Positions 1 through 44,073 of a DNA stretch of 44,073 bases are shown one piece after another; the first letter of the stretch is position 1; every line of letters starts with the position of its first letter. A program made the translations under genes and the position numbers. The notes below the pieces were generated by a model that had not been told where the DNA came from, did not search any database, and was given only the letters and a program-made list of their open reading frames with translations. The DNA comes from a virus, in the IMG/VR virus record IMGVR_UViG_3300033145_000258, positions 1 to 44,073 of that record; one strand, given 5' to 3'.

Positions 1-114
1 AAGCAATCCGCTCTTATAAGGGATTGGTGAGCCATCTATCGCAAACATATAGGACGCTATTCCGTTTTGGGATAGATAGCCTGCTGTATCGTTTATCGCA
101 AATATGTCTCCGTC
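1..114. repeat. Terminal direct repeat, left copy
   Basis: These 114 bases are identical to the last 114 bases of the window (43960-44073). One open frame runs across the join and gives a protein of the same length as its neighbouring paralogue. The simplest reading is an assembly overlap of a circular or circularly permuted genome of 43,959 bp. A true short terminal repeat is less likely because the repeat lies inside a gene. Confidence 0.95.
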
Positions 115-306
115 CCAGTTCCTTAATGTCTCAAGATGTGCTTTTGTACTTGGGCCACCGCCAACCACAGCACAAGGGCTATATCTTGTGCGACTCCATT
201 CTACGCTCGGATACCCACTCGATGCGATAATATTCTTTCTTATGTGCTTTGGCTTTGTATTACATCGAGAATGTAAGGTTATGAGCTGTGCATTTTTGGC
301 TGCCAT
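1..306 (-). CDS. MptE-like (DUF115) protein, N-terminal part, continues across the join
   Basis: This is the first 102 codons of a gene that continues at 43438-44073 on the circular molecule; the full product is 275 residues. I place the start at the ATG complementary to 304-306, preceded by an AGGGAGAT ribosome site and overlapping the end of the upstream paralogue by 28 bases. The start is within the frame but cannot be read from the right-hand piece alone. The protein has a Rossmann-like segment AVVGGGPSTKAHLETLR followed by DIFAINDTAGYLS, as in MptE-like/DUF115 proteins, a family that includes archaeal pterin pyrophosphokinases and the flagellin-modifying Maf proteins. Its close paralogue is the gene at 279-1100. 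The substrate is unknown. Confidence 0.85.
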   Translation of the reverse strand, partial: MAAKNAQLITLHSRCNTKPKHIRKNIIASSGYPSVEWSRTRYSPCAVVGGGPSTKAHLETLRNWDGDIFAINDTAGYLSQNGIASYMFAIDGSPIPYKSGLL

Positions 307-1100
307 ATCTCCCTGCCTGACGAGCTATATTTTGTGTTCCATATTTTACAACCTTTTTTGGCGTACTTCTTTTTAAAGTCCTTGGCGATTGCTACCACTT
401 CCCATGTATCAGGGTTTTCAATCATTGCTTTCATTAATCCCCCTGAAGCATTTACTAAAAAAGGTGAGTAGTCCTTTATCTGGTTTATTAGAAACTCCGC
501 CTGCATATAAAGAGCAGCGTTTGTAATATAATCGATTCCATTTACCCGAACAATCATCATGTTGCTGTTGGCTACCTTTTGGTTCCCGCTTACATGAGTA
601 ACGTCATAAAAAGAAGCGTCCATGCCAAAAAACACTACTGCCATATATCCGGCCCTTAAAAATAAATATCCGGCCCTTGAAGCTGCTGTCGGCCCACCGC
701 CGACTCCTGTTCCGTCAGAGTCTTCCATCATTTCCCATGTACGGGTATCCTTGTAGATAAATTGAACGGGGTGTACTCTTGTAGCGAACAATGCGCCCTT
801 AATAAGATGCCCTTGATGATAAGGAACATCTGAACAATCCATTGAGAAAACATAAGAACTAACCCCGTTTCGAGACAAATAACCGGCCGTGTCGTTTATT
901 GCAAATATATCCCCAGGCCATTTCCTAAGTATTTCAAGAGATCGTTCCGTGCTTATTCCCCCGCCCACCACTGCACAGGGCTTGTGCGTTCCAATCCCCC
1001 AAGGTATTTTCGGGTATTCCTTAGACGCAACAATGTATCTCTTTATCTTTCTTAGCCCCGTGTTACAAACTGGCTGTATGTTTAACCGCGCTTTTATCAT
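279..1100 (-). CDS. MptE-like (DUF115) protein, first copy
   Basis: The product is 273 residues. An N-terminal nucleotide-binding-like segment reads CAVVGGGISTERSLEILR and is followed by GDIFAINDTAGYL. A mid-protein GTGVGGGPTAASRAG loop and a VVFFGMDASF strand are also shared with the second copy. DUF115/MptE-like domains occur in 6-hydroxymethylpterin diphosphokinases and in Maf-type glycosyl transfer proteins. Which chemistry applies here cannot be told from sequence. The frame extends to a GTG at 1106, but the ATG at 1100 forms an ATGA overlap with the stop of the radical SAM gene, so translational coupling favours it. More than half of aligned residues match the neighbouring copy by eye, indicating tandem duplication. 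Confidence 0.85.
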   Translation of the reverse strand: MIKARLNIQPVCNTGLRKIKRYIVASKEYPKIPWGIGTHKPCAVVGGGISTERSLEILRKWPGDIFAINDTAGYLSRNGVSSYVFSMDCSDVPYHQGHLIKGALFATRVHPVQFIYKDTRTWEMMEDSDGTGVGGGPTAASRAGYLFLRAGYMAVVFFGMDASFYDVTHVSGNQKVANSNMMIVRVNGIDYITNAALYMQAEFLINQIKDYSPFLVNASGGLMKAMIENPDTWEVVAIAKDFKKKYAKKGCKIWNTKYSSSGREIWQPKMHSS

Positions 1101-2629
1101 GTACACACCAACTTGTTTATCTGCCCTCTGGCGGCATTGCGTTTATTCTCAATATCGGGTCTGCCTTTTTTACTGACAAGGGCGCTCCCAATCCGCTTTT
1201 CAAGATTAGGAAAGTACCTATATATAAATCGAGACAATTTGCAAGCTGCCATAATTGCCTTTTGCTTCCACACTTGATTTGGGTACATCGTTTGTAAATT
1301 ATGCCTGCCAACTTCATAAGAAACTTCATACATCTTCTCCACGAATTCCGGGGTGTATTTAAAGAAGTATTCTTCTTGGATATAGGTGTCATCATACATA
1401 AACCTTTGGGACAGCGTGCTGACCGCATAGGGGTTCTCAGCATTGTTATAAAGCGATACTCCGCAGTCCTGATACCTTGGGTCAAGCCAATAGTCTTTAA
1501 ACCCGTATTCGTCCACATAGTCCTTATAAATTTTAGTTCCCGGGAAAGGCACTATCGAACCAGACCCATTAAACATGTGTGTTACATCCCATAATTCATA
1601 AATCATTTTAAGCGAATTGTCTAAACTCTCAACAGTTTCCCAAGGGAACCCGAACATCAGATTAACCCCTACTTTTAAACCAGCAGCGTGCGCTATTTTA
1701 GGGGCAGCCAAATTTTGCTTTAGAGTAGTTCCTTTACAGGTTTTTTTGAGTGTCTCAGGGTCACCGCTCTCAATGCCAAACATAACCATATAGCATCCGG
1801 CATCCTTCATCATGTTAGCCATTAAGGGTGTCATCATGTCAGCCCTTGTCCATGCTTGCCACGTTATCCTTGGAGTTATCTTTTTAATCCCTTTGCAAAA
1901 TTCAGCAACGTGCCTTTTGCTCATTGTGAAACAATCATCTGCCACGACAAAGTTGGTTATACCGTATTTATCCACACGCTTTTGAACGTCAGCCATGATT
2001 GAATCTATGGGGTTATAAGTACCTCTTTGCCCAAACACCCTTGAGTCGCAGAAGGTGCATCTTCCGGGGCAACCACGACTTGTATAAATACGATGAATAC
2101 CTTTGAGTAGCCCATCACCATCAAGCCTGAATCGTTCTATATCAAACCCACTAAAGTCAGGGTCGGGAAGTGTAGATAAGTCTTTAATCCTTGGCCTTTT
2201 TGGGTTGCGGATAATCGCACCATCCCGATAAGTAATGCCTAAAATGTCTTTCTTTGGTTTGCCGTCTAATATTTCTTGCAGGGTTTCTTCGCCTTCGTTT
2301 CTAACAACAATATCTGCTCCATGCCGGATGGCTTCTTTGTCACAGGTCGTAACGTGAGTTCCGCCAACAATTACATGGAAACCTTCTAATTTTAGTCTTT
2401 TAATAAGGGCATATGCCTTTAAAACCTGCATTGTGAGCATACTAATACCTACAATATCGGGCTTATATTCTCTTGCAACATCCATAAAGTAGTCATTATC
2501 AAGGTGGCGCTTAAACGTATTCTCCTCGACTCTAACATCATAGCCATTCTTTTTAAACACAGCCGTAATCATTGCAAGAGAATGTGGCATTTCCGACATA
2601 GCCGCTGGATAGATTAGGAGTGCCTTCAT
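1097..2629 (-). CDS. B12-binding-domain radical SAM enzyme
   Basis: The product is 510 residues. An N-terminal cobalamin-binding-like Rossmann domain (about residues 1-130, with VGISMLTMQVL and VIVGGTHVTT segments) is followed by a radical SAM barrel. The barrel has the CPGRCTFC motif (CxxxCxxC) for the 4Fe-4S cluster near residue 190 and a MFGIESGDPETLKK segment, typical of the BchE/B12-binding radical SAM family. Such enzymes catalyse methylation or rearrangement at unreactive carbons. The start overlaps the previous gene's stop as ATGA, and its own stop overlaps the next gene the same way, so the three are one translational unit. This is an unusual cargo within a phage head-tail operon. 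The substrate is unknown. Confidence 0.93.
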   Translation of the reverse strand: MKALLIYPAAMSEMPHSLAMITAVFKKNGYDVRVEENTFKRHLDNDYFMDVAREYKPDIVGISMLTMQVLKAYALIKRLKLEGFHVIVGGTHVTTCDKEAIRHGADIVVRNEGEETLQEILDGKPKKDILGITYRDGAIIRNPKRPRIKDLSTLPDPDFSGFDIERFRLDGDGLLKGIHRIYTSRGCPGRCTFCDSRVFGQRGTYNPIDSIMADVQKRVDKYGITNFVVADDCFTMSKRHVAEFCKGIKKITPRITWQAWTRADMMTPLMANMMKDAGCYMVMFGIESGDPETLKKTCKGTTLKQNLAAPKIAHAAGLKVGVNLMFGFPWETVESLDNSLKMIYELWDVTHMFNGSGSIVPFPGTKIYKDYVDEYGFKDYWLDPRYQDCGVSLYNNAENPYAVSTLSQRFMYDDTYIQEEYFFKYTPEFVEKMYEVSYEVGRHNLQTMYPNQVWKQKAIMAACKLSRFIYRYFPNLEKRIGSALVSKKGRPDIENKRNAARGQINKLVCT

Positions 2630-3534
2630 TTAATATCCGCCTTGTTTGAGGTTATTTGTCCCACCCTACGATTTGGGTTGCTCGCATAAAGGAGTACATT
2701 GGAATCAAAGTTTGTCTGGTCGCAATGTTGGCAGATATAGCCATCAAAGTTCTTTTCCCTGTGCGCCAGCCTTAACTTTTTGTAAGGTTCTCCCTTATAG
2801 ATTTCCTCAATAGTCTGGTTTTTAATATCCCCCACCTTAACTTGTTTATGGATATCCCAACAACAAGGGCTTACTGTTCCGTCAGCATGAATATACATCG
2901 GGCCGTTCTCCGGTCTTCCGCAAGTTACCTGTACTTCTGGATTTACCTCACGATAGACACGATTTTCTACCCAATTATGAGGCTTCCACACGAAAACTTC
3001 GTCTAACACAGGCTCCCACCTATCAAGCCATTGACCTTTTTCATGCCGGTTCTGGTCTGTTTCAACGAATAAACCAATGGTTCGGGGTCGGCGGTCAGTT
3101 GCGTACTCAAGAAAACCCATGATATTCTCCATTGAACGGTCGAATTTTATTCTGCCCCGATGGAAAGCCTCATAGGTCTTCTTGGTTGCCCCGTAAATAC
3201 TGAGCTTCAGAATGTCTATATATTTAATAACGTCGTCCCATGTATCAGGGGTCATGTGAAAAGCTGTTGTTGAAATAAAAACCTCCGCCTTGGGTAATTC
3301 CTTGCGAACATAATCAAGGCGCTCAAAGAACTGTTTATCAAGAAAACAATCCCCGAACCCGCAGGTGTCAACAGATTCAAGTTCATATTGTGCTGCATCG
3401 TCTATAATCTTCTCAAAGAGTTCCATGTCCATGCGCTGAGGCTTCTGCTTAAACTTTTCCCTCGGACATATTACGCAATGAGCATCACAAATGTTTACCG
3501 TTTCGATAACGAGCTGTTTGTTCAATAACTCCAT
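2626..3534 (-). CDS. Radical SAM/SPASM-type enzyme
   Basis: The product is 302 residues. The cluster motif CDAHCVICPR (CxxxCxxC) lies near residue 17, and a SPASM-like C-terminus carries CGRP, SPCCWD and CQHC cysteines for auxiliary clusters. The frame is open to 3627, but the ATG at 3534 has a perfect GGAGGGACA ribosome site and places the cluster motif at the normal distance from the N-terminus, so I use it. SPASM enzymes often modify peptides or sugars. Together with the following B12 radical SAM and two MptE-like proteins it forms a four-gene cassette between the head genes and the tail factors. Its target is not known. Confidence 0.92.
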   Translation of the reverse strand: MELLNKQLVIETVNICDAHCVICPREKFKQKPQRMDMELFEKIIDDAAQYELESVDTCGFGDCFLDKQFFERLDYVRKELPKAEVFISTTAFHMTPDTWDDVIKYIDILKLSIYGATKKTYEAFHRGRIKFDRSMENIMGFLEYATDRRPRTIGLFVETDQNRHEKGQWLDRWEPVLDEVFVWKPHNWVENRVYREVNPEVQVTCGRPENGPMYIHADGTVSPCCWDIHKQVKVGDIKNQTIEEIYKGEPYKKLRLAHREKNFDGYICQHCDQTNFDSNVLLYASNPNRRVGQITSNKADIK

Positions 3535-3554
3535 TGTCCCTCCAAATTGTATGT

Positions 3555-3578
3555 GGGGTGGAGAGTCACCCCCACCCC
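3555..3578 (-). terminator. Intercistronic hairpin before radical SAM genes
   Basis: A perfect 7-bp stem, GGGGTGG pairing with CCACCCC around a 10-base loop, lies between the stop of the head protein gene and the ribosome site of the radical SAM gene. No T-run follows, so it may act as a partial terminator or an mRNA processing or stability element rather than a full stop. Confidence 0.45.
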
Positions 3579-3583
3579 TAAGT

Positions 3584-4228
3584 TTAACTTGCTGCCATAA
3601 GACCACATTCCTCAAGCCTGCCCTCAACCTCTAACACCCTGATCTGCAAATTATAAATTACCTGCAAAAAAGACTGCGCTTCGCCAAGGGTTACAAATCC
3701 AAAGCCTGTCGCTGTAACTAATGCCCCTACTGCATAATCCGCCGTAGATGCTGCCGTGCAGGTAATGGTCGTAAGTGCGGTTGTCAATGCTGCTGGTTGA
3801 TCTACGGGTGTAGTACCATAGAAGCCAACCAATTCTGTCGAAGCGTACCCAAGACAATGACCATCATCATTCCCATCGTCCAGATAATCATAAGTCTGAG
3901 CTACGCTCACCGCAGTCCCGCCATCTACAACTCCACAAGCCTCTAAAGCTGTGGCAATCTCACCTATCCGTGACTGAAGGTTTCCTATCACCCCAAGCAC
4001 GCTTGCCCCTTCCTGAGCAGTTGTAAATGCATACCCACTCTCTGCAACAAGAATAGCGATTGCATAATCAGCCGTTGCGTGGGCGGAAGCGGTGATGGTT
4101 GTTAAGTTTGCCGTAGTAACCGCAGCCTGGTCACACGGGGTCGTACCCCAAAAGCCTATCAGGTCGGTTGATGCATGACCGAATATGCTTCCGACATCGT
4201 CGTTCTTACTTAAATATTGTACTGCCAT
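3584..4228 (-). CDS. Two-repeat head or decoration-type protein
   Basis: The product is 214 residues made of two copies of a roughly 100-residue unit. Each copy has a GFWGTTP or GFYGTTP sequence near the N-terminal end, an ATADYA or STADYA segment, and a coiled tail ending in EACG or EECG. The adjacent gene at 4238-4549 encodes one copy of the same unit. The GFxGTTP motif is common in small phage proteins encoded beside the major coat protein and thought to be head fibre or decoration components. The exact role is inferred from position. A strong AGGAGGTTAAT ribosome site precedes the ATG. Confidence 0.75.
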   Translation of the reverse strand: MAVQYLSKNDDVGSIFGHASTDLIGFWGTTPCDQAAVTTANLTTITASAHATADYAIAILVAESGYAFTTAQEGASVLGVIGNLQSRIGEIATALEACGVVDGGTAVSVAQTYDYLDDGNDDGHCLGYASTELVGFYGTTPVDQPAALTTALTTITCTAASTADYAVGALVTATGFGFVTLGEAQSFLQVIYNLQIRVLEVEGRLEECGLMAAS

Positions 4229-4237
4229 ATTAACCTC

Positions 4238-4549
4238 CTAATTTGCTGCGATAAGCCCACATTCCTCAAGCCTTGCTTCAATTTCCGCCAAACGAGCCTG
4301 AAGATTTTGAACAACTATCAACGTGCTTTGCGCTTCATCTCCATTCGCAAACCCATATCCAGATGTCTGGACTGGAGCCGCTACTGCATAATCAGCCGTA
4401 GTTGCTGCGGTAAATGTAAGAGTCGTGGACTGTGCCGTTAGTGCGGCTGGTTGATCTACCGGAGTAGTCCCCCAGAAACCAAGCAAGGACGCTGACGTTT
4501 GTCCAAGAATCGTCCCGCTCGGTGTTTTTCTATCTAAATAATCTGTCAT
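4238..4549 (-). CDS. Single-repeat head or decoration-type protein
   Basis: The product is 103 residues with one copy of the unit found twice in the next gene: TSASLLGFWGTTPVDQ, then TTADYAV, then a predicted helical tail ending EARLEECGLIAAN. It directly follows the coat gene, separated by a GAAA-capped hairpin, and has an AAAGGAGGG ribosome site. Expansion from one to two units in the neighbouring gene looks like internal duplication. A capsid surface or head fibre role is inferred from gene order only. Confidence 0.75.
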   Translation of the reverse strand: MTDYLDRKTPSGTILGQTSASLLGFWGTTPVDQPAALTAQSTTLTFTAATTADYAVAAPVQTSGYGFANGDEAQSTLIVVQNLQARLAEIEARLEECGLIAAN

Positions 4550-4569
4550 GACTATATTCCCTCCTTTAA

Positions 4570-4589
4570 GGGGGAAGTTTCCTCCCCCC
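4570..4589 (-). terminator. GAAA tetraloop hairpin after coat gene
   Basis: On the minus strand an 8-bp stem, GGGGGGAG with CTTCCCCC (one G-U pair), is closed by a GAAA tetraloop. It lies between the coat stop and the next ribosome site. There is no long T-run, so an intercistronic attenuator or mRNA stabiliser is as likely as a terminator. Confidence 0.55.
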
Positions 4590-4595
4590 GTTAGG

Positions 4596-5819
4596 TTAGT
4601 CTCCTAAAATCCGTGTTGCCCATTCAGGCCGTATAGTCTTATACCCGAAAAGCACATCAATTCTGCAAGGGAACTTATCATTAACGATGTCGTAATCCCT
4701 CACAATCTTGAGAGAAATACCGTCATAGACCTCCCTTGCCGCAAAATCCACACCCTGCGGCATTTCAAGGTCTGCCGTTACAAGAGTAAAAGCATCTTTA
4801 TGGTATGCCATGTGCTGATCGTATGCAGTCGAAGCAACCCCATTTGAACCAGAAGTATCAACCACAACAATCGCTGAGTTTTCTGTCCAGTCTGCACAAT
4901 ATACATTCTGCCTTGCCCCACTCTTGTAAAGCGTGGGAGTGACCGGAAGTGCGTCTGTAGCATCACAGGTAAACGCAGTTGTAAGAGCAAACTGCTGTAA
5001 GTGTGAATACGCTACTTTTGTTTCAGGATTAACTGCATAGACACCAGCAACAGTAATAATGTCACCCTTTACAAAGGTTTCATCAGACGTCATAATCGTG
5101 GTAAGAGTTGTGTCTTCGTTAGCAACCACACTCAGATCACATTGCCCTGCGGTTGTTCTTGTTCCGCATGTATGAGAAACAATCATTTCAGACTCATAGA
5201 ACTTAAAGCCTGACATATAACCCATAACCCCTGTTTCGTATTGTTTAGAAATCTCAGAAACAGGATTAAAAAAGGCTTTTCCATCATTTACAACGGTGTT
5301 CATACCAAGAGACTCCATCAAGCAAATCCTGTCCCCCATAGGAGCCATGCCTTTACTTAGTTTTGCCCTTGCCTTTTGAACGTCAGCTATTACAGGAGCC
5401 GTCCCAATGGTGGAATAAACTATATTGTAAATATCCTTGTAGGAAGCTGTAATAACAATCTTGTCAACTTCTGCCGCAAGACGAGTCATTGCCGGAGTTA
5501 AAATTCTGTCAGCAAAGTCGTCCATAGAAAGGGTTAATTCGGTTGAACTAAAGTTAATATCAACGCCTCTCTGGGTTGCGACTGTCAAGGTCTGGGTGTT
5601 CTCTTCGACATCCTGCGTATCCATTACAGCGCCAGACCGTACTGTAAACTGATTAGGGTTCCTGATTAACAGAGAACCACCATTTTTCGCACCTGATCTC
5701 GCAAAACGGTCATCGTACTGCTTATTTATGGTTTTGCAAAATACAAGTTTATTGTGGAGAATCGAGAGAGCCTTCCTCGTTATATCTCCGTCACTTAAGG
5801 TTTTAATTGTATTGGACAT
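4596..5819 (-). CDS. Major capsid protein, P22 coat-like
   Basis: The product is 407 residues and forms the procapsid shell with the scaffold encoded just upstream. The N-terminal third (KALSILHNKLVFCKTINKQ, then RNPNQFTVRSG and a DINFSSTELTLSMDDF segment) is typical of the P22 gp5/coat protein family, and the length matches that family. The gene follows the portal-scaffold order expected for P22-like phages. The ribosome site TAAGGAGATATA sits just below a GUAA-capped hairpin, and a second capped hairpin follows the gene, which suggests control of message level for this highly expressed product. Confidence 0.92.
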   Translation of the reverse strand: MSNTIKTLSDGDITRKALSILHNKLVFCKTINKQYDDRFARSGAKNGGSLLIRNPNQFTVRSGAVMDTQDVEENTQTLTVATQRGVDINFSSTELTLSMDDFADRILTPAMTRLAAEVDKIVITASYKDIYNIVYSTIGTAPVIADVQKARAKLSKGMAPMGDRICLMESLGMNTVVNDGKAFFNPVSEISKQYETGVMGYMSGFKFYESEMIVSHTCGTRTTAGQCDLSVVANEDTTLTTIMTSDETFVKGDIITVAGVYAVNPETKVAYSHLQQFALTTAFTCDATDALPVTPTLYKSGARQNVYCADWTENSAIVVVDTSGSNGVASTAYDQHMAYHKDAFTLVTADLEMPQGVDFAAREVYDGISLKIVRDYDIVNDKFPCRIDVLFGYKTIRPEWATRILGD

Positions 5820-5821
5820 TA

Positions 5822-5840
5822 TATCTCCTTACAGGAGGTT
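5822..5840 (-). promoter_or_regulatory. GUAA tetraloop hairpin before coat gene
   Basis: On the minus strand AGGAGG pairs with CCTCCT around a GTAA (GNRA) loop. It lies at the scaffold stop, just above the coat ribosome site TAAGGAGATATA. The AGGAGG arm is itself Shine-Dalgarno-like but is buried in the stem. Confidence 0.5.
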
Positions 5841-6615
5841 ACCCTCCTTCAAGCTTAGTTTTTATTTTTTCCAACTCTTTTCCCTTTTCCCAAGCCATCC
5901 ATTCTTCTGTTGACATCTTGCTTGGGTCTGCCTCTGGTGCGCCTGTGCTACCAACCGGAGATATTGGGTTTGGTGCGGTTGTAGTAGTTTTAGTCTTTTG
6001 CGCTAATAGAAGTTTTGTTTCTAATTTAGCGATTTCGTAAACCTGTCTTTCTGGTGATAAGTCTTTGATTGTATCAGCTATGTCGCTGTTTTTAGCGATA
6101 TGATATGCGACCATCGGGCCGTTGTCGATCTCGAATAGCGTGTTTCTCATTGCGTCTGTAAAGACGGGCGTTTCAATAACTTTGTCAAAATCAGGGTGTT
6201 CTTTCCGTAACTCTGTTGCGTTCTTATTAAAGTTACTGGCAGACTCTTGCCTCCTTTTTCTTTGCGCCAAGGCAGACTGTTCAGAAACCATTTTGCTGTC
6301 ACGCCAATCAAACAAAGCGTCTTCATAAGCCTCTACGGTTTCATAGTTTTCCTGATTTGGTCGATTCGGGTCAGCTTGAGGAGCAACTGTTTTAATCGGT
6401 GCAGGCGGTTCATTTGCCTGATTCTTCCAGTATTCTACTTCTCTTTCTGACTCCCTGAACTTGTATGTAATTTCGTCAATGCGCGCTTGGGCGGTTTGCT
6501 TGGGCTTTGACTCTGCGCTTTCAGCAGTTTCCGGACTTTCTTCGGCCACTTCTTCAGCGGGTGTTTCTTCTGTTTCAATAATTTCCTCAGTTGTTTCGAT
6601 TGCTTCTTCTGCCAT
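5839..6615 (-). CDS. Scaffolding protein
   Basis: The product is 258 residues, very acidic at the N-terminus (runs of E and T with almost no aromatic residues) and rich in charged helix with little hydrophobic core. It has a basic-acidic C-terminus (KGKELEKIKTKLEGG), as in phage scaffolds whose helical C-terminal tail binds the coat. Position between portal and coat supports the call. An AAGGAGAGAAATC ribosome site precedes the ATG. Identification rests on composition and gene order more than on a sequence motif. Confidence 0.8.
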   Translation of the reverse strand: MAEEAIETTEEIIETEETPAEEVAEESPETAESAESKPKQTAQARIDEITYKFRESEREVEYWKNQANEPPAPIKTVAPQADPNRPNQENYETVEAYEDALFDWRDSKMVSEQSALAQRKRRQESASNFNKNATELRKEHPDFDKVIETPVFTDAMRNTLFEIDNGPMVAYHIAKNSDIADTIKDLSPERQVYEIAKLETKLLLAQKTKTTTTAPNPISPVGSTGAPEADPSKMSTEEWMAWEKGKELEKIKTKLEGG

Positions 6616-6663
6616 GATTTCTCTCCTTGCGCCCGAAGACGATTTGCGGCTAATGCCGAGTAT

Positions 6664-6707
6664 AAAAAAAGGCGGGCAAACCTCGTAATAAGATTCGTAC
6701 CCGCCTT
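6664..6707 (-). terminator. Rho-independent terminator after sigma-like gene
   Basis: On the minus strand an 8-bp stem, AAGGCGGG with CCCGCCTT, spans a 23-base loop and is followed directly by a T-run. It lies downstream of the sigma-like gene and upstream of the scaffold gene, so it would separate the packaging segment from scaffold and coat. No clear promoter is visible before the scaffold gene, so read-through or antitermination is probably needed. Confidence 0.75.
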
Positions 6708-6741
6708 AGTTGTTCTAATAGCGTTATTTAATACCTACTGC

Positions 6742-7242
6742 TTATTTAATTGCACTTCTAATTTCTTTCAGGGTCTTCCAGCCGAGTCCCTTAATTTTGA
6801 ACATCTCTCTATCTGATTTTGCTTTAATCTGGCTTTTGTTCTTTATGCCAGCAAGTCTTAAACAGCGATAAGCCCTATAAGAAATTTGTAGCATTTCTAT
6901 ACTATTCTTATCTAATTTAGACTGGCGCTCACTATTTCTCCTATACGCTACAGGTATAAACCTCTCTAATAATTTTTTCTTGGGAGGGTGTTTTAATTGC
7001 CGAAAAGCTTTCGCCTCTATCTGCCTGACTCTTTCTTGTGTTATCCCAAAAGTAGCCGCTATGTCTTGTAAGGTTAAGCTGAAACCATTGCGTAAAATTA
7101 GCACAATGCCGCCACGCCCCGTAAGCGTGCTTAAAATTGAGATTAATTCTTTGCGGCTCTCCCTTGTACCTTCTACTCTCTCATTTTCAGGTAGTCCAAA
7201 TATTTCACGAATTATATCGAATAAATCATACGCTTTTTTCAT
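6742..7242 (-). CDS. Sigma-70 region 4 / RNA polymerase alpha-CTD-like fusion regulator
   Basis: The product is 166 residues. Residues about 47-85 form a sigma-70 region 4 helix-turn-helix (LTLQDIAATFGITQERVRQIE), the part that contacts the -35 box. Residues about 120-166 (SYRAYRCLRLAGIKNKSQI, then MFKIKGLGWKTLKEI) closely resemble the alpha-subunit C-terminal domain, which binds upstream promoter DNA. The arginine equivalent to alpha R265 and the GLG-K loop are kept. Sigma regions 2 and 3 are absent, so it cannot be a complete sigma factor; a promoter-specific co-activator or appropriator is plausible. It has a GGAGGTG ribosome site, lies between portal and scaffold, and is followed by a terminator. 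Activation of late genes is inferred. Confidence 0.8.
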   Translation of the reverse strand: MKKAYDLFDIIREIFGLPENERVEGTRESRKELISILSTLTGRGGIVLILRNGFSLTLQDIAATFGITQERVRQIEAKAFRQLKHPPKKKLLERFIPVAYRRNSERQSKLDKNSIEMLQISYRAYRCLRLAGIKNKSQIKAKSDREMFKIKGLGWKTLKEIRSAIK

Positions 7243-7254
7243 GCTTCACCTCCG

Positions 7255-7386
7255 TTATTCGGATAGTTTAATTGATTCGGTCTTTTTAACTACAACAATT
7301 CTTCCAGCTTCTTTCTTTATAACTATCTCACCATACTGCAAACCCTCAATTAACGCAAATAATTTTCTATATTCTTCTTCTTTCAT
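7255..7386 (-). CDS. DUF2292/YezD-like small protein
   Basis: The product is 43 residues: a short helix, then LIEGLQYGEIVIKKEAGRI and a VVVKKTESIKL strand. This is the compact pattern of the DUF2292 (YezD) family, whose function is unknown. Its ATG overlaps the portal stop as ATGA, so it is probably translated by coupling to portal. Eleven bases separate it from the ATG of the sigma-like gene, and the sigma gene's GGAGGTG ribosome site lies in that gap. Confidence 0.7.
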   Translation of the reverse strand: MKEEEYRKLFALIEGLQYGEIVIKKEAGRIVVVKKTESIKLSE

Positions 7387-9119
7387 TTTTTCTTATTCTG
7401 TTCCTGCTGTGCCATTTGTTCCATTTGTTGCTTTATTTCAGCGTACACTTCGGTAGCCCCTGGGAAGTCTGCGTACTTGAATATAAACGGGGCTAATATC
7501 GGTGCGACAGTGGGTGCGTACTGCATCGCTTGTATAAGCGTTTCCACCATTTCCTGCCGTTTAGACCCATATGAAGCTCCTACTGAAGCGATTACATCAT
7601 ATTTACCAACTGTGAGATCGTTTTGTGTTTCTATTCCGTTTGCACCCAAGACCGGAGTGTTGACATCTACCACCTGTTCCTCTCCGTTTTCGCCCATTAT
7701 TCTTAAAGCACGTCTTGTGTCATAGATTTTCGGGATTAAATCAACAATCTGCCTTGCTCCGTACACGATTGCTTTTAAGGAATTACTAACGAAGGTATAG
7801 GTTCCCTTGTCGGCCTGATTAATTCTCGCCGTGATAGCTTTCCCGCTTCTCTCATTTGAAGCCTGCCCTTTTGATGCTTCATACCGGCCAAGGTGATCTT
7901 CTATGTCAAAGGCTGTGGTCTGCATCATTGAGATAATCGCACCTGGGATTTCAGACTGCCGTTCTCTTTCGGGTTTATTAAGCCCGGCTATCGCATTATA
8001 CCGAATATACGGTCTGTTTGTCCTCTGAGCTTCTTCCCATTCAGCTTCAAACCCTTTGATTTGTCTGTGGTCAACCATGTATGGAATTTTCGGGGAAAGA
8101 GCTACATTTTCGGTAGCGGCCGTAGCCCAATAATTGTACATCTGTTGCGAACCTTTTGCGCCCCTTGTAAGCGATAGGTAGTATTTCTTGCCTTCTGCTA
8201 CCACTTCATCACCAAACACAGGTATGATTGGTATATACTTGCCTGGCCATTCTGATTCTTCTAAAATCTCGGCCCCGTTCATCTTAATCCACTTGATTTT
8301 GTAGGTATCGACTGTTCTTTCACGAATAATCATGCCGCCCTGGGATTGGACAAGATCAGGAGTGATCTCCTTGCTTAATGTGAATATCTCTCCTGTGCTA
8401 AGTTGGACTATTTTCTTTTGAACAGGCTCTTTATAAAAATACTCTGCAATTCTTAACTGATCGTTCTGTATCCATTCGCCAAAAAGCCTGCGCCTTGAAC
8501 CTTCAAAGTTTGTGCTTTCCGCTTTTGGGTACTTTTTCTTAAACTCCTTCATGTCCATCAATTCTTCAACGAAACAATACCGTGCATCTTCTAATTCAAA
8601 CTCCGTTGCGGCAGGGTCAAAATGGACTGAAACAGGATTGATAATTCTTTTAATGAACAAATCCTGATCGAAATTATTATCATCTGCGTATTTTGTGATT
8701 ATTCTGAAATAACCAACCGAACATGAGATTGCGTGCATATATGCAGTGTCGTATGCTATCCCGGCGTCACTTAGGTATTCAATCTGTCTTATGAGTCCGT
8801 TGTATAATTCAGCCATGTTAACATCTGCTTTATTATCAACAGGAATAACCTTCATGCTTGGTCGGTTCTGTTGGAACTCGCCACGAAGCTGTCTTACAAA
8901 TTTCTGAAGTTTATTTACGGTTATGATAGGACGCCGGTCTTTCTCTCTTTCATTCCTGATTTCAAACGGCCATTGCCCTTCATCAACATCATAAACGAAC
9001 TTTAAATCGTTGGAAACTTCCTCGTAAATGTGCCGCCAACCATCGGTAGCGTATTTATAGCGGTCTTTTGCTAAGTTGAGAATTTTCTGCTCTCTTGTAA
9101 AACCTTTTTCCTCGCTCAT
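7383..9119 (-). CDS. Portal protein, P22-like
   Basis: The product is 578 residues and forms the dodecameric ring at the packaging vertex through which DNA enters and leaves. Segments typical of the P22-type portal family include RRPIITVNKLQKFVRQLRGE near residue 65, the RIINPVSVHFDPAATE strand and the SGKAITARINQADKGTYTF helix near residue 420. The length is close to the family, with a QQ- and K-rich tail. The frame is open to an ATG at 9131, but the ATG at 9119 overlaps the terminase stop as ATGA and is preferred. Gene order terminase-portal-scaffold-coat fits. Confidence 0.92.
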   Translation of the reverse strand: MSEEKGFTREQKILNLAKDRYKYATDGWRHIYEEVSNDLKFVYDVDEGQWPFEIRNEREKDRRPIITVNKLQKFVRQLRGEFQQNRPSMKVIPVDNKADVNMAELYNGLIRQIEYLSDAGIAYDTAYMHAISCSVGYFRIITKYADDNNFDQDLFIKRIINPVSVHFDPAATEFELEDARYCFVEELMDMKEFKKKYPKAESTNFEGSRRRLFGEWIQNDQLRIAEYFYKEPVQKKIVQLSTGEIFTLSKEITPDLVQSQGGMIIRERTVDTYKIKWIKMNGAEILEESEWPGKYIPIIPVFGDEVVAEGKKYYLSLTRGAKGSQQMYNYWATAATENVALSPKIPYMVDHRQIKGFEAEWEEAQRTNRPYIRYNAIAGLNKPERERQSEIPGAIISMMQTTAFDIEDHLGRYEASKGQASNERSGKAITARINQADKGTYTFVSNSLKAIVYGARQIVDLIPKIYDTRRALRIMGENGEEQVVDVNTPVLGANGIETQNDLTVGKYDVIASVGASYGSKRQEMVETLIQAMQYAPTVAPILAPFIFKYADFPGATEVYAEIKQQMEQMAQQEQNKKK

Positions 9120-11587
9120 GCGCCCATCCATGCTCCTGTTGCGTATGGTCTATTGTCCATCGGCAACGGATTAATTTGATATGCTTCGTATTTTGCTCCT
9201 ACTAACGTATATCTATAAGCGTTCTCACACATGTGATCGTTTTCTTTCGCCGGTTTACCGTTCTCGTCAAACACCCACCGTTGAACTTCGTAAAGAAACC
9301 TCTCGCAATCTTCAAAGATATAACAAGTCGGAAGTCCATTTACCCCTTTTAACCATGTCTGAAGATTCTTGACACCGCTGTCCTTGTCCTTTGAGGCAAC
9401 CTGAAGAGTAATGCCATGCGGTAAAAGCTTATCGCCTATGATTGAGAACGTGTCCCGCTGGTCTGTGCCAAGCCGATTTCGGATATACGCGACATCCCCC
9501 TTTGAAAGAGGATCGATAAATGCCTCTGTTATGTTCCAGCCTGCTTTTAATTTACGAATAATATCATCTGCAATTTCATCCCCTGAGATGTTCTTCCACG
9601 TTTCACCAACGCAATAATTAATGTCCTGCCGATTCACTGCCCAATACGAAACAGCCTGTGGGGTACTCAGGTGAAAATCAATCATAACCGTTACCGGCCA
9701 GTCTGTAGGTACGTCAAACCGCTTCACTACATGAATGTCCCTGTCAAACTCCTTCAGGACACGACCAACCAAGGATTTAAACATCCCAAACACCCTCGGA
9801 GGAACATCAGCAGGGTCAATATCTTTAATAAACTTCAAAATCTTTAGTTTGTAAATATCAGCATGAGCCATTACAGGGATTATGCCCTCTAAATACATTT
9901 CTGCGCCCCTGCCCTGATCGACTACAGGCTTGTTTTTCTCTTTATTCTCATACAACAGCAAATCAAAATACTTTTCTATCTGCGATTCGTCTAAGTGTTG
10001 GTTAAGAACAGCAACATCCCCGTTCACAAGGTCAGGATTATCGGTAATCTTTAAATTATCTACAATCCCTATGTCTTTTCTGCCGCTCAGCACAATATCA
10101 TCCAGTATCCATGCTTCCTTTATAGGGGTTAATGAGAGTAGCGTCTTGCCATTGTCAAGCAAAAGCCCACGACTCATGGCCTTATACTTTGCCTTGGGCG
10201 GCGGTTCATCCAATATAGCCCCCTGCGCCCTGAACGATTCAAATAAATCATCGTCCTGAGAGTATGACATTATTGTCAGGGTCGAAACATTGTCCCACTT
10301 TCCCGCCTGATCGCAAAACGTCCATAAAAAATCAACGCCCTGTTCGTTCTTTTTGGTCTTATACCACCCTTTAGGCGCCCACTTCTTTAACTCAGGAACA
10401 AGCGTCCTGCCAATGTGTAACTTCCAGTCTTCCCCAGTCAGAATTAAATTTACCGGCGGCTCAATCCCTAATGACGACTTCCGGTAATACTGCCCATGAA
10501 CTTCAATCGCTTCAGGATCGTCTTTATCAATGTAATCCCAAGGCTCAAAACCAATCAGCCAGGAAATTAAAATGTTCGTGACCAGACACGAATTATGATG
10601 GATTAACCCACCTGCAAAATAATTATGCCATTTATCCACCGTAAAATCATAAACTTCTTGACTTCCAAGTTTAATGGATGATATAATGTGGTTATTATCA
10701 ACCAACAAAGGAGAACAACATGAAGGCACAGTATCACGAGAATGAGGAGCGACTAAGGGATCTTGTTGAAAACCAGAAGATGCAACTCCACAAGGTAGCT
10801 GAAATCCTTGGGGTTCACTGGTCAACTGTAAACAACTGGTGCCGAAGGTTTGGGTTAAAAACTCAAAGAGTCGGCCCACGAACTGGCGTTGCCTGTAAAG
10901 GAGGTCGTTTTGTAGGGAAAGGAGGGTACGCTTATGTTTTTTTACCAGATCACCCAAACTGCAACAATAAGGGATATATGATCGAAAGCCGTGTGGTAAT
11001 GGAAAAAAAACTTGGTCGTCTTCTTGATAGGAAGGAAGTTGTCCACCACAAAAATCGCGATGTTTCTGATAATAGCCCGGGGAACCTTTCTCTTTTCCGT
11101 TCAAATGGAGCGCACCTTGCCCATGAATTGAAGGGGAAATGTCCGAACTGGACTGAGGATGGGAAGAAACGAATTTATGCAGGGATTCAAAAGAGCGCCA
11201 CCCTCCGTAAGTTAAAATCTTGTGATGATCAGCAGCATCAATTGTTTGACCGTCAGACATCGTAATCCTATAACACTTGTGAAGCCCATGTTTTTTAAAC
11301 GGAGCGTGGGCTTTCGCTATTACTTTTTTCTTTCCGTCCCATGCAAAAACATCAAACGGTTTTCCGATATCATGCAACCTGCCAACAGATACCTTTCCAT
11401 CGGGAGTGTCTATAAGTGTTTGATATGTAATGCATTTTCCTATCTTGTTGCTTGAGATAATCGCTGTTGTGTTTTTCTCCCGAATCTTTACTAAGGCGTC
11501 CTTCTGCCAGGGATAAGGCTTAAAAAAGAATATACCATTGTCCTTCTTAAACCTCTCAACCCTTTCTTCGGCAGTCTCTTTGCTCAT
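9116..11587 (-). CDS. Terminase large subunit interrupted by an intein
   Basis: The primary product is 823 residues. The mature packaging ATPase-nuclease would be 542 residues: residues 1-51 joined to 333-823. The Walker A motif SSNKIGKS is rebuilt only after removal of residues 52-332. The ATPase Walker B-like GAILDEPP follows, and the nuclease half shows VMIDFHLSTP and EAFIDP acidic residues. It powers DNA packaging and cuts the concatemer. The C-terminal end couples to portal by an ATGA overlap. Because the intein sits in the catalytic P-loop, packaging depends wholly on splicing. An antisense HNH gene occupies the centre of the intein. The ribosome site is modest (AAGTGAG). Confidence 0.93.
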   Translation of the reverse strand: MSKETAEERVERFKKDNGIFFFKPYPWQKDALVKIREKNTTAIISSNKIGKCITYQTLIDTPDGKVSVGRLHDIGKPFDVFAWDGKKKVIAKAHAPFKKHGLHKCYRITMSDGQTIDAADHHKILTYGGWRSFESLHKFVSSHPQSSSDISPSIHGQGALHLNGKEKGSPGYYQKHRDFCGGQLPSYQEDDQVFFPLPHGFRSYIPYCCSLGDLVKKHKRTLLSLQNDLLYRQRQFVGRLFEFLTQTFGTSCLQLTSEPQGFQLPCGVASSGFQQDPLVAPHSRDTVPSCCSPLLVDNNHIISSIKLGSQEVYDFTVDKWHNYFAGGLIHHNSCLVTNILISWLIGFEPWDYIDKDDPEAIEVHGQYYRKSSLGIEPPVNLILTGEDWKLHIGRTLVPELKKWAPKGWYKTKKNEQGVDFLWTFCDQAGKWDNVSTLTIMSYSQDDDLFESFRAQGAILDEPPPKAKYKAMSRGLLLDNGKTLLSLTPIKEAWILDDIVLSGRKDIGIVDNLKITDNPDLVNGDVAVLNQHLDESQIEKYFDLLLYENKEKNKPVVDQGRGAEMYLEGIIPVMAHADIYKLKILKFIKDIDPADVPPRVFGMFKSLVGRVLKEFDRDIHVVKRFDVPTDWPVTVMIDFHLSTPQAVSYWAVNRQDINYCVGETWKNISGDEIADDIIRKLKAGWNITEAFIDPLSKGDVAYIRNRLGTDQRDTFSIIGDKLLPHGITLQVASKDKDSGVKNLQTWLKGVNGLPTCYIFEDCERFLYEVQRWVFDENGKPAKENDHMCENAYRYTLVGAKYEAYQINPLPMDNRPYATGAWMGA
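10658..10687 (+). promoter_or_regulatory. Sigma-70 promoter for antisense HNH gene
   Basis: TTGACT at 10658-10663, an 18-base spacer and a perfect TATAAT at 10682-10687 lie 33 bases before the HNH start codon. On the opposite strand the same bases encode intein block F (around GSQEVYDF). The promoter would therefore be constrained by the splicing domain and would drive transcription against the terminase message. Confidence 0.75.
10720..11265 (+). CDS. HNH homing endonuclease encoded antisense inside the intein
   Basis: The product is 181 residues. An N-terminal helix-turn-helix (LHKVAEILGVHWSTVNNWCR, residues about 22-41) is followed by a classic HNH nuclease: GYMIESRVVMEKKLGRLL, then EVVHHKNRDVSDNSPGNLSL and a later HLAH. 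The ribosome site AAAGGAG is 7 bases before the ATG and a strong promoter lies upstream. The whole gene lies on the strand opposite the terminase intein. The last 20 or so codons overlap intein block B, and the start lies just before block F. A role in homing of the intein allele is expected from the family. Its orientation relative to the intein is very unusual. Confidence 0.92.
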   Translation: MKAQYHENEERLRDLVENQKMQLHKVAEILGVHWSTVNNWCRRFGLKTQRVGPRTGVACKGGRFVGKGGYAYVFLPDHPNCNNKGYMIESRVVMEKKLGRLLDRKEVVHHKNRDVSDNSPGNLSLFRSNGAHLAHELKGKCPNWTEDGKKRIYAGIQKSATLRKLKSCDDQQHQLFDRQTS

Positions 11588-11630
11588 ATCTCACTTAAAA
11601 CCCTGCTCATTCTTTCAAATCAATCACTCA

Positions 11631-11966
11631 TTATTGTATTTCATTATGCACAAGTACTTGATTGCCATTTTCGTGGTCTTCATATTCTAATTCTGGTTCA
11701 CACCAACAAAATTCTGTCAATATATGTTCTGGAATATACTCCTCTGGTTTTTTTATTTCAGAATAATGGGCATTAAAACTATCCCCTGGTTGGTGTAAAA
11801 GGTTGCCAAATTCATCTTCAATGTCTTGAACCGCAACAACCCCAAAATACTTATCCGTTTCATCTTCTGGCTCTGGTGGAATCCCCCATAAAACCAAGGA
11901 AGCAACTATCCCATCAATATCAATAATAACCTTGTCTCCAATTTTCCATTTACGCTTAATTGGCAT
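11631..11966 (-). CDS. Hypothetical protein with C-terminal CWC...H motif
   Basis: The product is 111 residues. An N-terminal small beta domain (WKIGDKVIIDIDGIVASLV) looks like a KOW/SH3-type barrel, followed by a segment GDSFNAHYSEIKKPEEYIP and a C-terminal FCWCEPELEYE...QVLVHN stretch. The C-x-C plus late His pattern is frequent in small phage proteins of unknown function. It sits just upstream of the terminase in the packaging operon and overlaps the coiled-coil gene before it by 11 bases. I do not recognise a function. Confidence 0.65.
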   Translation of the reverse strand: MPIKRKWKIGDKVIIDIDGIVASLVLWGIPPEPEDETDKYFGVVAVQDIEDEFGNLLHQPGDSFNAHYSEIKKPEEYIPEHILTEFCWCEPELEYEDHENGNQVLVHNEIQ

Positions 11967-12192
11967 GCCTGAGTTCGCCCTTAATCTCCTTTAAATCCCT
12001 CTCAACTTTCGGTATCCGCTTGAATAATTCCTTGACATTGTCAACAGCCAAATCAACCTTCTCGCCCATAGCTTTGTTAAAATCTTCACGAAATAAGGCT
12101 ATCTCATGCAGGGTGCTGTTAATGGCAGTCTCGGTTAACCCCTGCCTATACTCTAAATCCAATACCCTCTCATTTAATGTCTTGTCTGCCAT
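11956..12192 (-). CDS. Small coiled-coil protein
   Basis: The product is 78 residues, almost wholly helical with heptad-like spacing (NERVLDLEYRQGLTETAIN, then VKELFKRIPKVERDLKEIKG). There is no membrane segment and no enzyme motif. It lies in the minus-strand operon between an antitoxin-like gene (1-base gap) and the gene at 11631-11966 (overlap). It may be an assembly partner or adaptor, but nothing in the sequence decides this. Confidence 0.6.
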   Translation of the reverse strand: MADKTLNERVLDLEYRQGLTETAINSTLHEIALFREDFNKAMGEKVDLAVDNVKELFKRIPKVERDLKEIKGELRHAN

Positions 12193-12193
12193 T

Positions 12194-12457
12194 TTACCCC
12201 TTCGGCGCTAATTTCGTGTTCGATAATGGGTTTGTCCACTCTTGTCTCCCGCCCGTGTGAGAAGTTGTCTTTTCCTCATTATTACAAGAACTTGACTTTG
12301 GAGCTTCGTGTACACAATCATCAGCAGGGGCTACTTCATAGTCCTCTTGTGTACACATTATACCCAAAATAACACCATTCTTCGTGATCTCAAACGGTAA
12401 ATTCTGTAATTGTGTACTCAATGTCGCTCTCAATTCTCGTATGTTTACTTGACGCAT
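12194..12457 (-). CDS. Phd/YefM-like antitoxin-type protein
   Basis: The product is 87 residues. The N-terminal 45 residues (MRQVNIRELRATLSTQLQNL, then FEITKNGVILGIMCTQEDY) follow the Phd/YefM antitoxin fold: an N-terminal strand, a helix with ELR, then ITKNGxxxGI. The C-terminal half is disordered and polar (SSSCNNEEKTTSHTGG), where toxin-binding regions usually lie. No toxin gene is adjacent. I use the internal ATG at 12457 because the fold begins there. The upstream GTG at 12505 would add 16 unrelated residues. The ribosome site is weak at either start. It may repress its own operon. Confidence 0.6.
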   Translation of the reverse strand: MRQVNIRELRATLSTQLQNLPFEITKNGVILGIMCTQEDYEVAPADDCVHEAPKSSSCNNEEKTTSHTGGRQEWTNPLSNTKLAPKG

Positions 12458-12738
12458 CTTTTTATTTTTCGGAAATTTAATGGGGGATGTAATACATACA
12501 TACACCCCTCAGGATTGACCTTGCCCCCGGCCTTCATATACACACCAGTACCACGGCACACACACCGTACAGGGTGGCTGATAGGCTAAAGAAAATTATG
12601 GGTATATAGTATCTCATTTATGTATGATATGACCCTGTTTATAGTAATTAAGTTAGCTGTTATCAGGTACTTACCTCAAAAGTTTACATAATATATCTTA
12701 TCGGACGTCCACGGCTGGTAAGGGTTTACAGCCATGTA
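12458..12738. other. Stretch without a clear gene
   Basis: About 280 bases between the HTH/small-terminase gene and the antitoxin-like gene. On the minus strand there is one 30-codon frame starting at 12537 that overlaps the antitoxin start region, but it has no convincing ribosome site. The segment around 12600-12690 is AT-rich with several TATA-like runs. I could not pair a good -35 and -10. Confidence 0.4.
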
Positions 12739-13137
12739 TCAGGCTACCTCCTTGAGTTTAGCTATATCTGTATGGACTGTAGCGATGTTTGCAGTTGACT
12801 TGTCCCGCTCCAAACGCTCCTTGTCATACAGTATCCCACTGGCTGTAACCCGTTGAAGTAATGAGGCCTTTTTGATATCAGCCTCTGTTATGGTATTAAG
12901 TATCTTTGATTGCAATAATGCAAACAAGTCCCCTCTATTTGCCTTGTAGTTACTTAGGCTTGTTATTCCTGTACGTTGTAGTCGTTGGGTGATATTGGAG
13001 TGTGTGCAGCCGGTTATTTTTGCTATTTGGTCGTGTGATAGCTCTTTGCTATGGAGTTCGAGTATTACTTCGATGGGTATTTTCTTGTGCCATTTGGTTG
13101 GTTTGGGCAGGTCTTTGTCGGCTGGTATGAGTTTCAT
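12739..13137 (-). CDS. HTH protein, likely terminase small subunit
   Basis: The product is 132 residues. A helix-turn-helix (SHDQIAKITGCTHSNITQRL, residues about 34-53) is followed by a helical region (LFALLQSKILNTITEADIKK) and a C-terminal ASGILYDKERLERDKST segment. The last pattern is common in phage DNA-binding proteins encoded upstream of the large terminase. Recognising the packaging site is the expected role of a small terminase; I infer it from the HTH and gene order. It overlaps the upstream gene by 4 bases (ATGA), so it is translated by coupling. Confidence 0.65.
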   Translation of the reverse strand: MKLIPADKDLPKPTKWHKKIPIEVILELHSKELSHDQIAKITGCTHSNITQRLQRTGITSLSNYKANRGDLFALLQSKILNTITEADIKKASLLQRVTASGILYDKERLERDKSTANIATVHTDIAKLKEVA

Positions 13138-13367
13138 AGTGCTATACTCAGGTTATCAGTTAGTCGGGTTATGGTGTTATCATCGGGTAGCTCAGTTATT
13201 TCTTCGATGGTGTCCATAAACTCTGATATCGCCCTTGCACACTTTACTTGCTGTGTTTTGGGGCCTTCCAGCTGTATCCATCTTGCCTGGAAGTCTATAC
13301 CAACTAAGCGGCTGTTATGGTTAGTTGCTATCAGGTTAACGCACTGAATGAACTCATGCTCAGTCAT
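13134..13367 (-). CDS. Hypothetical protein
   Basis: The product is 77 residues with a helical N-terminus (MTEHEFIQCVNLIATNHN), a short strand region (RLVGIDFQARWIQLEGP) and an acidic helical end. No known motif. It overlaps both neighbours by 4 bases as ATGA junctions, which supports its being a real gene in the leading part of the minus-strand operon. Confidence 0.6.
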   Translation of the reverse strand: MTEHEFIQCVNLIATNHNSRLVGIDFQARWIQLEGPKTQQVKCARAISEFMDTIEEITELPDDNTITRLTDNLSIAL

Positions 13368-13582
13368 ACTGTAGCCCGCTGATTACTGTGCGCTTGTAGC
13401 GGCTTAATATATTGGGGGAGGCAGTATTGGCAGCATATTGGTTTCATGTCCCTTGCTTCTCTCCAGTATGTCTCAGTACCGCATATCACACAGGGAGCAG
13501 GTTGGCTTGACTTAACTATAACGTGCCTTCCAACTTGCCTCCTGGTTAGTGGGCTGTCATCCGGGAATAGTCTATCAAACAT
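13364..13582 (-). CDS. Small zinc-ribbon-like protein, first gene of late operon
   Basis: The product is 72 residues with CVIC and CCQYC cysteine pairs about 25 residues apart, a likely zinc-binding pair. The N-terminus LFPDDSPLTRRQVGRHVIV has no known motif. It has an AAGAGG ribosome site and is the first gene after the candidate minus-strand promoter at 13607-13635. The function is unknown; small zinc proteins at this position often act as regulators, but there is no direct evidence. Confidence 0.6.
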   Translation of the reverse strand: MFDRLFPDDSPLTRRQVGRHVIVKSSQPAPCVICGTETYWREARDMKPICCQYCLPQYIKPLQAHSNQRATV

Positions 13583-13606
13583 AATACCTCTTGGTGGTTA
13601 TTCTAT

Positions 13607-13635
13607 ACCATATACCCAGATATAGTGCTTGTCAA
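13607..13635 (-). promoter_or_regulatory. Candidate minus-strand promoter
   Basis: On the minus strand there is a perfect TTGACA (13635-13630), a 17-base spacer and TATGGT (13612-13607), 25 bases before the first gene of the operon. The palindrome at 13645-13658 lies 10 bases upstream of the -35, a natural place for regulator binding. Confidence 0.65.
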
Positions 13636-13644
13636 GCTTTATTT

Positions 13645-13658
13645 TAGGAAAAATCCTA
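13645..13658. promoter_or_regulatory. Operator-like palindrome 1
   Basis: TAGGAAAAATCCTA has 5-base arms around AAAA. It shares the core TAGGxAAAAxCCTA with the palindrome at 13721-13738, so the two look like sites for one dimeric regulator. The regulator is not identified. Confidence 0.5.
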
Positions 13659-13720
13659 CACCTTAACGATTTGTAATTGTTGGATATTTGTGCAGGTGTA
13701 TGAAAAACCCACATAGTAAT

Positions 13721-13738
13721 TGTAGGGAAAACCCTACA
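13721..13738. promoter_or_regulatory. Operator-like palindrome 2
   Basis: TGTAGGGAAAACCCTACA has perfect 7-base arms around AAAA. Its centre lies about 78 bases from that of palindrome 1, with matched arm changes (GGA/TCC versus GGG/CCC) that preserve symmetry. Confidence 0.5.
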
Positions 13739-13894
13739 AATTAGATTATTTGTAAATCTGGTTATTTCGCTGAAAATTATTATTTGTTGTTATTTGTGAT
13801 ACTTACGAAATATTTGATTTGTTGGCATCTAACTTGCTTTGCTCTAAAAGCAGAAAACAAATTTAACTTTAACCAACAGCAGGGAGGGAGAAAC

Positions 13895-14140
13895 ATGACA
13901 ACATGCGATATAGCAATGACAGCGCAACAGGTAATTGACAGTTTTACAAGCCAAAAAATTAGTTTCCTGGGGCATATTGTAAATAAGTACAACTATCAGC
14001 GGGAAATCCGTGCGGAACTTTGCAAACTGGCCGAAGATGGACAAATCACTCCAAGGACTTACTTGGCGGCATTAAGGTTAACATGGGCCGTAATGGACAA
14101 ACATGACAAGGCAACTGAGCTTGAAATTCTGCAACCGTAA
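13895..14140 (+). CDS. Hypothetical protein
   Basis: The product is 81 residues, mainly helical (AQQVIDSFTSQKISFLGHIV, then REIRAELCKLAEDGQITPRT). The frame is open upstream, but the ATG at 13895 has an AGGGAGGGAG ribosome site, so I start there. It is the first gene of a four-gene plus-strand operon of small proteins following the control region. No family is recognised. Confidence 0.6.
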   Translation: MTTCDIAMTAQQVIDSFTSQKISFLGHIVNKYNYQREIRAELCKLAEDGQITPRTYLAALRLTWAVMDKHDKATELEILQP

Positions 14141-14185
14141 AGAATATTCTAAGTATTAATCTTAAACAATGGAGGGTTGAAAACA

Positions 14186-14629
14186 ATGAAACAACTGGTA
14201 ATTTATAAGCTTGGTGAAACAAATATCCAGACCACAATTGATAAAAATGGCTATGCTGATTTCACAGACGGGAAGTTAGCTGAAGCATATCTTGATAAAC
14301 TTGGGCATGGTTATGCAATCATGCCTTTTGACCAAGCCCTTGACTTGATAACCAAAGCTGAAAATGAAAAATATTTAGATAAACCCTGGAAAGAAATTGA
14401 TGAAGATATGTGGGAGAAATGGTTGAGCGTGCTACCGCCTGAAAAATGGCAAACAGTTGAAGGCGTTGAGATTTTCCGACTGGCTGAATATTTAATCAGT
14501 AATATTACAATGCATTGTGCAAAATATAATAATAGATACTTTCAATCGAACAGGAGAACTGTTGAGCCGTGCGAGTTTATGGCCGCTCAAATTAAAATCA
14601 TATGTAACCAGGGAGGATTGAAATGCTAA
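14186..14629 (+). CDS. Hypothetical protein
   Basis: The product is 147 residues. The sequence around residues 65-110 (KPWKEIDEDMWEKWLSVLPP, then EIFRLAEYLISNITMHC) resembles a region in many uncharacterised phage and plasmid proteins with a W-x-x-x-L-x-x-LPP core, but I cannot name a family with confidence. A GGAGGG ribosome site lies 9 bases before the ATG at 14186; the earlier in-frame TTG at 14177 touches that site and is less likely. The gene overlaps the next by 7 bases. Confidence 0.6.
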   Translation: MKQLVIYKLGETNIQTTIDKNGYADFTDGKLAEAYLDKLGHGYAIMPFDQALDLITKAENEKYLDKPWKEIDEDMWEKWLSVLPPEKWQTVEGVEIFRLAEYLISNITMHCAKYNNRYFQSNRRTVEPCEFMAAQIKIICNQGGLKC

Positions 14630-14847
14630 TAGTAGAGGCAAAATCAGTTGAGGACTATCTTGACAGGTATTATAAAAAAAGCAGATACACCTTATGTGGC
14701 AAAGAATATGCAGGGGAATTATTAGCATCGTACCAAAAAGAATATGCCCAAAGAGGCTATGTGTGTACCAGCCACCACGATAATGTAACAGGCGAGATGA
14801 TTGCATGGCCACATTATCCAAAAAATAAACAGGGAGGATTAAAATGA
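14623..14847 (+). CDS. Hypothetical protein
   Basis: The product is 74 residues, basic and Tyr-rich (SVEDYLDRYYKKSRYTLCGK, then YQKEYAQRGYVCTSHHDN). No known motif is seen. It overlaps the upstream gene by 7 bases and the downstream gene by 4 (ATGA), and its message carries a GGGAGG site inside the upstream gene. Tight packing supports a real gene of unknown function. Confidence 0.6.
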   Translation: MLIVEAKSVEDYLDRYYKKSRYTLCGKEYAGELLASYQKEYAQRGYVCTSHHDNVTGEMIAWPHYPKNKQGGLK

Positions 14848-15029
14848 TCGAAAAAATCGAATGGAAAAGTCCGGAACCCGCAAGCTTCCCTTGCTTTGTT
14901 TGCGAGGTCGGGGAAGCGACATTCCGGCGCACCATTGACATGGGTGGCTGCCGTTTACTGGCCTGCCTGTGCAATAAGTGCGTGATGATGGGCGAGGTAG
15001 AGTTAGTTGCATTTTTTGAAACAGATTAA
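14844..15029 (+). CDS. Small zinc-ribbon-like protein
   Basis: The product is 61 residues with CFVC and CLCNKC cysteine groups about 25 residues apart, suggesting a small zinc-binding fold. It starts by ATGA overlap and has an upstream GGGAGG site. It is the last gene of the small plus-strand operon; a GC-rich stem-loop follows within 10 bases. The function is unknown. Confidence 0.6.
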   Translation: MIEKIEWKSPEPASFPCFVCEVGEATFRRTIDMGGCRLLACLCNKCVMMGEVELVAFFETD

Positions 15030-15034
15030 CCAAA

Positions 15035-15068
15035 GGGGAGGCTCCTATCGCTTCAGTTGGGCCTCCCC
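15035..15068. terminator. Bidirectional stem-loop between convergent genes
   Basis: A perfect 8-bp stem, GGGGAGGC with GCCTCCCC around an 18-base loop, lies where the plus-strand small-protein operon meets the minus-strand replication operon. The T-run is poor in both directions, so termination may be partial. Confidence 0.55.
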
Positions 15069-15197
15069 ATCAAACTCCCTGTCCAGCCGCTTTGCTTCTT
15101 CCCTTCTGCGCTTTTCCGCCTTTGATCTCAGCCAGTTAGCAATAGTTTTAAACTTCTTGCGCTTTTGCTTTCGGGTTATGCGTGGGTTGCGTTTCAT
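15045..15197 (-). CDS. Small very basic protein
   Basis: The product is 50 residues, strongly basic, beginning MKRNPRITRKQKRKKF and continuing with alternating K/R and E helix (AEKRRREEAKRLDREF). Its ATG overlaps the stop of the RecU-like gene as ATGA, so it is coupled to it. It may bind nucleic acid, judging by charge alone. The terminal stem-loop overlaps its last codons. Confidence 0.6.
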   Translation of the reverse strand: MKRNPRITRKQKRKKFKTIANWLRSKAEKRRREEAKRLDREFDGEAQLKR

Positions 15198-15625
15198 TGT
15201 TTTTTGCCCTTCAAATAACTAAAACTAAATGCGGCGTTCTCAATCGCCATTTCCTCTGTGAATGACTTTCTGCTGGCATTTTGCTCCATTTCAAGAAATG
15301 CCCTGATAAAAATATAATATACTTGTTTCTTTTTGCGTGGAACGTAAAACATAACAACTATATACGCTTCTTTATGCTTTAAGAAAAAACAGTCAAACGG
15401 TTTCGGCTTTGTGAATCTCATGCGTCCTTTTGGATCTTTGAAAAACGGCGAGTCTGCTATTTTATGGTAAAGTCCGGTTCCTGAACTCACGTCCAATAGA
15501 GCTTGCTTTTGATGGGCGGCTACTGCGGAAAATGATAGGCTTTTACCCTTACAAATTTTTAGCTCAAATATACCGCTGATTTTATTATGCTTCTTGAATT
15601 CTGACTGAAACTGTGCTTCACGCAT
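15194..15625 (-). CDS. RecU-like PD-(D/E)XK nuclease (Holliday junction resolvase candidate)
   Basis: The product is 143 residues. The core FELKICKGKSLSFSAVAAHQ matches the RecU-type pattern of an acidic-x-Lys catalytic pair followed by an HQ helix, and a later KPFDCFFL strand and IVVMFYVP core strand fit the restriction-endonuclease fold. Such nucleases resolve recombination or replication junctions before packaging. An upstream start at 15679 would add 18 residues; the ATG at 15625 has a GGAG site 10 bases before and leaves a 14-base gap to the previous gene. RecU itself is longer, so this is a compact relative; distant HJR-type nucleases are an alternative. Confidence 0.65.
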   Translation of the reverse strand: MREAQFQSEFKKHNKISGIFELKICKGKSLSFSAVAAHQKQALLDVSSGTGLYHKIADSPFFKDPKGRMRFTKPKPFDCFFLKHKEAYIVVMFYVPRKKKQVYYIFIRAFLEMEQNASRKSFTEEMAIENAAFSFSYLKGKKQ

Positions 15626-15639
15626 AAGAATATTCTCCG

Positions 15640-15936
15640 CTACCACGTCCCCCGATCTGCATACTGCTCTAATTCCCACGTAGTTAATTTGTGCCGAATC
15701 CGTATGCGCTTTTCCTGCCAGTCGATGACCAAATCATAACCGTTTAGCTCAGGATATAGATCCCTCACGGCACGCCACATGTCCTTTTCGTTCCGCTCCA
15801 GGTTTGCGCCCAAATGTGCAATCATTGCGCTTATTCCAGAGCGTTTTCTGTGATACGTCAGCAGCGTTTCGATCTCCTTGTCCGCCATCTGTATCGTTTC
15901 GCCTGTCATTTTTTCGTTCTGTTTTTGATCGTCCAT
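15640..15936 (-). CDS. Hypothetical protein
   Basis: The product is 98 residues, with an acidic-polar N-terminus then helices (EIETLLTYHRKRSGISAMIA, then LERNEKDMWRAVRDLYPEL). No known motif is seen. The ATG at 15936 has an AAAGGAG site 8 bases before it; the GTG at 15945 touches that site. It lies between the primase and the RecU-like nuclease, so a replication or recombination accessory role is possible. Confidence 0.6.
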   Translation of the reverse strand: MDDQKQNEKMTGETIQMADKEIETLLTYHRKRSGISAMIAHLGANLERNEKDMWRAVRDLYPELNGYDLVIDWQEKRIRIRHKLTTWELEQYADRGTW

Positions 15937-15954
15937 TTTTATCACTCCTTTCAG

Positions 15955-16875
15955 CTATAATATATCGTTAAAATCGTCCCCCGAACAACCTGGAATTTTG
16001 ACTTCAACGATATACTCTTTGTTATAGAGTTTGTTTGCCAAAACATACGCACTTTTAGCCCCCGCATAGTTCGCATCATTATCAGCCATAATTACAATGT
16101 GCCGTACACCATCAGGCGGTTCAAACCCCTCTAATATCGTACTTGATACACAAGCCCACACTGGCATATCAAACATTTGACTGCATGAAATAGCTGTTTC
16201 GATTCCCTCTGCTATCCCAAGTTTCTCGCCTTTTATCTCAAATAACCTTATCGCACACCCCGACAACAGCTCTAATGCCGGTGTTAGTTTCTTAGGGCTT
16301 GGCACGTCTGCTTTTTGCGGCTTGTCCCTGTCTAAGTAGGTTCTATGCAGAGCAACCGGGACCCCCTTGGAATTAAAAACCTTGGCTACCATTGCAGGAT
16401 GATTCTGTTTGGTGTCTGATTCGTAGCACTCAGGACAATATCTCACGTTATCGGGTTGTAAGACCAATTTTCGTGAGTGCAGGTACTTTGAAACAGGGTC
16501 ACTACCTGAAAGCGGGATCGATCCTGTCCAGATTTTATTCAGCATGGCTTTAATTTTTGAGTTATCCATTTGGTTATTTTGTACTTTGTCCATTTTGCAC
16601 CCACCCCCAAGAGCTTCGTTAATACGGCTTAATGCTTCCTTAAAATTAATTCCAAGGTGTTTCATTATCAACTGGAACGCTGTTCCGGCCCCGCACTGAC
16701 CGCAGATGTAAGTTCCGCTTCCGTCCTTATTGTCCCACCGCCAACGGTCTTCTCCAGAGCAAAATAAACACGGCCCGTGCTTGCCGGTTAAATACGATTC
16801 CGGCACACCAAGGCTTGTAAGTATCCCATACCACCTACCCCTTGCCTGTGCTTCAAGGTCATCTACTCTTATCAT
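15955..16875 (-). CDS. Primase-like zinc-ribbon/Toprim protein
   Basis: The product is 306 residues. An N-terminal zinc ribbon has CLFC and CGQC pairs (residues about 36-62), typical of P4 alpha-type/DnaG-like primases. The C-terminal Toprim-like domain has GIAEGIETAISC with the catalytic Glu and a later VIMADND acidic motif. A middle region also has CPEC. It should make RNA primers for the phage fork, working with the helicase in the same operon. There is no helicase domain in this protein. A hydrophilic joining region lies near residues 90-110. Confidence 0.85.
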   Translation of the reverse strand: MIRVDDLEAQARGRWYGILTSLGVPESYLTGKHGPCLFCSGEDRWRWDNKDGSGTYICGQCGAGTAFQLIMKHLGINFKEALSRINEALGGGCKMDKVQNNQMDNSKIKAMLNKIWTGSIPLSGSDPVSKYLHSRKLVLQPDNVRYCPECYESDTKQNHPAMVAKVFNSKGVPVALHRTYLDRDKPQKADVPSPKKLTPALELLSGCAIRLFEIKGEKLGIAEGIETAISCSQMFDMPVWACVSSTILEGFEPPDGVRHIVIMADNDANYAGAKSAYVLANKLYNKEYIVEVKIPGCSGDDFNDIL

Positions 16876-16884
16876 CTTGAATAT

Positions 16885-17577
16885 CTACCATAACTTTAGT
16901 TGACTTCGTTCTTGGTCTATGCGTTTGGCTGCAATCTCGCAGTATTCTTCGGAAATCTCAATGCCTATCCATTTTCGATTTAAGCGTTCACATGCTATTG
17001 CGGTTGTGCCGGAGCCGAAGAAAGGATCAAGTATTATATCATTTGTTTTGGAATAGACGTTTAATAAATCAATAATCAATTTAACTGGCTTTTGTGTAGG
17101 GTGTACTCTTTTGCCTTCTTTGCCAAGCAACCCATTATATTCACATTCATATATTTTTACCGACTTTCTCTTACTGTTTGTCCAAATTAACTCGGCATCC
17201 CCAAAGGTCGGCATTGTGTTTTTCTTGTCCCACACAAGCCAATGTGTGCTTATCGGCAAAAGATCAGCAAAAAAATTCCCCCCAAATATAAGAGCCAGTT
17301 TAGATACCTGTAAAATTTTATTAAAACACTGTTTTGAAGGACGTTCAGAATCCCAATCATCAGTATATTGTTTTCGTGCGATAGGCTCACCAAGGCCACC
17401 AAAGCCATCAAAGCCACCAAAGCCCTTGTCTTGTTTTATGCCATATGGCGGATCAGTAAGACACAAATCAACAGGCTCAAGCTCCGGCAAAATCTCAAGG
17501 CAATCACCGTGCAGCAAGACACCGTTATCAGTTCCAAAATAGAAATTAGGATGGTTTCTTAATTTTTCTAAGTCCAT
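16885..17577 (-). CDS. DNA adenine or N4-cytosine methyltransferase, beta class
   Basis: The product is 230 residues. The catalytic DPPY motif comes first (LCLTDPPYGIKQD, residue about 42) and the SAM-binding FGSGTT motif later (DPFFGSGTTAIACERLN), the order of the beta class. The specificity region between them is short. A Gly-Phe-rich loop follows DPPY, encoded by short tandem repeats at about 17389-17427. No cognate restriction gene is nearby, so self-protection against host restriction or regulation is likely. The 3' end of the free-standing endonuclease gene overlaps its 5' end by 32 bases. Confidence 0.88.
   Translation of the reverse strand: MDLEKLRNHPNFYFGTDNGVLLHGDCLEILPELEPVDLCLTDPPYGIKQDKGFGGFDGFGGLGEPIARKQYTDDWDSERPSKQCFNKILQVSKLALIFGGNFFADLLPISTHWLVWDKKNTMPTFGDAELIWTNSKRKSVKIYECEYNGLLGKEGKRVHPTQKPVKLIIDLLNVYSKTNDIILDPFFGSGTTAIACERLNRKWIGIEISEEYCEIAAKRIDQERSQLKLW
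17389..17427 (-). repeat. Short tandem repeat encoding Gly-Phe loop
   Basis: Near-identical 9-base units of the type CCAAAGCCA or CCATCAAAG on the plus strand encode GFGGFDGFGGLG in the methyltransferase. Such repeats could change copy number by slippage in steps that keep the frame. Confidence 0.5.
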
Positions 17578-18232
17578 TTTTATTTCCTATCATTTGTTGC
17601 GAAGTTATACTTCTGTGGCATTTCTTACATAGTGTTTGACCATTTTTGACTTCAAACCTTAACTCTTCGTAATCTTTAAATGAATTTAAATGGTGGGCTT
17701 CTAAATAACCACCAATTTTGCCGCACTTTTGGCAGGCGTATTCATCTCTTTCAAAAACAAGTTTCCTCCAATTTTTATATTCAAAACTTTTACGTACTTT
17801 TTCCTTCCACGTTTTATATGGAGAATTTTTATACAGAGCTTTTGAAATTGCTTTTCTATGAGAGATTGAAAATTTCCTCCCCTTTCTGGCAATGCTCATT
17901 TTTTTTCTTGATTTTTTTGTGTGCTTAAATGTTTTGCTTTTTAATTTTTCAATGGTTTCCTGTGAATGACTTTTCCCAAAAAAAGGATTCTTCTCTCCTG
18001 TTTTTCCTTTACAGAATATCAAATAGCACTTTCTGGAACAATATTTTTTTGTTTTGTTGGATAAAGGAACTTCAAATATTTCCAAGCAAATAGGGCATGT
18101 ATTCTTTACATAAGATATTCCGGGGTGTATATTTTTAGACCTCCATTTCCCATAGCACACTTGGCCACAAAACTTTCTTTGTTTTGTGTCGGTACTAAAT
18201 TCTTTAGAACACCATTTGCAAACTTTAACCAT
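17546..18232 (-). CDS. Free-standing HNH homing endonuclease with NUMOD3-like motifs
   Basis: The product is 228 residues and very AT-rich compared with its neighbours. The N-terminus has two zinc-finger-like pairs (CKWC and CICL with later cysteines). The centre has two NUMOD3-like DNA-binding motifs (NPFFGKSHSQETIEKLKS and KKMSIARKGRKFSISHR). The C-terminal HNH nuclease has CQKCG, EAHHLN and CKKCH. Free-standing genes of this type spread by cutting alleles lacking them. Its 3' end runs 32 bases into the methyltransferase gene. It has its own promoter just upstream and almost no leader, suggesting a separate transcription unit. Confidence 0.88.
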   Translation of the reverse strand: MVKVCKWCSKEFSTDTKQRKFCGQVCYGKWRSKNIHPGISYVKNTCPICLEIFEVPLSNKTKKYCSRKCYLIFCKGKTGEKNPFFGKSHSQETIEKLKSKTFKHTKKSRKKMSIARKGRKFSISHRKAISKALYKNSPYKTWKEKVRKSFEYKNWRKLVFERDEYACQKCGKIGGYLEAHHLNSFKDYEELRFEVKNGQTLCKKCHRSITSQQMIGNKNGLRKIKKPS

Positions 18233-18238
18233 AAATTA

Positions 18239-18266
18239 AGTATACCAAACTATTTATTAAAATCAA
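18239..18266 (-). promoter_or_regulatory. Promoter for HNH endonuclease gene
   Basis: On the minus strand TTGATT, a 16-base spacer and TATACT lie only 6 bases before the ATG, so the transcript would have almost no leader. The region is AT-rich and includes a T-run at 18271-18278 on the plus strand. Confidence 0.55.
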
Positions 18267-18311
18267 GTCTTTTTTTATATAAGCGACCTAACTCTGTTTC
18301 GTAATAAGGCT

Positions 18312-19823
18312 TCATGCCGCTGCTTCCTGTTTCTTTCGGCTCTTATGAAATTTGATAGCTCTGTGTATTAAATAATTATTAAACGCTCTGTCTGGCTCAA
18401 TGGGGCTTACGTCTTTAAATCTGTTCGGCCAGACCTCGAATTTTGATCTGAAGAGATGAGCCGACCAACCTTTTGCGTACCCCTTTGATCTTCTTTGATA
18501 TTCTGCCATCTGCATGAACCGCATTTTTTCTTCCATCGTAAATGTTTTTTTCTTTTTATTCTTTGTGATTTCCTGTAGTTCCGCTTCGATTGTTTCAATT
18601 TTCTTACCATAATTTTTAATCTCATAGCCACATTTAGGGCACGATCGGCCTTTGAAAATGTGCTGGCATTGATCGCAAGTTAATGGTGGCTTTTCTGTCT
18701 TTTTGCGTTTCTTTTCCCACGCCTTTTCTTTTCCGCCCAGGCTCCATTCTACTTCGTCATCAAGAAAGCCATGATTTTTTATCAACCCTGCATGATCTAT
18801 CAGTATGCAGTTTTCCTTATCATGGTATGGCCTTATTCCCCTTCCTGCCATTTGAATAAACCTGCCATAGGACTTTGATGGTTTCGCAAGTACAACACAA
18901 CTCGCCCACGGAAAGTCGGCCCCCTCGCAAAAAACACCAATATTTGTAACTATTTGGACATCACCATCACGGAACCGCCTTAATATGTCCTGTCTGTCTT
19001 CCTCTATGGTATGTGCGTCAATATGCTCAATGCTTATGCCGTGTTTTTCAAATACGGTTTTGATATGTTGGGAGTGTTTTACGTTGGTTGCGAATATGAC
19101 TGTTTGCCTGTCTGAAGCAATCCTGAGCCAATTCTCTAAAATATCGCCTACCAGTTTGGCTTTATCAACTCTTTTCCCAAGTTCTTTTTGATTGTAGTCA
19201 CCTGCTGTTATTTTTATGTTTTTTAGATCAGGGAGTTTTGTCGCCCCGTAATAAACCGCAGGCACTAAATATCCTAACTCTGTTAATTCATTAATATTAC
19301 TGCAAGATACTATATCCTCATAAATTTCACCCAACCCCCTCTGATCTCCCCTGCATGGGGTGGCTGTCAGCCCTATAATAATTGCGGTGTCTTTATAGAG
19401 ATCAAGTATGGCTTTGCGAGTCTTGGCTAATGAGGAATGACACTCATCATAGATTACAATATCAGCCTCTTTAAACCATTTATTATGTTCAAGTTCGTCA
19501 AGTTTCAACCTTCTTGCGTATGTCTGTATGGATATTATCTGGACTGGCCTTCCAAGATAAGAATCTTCGCCTGACATTATCATACCAACTTCATCGCCTA
19601 TGCCAAAATCAGTGAATCTTTCCATCGCCTGATATGCTAATTGCCTGAAATGTACCAAGAATATTACTTTTTTGCCTTTTTCAAGGGCGCTTGAGACTAT
19701 GCTGGCGGCTATAATGGTTTTACCAGCTCCGCAATTAGCCTGTATGATAATTCTTTTGTTTCCAGCCATGATCGATTCTCTGGCTTTTTGGATTGTCTCA
19801 TTTTGGTAGTCCCGTAGTTTCAA
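18312..19823 (-). CDS. Superfamily 2 DECH-box helicase
   Basis: The product is 503 residues. Walker A NCGAGKT is near residue 34, DECH (IVIYDECHSS) near 125, GLTATPCRGD follows, and the second RecA domain carries QMAGRGIRPY (motif VI). A C-terminal zinc ribbon has CDQC and CPKCG near residues 390-410, then a basic tail. This is the phage DEAD/DEAH family often used in place of a replicative DnaB-type helicase. The start is TTG, with an AAAGGAG site 11 bases before it; no ATG is available upstream. It should unwind DNA with the nearby primase and initiator. Confidence 0.88.
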   Translation of the reverse strand: MKLRDYQNETIQKARESIMAGNKRIIIQANCGAGKTIIAASIVSSALEKGKKVIFLVHFRQLAYQAMERFTDFGIGDEVGMIMSGEDSYLGRPVQIISIQTYARRLKLDELEHNKWFKEADIVIYDECHSSLAKTRKAILDLYKDTAIIIGLTATPCRGDQRGLGEIYEDIVSCSNINELTELGYLVPAVYYGATKLPDLKNIKITAGDYNQKELGKRVDKAKLVGDILENWLRIASDRQTVIFATNVKHSQHIKTVFEKHGISIEHIDAHTIEEDRQDILRRFRDGDVQIVTNIGVFCEGADFPWASCVVLAKPSKSYGRFIQMAGRGIRPYHDKENCILIDHAGLIKNHGFLDDEVEWSLGGKEKAWEKKRKKTEKPPLTCDQCQHIFKGRSCPKCGYEIKNYGKKIETIEAELQEITKNKKKKTFTMEEKMRFMQMAEYQRRSKGYAKGWSAHLFRSKFEVWPNRFKDVSPIEPDRAFNNYLIHRAIKFHKSRKKQEAAA

Positions 19824-19922
19824 TTTTCAGGTTGCTCCTTTATACCTCTATAGTTATATATAGACTTATTACTCTTGGTTGTAGAAACAGAACGCAGACA
19901 CAGATACAGAGAAAAAACCGTT

Positions 19923-20288
19923 TCAGAAACTTTCTTGTAACGTTTCAGCAACGTTTCCTTTCTGCTTTTCACGGTGCTTTTGGACACGTGGTGTGCTTGT
20001 ATCTGATTGAAATTGCCTGAATTTCCATTTATTGATAAAAACAGTCTCTTTCCCAGATTCGTTATGACGTAACGTTACAAGCCCACGCTGTAACAGTTCC
20101 TGTAACGTTACTGAAACGTTACGTCTCAGTTTCCATCCCGTTTCAGTAACGGTCAAATTAGTGTCTCCGCCATTACCCGCTTCACACGCCAAACATAAAA
20201 ATTCTACCCATAATCTAAACTGAGCATCGTCCAAAGTTCCAACTTTTGGATCATCAATCATTTCACTATACATTCTAAACCAAGGCAT
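19923..20288 (-). CDS. Replication initiator-like winged-helix protein
   Basis: The product is 121 residues. The start MPWFRMYSEMIDDPKVGTL and the following FRLWVEFLCLACEAGNG helix match the N-terminal domain of phage replisome organisers/DnaD-like initiators. The C-terminus is basic. The frame is open to 20360, but those extra codons run through a strong secondary structure, so I start at 20288. Its coding region contains five AACGTT palindromes, recalling phage lambda O, whose gene carries the origin. It is upstream of the helicase and primase genes on the minus strand. Confidence 0.7.
   Translation of the reverse strand: MPWFRMYSEMIDDPKVGTLDDAQFRLWVEFLCLACEAGNGGDTNLTVTETGWKLRRNVSVTLQELLQRGLVTLRHNESGKETVFINKWKFRQFQSDTSTPRVQKHREKQKGNVAETLQESF
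19938..20152. repeat. Iteron-like AACGTT repeats, candidate replication origin
   Basis: Five perfect AACGTT palindromes start at 19939, 19950, 20071, 20104 and 20115. Two pairs are spaced exactly 11 bases apart, one helical turn. Further near copies (GTTTCAGTAACGG at 20140) share the flanking TTTCAG or TACTGAA. They lie inside the initiator gene. Confidence 0.55.
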
Positions 20289-20318
20289 ACCCACAATAAT
20301 AACTCCTATTAAAACAAC

Positions 20319-20388
20319 AAAAAGCGCCTCAACTGGAGTGACAGCTCCACAATCCAGCATTGCGCTGGTTGCTGTTGAAACGCTTTTT
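20319..20388 (-). ncRNA. Three-way-junction RNA structure with terminator-like end
   Basis: On the minus strand a 15-bp outer stem (AAAAAGCGTTTCAAC with GTTGAGGCGCTTTTT, two G-U pairs) encloses two perfect 5-bp hairpins, CCAGC/GCTGG and TGGAG/CTCCA. A T-rich tract follows. It lies between the zinc-finger gene and the replication initiator. It may terminate the upstream message, attenuate the initiator, or act as a folded DNA site. The G-U pairs favour the minus-strand RNA over the plus strand. Confidence 0.55.
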
Positions 20389-20514
20389 CTAATTTTAATG
20401 TGGTTAATATTGATTGCGAGAATCTGTCACTTCCCATTAGATTTTCATATCCTTTCCCCCCTTATATAAGATTTATTAGTGGTTGTCAAGGGTTTTTAAT
20501 TGTTTGTTCTTTCG

Positions 20515-21435
20515 TCATTTTAACCCTAACCCCCGCTCAACCGCTCGCAGCACCACAAACTCGATTGATCGATCACTCAGCCGCGCAATCCGGCTGATTT
20601 CGGCAGCGATCTCTGGATATTTGGACATGTCAATGGTAACGTCAGTCCGTTTATCTTCTTTTGGCTTTTGGAACTCTGGCGTAATGTCCCCCTTTTCCGC
20701 CCGCTTTGCCCTGGGGCGGCGGTTGATCCGGAAAAACTCTCCGTAATCGGGATGCAGGATTTTCCCCTTGATCCATGATTTATAATCCGCGCCACACAAC
20801 CCTCGCTTAACCGCATCTCTATCACAGCCTGCGATTCGGCACACGCCCCCGCCTCTATATTGTCGGCGCTTTCTATCGCCCAGCTCTATGGGGGACAACT
20901 TCCGGAATTTGCCGATATTTGGGTGATCTACCATACCTCTATACCATTGCCCATAATGTTTTTCACACAGACCCCGTCGGCAAGCATCTTTATCGCAGCC
21001 GGGGATAGCGCATTTTTCTTCACCCTTATTGACGGCAGCCGCATGTTTTGGATTGGGGCCGATGATGATAGCGGCGGCTGGAGGAGTGTCTGGGAAGACG
21101 GGGACAACACATTCCCGGTCGGAGTCGGTGTGGCTGATAATGGTGTCGGTAGTTCCACGTGTCCCGGTGCCAAATTCATCCGTTGTTTTATCTTCCACAA
21201 TATCCTCCTCCTTCTTTATCGACGGCAACATTGGTGAGAATAATGGTGATGGCGGCAAGGGCAATATCCCAACCCCGCGCCGATATGCCGCTATCGCTTT
21301 GCATGTATCTATGCACTCGTTTTTATCTCGATCCCTGCGGTCACAAATTTTACACGGGCTAACTCCGGTATATTCGTTGCTTAAAGGGCTGATCGGCTCC
21401 ACATGTCCAGAAGCCTTATGTCCACATTCACCCAT
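20515..21435 (-). CDS. Protein with duplicated zinc-finger-like motif
   Basis: The product is 306 residues. Two related motifs lie near residues 140 and 190: CAIPGCDKDACRRGLCEKHY and CRIAGCDRDAVKRGLCGADY. The second has lost the final His and may bind metal less well. The N-terminus has CKICDRRDRDKNEC. The centre is Pro- and acid-rich low complexity. The C-terminus (DVTIDMSKYPEIAAEISRIA) could be a ribbon-helix-helix-like unit. An AAAGGAG site precedes the ATG at 21435; the longer frame to 21504 has no such site. A regulatory or DNA-binding role is likely but unproven. Confidence 0.65.
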   Translation of the reverse strand: MGECGHKASGHVEPISPLSNEYTGVSPCKICDRRDRDKNECIDTCKAIAAYRRGVGILPLPPSPLFSPMLPSIKKEEDIVEDKTTDEFGTGTRGTTDTIISHTDSDRECVVPVFPDTPPAAAIIIGPNPKHAAAVNKGEEKCAIPGCDKDACRRGLCEKHYGQWYRGMVDHPNIGKFRKLSPIELGDRKRRQYRGGGVCRIAGCDRDAVKRGLCGADYKSWIKGKILHPDYGEFFRINRRPRAKRAEKGDITPEFQKPKEDKRTDVTIDMSKYPEIAAEISRIARLSDRSIEFVVLRAVERGLGLK

Positions 21436-21456
21436 GTTTATTCTCCTTTGTGTTAA

Positions 21457-21532
21457 TTGCCGGGGAAGGGACAAGCCTACTCTTTCCCCCCACGCCGCAG
21501 CCACGCCTCGGCCTATCCACCACCCCCGGCAA
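21457..21532. promoter_or_regulatory. GC-rich leader with long-range stem
   Basis: TTGCCGGGG at 21457-21465 pairs perfectly with CCCCGGCAA at 21524-21532 around 58 GC-rich bases. It lies in the leader of the zinc-finger gene on the minus strand, in otherwise moderate-GC sequence. A competing inner hairpin (GGGGAA with TTCCCC) is also possible, which would allow two alternative folds. Confidence 0.35.
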
Positions 21533-21556
21533 ACCTTATTCCCATAGCCGCCATTT

Positions 21557-21730
21557 TTATTTTAGCAGCACCTTAATTAACTTCCTTAAATGATCGCTTG
21601 GAACTTTCTCGCCGTTTTCAAGATGCCGAACGTATCTGGCAGTTATGCCTAATTCAGAAGCAACTTTTTCATAACCACCAAATTTCCTCAATAGTCGTTT
21701 TATTAATGTTATTACTGTTTTAGTTCTCAT
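21557..21730 (-). CDS. XRE-type helix-turn-helix repressor-like protein
   Basis: The product is 57 residues, with a compact helix-turn-helix (YEKVASELGITARYVRHLEN) filling most of the chain. It is divergent from the plus-strand recombination operon, like a phage switch regulator. The ATG at 21730 has no ribosome site. A TTGACA lies 32 bases upstream, with TGTTAT as a possible -10 just before the start, so a leaderless message is possible as for lambda cI. An in-frame GTG at 21760 would place the start within that promoter. Confidence 0.7.
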   Translation of the reverse strand: MRTKTVITLIKRLLRKFGGYEKVASELGITARYVRHLENGEKVPSDHLRKLIKVLLK

Positions 21731-21738
21731 GGTGAACT

Positions 21739-21767
21739 GGATAACATGAACCAATATCACATGTCAA
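21739..21767 (-). promoter_or_regulatory. Candidate promoter for HTH gene
   Basis: On the minus strand there is a perfect TTGACA (21767-21762); the best -10 options are TGTTAT (spacer 15) or TTATCC (spacer 17), both just before the ATG. The words GTGAACT at 21732 and 21811 could be regulator half-sites. Confidence 0.4.
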
Positions 21768-21832
21768 GCTATATTTTATAGATAATTAAAGAAGCTCCAT
21801 CCTTAAAAAAGTGAACTCAATGCATTTTTTTC

Positions 21833-21860
21833 TTGACTTTTGTTTTTTGGGTGCTATGGT
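21833..21860 (+). promoter_or_regulatory. Plus-strand promoter driving first cassette and recombination operon
   Basis: TTGACT at 21833-21838, a 16-base spacer and TATGGT at 21855-21860 with a TG two bases before it (extended -10). Transcription would start about 21867, immediately before the attI-like element and the single cassette, in the position of an integron Pc promoter. Confidence 0.6.
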
Positions 21861-21871
21861 CTATTTAAAAT

Positions 21872-21903
21872 GCAGAATTATTCTGCGTATGACATAGTTA
21901 GCT
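21872..21903. mobile_element. attI-like insertion element 1
   Basis: A 15-base palindrome GCAGAATTATTCTGC is followed by GTATGAC-ATA-GTTAGCT, two inverted core boxes three bases apart as in attI1. The element recurs at 25486-25517 with compensatory changes in the palindrome. It marks the left end of the single cassette insertion. Confidence 0.6.
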
Positions 21904-22161
21904 CTGCGAAGGACAAAATCATGAAAAAAGAAGATATTTTAGATGAGCAGCATTGGAAATTTGCAGATTATCGTCAAAGGATAATATTAAAACAATGGCA
22001 ATCGCTACTTCTTAACGATGATGATAAAGTTATATTCCAAGGACGTGTAACTCAACTTATGGGAAAATCCCTCGGGAGTGGTATTGTGGAAGTATCAAAG
22101 CAACTGAGCTAACCAGCCGCTTGACTCCGATGACAAAAACCGCCACGGCTCAGCTAAATCG
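21898..22161 (+). mobile_element. Single integron-type gene cassette (array 1)
   Basis: The segment runs from the TT of the GTT in attI-like element 1 to the G of the attC R' box at 22161. It holds one small gene (21921-22112) oriented toward its attC, as in integron cassettes. It lies directly behind a promoter. Confidence 0.65.
21921..22112 (+). CDS. Cassette-encoded small protein
   Basis: The product is 63 residues, mainly helix then strand (DILDEQHWKFADYRQRIILK, then VIFQGRVTQLMGKSLGSGIV). No known family is recognised. The frame is open upstream; the ATG at 21921 has an AAGGA site 8 bases before and removes residues encoded by the attI-like element. Its stop overlaps the R'' box of the following attC. 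It is the first gene after the plus-strand promoter. Confidence 0.6.
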   Translation: MKKEDILDEQHWKFADYRQRIILKQWQSLLLNDDDKVIFQGRVTQLMGKSLGSGIVEVSKQLS

Positions 22162-22167
22162 TTATGC
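22107..22167 (+). other. attC-like site A
   Basis: R'' is AGCTAAC and R' GTTATGC, with 8-base spacers on both sides. The L arms TGACTCCGATG and CACGGCTCA pair with two extra bases on the left arm and one mismatch. The right half GGCTCAGCTAAATCGTTATGC-like sequence is shared with the attC sites at 26286-26387 and 26856-26937. Confidence 0.6.
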
Positions 22168-22178
22168 GAGGAAACTGA

Positions 22179-22346
22179 ATGAAGATAAAGTGTCTAATAT
22201 GCGGAGTTGAGATTAGAGAAAGCATGGGATTCCTATTAGCAAGAGATATCCTATCAACGCAAAAAAGAGTATTGTGTCTAAAATGTATTTGGAGGCATAG
22301 ACAAAATGAAGCAGCCTGTCCCCATATTCTCAGCCAGCGTAGTTGA
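22179..22346 (+). CDS. Small zinc-ribbon-like protein
   Basis: The product is 55 residues with CLICG and CLKC cysteine pairs 28 residues apart, and a basic C-terminus. It starts 12 bases after the attC A core with a GAGGAAA ribosome site. Its 3' end overlaps the NinB-like gene by 41 bases in another frame, which is unusually long. The gene is short but the cysteine pattern supports it. The function is unknown. Confidence 0.5.
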   Translation: MKIKCLICGVEIRESMGFLLARDILSTQKRVLCLKCIWRHRQNEAACPHILSQRS

Positions 22347-22734
22347 TAAAAAGCTCAAGATGACCGGCCATGTGAAAAAAGCCATCGCCTTGTGGGTTTC
22401 GACATTTGCCAACGGCGCTGACCTTGACATCGTTATTCGCAAGCGCTCGAAACAACGCACAAGCTTACAAAACAGGTACTATTGGGGGACGGTTGTTCCT
22501 ATTCTTGCTGACTTTTTCGGGCATGATAACCCGGAAGATATGCATGAAGATTTGAAATTAGAGTTCAACCCAACAAAAAGTAAGATTAACTCAGATAAAA
22601 TAATAGGTGGCACAACGACTAAATTATCAACCATTGAATTTTACCATGCAGAAGATAGCTATGTCGAAAGAATATGCAGGTGGGCGGCAACAGAATATGG
22701 AATTTATATCCCGCCACCGAAGAAGGCAGAATGA
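22306..22734 (+). CDS. ninB: NinB-like recombination protein
   Basis: The product is 142 residues. The pattern VIRKRSKQRTSLQNRYYWGT followed by ILADFFGHDNPEDMHEDLK is typical of lambda NinB (Orf) proteins, which bind single-stranded DNA and SSB and help load annealing proteins. The length matches the family. It has a GGAGG site and its stop overlaps the next start as ATGA. It sits at the head of the recombination set with ERF and YqaJ. Confidence 0.85.
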   Translation: MKQPVPIFSASVVDKKLKMTGHVKKAIALWVSTFANGADLDIVIRKRSKQRTSLQNRYYWGTVVPILADFFGHDNPEDMHEDLKLEFNPTKSKINSDKIIGGTTTKLSTIEFYHAEDSYVERICRWAATEYGIYIPPPKKAE

Positions 22735-22997
22735 GCCGAGAAGTCGATAAAAAACATTTAGCTAAAATAAGGAAACAGCCATGCCTGGTCAGGAACGAAG
22801 AATGTTTTGGAAATGTAGTGGCGCACCATACTATCAGTGTTGGGGCGGGCGGTTCAGACAAAGATACAGCCCCCCTTTGCATAAGGCATCATTCAGAAGT
22901 GCATACGATTGGCAAGCTCACGTTCCAAAAGAAATACAAAATTAGCTTTTTGGAGTATATAGAAAATGAACGAAAAAATCATAATAGAAGCTCTTAG
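22731..22997 (+). CDS. DUF968/HNH-like recombination-associated protein
   Basis: The product is 88 residues. The segment KIRKQPCLVRNEECFGNVV, then AHHTISVGAGGSDKDTAPLC and IRHHSEVHTIGK follows DUF968-type proteins with HNH-like metal residues (AHH, C, HH, H). The ATG overlaps the NinB stop. Phage relatives occur in recombination blocks. Nuclease activity is likely but the substrate is unknown. Confidence 0.75.
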   Translation: MSREVDKKHLAKIRKQPCLVRNEECFGNVVAHHTISVGAGGSDKDTAPLCIRHHSEVHTIGKLTFQKKYKISFLEYIENERKNHNRSS

Positions 22998-23136
22998 GAA
23001 GGCACGGATTTACATTAATACCGTTGAGGCATTTGAAGATCAGATTGCTGGATTAAATATATTAAGCGACTACATTACTGGTGACGAAATCGAAGCTATT
23101 GACAGGGCTTTGTTGGAGGTGGGTTATGTCATATAA
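22966..23136 (+). CDS. Small hypothetical helical protein
   Basis: The product is 56 residues (MNEKIIIEALRKARIYINTV, then a DEIEAIDRALLEVGYVI tail). It is helical and acidic with no membrane segment. It overlaps the preceding gene by 32 bases and has a GGAG site 10 bases before the ATG. No family is recognised; position suggests an accessory recombination protein. Confidence 0.55.
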   Translation: MNEKIIIEALRKARIYINTVEAFEDQIAGLNILSDYITGDEIEAIDRALLEVGYVI

Positions 23137-23161
23137 CAAGAACCGAGGAGGGAATTAGAAA

Positions 23162-24127
23162 ATGGAAATAGTTAAATATAAAGTAAATGAAGCAGAGATC
23201 GCAAAAATGGCAAGTATTTACATGAACCTTACGATTAAGGACATTGATGACGATTCCGGGGCCGCTGAAGTCCATGCCGGAAGAATGGTAATGGTAAAGC
23301 ACAGGACTTCTATTGACAAGCTCAGAAAAGGCGCTAACGCTGATGCACAGGCATTTATCAAAAACAACAATAACAACGCCAAAAAACTTTTCTCGTTAAT
23401 TGAACCCATAGAAACTCACCTGAAAAATGAGGAGGGGAAAATCGAAGCCGAGAAGGAAAGAATTAAAACTGAAAAAGAACGAATTGAAATGGAGCGAAAT
23501 AGGGGGCGTGTAGATGCTTTACTGGCCGTTGACGTTGTTATGCCATTTTTTGATGTAGCTATGATGTCGGATGAAGATTATGGAGTTTTGTTTGAACAAG
23601 CCACAAAAGCAAAAGAGGAAAAAGCGCAAATTGCCGAAGAAGAACGACTTGCAAAAGAAAAAGCCGAAAAAGAATTAGCCGAGGAACAAGCCGAGATAGA
23701 GCGTGTCAGGGCTGAACAGGAAGCCACTGCCAAAGTACAGGCTGAAAAAGAAATGGCAATACAAGCCAAGCTGGACGCAATAGAAGCTGCTGAAAAGAAA
23801 AAGGCTGAGAGCAAAGAACGAAAATCACTTGAAAAACGTCTTGCGAAAGAAGCCAAGATCAAGGCTGAAAAAGACGCCAAGGAAAGGGTTGAGCGTGAAG
23901 CGAGAGAAAAAAAGGAGAAAGAGAAGGCCGAGGCACTTGAAAAAGCCCGACAAGAAGAATTAAGACCTGATAAAGAGAAACTTCTCCTATTCGCAGATAA
24001 AATTCAAAGCCTAACTGACGGTAATCTTAGCGTAGAATCACCAGAAGCACGAGCCATATTTGATAATGTTGTGTCGGCTATTCTTAGCATTGAAGAATAC
24101 TTTAGATCAAAAATAGAGGAGTTATAG
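23162..24127 (+). CDS. DUF1351-like coiled-coil recombination accessory protein
   Basis: The product is 321 residues. The N-terminal part (MASIYMNLTIKDIDDDSGAA, then GRMVMVKHRTSIDKLRKGA) and the long E/K/A-rich coiled coil in residues about 85-260 match DUF1351-type phage proteins found beside ERF or RecT annealing proteins. The coil may hold the annealase-exonuclease complex together, but this is unproven. A GGAGGG site precedes the ATG. Confidence 0.75.
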   Translation: MEIVKYKVNEAEIAKMASIYMNLTIKDIDDDSGAAEVHAGRMVMVKHRTSIDKLRKGANADAQAFIKNNNNNAKKLFSLIEPIETHLKNEEGKIEAEKERIKTEKERIEMERNRGRVDALLAVDVVMPFFDVAMMSDEDYGVLFEQATKAKEEKAQIAEEERLAKEKAEKELAEEQAEIERVRAEQEATAKVQAEKEMAIQAKLDAIEAAEKKKAESKERKSLEKRLAKEAKIKAEKDAKERVEREAREKKEKEKAEALEKARQEELRPDKEKLLLFADKIQSLTDGNLSVESPEARAIFDNVVSAILSIEEYFRSKIEEL

Positions 24128-24129
24128 CC

Positions 24130-24885
24130 ATGACAAATATTGAAAAGTTTGACGAAAGGCATAAGACAGAAAACTTACCGACCCCGGCTAATGACTCCCC
24201 GGCGGCTTTAATGCAAATGGCCATGTCAAAAGGGCTGGACTTGGACAAATTAGAGAAAATGCTTGAGTTGCAAGTTAAGTGGGAGGAAAGAGAAAGTAAG
24301 AAAGCCTATTTTTTGGCAATGGCTGATTTCAGGCAGCAGCCCTTGGAAATTCTGAAAGATCGAAAGGTATCATTCCAAACATCAAAAGGTAAAACCGAAT
24401 ACGATCACGCCAGCCTCGCAAATGTAGTAAATGTTATTGGAGCTGAATTAGGCAGTCACGGATTATCTGCTGCGTGGAAAACAGACCAGGGCAATTCCGG
24501 GATAAAAGTCACATGCGTATTGTCCCATCGTAATGGCCATAGCGAAGAAGTCTCTTTAACAGCACCGCCAGATTTGAGTGGTAGTAAAAACCCGATACAA
24601 GCCATAGCCTCAACCGTCAGCTATTTGGAAAGATACACATTGCTGGCTATCACGGGACTAAGCACTAAGGATATGGATAATGACGCAAATCCTATTGAGC
24701 CTGAAGCTAAAATCAACGATCAGCAATTAGCAGACATTACAACCCTTCAAAAAGACGCAAAACTTTCTGACAAGGAATTTGTCAAACGCCTTAAAAATAA
24801 GTTCAAAGTAGAAAAGGCTGAAGACCTCACAGAAACACAGGCCGAAGAATTAATCAAGGCTTTGGATGCTATAAAGAATGCTTGA
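24130..24885 (+). CDS. erf: ERF-family single-strand annealing protein
   Basis: The product is 251 residues. The ERF domain (residues about 50-175) shows KAYFLAMADFRQQPLEILKD, then YDHASLANVVNVIGAEL and SYLERYTLLAITGLSTKD. ERF proteins anneal complementary single strands for recombination and genome circularisation. The C-terminal region (residues about 200-251) is a charged helical tail. It overlaps the start region of the YqaJ gene; exonuclease and annealase normally act as a pair. Confidence 0.92.
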   Translation: MTNIEKFDERHKTENLPTPANDSPAALMQMAMSKGLDLDKLEKMLELQVKWEERESKKAYFLAMADFRQQPLEILKDRKVSFQTSKGKTEYDHASLANVVNVIGAELGSHGLSAAWKTDQGNSGIKVTCVLSHRNGHSEEVSLTAPPDLSGSKNPIQAIASTVSYLERYTLLAITGLSTKDMDNDANPIEPEAKINDQQLADITTLQKDAKLSDKEFVKRLKNKFKVEKAEDLTETQAEELIKALDAIKNA

Positions 24886-24911
24886 CAATAATAGATATAA
24901 AAAGGAATAGC

Positions 24912-25511
24912 ATGGTAACAATTTATACACATAGACAACAAAGCCCCGAGTGGTTTCATGCGAGACTTGGGTTAATCAGCGCAAGCTCTTTCTCTAAGGT
25001 TATGGCGAAAGGTGCTGGCAAGGTTCGTAAAGACTATATGTTAAAACTTGCGGCTGAAATTATTACCGGAACCCACAGAGACACATATCAAAACGCAGAT
25101 ATGATTAGAGGTAATGAACAAGAACCTCAAGCAAGAGCCGAATATGAGTTTATTACAGGGTGTTCAGTAGATCAGATAGGCTTCGCCAAGCGTGGAAGAA
25201 TATCATGCAGCCCTGACGGTCTGGTGAAGTCTGAAGGCGGTATAGAAATTAAGTCTGTAATCCCCGAAGTCCAGATTGAAACAGTTATTGCGGACAGAAT
25301 ACCGCCATCACACAAACCTCAAGTCCAAGGCTGTATGATGGTCTTAGATTGCGAGTGGTGGGATTTTGTTTCATACTCACCTTTAATAAAAAACAAAAAC
25401 TTTATGTTTATCAAACGAATGTATCGAGATAATGAATATATTGCTACGCTTGAATCTGAGATTGTTAAATTCATTGCGGACTTAGACAGAATAATTCTGT
25501 GTATGACTTAG
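24912..25511 (+). CDS. YqaJ-like recombination exonuclease
   Basis: The product is 199 residues. SPEWFHARLGLISASSFSKV, then MIRGNEQEPQARAEYEFITG, and GIEIKSVIPE (the Glu-x-Lys of the PD-(D/E)XK core) are typical of YqaJ exonucleases, which resect ends for the annealing protein. The TTG at 24882 would overlap ERF; the ATG at 24912 has an AAAAGGAAT site and begins the conserved domain. Its final codons (the LCMT end) lie inside attI-like element 2, and the TAG stop supplies the crossover G. Confidence 0.9.
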   Translation: MVTIYTHRQQSPEWFHARLGLISASSFSKVMAKGAGKVRKDYMLKLAAEIITGTHRDTYQNADMIRGNEQEPQARAEYEFITGCSVDQIGFAKRGRISCSPDGLVKSEGGIEIKSVIPEVQIETVIADRIPPSHKPQVQGCMMVLDCEWWDFVSYSPLIKNKNFMFIKRMYRDNEYIATLESEIVKFIADLDRIILCMT

Positions 25512-25517
25512 TTATAC
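25486..25517. mobile_element. attI-like insertion element 2
   Basis: A 15-base palindrome ACAGAATAATTCTGT is followed by GTATGAC-TTA-GTTATAC, inverted boxes three bases apart. Nineteen of 21 bases match element 1 from ATTCTG to GTTA, and the outer palindrome pair changes from G-C to A-T. It starts the multi-cassette array. Confidence 0.65.
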
Positions 25518-25527
25518 AGCTTAGAAG

Positions 25528-25746
25528 ATGAGACGAAAACCTGAAATTATAATCTGTCCTGCTGGGTGTGGATATATAAGAGCAAACCGTAAGCAAAAAC
25601 GATGTTGCGGATGCAAAACAAAGCTTTTTTATGTAAATGATTTTATAAATCCAAACGATGAGGATGATCTGAATGGGTTTATATGGCTTAGTCCCAGATG
25701 GGTCAATGTAAGGGAATGGTTAAACAAAAACGATATCGCTATATAA
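25528..25746 (+). CDS. Cassette-encoded zinc-ribbon-like protein
   Basis: The product is 72 residues with CPAGC and CCGCK cysteine groups about 17 residues apart, then a FINPNDEDDLNGFIWLSPRW segment. It is the first gene of array 2. The stop codon overlaps the R'' box of the following attC site. The ribosome site is weak (TTAGAAG). The function is unknown. Confidence 0.6.
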   Translation: MRRKPEIIICPAGCGYIRANRKQKRCCGCKTKLFYVNDFINPNDEDDLNGFIWLSPRWVNVREWLNKNDIAI

Positions 25747-25800
25747 CCACCGGATGTAGCCGACACAAAACGCCGTGCGGCTAATCCTATTTCGTTAGGA
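25741..25800 (+). other. attC-like site 1
   Basis: R'' is ATATAAC and R' GTTAGGA, 60 bases in all. The hairpin GGAT(G)TAGCCG(A)CAC pairs with GTG-CGGCTA-ATCC, a perfect stem with two extrahelical bases, both on the left arm, as is typical of attC. The R' box extends into the ribosome site of the next gene. Confidence 0.75.
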
Positions 25801-25812
25801 GGCTTATTTATT

Positions 25813-26064
25813 ATGCAATTATGGGATGCTTTTTTAGAAGATTATAAGGATGAGATATTTGATTGGTCACCAAGGCAATTATTAGAAATCTTCTGGCATT
25901 ATTGTCAGGATGGCAGTAAGGCTGTTTATGAGTTTTTAAACAAAGACGCCGTCCTAACCAACGCCATGCACTCGGACGGGGAGAAAGAAGCTGTTTATTG
26001 TGGAGGTTGCGGATTCATACATCAACCAGGGGAATGCCCAGATGGTATGGAAGGCCGCCGGTGA
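25813..26064 (+). CDS. Cassette-encoded hypothetical protein
   Basis: The product is 83 residues. The N-terminus is a helical Trp-rich part (LWDAFLEDYKDEIFDWSPRQ); the C-terminus has CGGCGFIHQPGEC, a possible zinc site. The ribosome site TTAGGAGG comes directly from the attC R' box and its flank. Its stop is followed by a hairpin and a GTTATAT that may be a decayed attC. Confidence 0.55.
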   Translation: MQLWDAFLEDYKDEIFDWSPRQLLEIFWHYCQDGSKAVYEFLNKDAVLTNAMHSDGEKEAVYCGGCGFIHQPGECPDGMEGRR

Positions 26065-26079
26065 TGGCGGATGTTATAT
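26055..26079 (+). other. Possible decayed attC-like site
   Basis: CCGCC pairs with GGCGG around GGTGAT, followed by GTTATAT, resembling the right half of a cassette site. A matching R'' box is not clear, so the next gene may belong to the same cassette instead. Confidence 0.3.
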
Positions 26080-26100
26080 TTCTTTTAGGAGAATGACAAA

Positions 26101-26289
26101 ATGAGTATAAGATATCGTTGTTTCTTTTGTGGATATTTATTCTGTTGTGGTTTACGGATGTTTCAGCAAGATATGATAGGCTTAGATAAATATCTTAATT
26201 TTGTTACAGCCGGATGGGTTTTTATTTCGCCTTGGTGGGGTATCGGAGTTATGATTTTGGCTATTATTGGTTGTGCGAAAACGAAATAG
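26101..26289 (+). CDS. Cassette-encoded small membrane protein
   Basis: The product is 62 residues. The start RYRCFFCGYLFCCGLRMF is Cys-rich and the C-terminal half (GWVFISPWWGIGVMILAIIG) is a likely membrane helix. A TAGGAG site precedes the ATG. Its stop lies in the R'' box of the attC-like site at 26286. The function is unknown; small membrane proteins are common cassette cargo. Confidence 0.6.
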   Translation: MSIRYRCFFCGYLFCCGLRMFQQDMIGLDKYLNFVTAGWVFISPWWGIGVMILAIIGCAKTK

Positions 26290-26387
26290 AACAAACCACT
26301 TGAGCTAACGGGAGAAGGCCGTGCGACTTCGGATAGGCCGAAATAGCTTGTCTGCTTTACCACCGTAACTCAGTTCAACCGTTATGC
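26286..26387 (+). other. attC-like site 3
   Basis: 102 bases. The R'' AAC is followed after 8 bases by TGAGCTAACGG, which pairs with CCGTAACTCA; 8 bases later comes R' GTTATGC. One extra base and one mismatch lie in the arm. The sequence is very close to the site at 26601. Confidence 0.7.
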
Positions 26388-26403
26388 TTGGGAGTAATAA
26401 ACA

Positions 26404-26661
26404 ATGGTCGAACTACCGAAAAATCCAACAAAAGAAACTCTATTGATTCTCGCGAACATAGGGGTTGATGTTAATAAAATAGTGCATATTGCAAGAGAAG
26501 AGCAACAAAAACTTGGGTTTGAAGTTATTCCCCCTAACTTTGAAATGGAACAAGCTGCCACAGCTTATCGTAGGCTATATGATTGTTTAACTAAAAATCA
26601 GCATAACAAACCACTTGAGCCAACGGGAGAAGGCAGTGCGATTTCGGAAAGGCCGGAGTAG
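26404..26661 (+). CDS. Cassette-encoded hypothetical protein
   Basis: The product is 85 residues. Helical (TKETLLILANIGVDVNKIVH, then FEMEQAATAYRRLYDCL). The last 17 or so residues (NKPLEPTGEGSAISERPE) are encoded by the left half of the attC site, so the natural chain has been extended by read-through. A GGGAG site precedes the ATG. No family is recognised. Confidence 0.6.
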   Translation: MVELPKNPTKETLLILANIGVDVNKIVHIAREEQQKLGFEVIPPNFEMEQAATAYRRLYDCLTKNQHNKPLEPTGEGSAISERPE

Positions 26662-26701
26662 CGCATAGGCCGAACGCCGTAGCTCAGTTTAGGCGTTAGG
26701 T
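26601..26701 (+). other. attC-like site 4
   Basis: 101 bases. R'' is GCATAAC and R' GTTAGGT, the latter a perfect GTTRRRY. The arms TGAGCCAACGG and CCGTAGCTCA pair with one extra A and one mismatch; spacers are 8 bases on both sides. The left half is nearly identical to site 3. Confidence 0.75.
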
Positions 26702-26706
26702 GACTT

Positions 26707-26913
26707 ATGGGAAAATATTTAGAAATCGGATTTTGCGATAGTTGTTATAACCACCGTTTGTGTGGTGGTCATAATTATTGCGAATTGGCTAAAGAAAGAA
26801 TTGATAGTTTGGGTCAAATTGTTTTAATCCCTGATTGGTGCCCTTTACCAGACGCACCTAACCCAGCACTGGAGCCGACCAACACTACCGAGCCGTCACA
26901 AAATATCGAGTAG
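26707..26913 (+). CDS. Cassette-encoded Cys-rich protein
   Basis: The product is 68 residues. CDSCYNHRLCGGHNYC and a later IPDWCPLP suggest a small metal-binding protein. The ending NPALEPTNTTEPSQNIE is partly encoded by the attC site. Its ribosome site is the AGGTG of the preceding R' box. The pattern with CPLP near the C-terminus is common in small proteins of unknown function. Confidence 0.6.
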   Translation: MGKYLEIGFCDSCYNHRLCGGHNYCELAKERIDSLGQIVLIPDWCPLPDAPNPALEPTNTTEPSQNIE

Positions 26914-26937
26914 GGCGGCTCAGTTCAAACGTTATAT
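26856..26937 (+). other. attC-like site 5
   Basis: 82 bases. R'' is ACCTAAC, a perfect RYYYAAC, and R' is GTTATAT. The stem CTG(G)AGCCG(A)CC pairs with GG-CGGCT-CAG: ten base pairs with two extrahelical bases on the left arm. Confidence 0.75.
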
Positions 26938-26941
26938 GCTT

Positions 26942-27127
26942 ATGTTTAAAAGATATTTAAAAATAAAAGTTTGGTGTATCTGGCATCTAAGAGCCCTTAA
27001 ACTTTTGCCTAATGTTTGGTATCGCTGTGAGATTGTACTTGCAGAGATTAGGGCTAAAGAACTACTATCTGTGTTTGACAAATACACACACAACCACCGG
27101 ATTCACTCGGACACTACGTGCCGGTGA
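26942..27127 (+). CDS. Cassette-encoded hypothetical protein
   Basis: The product is 61 residues, basic and Trp-rich (RYLKIKVWCIWHLRALKLLP, then EIVLAEIRAKELLSVFDKY). An earlier ATG at 26936 lies inside the R' box. There is no good ribosome site before either start. The C-terminal HNHRIHSDTTCR is encoded by the attC. A short amphipathic or membrane-edge helix is possible. The function is unknown. Confidence 0.45.
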   Translation: MFKRYLKIKVWCIWHLRALKLLPNVWYRCEIVLAEIRAKELLSVFDKYTHNHRIHSDTTCR

Positions 27128-27142
27128 TCCTAATCGTTAGGT
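27088..27142 (+). other. attC-like site 6
   Basis: 55 bases. R'' is ACACAAC and R' GTTAGGT. The hairpin GGAT(T)CAC(T)CGG(A)CAC pairs with GTG-CCG-GTG-ATCC around a TAC loop: thirteen base pairs with three single extrahelical bases, all on the left arm. It is the last site of the array. Confidence 0.8.
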
Positions 27143-27167
27143 GACTTATGGATAAAAGGAAAAGCCA

Positions 27168-27410
27168 ATGCCAAAATACGACCACCACTACGAAATAGAC
27201 GACACCGAAAACTACCGTGTAAGATTAGCCAAGTCATACTGGCAGATCAAAGAGCGCTTAGACAGTATGGAAGCGTATTTAAGGCACGCTGAAGATCATC
27301 CGGCTGATCTTACGAAAGAAGACGCTAATGAAGTTCAGGAGTTTTTGGAGGTTGTGGGGACAGAAATGGAGAGGTTCTTTTTGTTGTTTGTGGGATTTAG
27401 CGAGGATTAA
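27168..27410 (+). CDS. Hypothetical helical protein
   Basis: The product is 80 residues. Helical and acidic (RVRLAKSYWQIKERLDSMEA, then NEVQEFLEVVGTEMERFF). An AAAGGA site lies 7-8 bases before the ATG. It follows the last attC but is not followed by one, so it probably belongs to the phage backbone. A short overlapping frame from 27148 is likely spurious. Confidence 0.55.
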   Translation: MPKYDHHYEIDDTENYRVRLAKSYWQIKERLDSMEAYLRHAEDHPADLTKEDANEVQEFLEVVGTEMERFFLLFVGFSED

Positions 27411-27420
27411 GGAGGTAGCT

Positions 27421-27753
27421 ATGCAATCATTACACAGATCAATCCCGGACAGTAAAATTCCGTTACCATTAAAGCGGCCTCTTGTTTTTGGAGACCGTGA
27501 GCAGATAGAAGCCTTAAATGACATGGAGGCTGATATAGAGATAATGGAATCAGATCAGGCTAAAATATCCAGCAGCGGATTAAAATATTTTGATGTTTGC
27601 ATTGCATATTCGGGCGAACAATTCATTAAGGTTCTGGCAGTTGATAGAGCCGATGCTGAAAAAAAAGCAAGAAATGTAGCCAATCAAGACGAAGCTGATG
27701 TGGAAATCGATTATGTAAATGCAAGGGAAATTAAAGGGAGTGAAAATGCTTAA
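27421..27753 (+). CDS. Hypothetical protein
   Basis: The product is 110 residues. A helical C-terminal half with KYFDVCIAYSGEQFIKVLAV and a DADAEKKARNVA-like helix looks like a small alpha/beta domain of phage accessory type. The frame is open upstream, but the ATG at 27421 has a strong TAAGGAGGTAG site. The function is unknown. Confidence 0.6.
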   Translation: MQSLHRSIPDSKIPLPLKRPLVFGDREQIEALNDMEADIEIMESDQAKISSSGLKYFDVCIAYSGEQFIKVLAVDRADAEKKARNVANQDEADVEIDYVNAREIKGSENA

Positions 27754-27856
27754 AAAACTATTTATAGCGACAGGATTATATGCTTTCGTTGTGTCTTGGA
27801 CATTTCTTGCTCTATACGGAGCATTGAGGCTCGCTGAACGGTTTTACTTGCTATAA
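27746..27856 (+). CDS. Small single-span membrane protein
   Basis: The product is 36 residues with one likely membrane helix (TGLYAFVVSWTFLALYGALR) and a short basic start. It overlaps the upstream gene by 8 bases and has a GGGAG site. It is the last gene of the plus-strand operon and ends only 7 bases before the convergent holin gene. Confidence 0.55.
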   Translation: MLKKLFIATGLYAFVVSWTFLALYGALRLAERFYLL

Positions 27857-27863
27857 TTTAACA

Positions 27864-28343
27864 TTATTTTTTACCAAAAAACTCTTTAACAAAAGGCAGG
27901 ATGTTTTTAACAGCTCTTTCTCCAAAGAGGAATCCAAGCACTAAGATATTGATTGCAAACAACATAGCTCTTAACTCAGGCTCTTGTGATAAGTTCCACC
28001 CTTTGCTGAATGCCATATAATCTGCATACAACGTAAATAATCCCCATATAGGACGTTGTGCGCCCCGGATAAAAATAATTATATGCCCTACTATAGGTAT
28101 GGTTTTAAGGTCGGCTGCCGTGCCTTCCATGTCTTTGATGCGCTGGTTAAATTCTTGGTCGGCTTCCAGGGCATTGTCGGAGGCTTTGCTTTTTTGTTCA
28201 TACACAAACCGTTCATACGCAAGTTGAGCATCGCCTTTTTCCTTATCGCTCATGGATGGTGGGAAATATGCCTTAACAACGTCAAAGCCTTCCTTTATTA
28301 TGTTCCCGCCAAAGTCTGAAATTATCTTGCTTAGAACGCTCAT
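27864..28343 (-). CDS. 3TM-type holin
   Basis: The product is 159 residues. The C-terminal half has membrane segments near residues 82-98 (IPIVGHIIIFIRGAQRPIWG) and 130-150 (MLFAINILVLGFLFGERAVK), with a charged N-terminal helix region. The GAQRP and FGERAVK signatures are typical of phage/GTA 3TM holins. Holins make the membrane holes that time lysis. It overlaps the endolysin stop by one base and has a GGAGG site. It is the last gene of the late operon. Confidence 0.8.
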   Translation of the reverse strand: MSVLSKIISDFGGNIIKEGFDVVKAYFPPSMSDKEKGDAQLAYERFVYEQKSKASDNALEADQEFNQRIKDMEGTAADLKTIPIVGHIIIFIRGAQRPIWGLFTLYADYMAFSKGWNLSQEPELRAMLFAINILVLGFLFGERAVKNILPFVKEFFGKK

Positions 28344-28762
28344 TATATTATCCTCCGAAAAAAATCTCTATCAAGCGGAACATACTTTCCTGGCTCAAGA
28401 CAACCCCATCGTGAGTCATGGTCAAACTTGTGATTTTTTGGCCTTGTATCAACATGCAGCCCAGGACTATTCTGATTTGGATATACACCAAGCCCATTAA
28501 AATTATCAAAACGACTTGCAATAAGGAACTGATCGACTACATGCAAACCCTTTATATGAAAATCAGCAGCGCACTTTTCAGGATGATACCCTCCGGTAGT
28601 TCTGGCTTCATACCCACAATGTATAATTATCTTCCTGCCAACATAGGTTCTCATTTGCTGAAGCGTATAAATCAAAAGGCCATCCATATCATCACAGCCG
28701 AATTCATCAGGAGTGAAGTCATTTATTTTTTGCCACAATACTTTATCCATTGAGTATGACAT
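28343..28762 (-). CDS. Endolysin, peptidase M15-like
   Basis: The product is 139 residues. FTPDEFGCDDMDG, then IIIHCGYEARTTGGYHPEKC and AADFHIKG and GLGVYPNQNSPGLHVDTRP show the zinc ligands HxxxxxxD-H of the M15 (D,D-carboxypeptidase) family. It cuts peptide bridges in the cell wall. The frame is open to 28798; the ATG at 28762 follows an AGGGTG site and is just after the upstream stop. Its holin lies directly downstream. Confidence 0.85.
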   Translation of the reverse strand: MSYSMDKVLWQKINDFTPDEFGCDDMDGLLIYTLQQMRTYVGRKIIIHCGYEARTTGGYHPEKCAADFHIKGLHVVDQFLIASRFDNFNGLGVYPNQNSPGLHVDTRPKNHKFDHDSRWGCLEPGKYVPLDRDFFRRII

Positions 28763-28763
28763 A

Positions 28764-28940
28764 TCATACACCCTGTTCACCGAGTTTATCGAGTTCATCT
28801 ATCTTCTTTTTGTCGTCCGATGCAGGGGAAACAGAATTTCGCAGCCCCTTACAATGCCAGCAATCATCAGGAAGTTTCACGCCTGAAGGGTTGTAAGCTC
28901 CACATTTCGGGCATATCTTTTGTGCGCCAAATTTAATCAT
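28764..28940 (-). CDS. Small zinc-ribbon protein
   Basis: The product is 58 residues with CPKCG and CWHCK pairs 17 residues apart (a typical zinc ribbon) and a charged C-terminal helix. It lies between the coiled-coil/membrane protein and the endolysin in the lysis cluster. Unknown in function, but common in phage operons. Confidence 0.65.
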   Translation of the reverse strand: MIKFGAQKICPKCGAYNPSGVKLPDDCWHCKGLRNSVSPASDDKKKIDELDKLGEQGV

Positions 28941-28941
28941 T

Positions 28942-29235
28942 TTAATACATATTCACCAAAAGAGCTATTGACACAGCAATCAACGTCAGCCCTTGCGGAA
29001 CAACGATAAACCACAGCCATCTTATCTGCGCCTTTGGGCAGGCTTTCAATACAGGAACAATATCCTCATCCCATTTTTTCCATAAGCCACTTACATCACT
29101 TTTCAATGCATCGAGTCTTTCTTTTTGAACAGCTATTTTTGTTATTGCCTTCGCCATTTCTGCCATTTGCTTTTCGATAGAGACCATACTCTTTTCAATA
29201 TTTGCGATTTGAATGTCAACTGCTCTTTCTGACAT
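28942..29235 (-). CDS. Coiled-coil protein with C-terminal membrane helix, lysis cluster
   Basis: The product is 97 residues. Residues about 1-55 form a coiled coil (IANIEKSMVSIEKQMAEMAK) and residues about 73-95 a single membrane helix (LWFIVVPQGLTLIAVSIALL). This layout recalls XhlA/hemolysin-type or Rz-like lysis accessory proteins. It is encoded next to the endolysin and holin. A GGAG site lies 8 bases before the ATG. The exact role is inferred from layout and context. Confidence 0.65.
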   Translation of the reverse strand: MSERAVDIQIANIEKSMVSIEKQMAEMAKAITKIAVQKERLDALKSDVSGLWKKWDEDIVPVLKACPKAQIRWLWFIVVPQGLTLIAVSIALLVNMY

Positions 29236-29243
29236 GGGTTCTC

Positions 29244-29441
29244 CTATCCTATTCCCATCATTAAAATGTGCTGGACAAAGGTAGCGTCCAAGGCAGGCGC
29301 ACCCATAGCGAATAAATATAAAATCATGGCTCGTTCTTCAGCCGTACCTGCAACCGTGCCATCAGCCACAGGCCAAAGCAATCTAAACGGCATCATGGGC
29401 ATTATTGCGCTCGCCCTCTCATTGACTGAATCAAAAGCCAT
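29244..29441 (-). CDS. Hypothetical small protein
   Basis: The product is 65 residues, Ala- and Met-rich with no charged core, and a moderately hydrophobic centre (ERAMILYLFAMGAPALDATF). It overlaps the fibre-like gene by one base (TAATG) and has a GGGAG site. No family is recognised. It may be a chaperone or adaptor of the upstream tail protein. Confidence 0.5.
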   Translation of the reverse strand: MAFDSVNERASAIMPMMPFRLLWPVADGTVAGTAEERAMILYLFAMGAPALDATFVQHILMMGIG

Positions 29442-31333
29442 TATGGGCCACTCCCTATCTCGTCTTTCGTAAAAGTTGTTCCATCATCACTGTTAGTACC
29501 TTTCTGGTCAACAACAGCTTCAGCATCATTATATAAGGACACAACGCCTGTGTCTTTGTTTTGAGTGCTTTTATTTCTCCAGGCTTTATAGAGATAATTA
29601 ATTTTAGCGAATACCGAGGCTGTAGCTGCGGGTGCGCCTTGACCCGGCTCCGCATGTGTATCAACGTTCATTACGTCAAGAACTTCAGCATTAATCTGAC
29701 CAACATCAACCCTGCCATCGTCGTTAACGGTTCCGCCAAACGGCCCGACTCCATCAACTAATTCCATGTTCCCCTGAATTCCTATCGTGCCGCCATCGTC
29801 GCAGGTAGCATCAATAGTGAGCTTACCCTTGCCCTGAACGGTAAGTTTACATGCAGCCGCCATCGTCTTAACTTTTAATCCGCCTGTCCAGTCCCTAATT
29901 CCAACCGTTGCTTCAACGTCATTATAGTCAATTTCCGGAGGGGTTGCACCGCCTGTATCTGCCGCAAAGCAATCGTGGAAAATATAAGTTTCTGCGTCAG
30001 AAATTGTAATAGTTCCCTCTAAAGCGCAGCAACAAGCGTGAGTCTTTTCAAGAGTTGCATCGCCGATATGACAGCCATTTAAATGAATTTCTCCCGCCCC
30101 TGCTGTTCCTGTACCTGATACAGCCGCTTCCTCAATATGAGCATTTTCATATACCTGGCTGTTTAAGGCAAGTATCCAATCATGCCCTAAGAATGAGATA
30201 TTAGCGCACGTTGCGTCAGGCGTTACGGTTGAACCATTTGCGACGGTTACTGTTTTAATGCCAAGCGAAGCGGATAATGCCTTGTACGCAGTCCAGGTTG
30301 AGATAGGATTGTCAGCTGTACCATCAACATAAGCCTCTGTGTTCGTATTAGCAGCACTATCATTGTACCAAATAGAACCGTTTGCGTACCCTGCGGATTT
30401 CGTAACAACCGCATATGAACAAATGATTCTGTCAGTTGCAACCTTTGTCCCGTCAGTCGAATAGAACCTTAAAAGAACATTTCCAAGATGATCGCCAGTT
30501 CCTACATGCGCCGTTGTAAGCGTGTATGTGTTTGTTTGAATTGTCGAACCTGCTATTCCAGAGATAGTCCCTATCTGCTCCCAGTTGTTTGAAATGTCTG
30601 TCTGGTCAGTACATGCATAGACCGCAAAGCTATCACCTTGAGCGTTTACATATCCAGACCATGTGATACTTACAGGTGAGCCGTTCCCGCCTATATTGAA
30701 GATGTAGTAACAGTCAGTTGTGCCGCCGTTATCTTCAAGATCGTGGGTAGCGCTGTCAAGGGCGTGCGTTGAGTCTTCGTCATTAGCTTCGTCCGCACCC
30801 GTGGTGATTACGAATCCGTCATCTGCTGCTTTTGCAGTAGTGTTAATAGCCGCTGAACCGGAAGTTAGTCTTCCTATTTGTTCTTGAGTAGCCGGTGCTG
30901 AGTCTTCTGTGTAGCCGGTTGTGTCGAACATAGCTTCAAGGTTATCAGCAGCAGTTTCATCCTCACTTATCGCCTTGAGATTTACGTCCATATAGCCATC
31001 ATCTTTAGCGGTATATTTACTATTATAAGCAGCCACCGATAAGACTGTATAATCTTGCCTGATATAAAGAATATCTGCCTGATACATATATACTGTTAAA
31101 AGTCCCTCAGTATTCAAATCAGTCCCATCTAATTGCTTGAGGTGGACTCCATCTGCATCATGGGTGGCATCATTGGTATCGTTGGGATTAGCCTTTGCAC
31201 CGCCATTTTTAGACAAGTAGAAATCAGTATCAGCTAATGTGCCTGTCTTTTGCGTTACAGCATCGTCATCGTCTAATGCAGGGCCAACCGTAATTGTTGT
31301 CGTTGAATTTACTTTTAAATCTCCACAATACAT
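29441..31333 (-). CDS. Tail-fibre-like structural protein
   Basis: The product is 630 residues, rich in D, T, G and A, with low lysine and beta-like repeats. The N-terminus (YCGDLKVNSTTTITVGPAL) and the LSKNGGAKANPNDTNDATH region match phage virion proteins that form fibre or appendage stalks. Near residue 325 there is YANGSIWYNDSAANTNTE, often seen in tail proteins. No receptor-binding motif is certain. It is the last large gene of the tail cluster. A GAGAGG site precedes the ATG. Confidence 0.65.
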   Translation of the reverse strand: MYCGDLKVNSTTTITVGPALDDDDAVTQKTGTLADTDFYLSKNGGAKANPNDTNDATHDADGVHLKQLDGTDLNTEGLLTVYMYQADILYIRQDYTVLSVAAYNSKYTAKDDGYMDVNLKAISEDETAADNLEAMFDTTGYTEDSAPATQEQIGRLTSGSAAINTTAKAADDGFVITTGADEANDEDSTHALDSATHDLEDNGGTTDCYYIFNIGGNGSPVSITWSGYVNAQGDSFAVYACTDQTDISNNWEQIGTISGIAGSTIQTNTYTLTTAHVGTGDHLGNVLLRFYSTDGTKVATDRIICSYAVVTKSAGYANGSIWYNDSAANTNTEAYVDGTADNPISTWTAYKALSASLGIKTVTVANGSTVTPDATCANISFLGHDWILALNSQVYENAHIEEAAVSGTGTAGAGEIHLNGCHIGDATLEKTHACCCALEGTITISDAETYIFHDCFAADTGGATPPEIDYNDVEATVGIRDWTGGLKVKTMAAACKLTVQGKGKLTIDATCDDGGTIGIQGNMELVDGVGPFGGTVNDDGRVDVGQINAEVLDVMNVDTHAEPGQGAPAATASVFAKINYLYKAWRNKSTQNKDTGVVSLYNDAEAVVDQKGTNSDDGTTFTKDEIGSGP

Positions 31334-31334
31334 T

Positions 31335-32108
31335 TTAACCTCTCATTATTAAGTATGCTTGGGGGACAATGCCCGATGGTGCTACTTCTGGTATAAAATA
31401 AATCGGCCTCCTCACTGGTTGATATAGTGCGTAGGGGAGGTCGTTTAGTAGGGATACTTGGGAAGCGGTTAATGCGACATCGAAAAAATTAACATATTTA
31501 ACACGCCCATTAAAAGCATAAGACCCCGCATCATACCCCCCGATAGAGCTTAAGATTAAATCTACATCGGTGTTAAGTGTTTGCGTTGCCCCCAAGCTTA
31601 CACCACTTTTATAAAATTTTACTTCTTTGGCACTCCGTGTTACCCCAAGGGCAAAGTTGCCAGTGCCAACTAATGCTACCTTTACGAATGACGACGATCT
31701 GTAATAAACTTCGCTTGAAAAGATTCCAAAAACATAATAGCCAGTAGCCCCTCCAAATAATAGATCTTCTTGAACATCAAGATCAAATTCTGAAATAATG
31801 GTATTTTCTTTTCCAAGATTTAAAGTTGGTATATCAATTATCTTAGTTGTACTGTTTACTCCACCAGGAAAATCTATGGTGTTACCAACCCATGATACAG
31901 CAGAGCCCATAGCTCCACTATTCCCATTTCCTCCATAATCGTTCGCTATATTTCCCGAATTTTCCCACATCGGCATAGCAAGAACAAGATTATCTGAGTT
32001 CACCCCAAATATCTTCTCACAGTTATCCTTTACAGCGTATTGGACGTCTGCATCAGAACCCCAGCGGATTATAGGAACATTATAACTATGTCTTAGGAAT
32101 ATTGCCAT
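31335..32108 (-). CDS. LamG/concanavalin-like virion protein
   Basis: The product is 257 residues. It shows a lectin-like beta-sandwich pattern: LVLAMPMWENSGNIANDYGG, then IDFPGG and KENTIISEFDL, and FNGRVKYVNFFDVALTASQV, a typical LamG ending. The YALYQPVRRPIYFIP segment is also common in phage tail proteins. It probably binds host or environmental glycans. It overlaps the upstream gene by one base (TAATG). Confidence 0.75.
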   Translation of the reverse strand: MAIFLRHSYNVPIIRWGSDADVQYAVKDNCEKIFGVNSDNLVLAMPMWENSGNIANDYGGNGNSGAMGSAVSWVGNTIDFPGGVNSTTKIIDIPTLNLGKENTIISEFDLDVQEDLLFGGATGYYVFGIFSSEVYYRSSSFVKVALVGTGNFALGVTRSAKEVKFYKSGVSLGATQTLNTDVDLILSSIGGYDAGSYAFNGRVKYVNFFDVALTASQVSLLNDLPYALYQPVRRPIYFIPEVAPSGIVPQAYLIMRG

Positions 32109-32704
32109 TATTCTATGTCTGTAACTTTCGCTATAGTTGTACGGGTTACTATATCGCAGTCAGCATCAAGATTCTTAATAAGTATTCTGCCCCTGCGATA
32201 TTCTGCAGGAAATCCAAATGAAAAATCCTCGACTCCTGTGAAAATGGGAGTTGCATTAGCCTGAGTATTTGTAAGCCCGTCAAGAATAGTAATAGACACG
32301 CCAGAGCTGTTTCCATTATTTCTTACGACTTCGGAGTTGCCTATTGTACCATTTTTGATAAAATACCTGTCGCCTTTTGTTTCCATATCTGTTGTTGCTG
32401 TTAACGGAACAAGCGTATCGGTTGCAGAAGCTTCAACGTCAAGCGTAGTACCAACGGCCGTCTCAGCAGTAATCATAAAGGAAATAAGCTCAGTCCAGTC
32501 CTCATCACCTGTGGTATTCCATGAGCCTTCTACAATAACATACCCATTACCATCGTGAGCGGTTGCCTCTCCTTTACAAACAGTTACGTCTGCCCTAATA
32601 CGAAGATCATCAGCAATAGCAAAAGTAGCGCCTTCTCGAAGTGTAGCAGGCCCAACAACTGCCCATTCATCAACCTGCGTGCCTGTCTTAGTAAAATCAG
32701 CCAT
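32108..32704 (-). CDS. Virion structural protein
   Basis: The product is 198 residues, acidic and Thr-rich with alternating strands (FAIADDLRIRADVTVCKGEA, then VEGSWNTTGDEDWTELISFM). No catalytic motif. Located between two tail appendage genes. The length and composition fit a tail or fibre subunit; the function is inferred from position only. A GGAGGTG site precedes the ATG, which overlaps the neighbour. Confidence 0.55.
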   Translation of the reverse strand: MADFTKTGTQVDEWAVVGPATLREGATFAIADDLRIRADVTVCKGEATAHDGNGYVIVEGSWNTTGDEDWTELISFMITAETAVGTTLDVEASATDTLVPLTATTDMETKGDRYFIKNGTIGNSEVVRNNGNSSGVSITILDGLTNTQANATPIFTGVEDFSFGFPAEYRRGRILIKNLDADCDIVTRTTIAKVTDIE

Positions 32705-32994
32705 CAGCCCACCTCCAACTTGCTCGTCATTGTTACAACTTCTTTTTCAGCATCAGTCTTCAGTAATACTTCGCCCTCATATTTCTTCTTAGCCGCATCC
32801 ATCTGAATCCTGATCTTTTCCATTGTATCCTTTATGTCGTTGACGTCCTTGTGCTTCGAAGAAAAACTCTGTTCAAAGACAGTTGTCTCGCCGTCTTTCA
32901 AAATCAGGGTCGCAGATACATTGTGCATCTTGCCTTTGTACTGCTCCCCGCTGTCTGAGGCCATTACGTTTGTTATTTCTACTGTTATTGCCAT
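32704..32994 (-). CDS. Hypothetical structural protein
   Basis: The product is 96 residues. An immunoglobulin-like beta segment (VEITNVMASDSGEQYKGKMH, then SATLILKDGETTVFEQSF) is followed by a helical end (VNDIKDTMEKIRIQMDAAKK). No family recognised. It lies in the tail cluster, overlapping the downstream gene by one base. It may be a small tail or adhesion module. Confidence 0.5.
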   Translation of the reverse strand: MAITVEITNVMASDSGEQYKGKMHNVSATLILKDGETTVFEQSFSSKHKDVNDIKDTMEKIRIQMDAAKKKYEGEVLLKTDAEKEVVTMTSKLEVG

Positions 32995-32998
32995 TATG

Positions 32999-33454
32999 CT
33001 ACTCCTTATAATATGTGCAGAAACCTGAGACTTGTTCTGCCGAACCTAATGTTATTTGAAAAGGCTTGTTGGTGGTAAATGGGATCGGAGCAGGCCAATA
33101 ATTCTCGCTCCACCCTTTAGGCTCACCAGTTCCACCAAACGGCATAGCCCCTGTAAATGCAGTCGTATCATCCTTCAGGGTAATGTCGTTTTCTGCGCTG
33201 AGTGTAAAAACTATGCTGCACAGATATATCTTTTGGGCAGCGGTGGCAGCTATAATCTCATGCGTTGCGGCGGTAGCTATGTCAATCTTAGCGGTCAGGA
33301 TTGTCTTGGAAGTACCGCCCGATAAGGCAGCACCAAGCGCATCTCCTTTCATTGCAACCCATGTAGTACCACCATCGGTGGATAACCATGCTTCACCTTC
33401 ACCCGAAGCTATCTCTGATATTCTTCGCCCATGCCTTAACGGTTCATAATCCAT
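32999..33454 (-). CDS. Virion structural protein
   Basis: The product is 151 residues. SEIASGEGEAWLSTDGGTTW and ALSGGTSKTILTAKIDIATA indicate a beta-rich surface protein; the end is aromatic (SENYWPAPIPFTTNKPFQIT). The pattern recalls phage appendage proteins but the family is not certain. It has a GAGAGGATAAAAC ribosome site and lies in the tail cluster. Confidence 0.55.
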   Translation of the reverse strand: MDYEPLRHGRRISEIASGEGEAWLSTDGGTTWVAMKGDALGAALSGGTSKTILTAKIDIATAATHEIIAATAAQKIYLCSIVFTLSAENDITLKDDTTAFTGAMPFGGTGEPKGWSENYWPAPIPFTTNKPFQITLGSAEQVSGFCTYYKE

Positions 33455-33457
33455 GTT

Positions 33458-34024
33458 TTATCCTCTCTCGACAAGGCTCGGAGTTTTAACAATAACCTTT
33501 CCGATAACTGTGATTTTTTCCTCAACTGGAACCTGAACGATAAACGGTTCTTTTTTAATCTCATAATGCTTAACTTCGTCCAGCTTGGCTTTAAGGTCTT
33601 TGATGGTCGCATTAACACCATCAACGGCAAGCCTGTATGCCGATATTAGGGCGGTTGCTTCTTCAAGCATACCATTGGCTAAAAAAAGTGTAGCGGCTGT
33701 CTCTGTGGCTAACTTGTTGACCTTTTCCATATTAACAACAGGAACGTCATAAGGAACCTCTTTTGGAACCTTCACATCATACGGAACTGTATTCGCTGCA
33801 TATTTAATAGTAGGTTCTTCCCTTGGAGTATAAAAAATAGTTTCCATTTCAACAGGAATGTATTTGGTTGTTTTAACTTCATCAGGGACATATTTAGTAG
33901 TTTGCCTGTTAACGGTTTTATACTTGATTGTATCTTTTTTAATATAGTTAGGAACTACTATTTCCTTGATGGTTTTAACAACCTCTACTATGTTGCCTTT
34001 TGTCTTCTTTTTATGCTCAGTCAT
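33458..34024 (-). CDS. Repeat-rich structural protein
   Basis: The product is 188 residues. Residues about 25-100 hold short beta-type repeats around K-Y-x-P and V-P-Y-D-V (TTKYVPDEVKTTKYIPVEME and NTVPYDVKVPKEVPYDVPVV). A helical middle segment (TAATLFLANGMLEEATALIS) follows, then another VPVEEKITV strand. Such VPY repeats suit an extended fibre or stalk. Function is inferred from the repeats and position. Confidence 0.55.
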   Translation of the reverse strand: MTEHKKKTKGNIVEVVKTIKEIVVPNYIKKDTIKYKTVNRQTTKYVPDEVKTTKYIPVEMETIFYTPREEPTIKYAANTVPYDVKVPKEVPYDVPVVNMEKVNKLATETAATLFLANGMLEEATALISAYRLAVDGVNATIKDLKAKLDEVKHYEIKKEPFIVQVPVEEKITVIGKVIVKTPSLVERG

Positions 34025-34028
34025 AGCA

Positions 34029-34394
34029 TTAACTCCTTAGATAAACTGTAATATAGCAATCACCACTGCTTAACGGGTCGGTGGAAAGGGTCATCTTTAC
34101 GGTGTTCTTTCCGACAATGGGAACTTGCTCAGGCGGCAGGCAATAGTCCGTGTCTTCAGCCAGCGTAGCTTCTGCATAGATTTCCTTGCCGTCCATGTTC
34201 TCAATCGAAAGCGTACCTGTTACCACAGCCCCACCAAAAGCAGGCATTTCAACTATAATCTTGTCTGTAAAACCCATTGCCTTCAGCGTGAAACTCTTTA
34301 CTGTGACGCCTGATACGAAAGACAGCTTTTGCCGTTCAGCCATTGTTACGGTTGCCGGAAGTCGTCCTGTTAAATCTACATCTGCTGTTGCCAT
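34029..34394 (-). CDS. Virion structural protein
   Basis: The product is 121 residues, beta-rich (TVKSFTLKAMGFTDKIIVEM, then VVTGTLSIENMDGKEIYAEA), with no enzyme motif. It sits directly after the large internal protein gene and has an AAAGGAGG site. It may be a small tail or capsid-linked protein. No family is recognised. Confidence 0.55.
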   Translation of the reverse strand: MATADVDLTGRLPATVTMAERQKLSFVSGVTVKSFTLKAMGFTDKIIVEMPAFGGAVVTGTLSIENMDGKEIYAEATLAEDTDYCLPPEQVPIVGKNTVKMTLSTDPLSSGDCYITVYLRS

Positions 34395-34405
34395 CTTAGC
34401 CTCCT

Positions 34406-37400
34406 TTATTTTCTCATAAATTCTCTTTTAGCTTTCTGTAATGCTTTATACCGCTCTTTAATTAAAACCCTGTTTATCTCGTCTTTTTTTGCTCGGTCTT
34501 TTTTATTCCTGAACTTTGATTTTGTTACAATAAAATCAAGCCGCTTCTTTGCTTTATGCCCGAAGGTTAAGCAGTAGTTTTTATAAATATTGTCGGGGAG
34601 TTTGACCTTCCGCCCTTTAACGGTAACTGTCTGCTTTGGATGACCTGGATAAATGCCAAGTTCTTCAAGCATTTTTTCTGTTGAATCATGTTTTTCTTTA
34701 GACCATTTATACGGCAACCATTGCCTGAATATTCCGCCTTCAAGCGGTATCTCTTCGCCCCATACTGTGAGCCTTGCCGGTGCTTTATCGCTTAACCCTG
34801 GGATAACCTGGCTGAACGCACCAAGAAAACCCCTGGTGTCCCGAACCAATGTTTTGCCAGTTGTTGCAACTTCGTAAGCCCTGTTGATTGATCTCCAAAA
34901 ACTCGAATAAGGAACAAAGCTTGCTGCCGTTCTTTCAACCATCCCCTGCCTTCTGCCATGTCTGTCAAGTATGTTTGAAACCCCTTGAAGATAACTTGAA
35001 TCAAGCACATTCTCCATTAAACCTTCTACCATAGTACCGAATATTTCCGTTCTTGTCGCATCATCTTTTGCGTTCATTATCTTGTCATGCGCTATGGCAA
35101 CGGAAGCTATAACAGTATTAAAAGGTTCAACCCTTCTGTATTGATACCAAGAACCACCCATTTTAACCGCCCAGGGTTTCTTCCCCTGAGCATAAAATCT
35201 CTCCCTTGCTGCTTTATTCTTGGGAGCTGCCCCTGTAATCTCCCCGTTTTGGACTTTGGACAAAACATAAAAGCCAAGTATAGACCCTTCAATTTGCTGT
35301 GCTAATATCTTGGCTGGTGTTTTCCCTCTTGCAAGAGATAACCCTACAACGGGAGTCATCTCAACGCCACGCTTGGTCAGGTTGGCTATTGTGTTTACGA
35401 ATGGAACAACAATCCTGCCAAAAGGGACTTTAGACCTGGCGTTAATGGCTATTTGAGTAATTTTGCCAGGATCATCAGTAAAGGTTAAATGCTTTGCAAA
35501 CTCTGTTGATTTCATTCTCATCTTTTCAGAAGGGTTTAACATGAGTTTTTGTTCAAAGGCTTTTCGTGCATCACCTTTTAAACCTTTTACATTGGCAGCA
35601 CGTCTTGATAATGCCGCTATGTGCGAATCATAAGCCATTGTGTTTGCCCATACATCCATTGCCCTTAATGCTCTTGTCGGGGCAGTTATAAAAGGAGCTG
35701 CATTTCTTAATACCTTGTGCGGAGATCGTTCAAAAGCACCTAAAACAGAGCTACCGATTTCCCTTTCCCACTTGTTTTCAAACTGAGATATGTTGCCCTT
35801 TTTGGCCATCTCTCCAGCGCCCTTCATGCCTTTTTTAAAAGCCTTCCCGTATGCCACAATCGCCGGTATGGTTTCATTCAGGTAATACCTTCTTTGCTTG
35901 CCGGTCAATGCTGCTATGGGGGCATCAATAATTGCTTTTAATGGACGATGGACGCCAAGCTGGAAAGCCGCCCATCCTGTATTACTTGCTACGTTTACAA
36001 TATGGGTTGGGACACCTGATAGAATAGAATTGTACCAGTATTCATAAAAGTAATCTCTGAACTTGGGGTCTGGGAGTCTATCAAGGAACCTCTTAACTTC
36101 AAGCGGGTTTTCAGTATTAAGTTCTTTGAACTCCTTTAACTGTCTTGCATTAAGACCTTTTTTAAGCTTAGCAAATGCTTTGGCTATTCTCTGCGGTGAA
36201 ATTTCTTTTTTATGGATATTTAATGCCCTGCCTGCCTCGCTTGATGCGTTTGAAAGAGGTTTAAATACGTCATCCACATAATTAGCAAACTGTTCATTCA
36301 TTTGTTCGGGAGTTTTTGTTTCAGCTATTTCCTTGAGTTTATTAATCGCATTGACATTAATTTGCCTTGCCGCATCTATTTCAACCGCTGTAAGGGCTTG
36401 CCCTTTTTTAGCTTTAGTTAAGACCTTTGCGCCTTTTTTATAGTCAGCTACAATTTCTTTACTTAACTTGCCTGTCTGATCCCACGTTTGAGTTTTCTTT
36501 GGAGTTAACGCTGAGACTTCTTGTTGGAACTCTTTATAGGATTGTTTAACCTTTTGCTTTTTTACATTTATAGAACCTGCATATTTATTCTGTCTTAATT
36601 GGACTTTGCTCTTAACTTTCCCAAGCAAAGCATCATACATCTTCTGAATTTCACCGGCGGGGCCAAAACCTAATGTTGTGCCACCCTTCCCCCCTACCTC
36701 TCCTATGCCCTTACCCTTTTTCGTTAATCCTGCGGCCCCTGACGGCTTCGGCTTGGGAAGCTTAGGGGGTTGGGGTTTTGTGGTGGGTGGCTTGCTTTTT
36801 AGCACAAACCCTTGCCCTGCTGGTAATAACCTCTGAGGTGCTTTAGCTTCATACACCTTGGTTACAGGAGGCATCAACGCTTTCACCGCTTCAGGTTTCT
36901 TTTTAGGGAATAGCTTAGTTTCTTTTACGGGCTTTTCAACCGGAAGCTTTAACCCTGGCTTTGTTCTATTTAATAGTGCAACTTCTTCAGCGGTTCTTGT
37001 CGCACCTGCTTTATTTAATATGCGTTCTATTTCACCCTGTGGGGTTATAACTTGTTTTGGTTTCGGCTGTTTGCCTCCGATAACTACGCCCTTGCCTGCG
37101 TAAGACTTAAAGGATTTAATTCGTGCCGATACTTCTTGGTCAGCAAGTTGACGGGTTAGGTCTGGATATGTGCCAAGCTTTTCAAACCCTTCAAGAAGTT
37201 CTTGCGCCGACCTTTTCTCAGCTTCACCTAATGCTTTCTGGACTCCGGCTTTGGCATAAGCATATCTCGCTATTGGCATTTTTCTTTTCTTAGCTTCCGC
37301 CAGTATAGTCTTTAAGACTTCCTTGCGTGGTATGCCCCACGTTTTAGCAAGTCTGTTTACGCCAAGGGTTAGCCTGCCACCCCACCCTAAAGTTGACATA

Positions 37401-38086
37401 GCTCCTTCAAAGGCTGCCCATGCCGCCCCATGTTTAGCTATCTCTTTAACGGAAGGAAGTTCTCCCTCTGATACCAGTTTTTCAGCAGTTGAATATGCGC
37501 TTCCGGCTGTTCCCCAACCCACCATTTTAGCGAAAGGCTTGAAATACTTGCTCTTGGAAACAGCGTTGATAATAGGCTTTGCTATGAATTTCCCTGCTGT
37601 TCCTATTGGTACTGTTGCACCTACTAATTCGCCTGCTGTTTTACTTGGAATGTCCTCATATCTTTGATCTTCAGGCAATGCTTCGCCTGTTGCGACTATA
37701 TGCGCCATTTCTTTTACTTTGGAAGAAAGCCCAAGGGTCATACCGTGAGCTATGGTTTCGGGGATGGCTTCAAGGGTTTTTCCTGCTGCCCAAAGCTTCG
37801 GATACCTTACATTGAAAGGACGGCCAGGCTGTTCTGGCCCTGTCATCTGACCCATCATTTCTTCAGCCATTTGTTGTGGGGGTTTTTTAAGACCTTTGCC
37901 AACCTTTGCAGAAGAAAGCCCTGTCATTATATCCTCAGAAGAATACCCCTCTTTGACATAAGTCTGTACCTTCATGGCTAACTTCGGAAAGTTCTTGCTT
38001 TGAGAAATGCCGGTTACTATATCTTGGTCAGAGTAGCCTTCTTCCCTGTACCGCTTGATTTTGTTTGCCGCTTCTAAAGGTATCAT
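34406..38086 (-). CDS. Large internal virion / DNA ejection protein candidate
   Basis: The product is 1226 residues. The N-terminus has two related repeats (EEGYSDQDIVTGISQSKNF and KEGYSSEDIMTGLSSAK). Helical domains follow, then a proline-lysine-rich linker near residue 445 (SKPPTTKPQPPKLPKPK), then a long helical C-terminal half (TKRGVEMTPVVGLSLARGKT and others). Size, helix content and position with two smaller genes match the injected internal proteins of short-tailed phages. No lytic transglycosylase motif is clear. A GGAG site precedes the ATG. Confidence 0.65.
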   Translation of the reverse strand: MIPLEAANKIKRYREEGYSDQDIVTGISQSKNFPKLAMKVQTYVKEGYSSEDIMTGLSSAKVGKGLKKPPQQMAEEMMGQMTGPEQPGRPFNVRYPKLWAAGKTLEAIPETIAHGMTLGLSSKVKEMAHIVATGEALPEDQRYEDIPSKTAGELVGATVPIGTAGKFIAKPIINAVSKSKYFKPFAKMVGWGTAGSAYSTAEKLVSEGELPSVKEIAKHGAAWAAFEGAMSTLGWGGRLTLGVNRLAKTWGIPRKEVLKTILAEAKKRKMPIARYAYAKAGVQKALGEAEKRSAQELLEGFEKLGTYPDLTRQLADQEVSARIKSFKSYAGKGVVIGGKQPKPKQVITPQGEIERILNKAGATRTAEEVALLNRTKPGLKLPVEKPVKETKLFPKKKPEAVKALMPPVTKVYEAKAPQRLLPAGQGFVLKSKPPTTKPQPPKLPKPKPSGAAGLTKKGKGIGEVGGKGGTTLGFGPAGEIQKMYDALLGKVKSKVQLRQNKYAGSINVKKQKVKQSYKEFQQEVSALTPKKTQTWDQTGKLSKEIVADYKKGAKVLTKAKKGQALTAVEIDAARQINVNAINKLKEIAETKTPEQMNEQFANYVDDVFKPLSNASSEAGRALNIHKKEISPQRIAKAFAKLKKGLNARQLKEFKELNTENPLEVKRFLDRLPDPKFRDYFYEYWYNSILSGVPTHIVNVASNTGWAAFQLGVHRPLKAIIDAPIAALTGKQRRYYLNETIPAIVAYGKAFKKGMKGAGEMAKKGNISQFENKWEREIGSSVLGAFERSPHKVLRNAAPFITAPTRALRAMDVWANTMAYDSHIAALSRRAANVKGLKGDARKAFEQKLMLNPSEKMRMKSTEFAKHLTFTDDPGKITQIAINARSKVPFGRIVVPFVNTIANLTKRGVEMTPVVGLSLARGKTPAKILAQQIEGSILGFYVLSKVQNGEITGAAPKNKAARERFYAQGKKPWAVKMGGSWYQYRRVEPFNTVIASVAIAHDKIMNAKDDATRTEIFGTMVEGLMENVLDSSYLQGVSNILDRHGRRQGMVERTAASFVPYSSFWRSINRAYEVATTGKTLVRDTRGFLGAFSQVIPGLSDKAPARLTVWGEEIPLEGGIFRQWLPYKWSKEKHDSTEKMLEELGIYPGHPKQTVTVKGRKVKLPDNIYKNYCLTFGHKAKKRLDFIVTKSKFRNKKDRAKKDEINRVLIKERYKALQKAKREFMRK

Positions 38087-38986
38087 TTAGAACTCCGGGA
38101 TCCTTTTCTTTGGGGGAGGCTCGTCTCCGTAATAATCATCTGTTTCCTTAAAAAGATAAGGCGTGCCAAATGGCTCCTCTTCTTTTGTTTTTGGGTTATA
38201 ATCATAATCCTGTCTGTATATTTTCCCTTCTTCAACAAAGGTTCTTGTCTTTCTTTGCCATGATGTTCCGGTGTCTGTCTTTGGCGGAGTTACAATATCA
38301 TCCATAAGCTTTATGCCCTTAGCCGCCTTACTTGATTCAACATAGTCTATAACCTCTGCTTGGATTTCGGTGTACTTATTAATTTTTTCGTTATGATCCA
38401 TATTTTTATCATTATGCACCGATTTTAGCTTCTTCAAGTATGGAGTAAATGTTTTATTTTTAAAGAAGTCTTTAGGAAGCGGAGTTTGGTACAACCCTGT
38501 GTTCCATTTTTTATTTAAGTCGGTGAGTACGCTATATGAATTGAAGCGGTTTTCTTCAGGATAGTTGTCATTTAGAAAAATCTCATGCGCCTGATTCCCT
38601 GTTTCTTTGTCTTTTGCTTCTTGAGCGTCTAACTCCTTCATCATTTTAGCATAGTCGTTTTGGTCGTATATCTGCCTTGCGCCAGGTGCGCCAAAAGCTT
38701 CGACACTCTCCGCCCCTGTTGCTGTTAATGACCTGTACGGCTGTTCTCCAGGAATATTCACGGCGACCTCGCTCATATTCATACCTTGCCTAATGGGAGC
38801 GTTCTCATTATACTTTACGCTCTTATCATATTTATGCATAGGGGGGAGTTCGCCTTTTTCAGACATGCCGGAAAGCCTACTTCTTGTAGCCGCTTTTCTT
38901 CTTTCTTCAACCGCACCAGCCGACTGCTTACTGCTAATGTTGCTTCCAATTATTGACTTTATCAAGCCCATTACATTTATAGCCAT
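38087..38986 (-). CDS. Internal virion protein candidate
   Basis: The product is 299 residues, helical, charged and rich in N and K (YAKMMKELDAQEAKDKETGN, then KLKSVHNDKNMDHNEKINKY). Near the N-terminus is a GLIKSIIGSNISSKQSAGAV segment. Adjacent to the 1226-residue protein and likely a partner. No enzyme motif is found. An AAGGTGG site precedes the ATG. Confidence 0.55.
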   Translation of the reverse strand: MAINVMGLIKSIIGSNISSKQSAGAVEERRKAATRSRLSGMSEKGELPPMHKYDKSVKYNENAPIRQGMNMSEVAVNIPGEQPYRSLTATGAESVEAFGAPGARQIYDQNDYAKMMKELDAQEAKDKETGNQAHEIFLNDNYPEENRFNSYSVLTDLNKKWNTGLYQTPLPKDFFKNKTFTPYLKKLKSVHNDKNMDHNEKINKYTEIQAEVIDYVESSKAAKGIKLMDDIVTPPKTDTGTSWQRKTRTFVEEGKIYRQDYDYNPKTKEEEPFGTPYLFKETDDYYGDEPPPKKRIPEF

Positions 38987-39000
38987 ACCATACCACCTTT

Positions 39001-39858
39001 TTAAGATTGTGCATTACCTAAAGCACCTTGGCCACTCCAAACAGCATATGTTTTATTCCGTTTGTCCATGCTATATTCCTGTCTCAGTTGTGCGTTTTGC
39101 ATAGCTACATTAGAAGTCTGGATACCTGCCTGTAATTCAGAGGCCCTTTGCTGTTGATAAGGCTGTTGTAACACTCCATACCCTCCGAATAAGCCACTTG
39201 TACGCCCTGGAAACTGGCCTGCCATTGAAGTTTTCGTTCCTTCTGTATTCCCTAAATAGCCAAGATTCGACAATAAAAGACCGCCTTCTGTTGACATAGC
39301 TCCCCTTCTGGCCTCCTCTCTTACCAGATCGGCTTTTTGAGTAAATGCAGTCCATGCCTGTTGGCCTGGGGTTGTCATCATCCAGTTGGGGCCGAGTCTT
39401 TGCGATAGTGCCTGTTGCATTTTAGACTGTTGCGCTGAAAGTTCTTCCTCTAATGCCGGACTAATTGGAAGTTTACCTGCGTATGCTTTGGCTTGACGTT
39501 CTTGGGACATCTTGGTGATATCATATTGTCCTCTTTCAAGTGTACTCATTCCGGCTGTGCGCTCTTCCTCAGTCATATATCGAAGGTCGCCCGCTTCATC
39601 CTCCATCAAGCCCATGCCCTTTAGAACATAAGGGCGCATTTGTTCTGACTCTTTTTCCTGAGTCTGAAGAACTTTTAATTGTTGTTCCTGTAATGCTATT
39701 TCCTGTGCAGATGGCCCAGGAGCTTGTACATAAGTAGCACTGGTAGCACTTTCACCAGATCGACCACAATGCGCAACCTGCCCTTGATGCTCAAAACTAT
39801 CTTCCTCAAGAACTTCATTGGTAGCCATGTTTATGACTATTTTATTATAAACCCTCAT
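39001..39858 (-). CDS. Internal virion protein candidate, Gln/Ala-rich
   Basis: The product is 285 residues, rich in Gln and Ala, largely helical (SAQEIALQEQQLKVLQTQEK and EEELSAQQSKMQQALSQRLG), with a PGQQAWTAFTQKAD segment. This composition is typical of short-tailed phage ejection proteins that cross the periplasm. A GGGAGG site precedes the ATG. It overlaps the next gene by 4 bases. Confidence 0.55.
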   Translation of the reverse strand: MRVYNKIVINMATNEVLEEDSFEHQGQVAHCGRSGESATSATYVQAPGPSAQEIALQEQQLKVLQTQEKESEQMRPYVLKGMGLMEDEAGDLRYMTEEERTAGMSTLERGQYDITKMSQERQAKAYAGKLPISPALEEELSAQQSKMQQALSQRLGPNWMMTTPGQQAWTAFTQKADLVREEARRGAMSTEGGLLLSNLGYLGNTEGTKTSMAGQFPGRTSGLFGGYGVLQQPYQQQRASELQAGIQTSNVAMQNAQLRQEYSMDKRNKTYAVWSGQGALGNAQS

Positions 39859-40238
39859 ATAAACCTCCCAAAAACAGGAACATAAAAATAAATATCTCCG
39901 TCAACCTTACAGTATTCTTTGCCTTTTATATATTCTATAAACTTCTTTAAATACGGTTTTCCTTTTGGTTCTTGGACTATATAAAAAAGATAATTGTTTT
40001 CACGCATTACTTTCACAAATGCCCTGAATAATTTATGGGCTGCTCTGAAAGAACGCTTATCTTTATCAACAAAATAATGTACCAATCTTGGATATTTTCC
40101 ATCTGTACGATAACTAAAAAACCCTTCATCTGTGATAAACGTACGATCAGTTTCAAAAGACATTTCATCTTTAGTAAACCCCTCACTAAGTATGGATTTA
40201 TAAAGATAATCATAATCTTTGTCGGTGTATGGCCTCAT
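39855..40238 (-). CDS. GNAT-like or internal virion accessory protein
   Basis: The product is 127 residues with mixed helix and strand (LYKSILSEGFTKDEMSFETD, then RSFRAAHKLFRAFVKVMREN and YFYVPVFGRFI). The shape is like GNAT-fold proteins encoded at this spot in some podoviruses, but the acetyl-CoA loop is not clear. It lies next to internal protein genes. Treat as hypothetical with a GNAT-like alternative. Confidence 0.5.
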   Translation of the reverse strand: MRPYTDKDYDYLYKSILSEGFTKDEMSFETDRTFITDEGFFSYRTDGKYPRLVHYFVDKDKRSFRAAHKLFRAFVKVMRENNYLFYIVQEPKGKPYLKKFIEYIKGKEYCKVDGDIYFYVPVFGRFI

Positions 40239-40242
40239 GCTT

Positions 40243-40845
40243 TTATCCGTCTGTTAAATATGAAATATCCACTATCATTGTGCCAGTATCAACCAGTGTT
40301 GCCAAATCAATGCTGGCTCCCGATGTTGCATCGCGTGGCGTGACCCTAAGCTTGTTTGACACAGCAGTACAGTGTATTTGGAGATCAGACCCGCTGGCAT
40401 TCGAGCTTAACCATGCTCCAAGTACAGCAACTGCATTGCCATCCAGAGAAGCAGCTAAGACATCAACATACTCTGAAGCGGCCCCCGCTGCAAATCTTGT
40501 TCCTGTTTCACCATCGTCAATGTTGTCTTCAACGGCTATCGCAGAAGAATTCCAAACAGCAAGCCCAGTTACTTTTATATGATCGTCATCTGTGGCATCT
40601 TCTATTTGAATCCTTATCATTCTTAAAACATAACCAGCAGTATCACCAAGAATATCGAATCGAGCGTCATATGCCGCCTTCAAAGCGTCATGCTCATCCT
40701 CAAGCGTAGCCCTGGTAGCTATTTCAGCGTTTAAGGCTGTAAGCAAAGCATTTTCATTAGTTATGTTGCCGTCAAACTCTGCGTTAAGATCGGCTGCGGT
40801 TAAGGTTTCTGCGGCTATCCATGTTTTAATACGGGCGTAGGCCAT
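40243..40845 (-). CDS. Tail appendage or fibre-type structural protein
   Basis: The product is 200 residues. The start WIAAETLTAADLNAEFDGNI is a common N-terminal motif of phage fibre and tail proteins. A coiled region (NALLTALNAEIATRATLEDE) and a beta C-terminus follow. The C-terminal DISYLTDG is like trimeric fibre ends. It has an AAGGATAAAA site. Confidence 0.65.
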   Translation of the reverse strand: MAYARIKTWIAAETLTAADLNAEFDGNITNENALLTALNAEIATRATLEDEHDALKAAYDARFDILGDTAGYVLRMIRIQIEDATDDDHIKVTGLAVWNSSAIAVEDNIDDGETGTRFAAGAASEYVDVLAASLDGNAVAVLGAWLSSNASGSDLQIHCTAVSNKLRVTPRDATSGASIDLATLVDTGTMIVDISYLTDG

Positions 40846-40846
40846 G

Positions 40847-41200
40847 TCATTTTATCCTTATTTTAGATTTTTTCTTCAGCTTTTCTATTTCCTTTTGTTC
40901 TTTATTCTCATGCTCCCATGTTTTAACCCATCCATCTTCTACTGACTTTTCAATTTTCTTCGGGTCAATATCCATGTCAACACAATCTGAGCATACAATA
41001 GCTTCCATGTAAGAACCGTCCTCAAGGATATATTTCTTTTTCCTTCGATTGCTCAACCATCTTACTGCAAGGACTTTTTCTTCTCTCGGAGGAATAGATT
41101 TTATCACTAAGGTTTTATAGGTTCTTTTGGCAACAGGTGTTCCGCAATTCATGCACCTAATTTCAACCACACCACATTCATCATAATCCACATACGTCAT
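40847..41200 (-). CDS. Small zinc-binding tail-cluster protein
   Basis: The product is 117 residues with CMNCG and CSDC pairs about 60 residues apart, likely binding zinc, and a Lys-rich helical end. It overlaps the tail factor gene by 4 bases (ATGA). Its role is unknown; it may assist assembly of the tail factor. A GGAG site precedes the ATG. Confidence 0.55.
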   Translation of the reverse strand: MTYVDYDECGVVEIRCMNCGTPVAKRTYKTLVIKSIPPREEKVLAVRWLSNRRKKKYILEDGSYMEAIVCSDCVDMDIDPKKIEKSVEDGWVKTWEHENKEQKEIEKLKKKSKIRIK

Positions 41201-42753
41201 GGTTTTGCTCCTAAAGGAATAAAGTCTATAAGTATTTGAGAGAAAAAGAAGTCTGTATCAGCGGCATTACTTATAAGCTCAAGCTGTATTCGTTTGCCGA
41301 TTTGTCCCAACCTGACTGAGTTTTCAAGAATATTCGCACCGCCAAGAGCACTTGTTCCTAATGTAAAACTGCCAAGAACTCCGCCATCAACTGCAAAGGT
41401 TAATGCTTCATCAGCAATTAATTCACCATCAACCCACCATCTCAGGGTTGCATCGGTTGTGCCTTCAGACGTTGAAACAACTTTAACCCGATCATATCTT
41501 TTTGAAAGCCGGGGGTCGTCAAAGGCAAGCATTGGGGTTTTATAATTCGCAACATACGCTTCTGAATTATCGCTTCTGTTCGACTCGTTTAACTTCCATA
41601 CCCTGCCTGCGTAATTACCTGTATATACCTTCCAGGCGCCAGCCGCCTGCCTTACCAATGCTGAAGACATTGCAGAATAACCGCTTACAAAGTCCTGATT
41701 ATCCAAGATAGTCCATGCTCTATCGGGCGGCCTGTCAATGAAATAACATAGGGCTGTGTTAAGCTCGGTCTCACCGTTTCTTGCCACAAAGAATAAAATC
41801 GCCCTTAATGCAGGGTCGTATGTAGCGTGAAAGCTGTCTATAATGCTAAGAGCAAGATATGTCTTTATCCATTCGTGCATGAAGCTTGGTCGGGTTAGTG
41901 AAGCCGCCCTGTAATCACCATAGCTTTCTGCTGCTGCTACTGAATAAATCTCCCCGTCTTCCATCATGCAGATTATATCGTTTTGGGTTTTGACTATTAA
42001 TCTATGATTTGCTGCGCCCCCGTACCACTGGCTTTCGTGGTAGCCCCAATTGCTTGTGCTTGAGTCTGTGTCGTCTATAATAAAGGAGCGATTCTTCCCA
42101 AATAATATCAACCTATCGCCAAACTCAATCCCGCCTACTATCCCAAACCCGTCCCCTGTTTCAAGGTTGAAGGTTAAAACTGTGCCTTGCGTGAAGTCTT
42201 TTGGTGCGCCGTCAGGGGTTACATAGATAGTCTTTGGTGTGCCTGGGCAACCCAATGCCCAATTACGAAGCGAGTTGCCACTTCCATGCTGTATCATCTG
42301 CTTAGGAAAGTTTGTGCCTGTCCAATCTGTAGGAACATCAGCAACATCGGTTGTGTCTGCGGCATCTCCATCCCATACGGTAGGATTGTCAGCCCCATTG
42401 CAAAAGAAAATCTCGTCTTCCCATTGCATTATGTGAACTATCTTGTCCTCAGTCCATCCAGTCTTGATTGTGGTTTCAACATCTTCCCAGAGCTTGCCGT
42501 CTGAAGTAGCCCTGACAATAAACTGAGTGGTATCAGCCAATGTAAAATCAAAAAGCCCTGTTACGTCAACAGCTCCCATAGTCTTTGAATCTACCTTTGA
42601 CGTACCACCACGCTTCCTTACGCCGCCCTCGTTCATAAGAACATTTCTTGAAGGGTGTACCATGACGTTAGGCGGTATCGTGTCCAAGTTCTTATTATGG
42701 TTGAACCCTGTTTGCTCTAATGGGATTTGATATGTCTGCCCTAAATATCTCAT
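41197..42753 (-). CDS. Tail stabilisation factor, P22 gp10-like
   Basis: The product is 518 residues with beta-propeller-like repeats (FGDRLILFGKNRSFIIDDTD, then DIICMMEDGEIYSVAAAESY). The N-terminus has PSRNVLMNEGGVRKRGGTSK, common in P22 gp10-type tail factors that close the portal after packaging. It overlaps the gp4-like gene by one base (TAATG). The pair gp4-gp10 is conserved in this phage group. Confidence 0.75.
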   Translation of the reverse strand: MRYLGQTYQIPLEQTGFNHNKNLDTIPPNVMVHPSRNVLMNEGGVRKRGGTSKVDSKTMGAVDVTGLFDFTLADTTQFIVRATSDGKLWEDVETTIKTGWTEDKIVHIMQWEDEIFFCNGADNPTVWDGDAADTTDVADVPTDWTGTNFPKQMIQHGSGNSLRNWALGCPGTPKTIYVTPDGAPKDFTQGTVLTFNLETGDGFGIVGGIEFGDRLILFGKNRSFIIDDTDSSTSNWGYHESQWYGGAANHRLIVKTQNDIICMMEDGEIYSVAAAESYGDYRAASLTRPSFMHEWIKTYLALSIIDSFHATYDPALRAILFFVARNGETELNTALCYFIDRPPDRAWTILDNQDFVSGYSAMSSALVRQAAGAWKVYTGNYAGRVWKLNESNRSDNSEAYVANYKTPMLAFDDPRLSKRYDRVKVVSTSEGTTDATLRWWVDGELIADEALTFAVDGGVLGSFTLGTSALGGANILENSVRLGQIGKRIQLELISNAADTDFFFSQILIDFIPLGAKP

Positions 42754-43436
42754 TATTCGTCAGTTGTTATGTTGTAAGGCGTGCCGCAAAAATCAAACTT
42801 AGTTTTAGGCGGCGGCCGGTTAACTGCATTGAGCCTTGATATTAACCCAAGAGAGGTGTCCGCTGTGTTAAAAACAGATGGCGGAACCTCAACCGTTTCT
42901 TCTTCGGCAAGCTTTATCGCAAGGTTATAAACCATTGCTTCTTTGTATTCATTCGGAAATGAAAAGGAAGTGCCTAACGCTGCAAACTCTGTAAAGTTCT
43001 TTTGGAACTCAAAATAAGCCGTGTATGCGGCATTTGCTTCTTTGTTGAATATGATTTTAGCAAGGGTGTACTCAGGGATGTAATAGAGCCTTGATGGTCT
43101 GCCTTCTAATGTCTTTGAGGTTATATGGTTGTAGTCTGCGGCCCCGAATATCCTTACTTCTGAACTGAGGTTGTCTGAGTCGGTCAGATAACAGCTTAAA
43201 ATGCTTACGGGTCGCACCGTATCAAGATCACCGCCTGAACCTACTGTGTATTCTGCGGTTCCAGCGGTAAGGGTAAGGCTTTCTCTCGTAACGTATGGGA
43301 CTAAAAAATCAATCCCCCACAGGCTTATCATGTTATTCAAAGCCTCAAGCCCGTTGTCGTCTTGGGTTGATGTTGGGTCAGTTAAGCCTACTTTCCTATA
43401 AGCTGCATCAATTATTGTCTGTGCTGTGGTTGCCAT
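42753..43436 (-). CDS. Head-tail adaptor, P22 gp4-like
   Basis: The product is 227 residues. TAQTIIDAAYRKVGLTDPTS, then NGLEALNNMISLWGIDFLVP are typical of P22 gp4, the packaged-DNA stabilisation and adaptor protein below the portal. The length is near the family's. The AGGGG site and position next to the gp10-like gene agree. It lies just after the second MptE-like gene. Confidence 0.85.
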   Translation of the reverse strand: MATTAQTIIDAAYRKVGLTDPTSTQDDNGLEALNNMISLWGIDFLVPYVTRESLTLTAGTAEYTVGSGGDLDTVRPVSILSCYLTDSDNLSSEVRIFGAADYNHITSKTLEGRPSRLYYIPEYTLAKIIFNKEANAAYTAYFEFQKNFTEFAALGTSFSFPNEYKEAMVYNLAIKLAEEETVEVPPSVFNTADTSLGLISRLNAVNRPPPKTKFDFCGTPYNITTDE

Positions 43437-43437
43437 G

Positions 43438-44073
43438 TCATACCCCTATTTGCGGCTGCCACATCTTATGTTCTTGTGGCTCATATTTTTTATTCCATAC
43501 CTTGTGACCTTCTTTGTCGTAGTCCTTTTTCATTTGTTCCTCTACCGCCACGATTTCCCAGCCGTCCTCACTTTCAATCATAGCCTTAAATAACCCGCCT
43601 GAAGCGTTAATCAGAACTTCAGGATGTTTTTGCATTTCAGGAACTAACCATTCAGCTTGTAAATAGAGTGCGCCATTCGTTAAATAATCAACGCCATCTA
43701 CGCGAACAATTATCATCTTCTGAAGGGCTACGCCCTGTTCCCCGCTTACATGAGTAGTATGGTTGAAAGAAGTATCTATTCCAAAGAAAACTACCGCACT
43801 ATACCCCATTCTTAAAAACAGATGTGGCGCTCTTGCCGCTGCACTTGGGCCACCGCCGATACCTGTTCCCTTTGAATCTTCAAGCATTTCAAATATACGA
43901 GCATTTTTATAAATAAACTGAATCGGGTTTACCTTTGTAGCGAACACAGAACCCTTGACAAGCAATCCGCTCTTATAAGGGATTGGTGAGCCATCTATCG
44001 CAAACATATAGGACGCTATTCCGTTTTGGGATAGATAGCCTGCTGTATCGTTTATCGCAAATATGTCTCCGTC
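43438..44073 (-). CDS. MptE-like (DUF115) protein, second copy, C-terminal part
   Basis: This holds residues 65-275 and the stop of the gene whose N-terminal part lies at 1-306. The GTGIGGGPSAAARAP loop, SAVVFFGIDTSF strand and THVSGEQ segment match the neighbouring copy closely. The full chain has 275 residues versus 273 in the paralogue, which shows the join is correct. It is the last of the four modification genes before the gp4-like adaptor. Confidence 0.85.
   Translation of the reverse strand, partial: DGDIFAINDTAGYLSQNGIASYMFAIDGSPIPYKSGLLVKGSVFATKVNPIQFIYKNARIFEMLEDSKGTGIGGGPSAAARAPHLFLRMGYSAVVFFGIDTSFNHTTHVSGEQGVALQKMIIVRVDGVDYLTNGALYLQAEWLVPEMQKHPEVLINASGGLFKAMIESEDGWEIVAVEEQMKKDYDKEGHKVWNKKYEPQEHKMWQPQIGV
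43960..44073. repeat. Terminal direct repeat, right copy
   Basis: Identical to 1-114. See the left copy; it marks the overlap of the circular assembly. Confidence 0.95.

Follow-up and report, generated by a model that had tools for sequence, protein, structure and literature searches.

A phage protein that joins sigma region 4 to an alpha C-terminal domain, encoded between portal and scaffold genes

Introduction

Region 4 of a bacterial sigma factor and the C-terminal domain (CTD) of the RNA polymerase alpha subunit can be seen together on promoter DNA in PDB 3n97, which contains the E. coli alpha-CTD and region 4 of Taq sigma bound to UP/-35 DNA as two separate chains. The small phage T4 protein gp33 has been likened to sigma region 4 and mimics it at the beta flap (PMC2988020), MotA and AsiA provide a precedent for replacement of the -35 contact (PMC2988020, PMC2988021), and the phage modifies alpha R265, a residue important for UP-element use, thereby attacking that use (PMC2988021). 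The part of a jumbo-phage survey drawn on here (PMC7824862) describes gp33 orthologues and minimal sigma factors that have one helix-turn-helix, and no alpha-CTD fusion.

A phage protein that carries both modules of 3n97 on one chain is described here. It is encoded in the window, the whole 44,073-nucleotide stretch of viral DNA that was analysed, the ends of which share an identical 114 bases; the map can therefore be closed into a circle and is apparently complete. Like gp33, the protein is small, resembles sigma region 4 and is without region 2. Unlike gp33, which has a sliding-clamp tail and is not a reader of DNA sequence, the fusion retains residues that contact DNA and has an alpha-CTD at its C-terminus; this argues against membership in the gp33-type coactivators. 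It is filed here as a new variant among the phage sigma-4-type regulators, a known class. No published description of the sigma-4/alpha-CTD architecture was found in the literature searched, in agreement with the first-pass annotation, which held that such fusions are seldom discussed.

Domain composition and model of the fusion

The fusion gene (6742..7242, minus strand) is a single open reading frame for 166 amino acids, with an ATG start at 7242 and a good ribosome-binding site, GGAGGTG, at 7253-7247. Pfam assigns the sigma-70 region 4 domain (PF04545) to residues 37-85 (6988..7134, minus strand; 49.6 bits, E 2.7e-13) and the RNA polymerase alpha CTD (PF03118) to residues 105-165 (6748..6930, minus strand; 50.5 bits, E 1.7e-13), each at about twice its gathering cut-off of about 24 bits. 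NCBIfam agrees, with an RpoD-type and an RpoA-type half, and among solved structures, sequence comparison gives primary sigma factors as the best relatives of the first half and alpha CTDs as those of the second. Given that each half reaches an E-value near 1e-13 within a single frame, chance is excluded as an explanation. The open reading frame and its two-domain architecture, as proposed in the first-pass annotation, are thus confirmed at the level of sequence.

Alignment suggests that two polymerase tails are joined almost head to tail through a short flexible linker. The sigma half follows RpoD region 4 up to its natural C-terminal end, through '...KHPPKKKLLERFI', and lacks four residues in the loop that follows region 4.1; the alpha half begins in the linker just ahead of the CTD. 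In Pfam scans, no match to sigma region 2 (PF04542) was found either in the protein or anywhere else in the phage, so that the core-binding region 2 is missing as first described, and no alpha N-terminal dimerisation and assembly domain was found in the 166 residues.

The first-pass annotation would have been refuted had the C-terminal half proved to be a generic helix-hairpin-helix unrelated to alpha. This alternative was ruled out by a Pfam scan of that part: taken alone, the last 67 residues score 53.4 bits against RNA_pol_A_CTD and match none of the helix-hairpin-helix families. The scan is able to tell the two apart, given that a control, a small protein of similar outline from Bacillus phage vB_BpsM-61, matches HHH_5 better than RNA_pol_A_CTD. 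An AlphaFold model built from a two-sequence alignment has a mean pLDDT of 67, with about 90 over the C-terminal domain and a low-confidence linker. The modelled N-terminal part is closest to sigma region 4 and the C-terminal domain to RpoA CTDs (Z 10.7); RAD51-type helix-hairpin-helix N-terminal domains also match the latter at a Z of about 9, and therefore the fold match is not deciding evidence for its identity.

Contact surfaces of the two halves

The residue that corresponds to E. coli alpha R265 is R123 of the fusion, and the GLG-K loop is present as G152-L-G154-W-K156, with G296 and K298 kept; the key arginine and the loop are indeed retained, as had been claimed. The other UP-element DNA contacts of alpha are taken here to be N268, C269, G296, K298, S299 and E302. 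On this list, five of seven contacts are identical in the fusion (R265, C269, G296, K298, E302), N268 has become R, and S299 has changed conservatively to T. Degenerate phage copies from Marley1013 and BpsM-61 retain 2/7, as opposed to 5/7. The acidic determinant at 259-261, by which the alpha-CTD meets sigma region 4, reads MLQ in the fusion.

For the sigma half, contact positions were taken from published residue lists for E. coli sigma-70 (PMC4943231), and eight RpoD proteins and seven sigma-4-only proteins from phages or metagenome-assembled genomes (MAGs) served as the comparison panel. The fusion keeps 10 of 16 contacts to the -35 element, compared to 9-15 for the RpoD proteins, 11 for RpoH and 11-16 for the sigma-4-only proteins. 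R584, one of these contacts, is Q, which may alter the -35 specificity. The core-binding (beta-flap) positions are kept at 2/6, with 3-6 for the RpoD proteins and 3-5 for the sigma-4-only proteins, a comparison that uses a short list; the four lost positions fall within a short stretch where the alignment has some gaps, and true region 4s of the panel drop to 3/6 as well. L598 and R562 are kept, and E555, F563, I565 and G577 are changed or deleted. Taken together, the residues are no more than suggestive of a protein with DNA-facing sides that look alive on both halves and a sigma core-binding side that looks worn.

Genomic setting

On the minus strand, the order is terL, portal, a 43-residue DUF2292-like open reading frame, the fusion, scaffold, coat, cargo and tail genes. 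Profile matches identify a P22-like portal (7383..9131), which is at most 39% identical to its relatives in named phages, and a P22-like coat protein (4596..5819), and the scaffolding protein (5839..6615) matches phrog_8865. The DUF2292-like frame, the upstream neighbour of the fusion, overlaps the portal stop (7255..7386, minus strand) and scores 20.1 bits against a cut-off of 22. Directly behind the fusion gene, ahead of scaffold, lies a stem, GGCGGG...CCCGCC, with a run of seven T after it (6664..6705, minus strand), in the manner of an intrinsic terminator.

Relatives L024-L033 have portals that are 60-67% identical and coats that are about 60% identical, and have no fusion at the portal-scaffold position; no alpha-CTD was found in their records, many of which are fragments. 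The DUF2292-like frame recurs in L027, L029 and L030. L029 also has the GGAGGTG junction behind it, but an unrelated 58-residue open reading frame comes next. Judged by these gene orders, the gap between portal and scaffold is a slot that takes variable small genes. The fusion gene has a G+C content of 37.5%, as opposed to 42-44% for its neighbours, and L025, L029 and L046 have terminators in the corresponding position, with other stems. The variable slot, the absence from relatives, the lower G+C and the differing terminators are why the fusion reads as an accessory, moron-like cassette gene that would not be essential to the late programme. A conserved late regulator of this phage group was considered and ruled out by the absence of the fusion from relatives, many of them fragments. 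The place in the head operon had been singled out for comment; the gene order is as described, but the point is weakened, as the slot is variable and the relatives do without the fusion.

The terminator bears on the proposal that the fusion is a purely local autoregulator, acting on its own cassette or on scaffold and coat expression, through DNA or through the terminator behind the gene. A strong intrinsic terminator directly after the gene and ahead of the scaffold counts in its favour, but L025, L029 and L046 are without the fusion and have terminators of other sequence there, so that the terminator does not depend on the protein. The local role is rated very unlikely.

Several features of the surrounding region were also observed. 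A short hairpin (CGYC-NNNN-GRCG or similar; 6623-6641, minus strand) directly precedes the ribosome-binding site of the scaffold gene and is present in most relatives (L025-L030, L032, L039 and L040), with changes in both stem and loop. The cargo after the coat gene (279-3627, minus strand) comprises two radical SAM proteins, one B12-binding and one of the SPASM type, together with an MptE-like protein, and relatives have cytidylyltransferase-like and radical SAM genes at this position. Post-coat proteins at 3584-4549 (minus strand) are made of repeated units (D2, D4 and D6 repeats), with longer versions in L026, L027 and L031.

Possible function

No polymerase gene was seen among the phage proteins scanned, and the phage therefore most likely uses the host polymerase. 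The only region 4 above cut-off in the phage is that of the fusion. The protein probably binds promoter DNA and either interferes with host transcription or redirects it. The favoured form of this reading, with a probability of about 45%, is a two-module promoter-DNA binder that would compete with or modulate the host polymerase, in preference to a true sigma substitute. In short, the protein would be a small phage transcription factor in which a primary-type sigma region 4 is joined directly to an alpha-CTD, such that one chain could read a bipartite DNA site, a -35-like hexamer and adjoining AT-rich DNA. Occupancy of such a site would follow the arrangement solved for separate chains in 3n97. 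The fusion would then compete with or modulate the host holoenzyme at such promoters during head-gene expression, and would form no holoenzyme itself, given that region 2 is absent and the positions by which region 4 holds core are mostly changed. Bacterial transcription factors usually bind as dimers, a point counted against the favoured explanation, in which the reader would be a monomer of two domains.

Bridging of both promoter elements, as suggested in the first-pass annotation, is plausible in light of the 3n97 precedent and the two mostly kept DNA-facing surfaces. Its further suggestion, that host polymerase could be diverted to late genes, is not supported: only two of six core positions are kept, the gene is placed within the head operon instead of preceding it, and the same kind of head is made by relatives that have no fusion. 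The same observations weigh on a related proposal, sigma appropriation, in which region 4 of the fusion would replace that of host sigma on the beta flap while its alpha-CTD binds upstream DNA and host sigma region 2 stays in place, thereby sending polymerase to phage genes. T4 offers precedents in the gp33 flap mimic and in the -35 replacement by MotA/AsiA (PMC2988020, PMC2988021), L598 and R562 are kept, and the gene is in the late region. E555, F563, I565 and G577 are nevertheless altered or deleted, the gene does not precede the late operon, close relatives with the same head genes have no fusion, and the acidic alpha determinant at 259-261 reads MLQ. Sigma appropriation is thus considered rather unlikely, and blocking or modulation is preferred over redirection of a holoenzyme because the core contacts look worn and region 2 is missing.

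Alternatively, the main role could be that of a decoy, with the fusion binding strong, rRNA-type UP/-35 promoters of the host and lowering host transcription late in infection. DNA-contact residues kept on both halves, the accessory distribution of the gene and the attack of T4 on UP-element use through alpha R265 (PMC2988021) are all consistent with this shut-off, which nonetheless overlaps in part with the favoured competitor or modulator; as the main role it is thought improbable.

Sigma-70-like sites are no more numerous in the phage than in shuffled sequence. Three perfect TTGACA hexamers with AT-rich upstream DNA, at 13635, 20489 and 21767 on the minus strand, are candidate sites only. 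Rfam gave no match. A divergent intergenic region at 13583-13783 contains inverted repeats that resemble an operator (TGTAGGGTTTTCCCTACA, with a second, partial copy), and a promoter-like TTGACA site in it points toward the terL operon.

A broader proposal, held to be doubtful, is that several unrelated mobile elements use a single-chain sigma-4/alpha-CTD/UP/-35 assembly to capture host promoters or to hand host polymerase to a class of phage promoters through upstream DNA alone, with no reader of the -10 element. If true, this would be a distinct way of commandeering host transcription, a strategy to be placed beside phage sigma factors, sigma-4 mimics and alpha-modifying enzymes. If the modules cooperate on one chain, the protein could serve as a tool to learn how far upstream contacts alone steer or block bacterial RNA polymerase.

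Related fusions and survey

Three further contigs, from mobile elements or phages, encode fusions of this type (L051, L104 and L105). The L051 protein, of 236 residues, is encoded in a Lachnospiraceae MAG, on a contig where its neighbours are a DnaB-like helicase and an integrase. It likewise has region 4 and then an alpha-CTD on one chain (67 and 83 bits), is without region 2 and is 42% identical to the phage fusion over aligned columns; it differs in its long coiled-coil-like linker, in keeping 4/6 core positions and in its location outside a head operon. Gut phage proteins from MT837876 (L104, 303 residues) and MT835636 (L105, 332 residues) also have both domains above Pfam cut-offs, but with an added N-terminal HTH_17, a longer coiled-coil-like linker and a more divergent region 4, in the order HTH_17, region 4, coiled-coil-like stretch and alpha-CTD. 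The two parts have therefore met in at least two layouts, joined directly in the phage and with a coiled-coil linker and extra helix-turn-helix elsewhere, which suggests that the combination is useful. Other members may be able to bind core, as 4/6 core positions are retained in P0002, a related fusion.

Phage proteins with only one of the two domains are commoner. Proteins with region 4 alone (L002-L022), found on viral contigs, are without region 2 like the fusion, but have no alpha-CTD, and several have other N-terminal helix-turn-helix-like parts. Gene 5 of Bacillus phage Goe8 and gp51 of Mycobacterium phage Marley1013 have RNA_pol_A_CTD above the Pfam cut-off and no sigma region 4.

Among 398 Bacillota genomes, only L051 covers both domains of a two-row profile, at a depth where rpoA alone reaches 1e-25 and more divergent fusions could hide beneath. 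Among 398 Pseudomonadota genomes, the same type of profile gave no fusion at 1e-20, in a survey without a positive control. Searches with the phage fusion, the alpha-CTD alone, the L051 protein and the two-row alignment gave no further viral fusions. A degenerate two-domain DNA pattern finds the window and nothing in the collection, a weak negative given that it allowed one linker range and one Gln codon. The architecture thus looks recurrent but rare, within a survey of limited sensitivity for divergent fusions. Matches labelled as C. difficile plasmids and some labelled as phages (MT837602, MT835508) were rejected as ordinary bacterial rpoA beside ribosomal protein genes. Lachnospiraceae alpha-CTDs also occur in small helix-turn-helix proteins and in AAA-ATPase proteins; in L116, L117, L118 and L119, of about 600-740 residues, the alpha-CTD is fused to an AAA-ATPase-like part, and that of L116 has 7/7 DNA contacts.

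An antisense HNH gene in the terminase intein

TerL (9116-11587, minus strand) carries an intein in the GK|SC ATP-binding loop, and a 181-residue HNH_3 endonuclease frame is antisense within the intein (10720-11265, plus strand). This frame has its own ribosome-binding site and a strong promoter-like site, TTGACT-18-TATAAT, at 10658-10687. HNH insertions described in 2025 are out-of-frame on the same strand, unlike this antisense arrangement (PMC11855218). The antisense gene may be more unusual than the sigma-4/alpha-CTD fusion. Among its relatives in viral contigs, 23 of the 29 tested are also antisense within an open frame of 520-930 codons, and many of these host frames have the intein C-terminal block ...HHN(S/C)GK.

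Follow-up and report, generated by a model that had tools for sequence, protein, structure and literature searches.

How did a row of small genes, each followed by an attC-like site, come to lie in the recombination operon of a phage, and are these genes integron cassettes? To answer this we analysed the whole of the IMG/VR record IMGVR_UViG_3300033145_000258, a stretch of 44,073 bp (hereafter the window). The record carries seven integron gene cassettes in total at two places, six in a row and a lone one. We consider it very probable that they represent an integrase-less cassette array (CALIN) and a lone SALIN-like cassette in a complete podovirus genome, loaded by the IntI of a host.

Cassette arrays in phages are not new as such. 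Qi et al. 2023 (PMC9892861) described 17 CALINs in phages, virulent ones included, and IntI1 recombined five of the six phage attC sites tested; no later work on phage cassette arrays was found in the literature searched. The suggestion of the initial annotation that such an array would be a new route for cassette spread is therefore not supported. The present phage is an unusually clear case, and what it adds is a junction motif that recurs, along with an array position, at an exonuclease stop codon, that recurs as well.

Results

The phage genome

The window has direct terminal repeats of 114 bp, and the genome is therefore taken as complete. Its gene set comprises a P22-type portal, a scaffold, a coat protein, an internal virion protein, a primase, a helicase, NinB, ERF and a YqaJ exonuclease, and given the P22-type portal and coat genes the earlier label of podovirus is a reasonable one. 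No DNA similarity of the window to known phages was detected, an Rfam scan of the phage sequence returned nothing, and no phage integrase was found among the ORFs tested. No TIGR02249 (intI) match occurs anywhere in the 44,073-bp record, which thus does not hold a complete integron.

The ERF single-strand annealing protein is encoded at 24130-24885 (+ strand; Pfam ERF, 1e-13; phrog_155, 2e-37), followed by the YqaJ-type exonuclease at 24882-25511 (+ strand; Pfam YqaJ, 5e-20), whose stop codon TAG gives the G of the first recombination point. A Cro/CI-type helix-turn-helix protein (21557-21760, - strand; Pfam HTH_3, 23.4 bits for a cut-off of 23) is divergent from the early operon. Elsewhere in the genome, the large terminase (9116-11587, - strand) is interrupted at its Walker A motif (GK|CITYQ...HHN|SC) by an intein-like insertion some 280 aa long, which is missing in the relative G007 described below, and a radical SAM domain protein (2626-3627, - strand; phrog_21308, 1e-14) is encoded near the structural genes.

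Structure of the attC sites

We used a custom attC scanner that looks for AAC...GTT and a stem in which bulges are permitted on the L'' arm only. Between 25486 and 27142 it found six sites, each 3' of one small + strand ORF; the initial annotation had reported attC-like sites in a row here, and the array stands, with a count of six and not five. They are, all on the + strand, site 1 at 25741-25800 (scanner score 18.1), site 2 at 25952-26079 (21.3), which has a long variable loop, site 3 at 26286-26387, site 4 at 26601-26701, site 5 at 26856-26937, and site 6, the final one of the array, at 27088-27142. Their scores range from 14.4 to 21.3, the next best in the region being 9.6, while class 1 and Vibrio control sites score 20-22 and 14-17, respectively. 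When the region was dinucleotide-shuffled 1,000 times, 975 shuffles had no + strand site scoring at least 14.4, 25 had one and none had two, and on this result chance was set aside as the origin of the sites. A CALIN consists of at least two attC sites close together with no nearby intI; here six lie within 1.4 kb (six by the scanner, five by model R2, see below) in a record without a TIGR02249 match.

The AAC/GTT cores at the site ends, which the initial annotation had pointed out, are invariant in all sites, and the consensus RYYYAAC/GTTRRRY is fitted in 5-7 of its 8 degenerate positions. The claim that unpaired bases occur on one arm only is borne out in all six sites: the extrahelical bases are on the L'' arm in each, and the stem scores are 13-20 in the stated orientation versus 6-10 in the opposite one. 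Furthermore, all six sites have a top-strand A (bottom-strand T) as their second bulge, as in the class 1 attC controls, and in alignments the second extrahelical base has the class 1 spacing in most of the six. Minimum free energy folding of the single-stranded DNA was dropped as proof of attC, since the energies are unremarkable (z between -2.1 and 0), and for sites 3 and 0 the method does not yield the canonical structure.

Two covariance models were built. Model R1, trained only on 18 published sites (P1-borne class 1, Shewanella, Vibrio and TJE1), retrieved three window sites, namely site 4 (E=5e-5), site 5 (E=0.014) and site 6 (E=0.098), and nothing else with E<1. Model R2, trained on 40 sites with the window and window-like sites excluded, retrieved five of the six array sites as well as a seventh attC site, site 0 (22107-22167, + strand), which ends the lone cassette; E-values ranged from 9e-6 to 0.055. 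Individual R2 results were 24.3 bits for site 0 (E=0.0054 over the whole window), 19.4 bits for site 1, 26.3 bits for site 3, and E=9e-6, 7e-5 and 5e-4 for sites 4, 5 and 6. Site 2 is missed by both models. Because the R2 training set came partly from contigs fetched by a window-derived pattern, R1 is the cleaner test. The scores of these models, which are our own, exceed those of shuffled sequence and controls, the outcome opposite to that which the initial annotation had named as refuting the array.

Circular origin of the cassettes

The best test of the cassettes is their circularity. In a cassette circle the R'' box pairs with the R' box from the start of its own cassette, whereas in the linear array it lies opposite the start of the following cassette. 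Beyond the GTT, R'' of the seven cassettes matches its own start in 33 of 42 positions, as against 17 of 42 for the R' faced in the array, and only 6 of 181,440 permuted assignments are equally good (P=3.3e-5). For the six array cassettes alone the counts are 28/36 and 15/36 (P=8e-4). Site 6 matches its own start in 3/6 positions, no better than its neighbour's, while the start of cassette 1 matches its own R'' in 5/6. Since the test is symmetric, it gives no orientation, which is supplied by the bulges. This agreement is explained by site-specific recombination of circles and not by ordinary hairpins.

Cassette genes

The start of the lone cassette 0 (21898-22161, + strand, 264 bp), GTTAGCTC, complements the cassette's R'' box, GAGCTAAC, exactly; the ORF of this cassette (21921-22112, + strand, 63 aa) has its stop codon within the R'' box and belongs to no family. 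The array cassettes, all on the + strand, are cassette 1 at 25512-25794 (ORF 25528-25746, 72 aa, Cys-rich), cassette 2 at 25795-26073 (ORF 25813-26064, 83 aa), cassette 3 at 26074-26381 (ORF 26101-26289, 62 aa), cassette 4 at 26382-26695 (ORF 26404-26661, 85 aa), whose attC encodes the C-terminus of the protein, cassette 5 at 26696-26931 (ORF 26707-26913, 68 aa, Cys-rich, with an IPDWCPLP motif) and cassette 6 at 26932-27136 (ORF 26936-27127, 63 aa). The C-terminal half of the cassette 3 product is hydrophobic, making it a probable membrane protein.

The cassette proteins are orphans, with both of the types mentioned in the initial annotation, small Cys-rich and membrane-type proteins, among them. 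Searches of Pfam, PHROGs and PADLOC gave nothing convincing for the cassette ORFs, and tblastn found no match in phages or in the viral scan. A distant homologue of the cassette 5 protein (33%, E=3e-4) adjoins the array of the phage contig L013. After the last R' box, positions 27135-27156 have 20 of 22 nt in common with the start of cassette 5 (26694-26715), and possibly represent the remnant of a further array cassette that lost its attC. The idea that the cassette 5 start is a leader shared by many cassettes in the phylum of the bacterial genome G023 (see below) was rejected after no match was found in 395 genomes.

A shared motif at both insertion points

Both insertion points share a 28-bp motif, CAGAATWATTCTGYGTATGACWTAG|TTA, whose two copies are identical in 25 of 28 positions, and the likeness does not extend past the G|TT crossover; each of the two junctions is spanned by the 28 bases CAGAATWATTCTGYGTATGACWTAGTTA. 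Copy A, CAGAATTATTCTGCGTATGACATAG|TTA, is located at 21873-21900 (+ strand) with the crossover after the G at 21897, and copy B, CAGAATAATTCTGTGTATGACTTAG|TTA, at 25487-25514 (+ strand) with the crossover after the G at 25511. No identity of this extent between the copies is expected in shuffles (0 expected). Cassette 0 starts after ACATAG and cassette 1 at the base following the exonuclease stop TAG, so that the two junctions precede different first cassettes. No further copy was found in the window, in 1.1 Mb of other loci, or in the portion of the G023 integron examined.

An attI is a site directly 5' of the first cassette with a G|TT crossover, and both copies have this position and crossover. 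A typical attI also adjoins an intI gene, whereas this record contains none. Upstream of copy A are the divergent Cro/CI-like gene and a sigma-70-like promoter, TTGACT-16-TATGGT (21833-21860, + strand), which is a consensus match only, of a kind whose frequency here is not above chance. The motif holds a 15-bp palindrome, CAGAATWATTCTG (21872-21886 and 25486-25500), with an outer pair that is G:C in copy A and A:T in copy B; such covariation is as expected of an operator or a hairpin. At copy B, the closest exonuclease homologue, in contig L001, ends at the same codon and differs in sequence there. Candidate readings of the motif are an attI-like target, a target of the attG kind that was used on two occasions, a palindrome with a regulatory role and a duplicated end of the exonuclease gene.

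Arrays in relatives and other phages

A complete relative, G007 (40,111 bp with terminal repeats; TerL 67%, portal 61%), is syntenic through the exonuclease and then has other small ORFs, with no attC and no cassette gene. Likewise, L001 (exonuclease 68%) shows no attC structure and no cassette gene. The genes are therefore not a fixed backbone kept without attC in these two related phages, the second finding that the initial annotation had named as fatal to its reading.

An exact 22-base attC pattern found no match in viral contigs, a looser gapped pattern retrieved two, and the exonuclease profile offered no usable conserved stretch. Among about 50 phage contigs scanned, only these two carry arrays, and both pass the array test applied to the window. 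L013 (IMGVR_UViG_3300033145_000483), which has terminase, portal and coat genes, contains an array at 10849-12426 with four forward cassettes and sites; one cassette encodes a C5 DNA (cytosine) methylase, and one site is 85% identical to site 4 of the window. G002 (IMGVR_UViG_3300044529_000018, 52.7 kb; also handled as L014 and L049) has 13 attC sites at 11935-16645. Its array lies directly 3' of an ERF-YqaJ pair and starts exactly at the exonuclease stop codon, and its circularity is 56/60, with 0 of 200,000 permutations as good. All its sites point against the direction of the ORFs, which have their start codons inside the attC loops. Few G002 proteins match PHROGs, so that the contig is taken as viral from its inclusion in IMG/VR and from a few replication genes. 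In MW202573 (L002:2069-2703), a coat-protein relative, the attC sites also run against the ORFs, and reversed cassettes may be a recurrent phage arrangement.

Similar attC sites in a bacterial integron

Comparison with bacterial integrons, proposed in the initial annotation, identified the metagenome-assembled genome G023 (Deltaproteobacteria, JAJSZT01), whose attC sites are 79-81% identical to sites 3 and 4 over 96-100 nt, variable loop included (79% over 100 nt for site 3). The G023 array adjoins a divergent, truncated intI start, for which the matches are fragments below the family cut-off. The portal gene of the phage is absent from G023, which therefore provides no host link; bacterial genomes of this kind were rejected as phage host and kept only as holders of similar attC sites.

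Discussion

The reading of the initial annotation, in which integron cassettes form an array within the recombination operon of a podovirus, is upheld by circularity, covariance models, bulge asymmetry, absence from G007 and the match to bacterial attC sites. The cassettes are of circular origin with precise G|TT junctions, in a phage without integrase of its own, and they are sporadic among its relatives.

We infer that, during infection, an integron-bearing host would supply IntI in trans, and that this enzyme would recombine cassette circles, by way of their folded bottom strand, with a G|TT target on double-stranded phage DNA. The first insertions would take place at the 28-bp junction motif, acting as an attI- or attG-like site, in its copy on the exonuclease stop codon and in its copy where the early operon begins. 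Later insertions would use the resident attC sites, so that the array could grow and be shuffled; the cassettes would be read by phage early transcription, and the phage might carry them to hosts with integrons able to take them up.

Alternatively, illegitimate or ERF-mediated recombination could have pasted in the whole array from a bacterial integron, without any action of IntI on phage DNA. Indeed, the ERF and exonuclease genes adjoin the array, such routes have been suggested for phage CALINs (Qi et al., PMC9892861), and the right end is untidy, with its sequence after R' resembling the start of cassette 5 in 20/22 nt. This origin is nevertheless weakened, and we regard it as unlikely, because the array starts on its left exactly at the R' point of cassette 1 (5/6 with its own R''), which coincides with the exonuclease stop codon, and because a second locus has the same 28-bp left flank with a different cassette; the G002 array too begins at an exonuclease stop codon. 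An assembly chimera of phage and bacterial DNA is very improbable: the contig is metagenomic and its joins are judged from the assembly alone, yet terminal repeats close the genome around the array, phage genes flank it on both sides, and two separate insertions have one common junction. Still less credit is given to the reading of the hairpins as ordinary intergenic signals, such as terminators or RNA-processing stems, between small native genes. G007 also has small ORFs 3' of its exonuclease and the folding energies are ordinary, but this reading is already largely refuted by circularity (P=3e-5), blind attC models, bulge asymmetry and identity to bacterial attC sites through the variable loop; moreover, the region holds no more terminator-like sites than chance would give.

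The nature of the 28-bp motif is a closer matter. That it is a phage operator, a leader hairpin or a duplicated exonuclease end, with cassettes 3' of it by happenstance, has only slightly less than an even chance in our judgement: it contains the palindrome with a covarying outer pair, copy A has a promoter-like site on one side and the operon on the other, with the Cro/CI-like gene close by, and copy B encodes the C-terminus of an exonuclease whose end codon is as in L001. Against happenstance, the cassettes start at the same motif base in both copies, and neither the window nor 1.1 Mb of other loci holds a cassette-free copy. The shared junction suggests that cassettes are loaded by a host integrase with a preference for one docking sequence. 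The novelty lies in the repetition of this sequence, for which an attI-like role may be envisaged; that the phage owns such an attI-like sequence twice, once where the early operon begins and once where its recombination genes end, is a tentative and rather doubtful proposal. If true, the IntI of any integron-bearing host would load cassettes into phage-transcribed positions, and the host integron would be a gene-supply system for the phage.

Known systems offer several comparisons. The CALINs of the virulent phages TJE1, PH101 and P12002L, and that of MW202573 (PMC9892861), are likewise attC arrays without intI, with small ORFs and attC of several types, and the coat protein of MW202573 is of the type present here (40% identity). 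Unlike those, the present phage has seven cassettes at two loci with a common 28-bp junction, at the stop codon of the exonuclease, and its sites follow the ORF direction, whereas those of MW202573 run against it. Two arrays in one phage are also found in the Shewanella prophage M16-3 (integron and CALIN; Qi et al. 2023, PMC9892861), where each is preceded by a related attI, to which the two junctions here may be likened; however, M16-3 is a cryptic prophage with intI, which our phage does not have. IntI is also reported to insert cassettes at bacterial sites that are neither attI nor attC, termed attG (Loot et al. 2024, as cited in PMC12444791 and PMC12901181); such insertions are described there as broadly distributed, whereas here one motif is used twice. 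Finally, the chromosomal integron of G023 resembles the phage in its attC and differs in being on a bacterial contig, with larger cassettes and an intI remnant beside the array.

With its clean junctions, its recurring insertion motif and the parallel arrays that other phages carry, this genome makes the route of cassette gain directly testable, the routes to tell apart being host IntI acting at a preferred target and copying of a whole array. Integrons store antiphage genes, according to papers cited in PMC12444791. Cassette-carrying phages would tap and spread this same integron pool.
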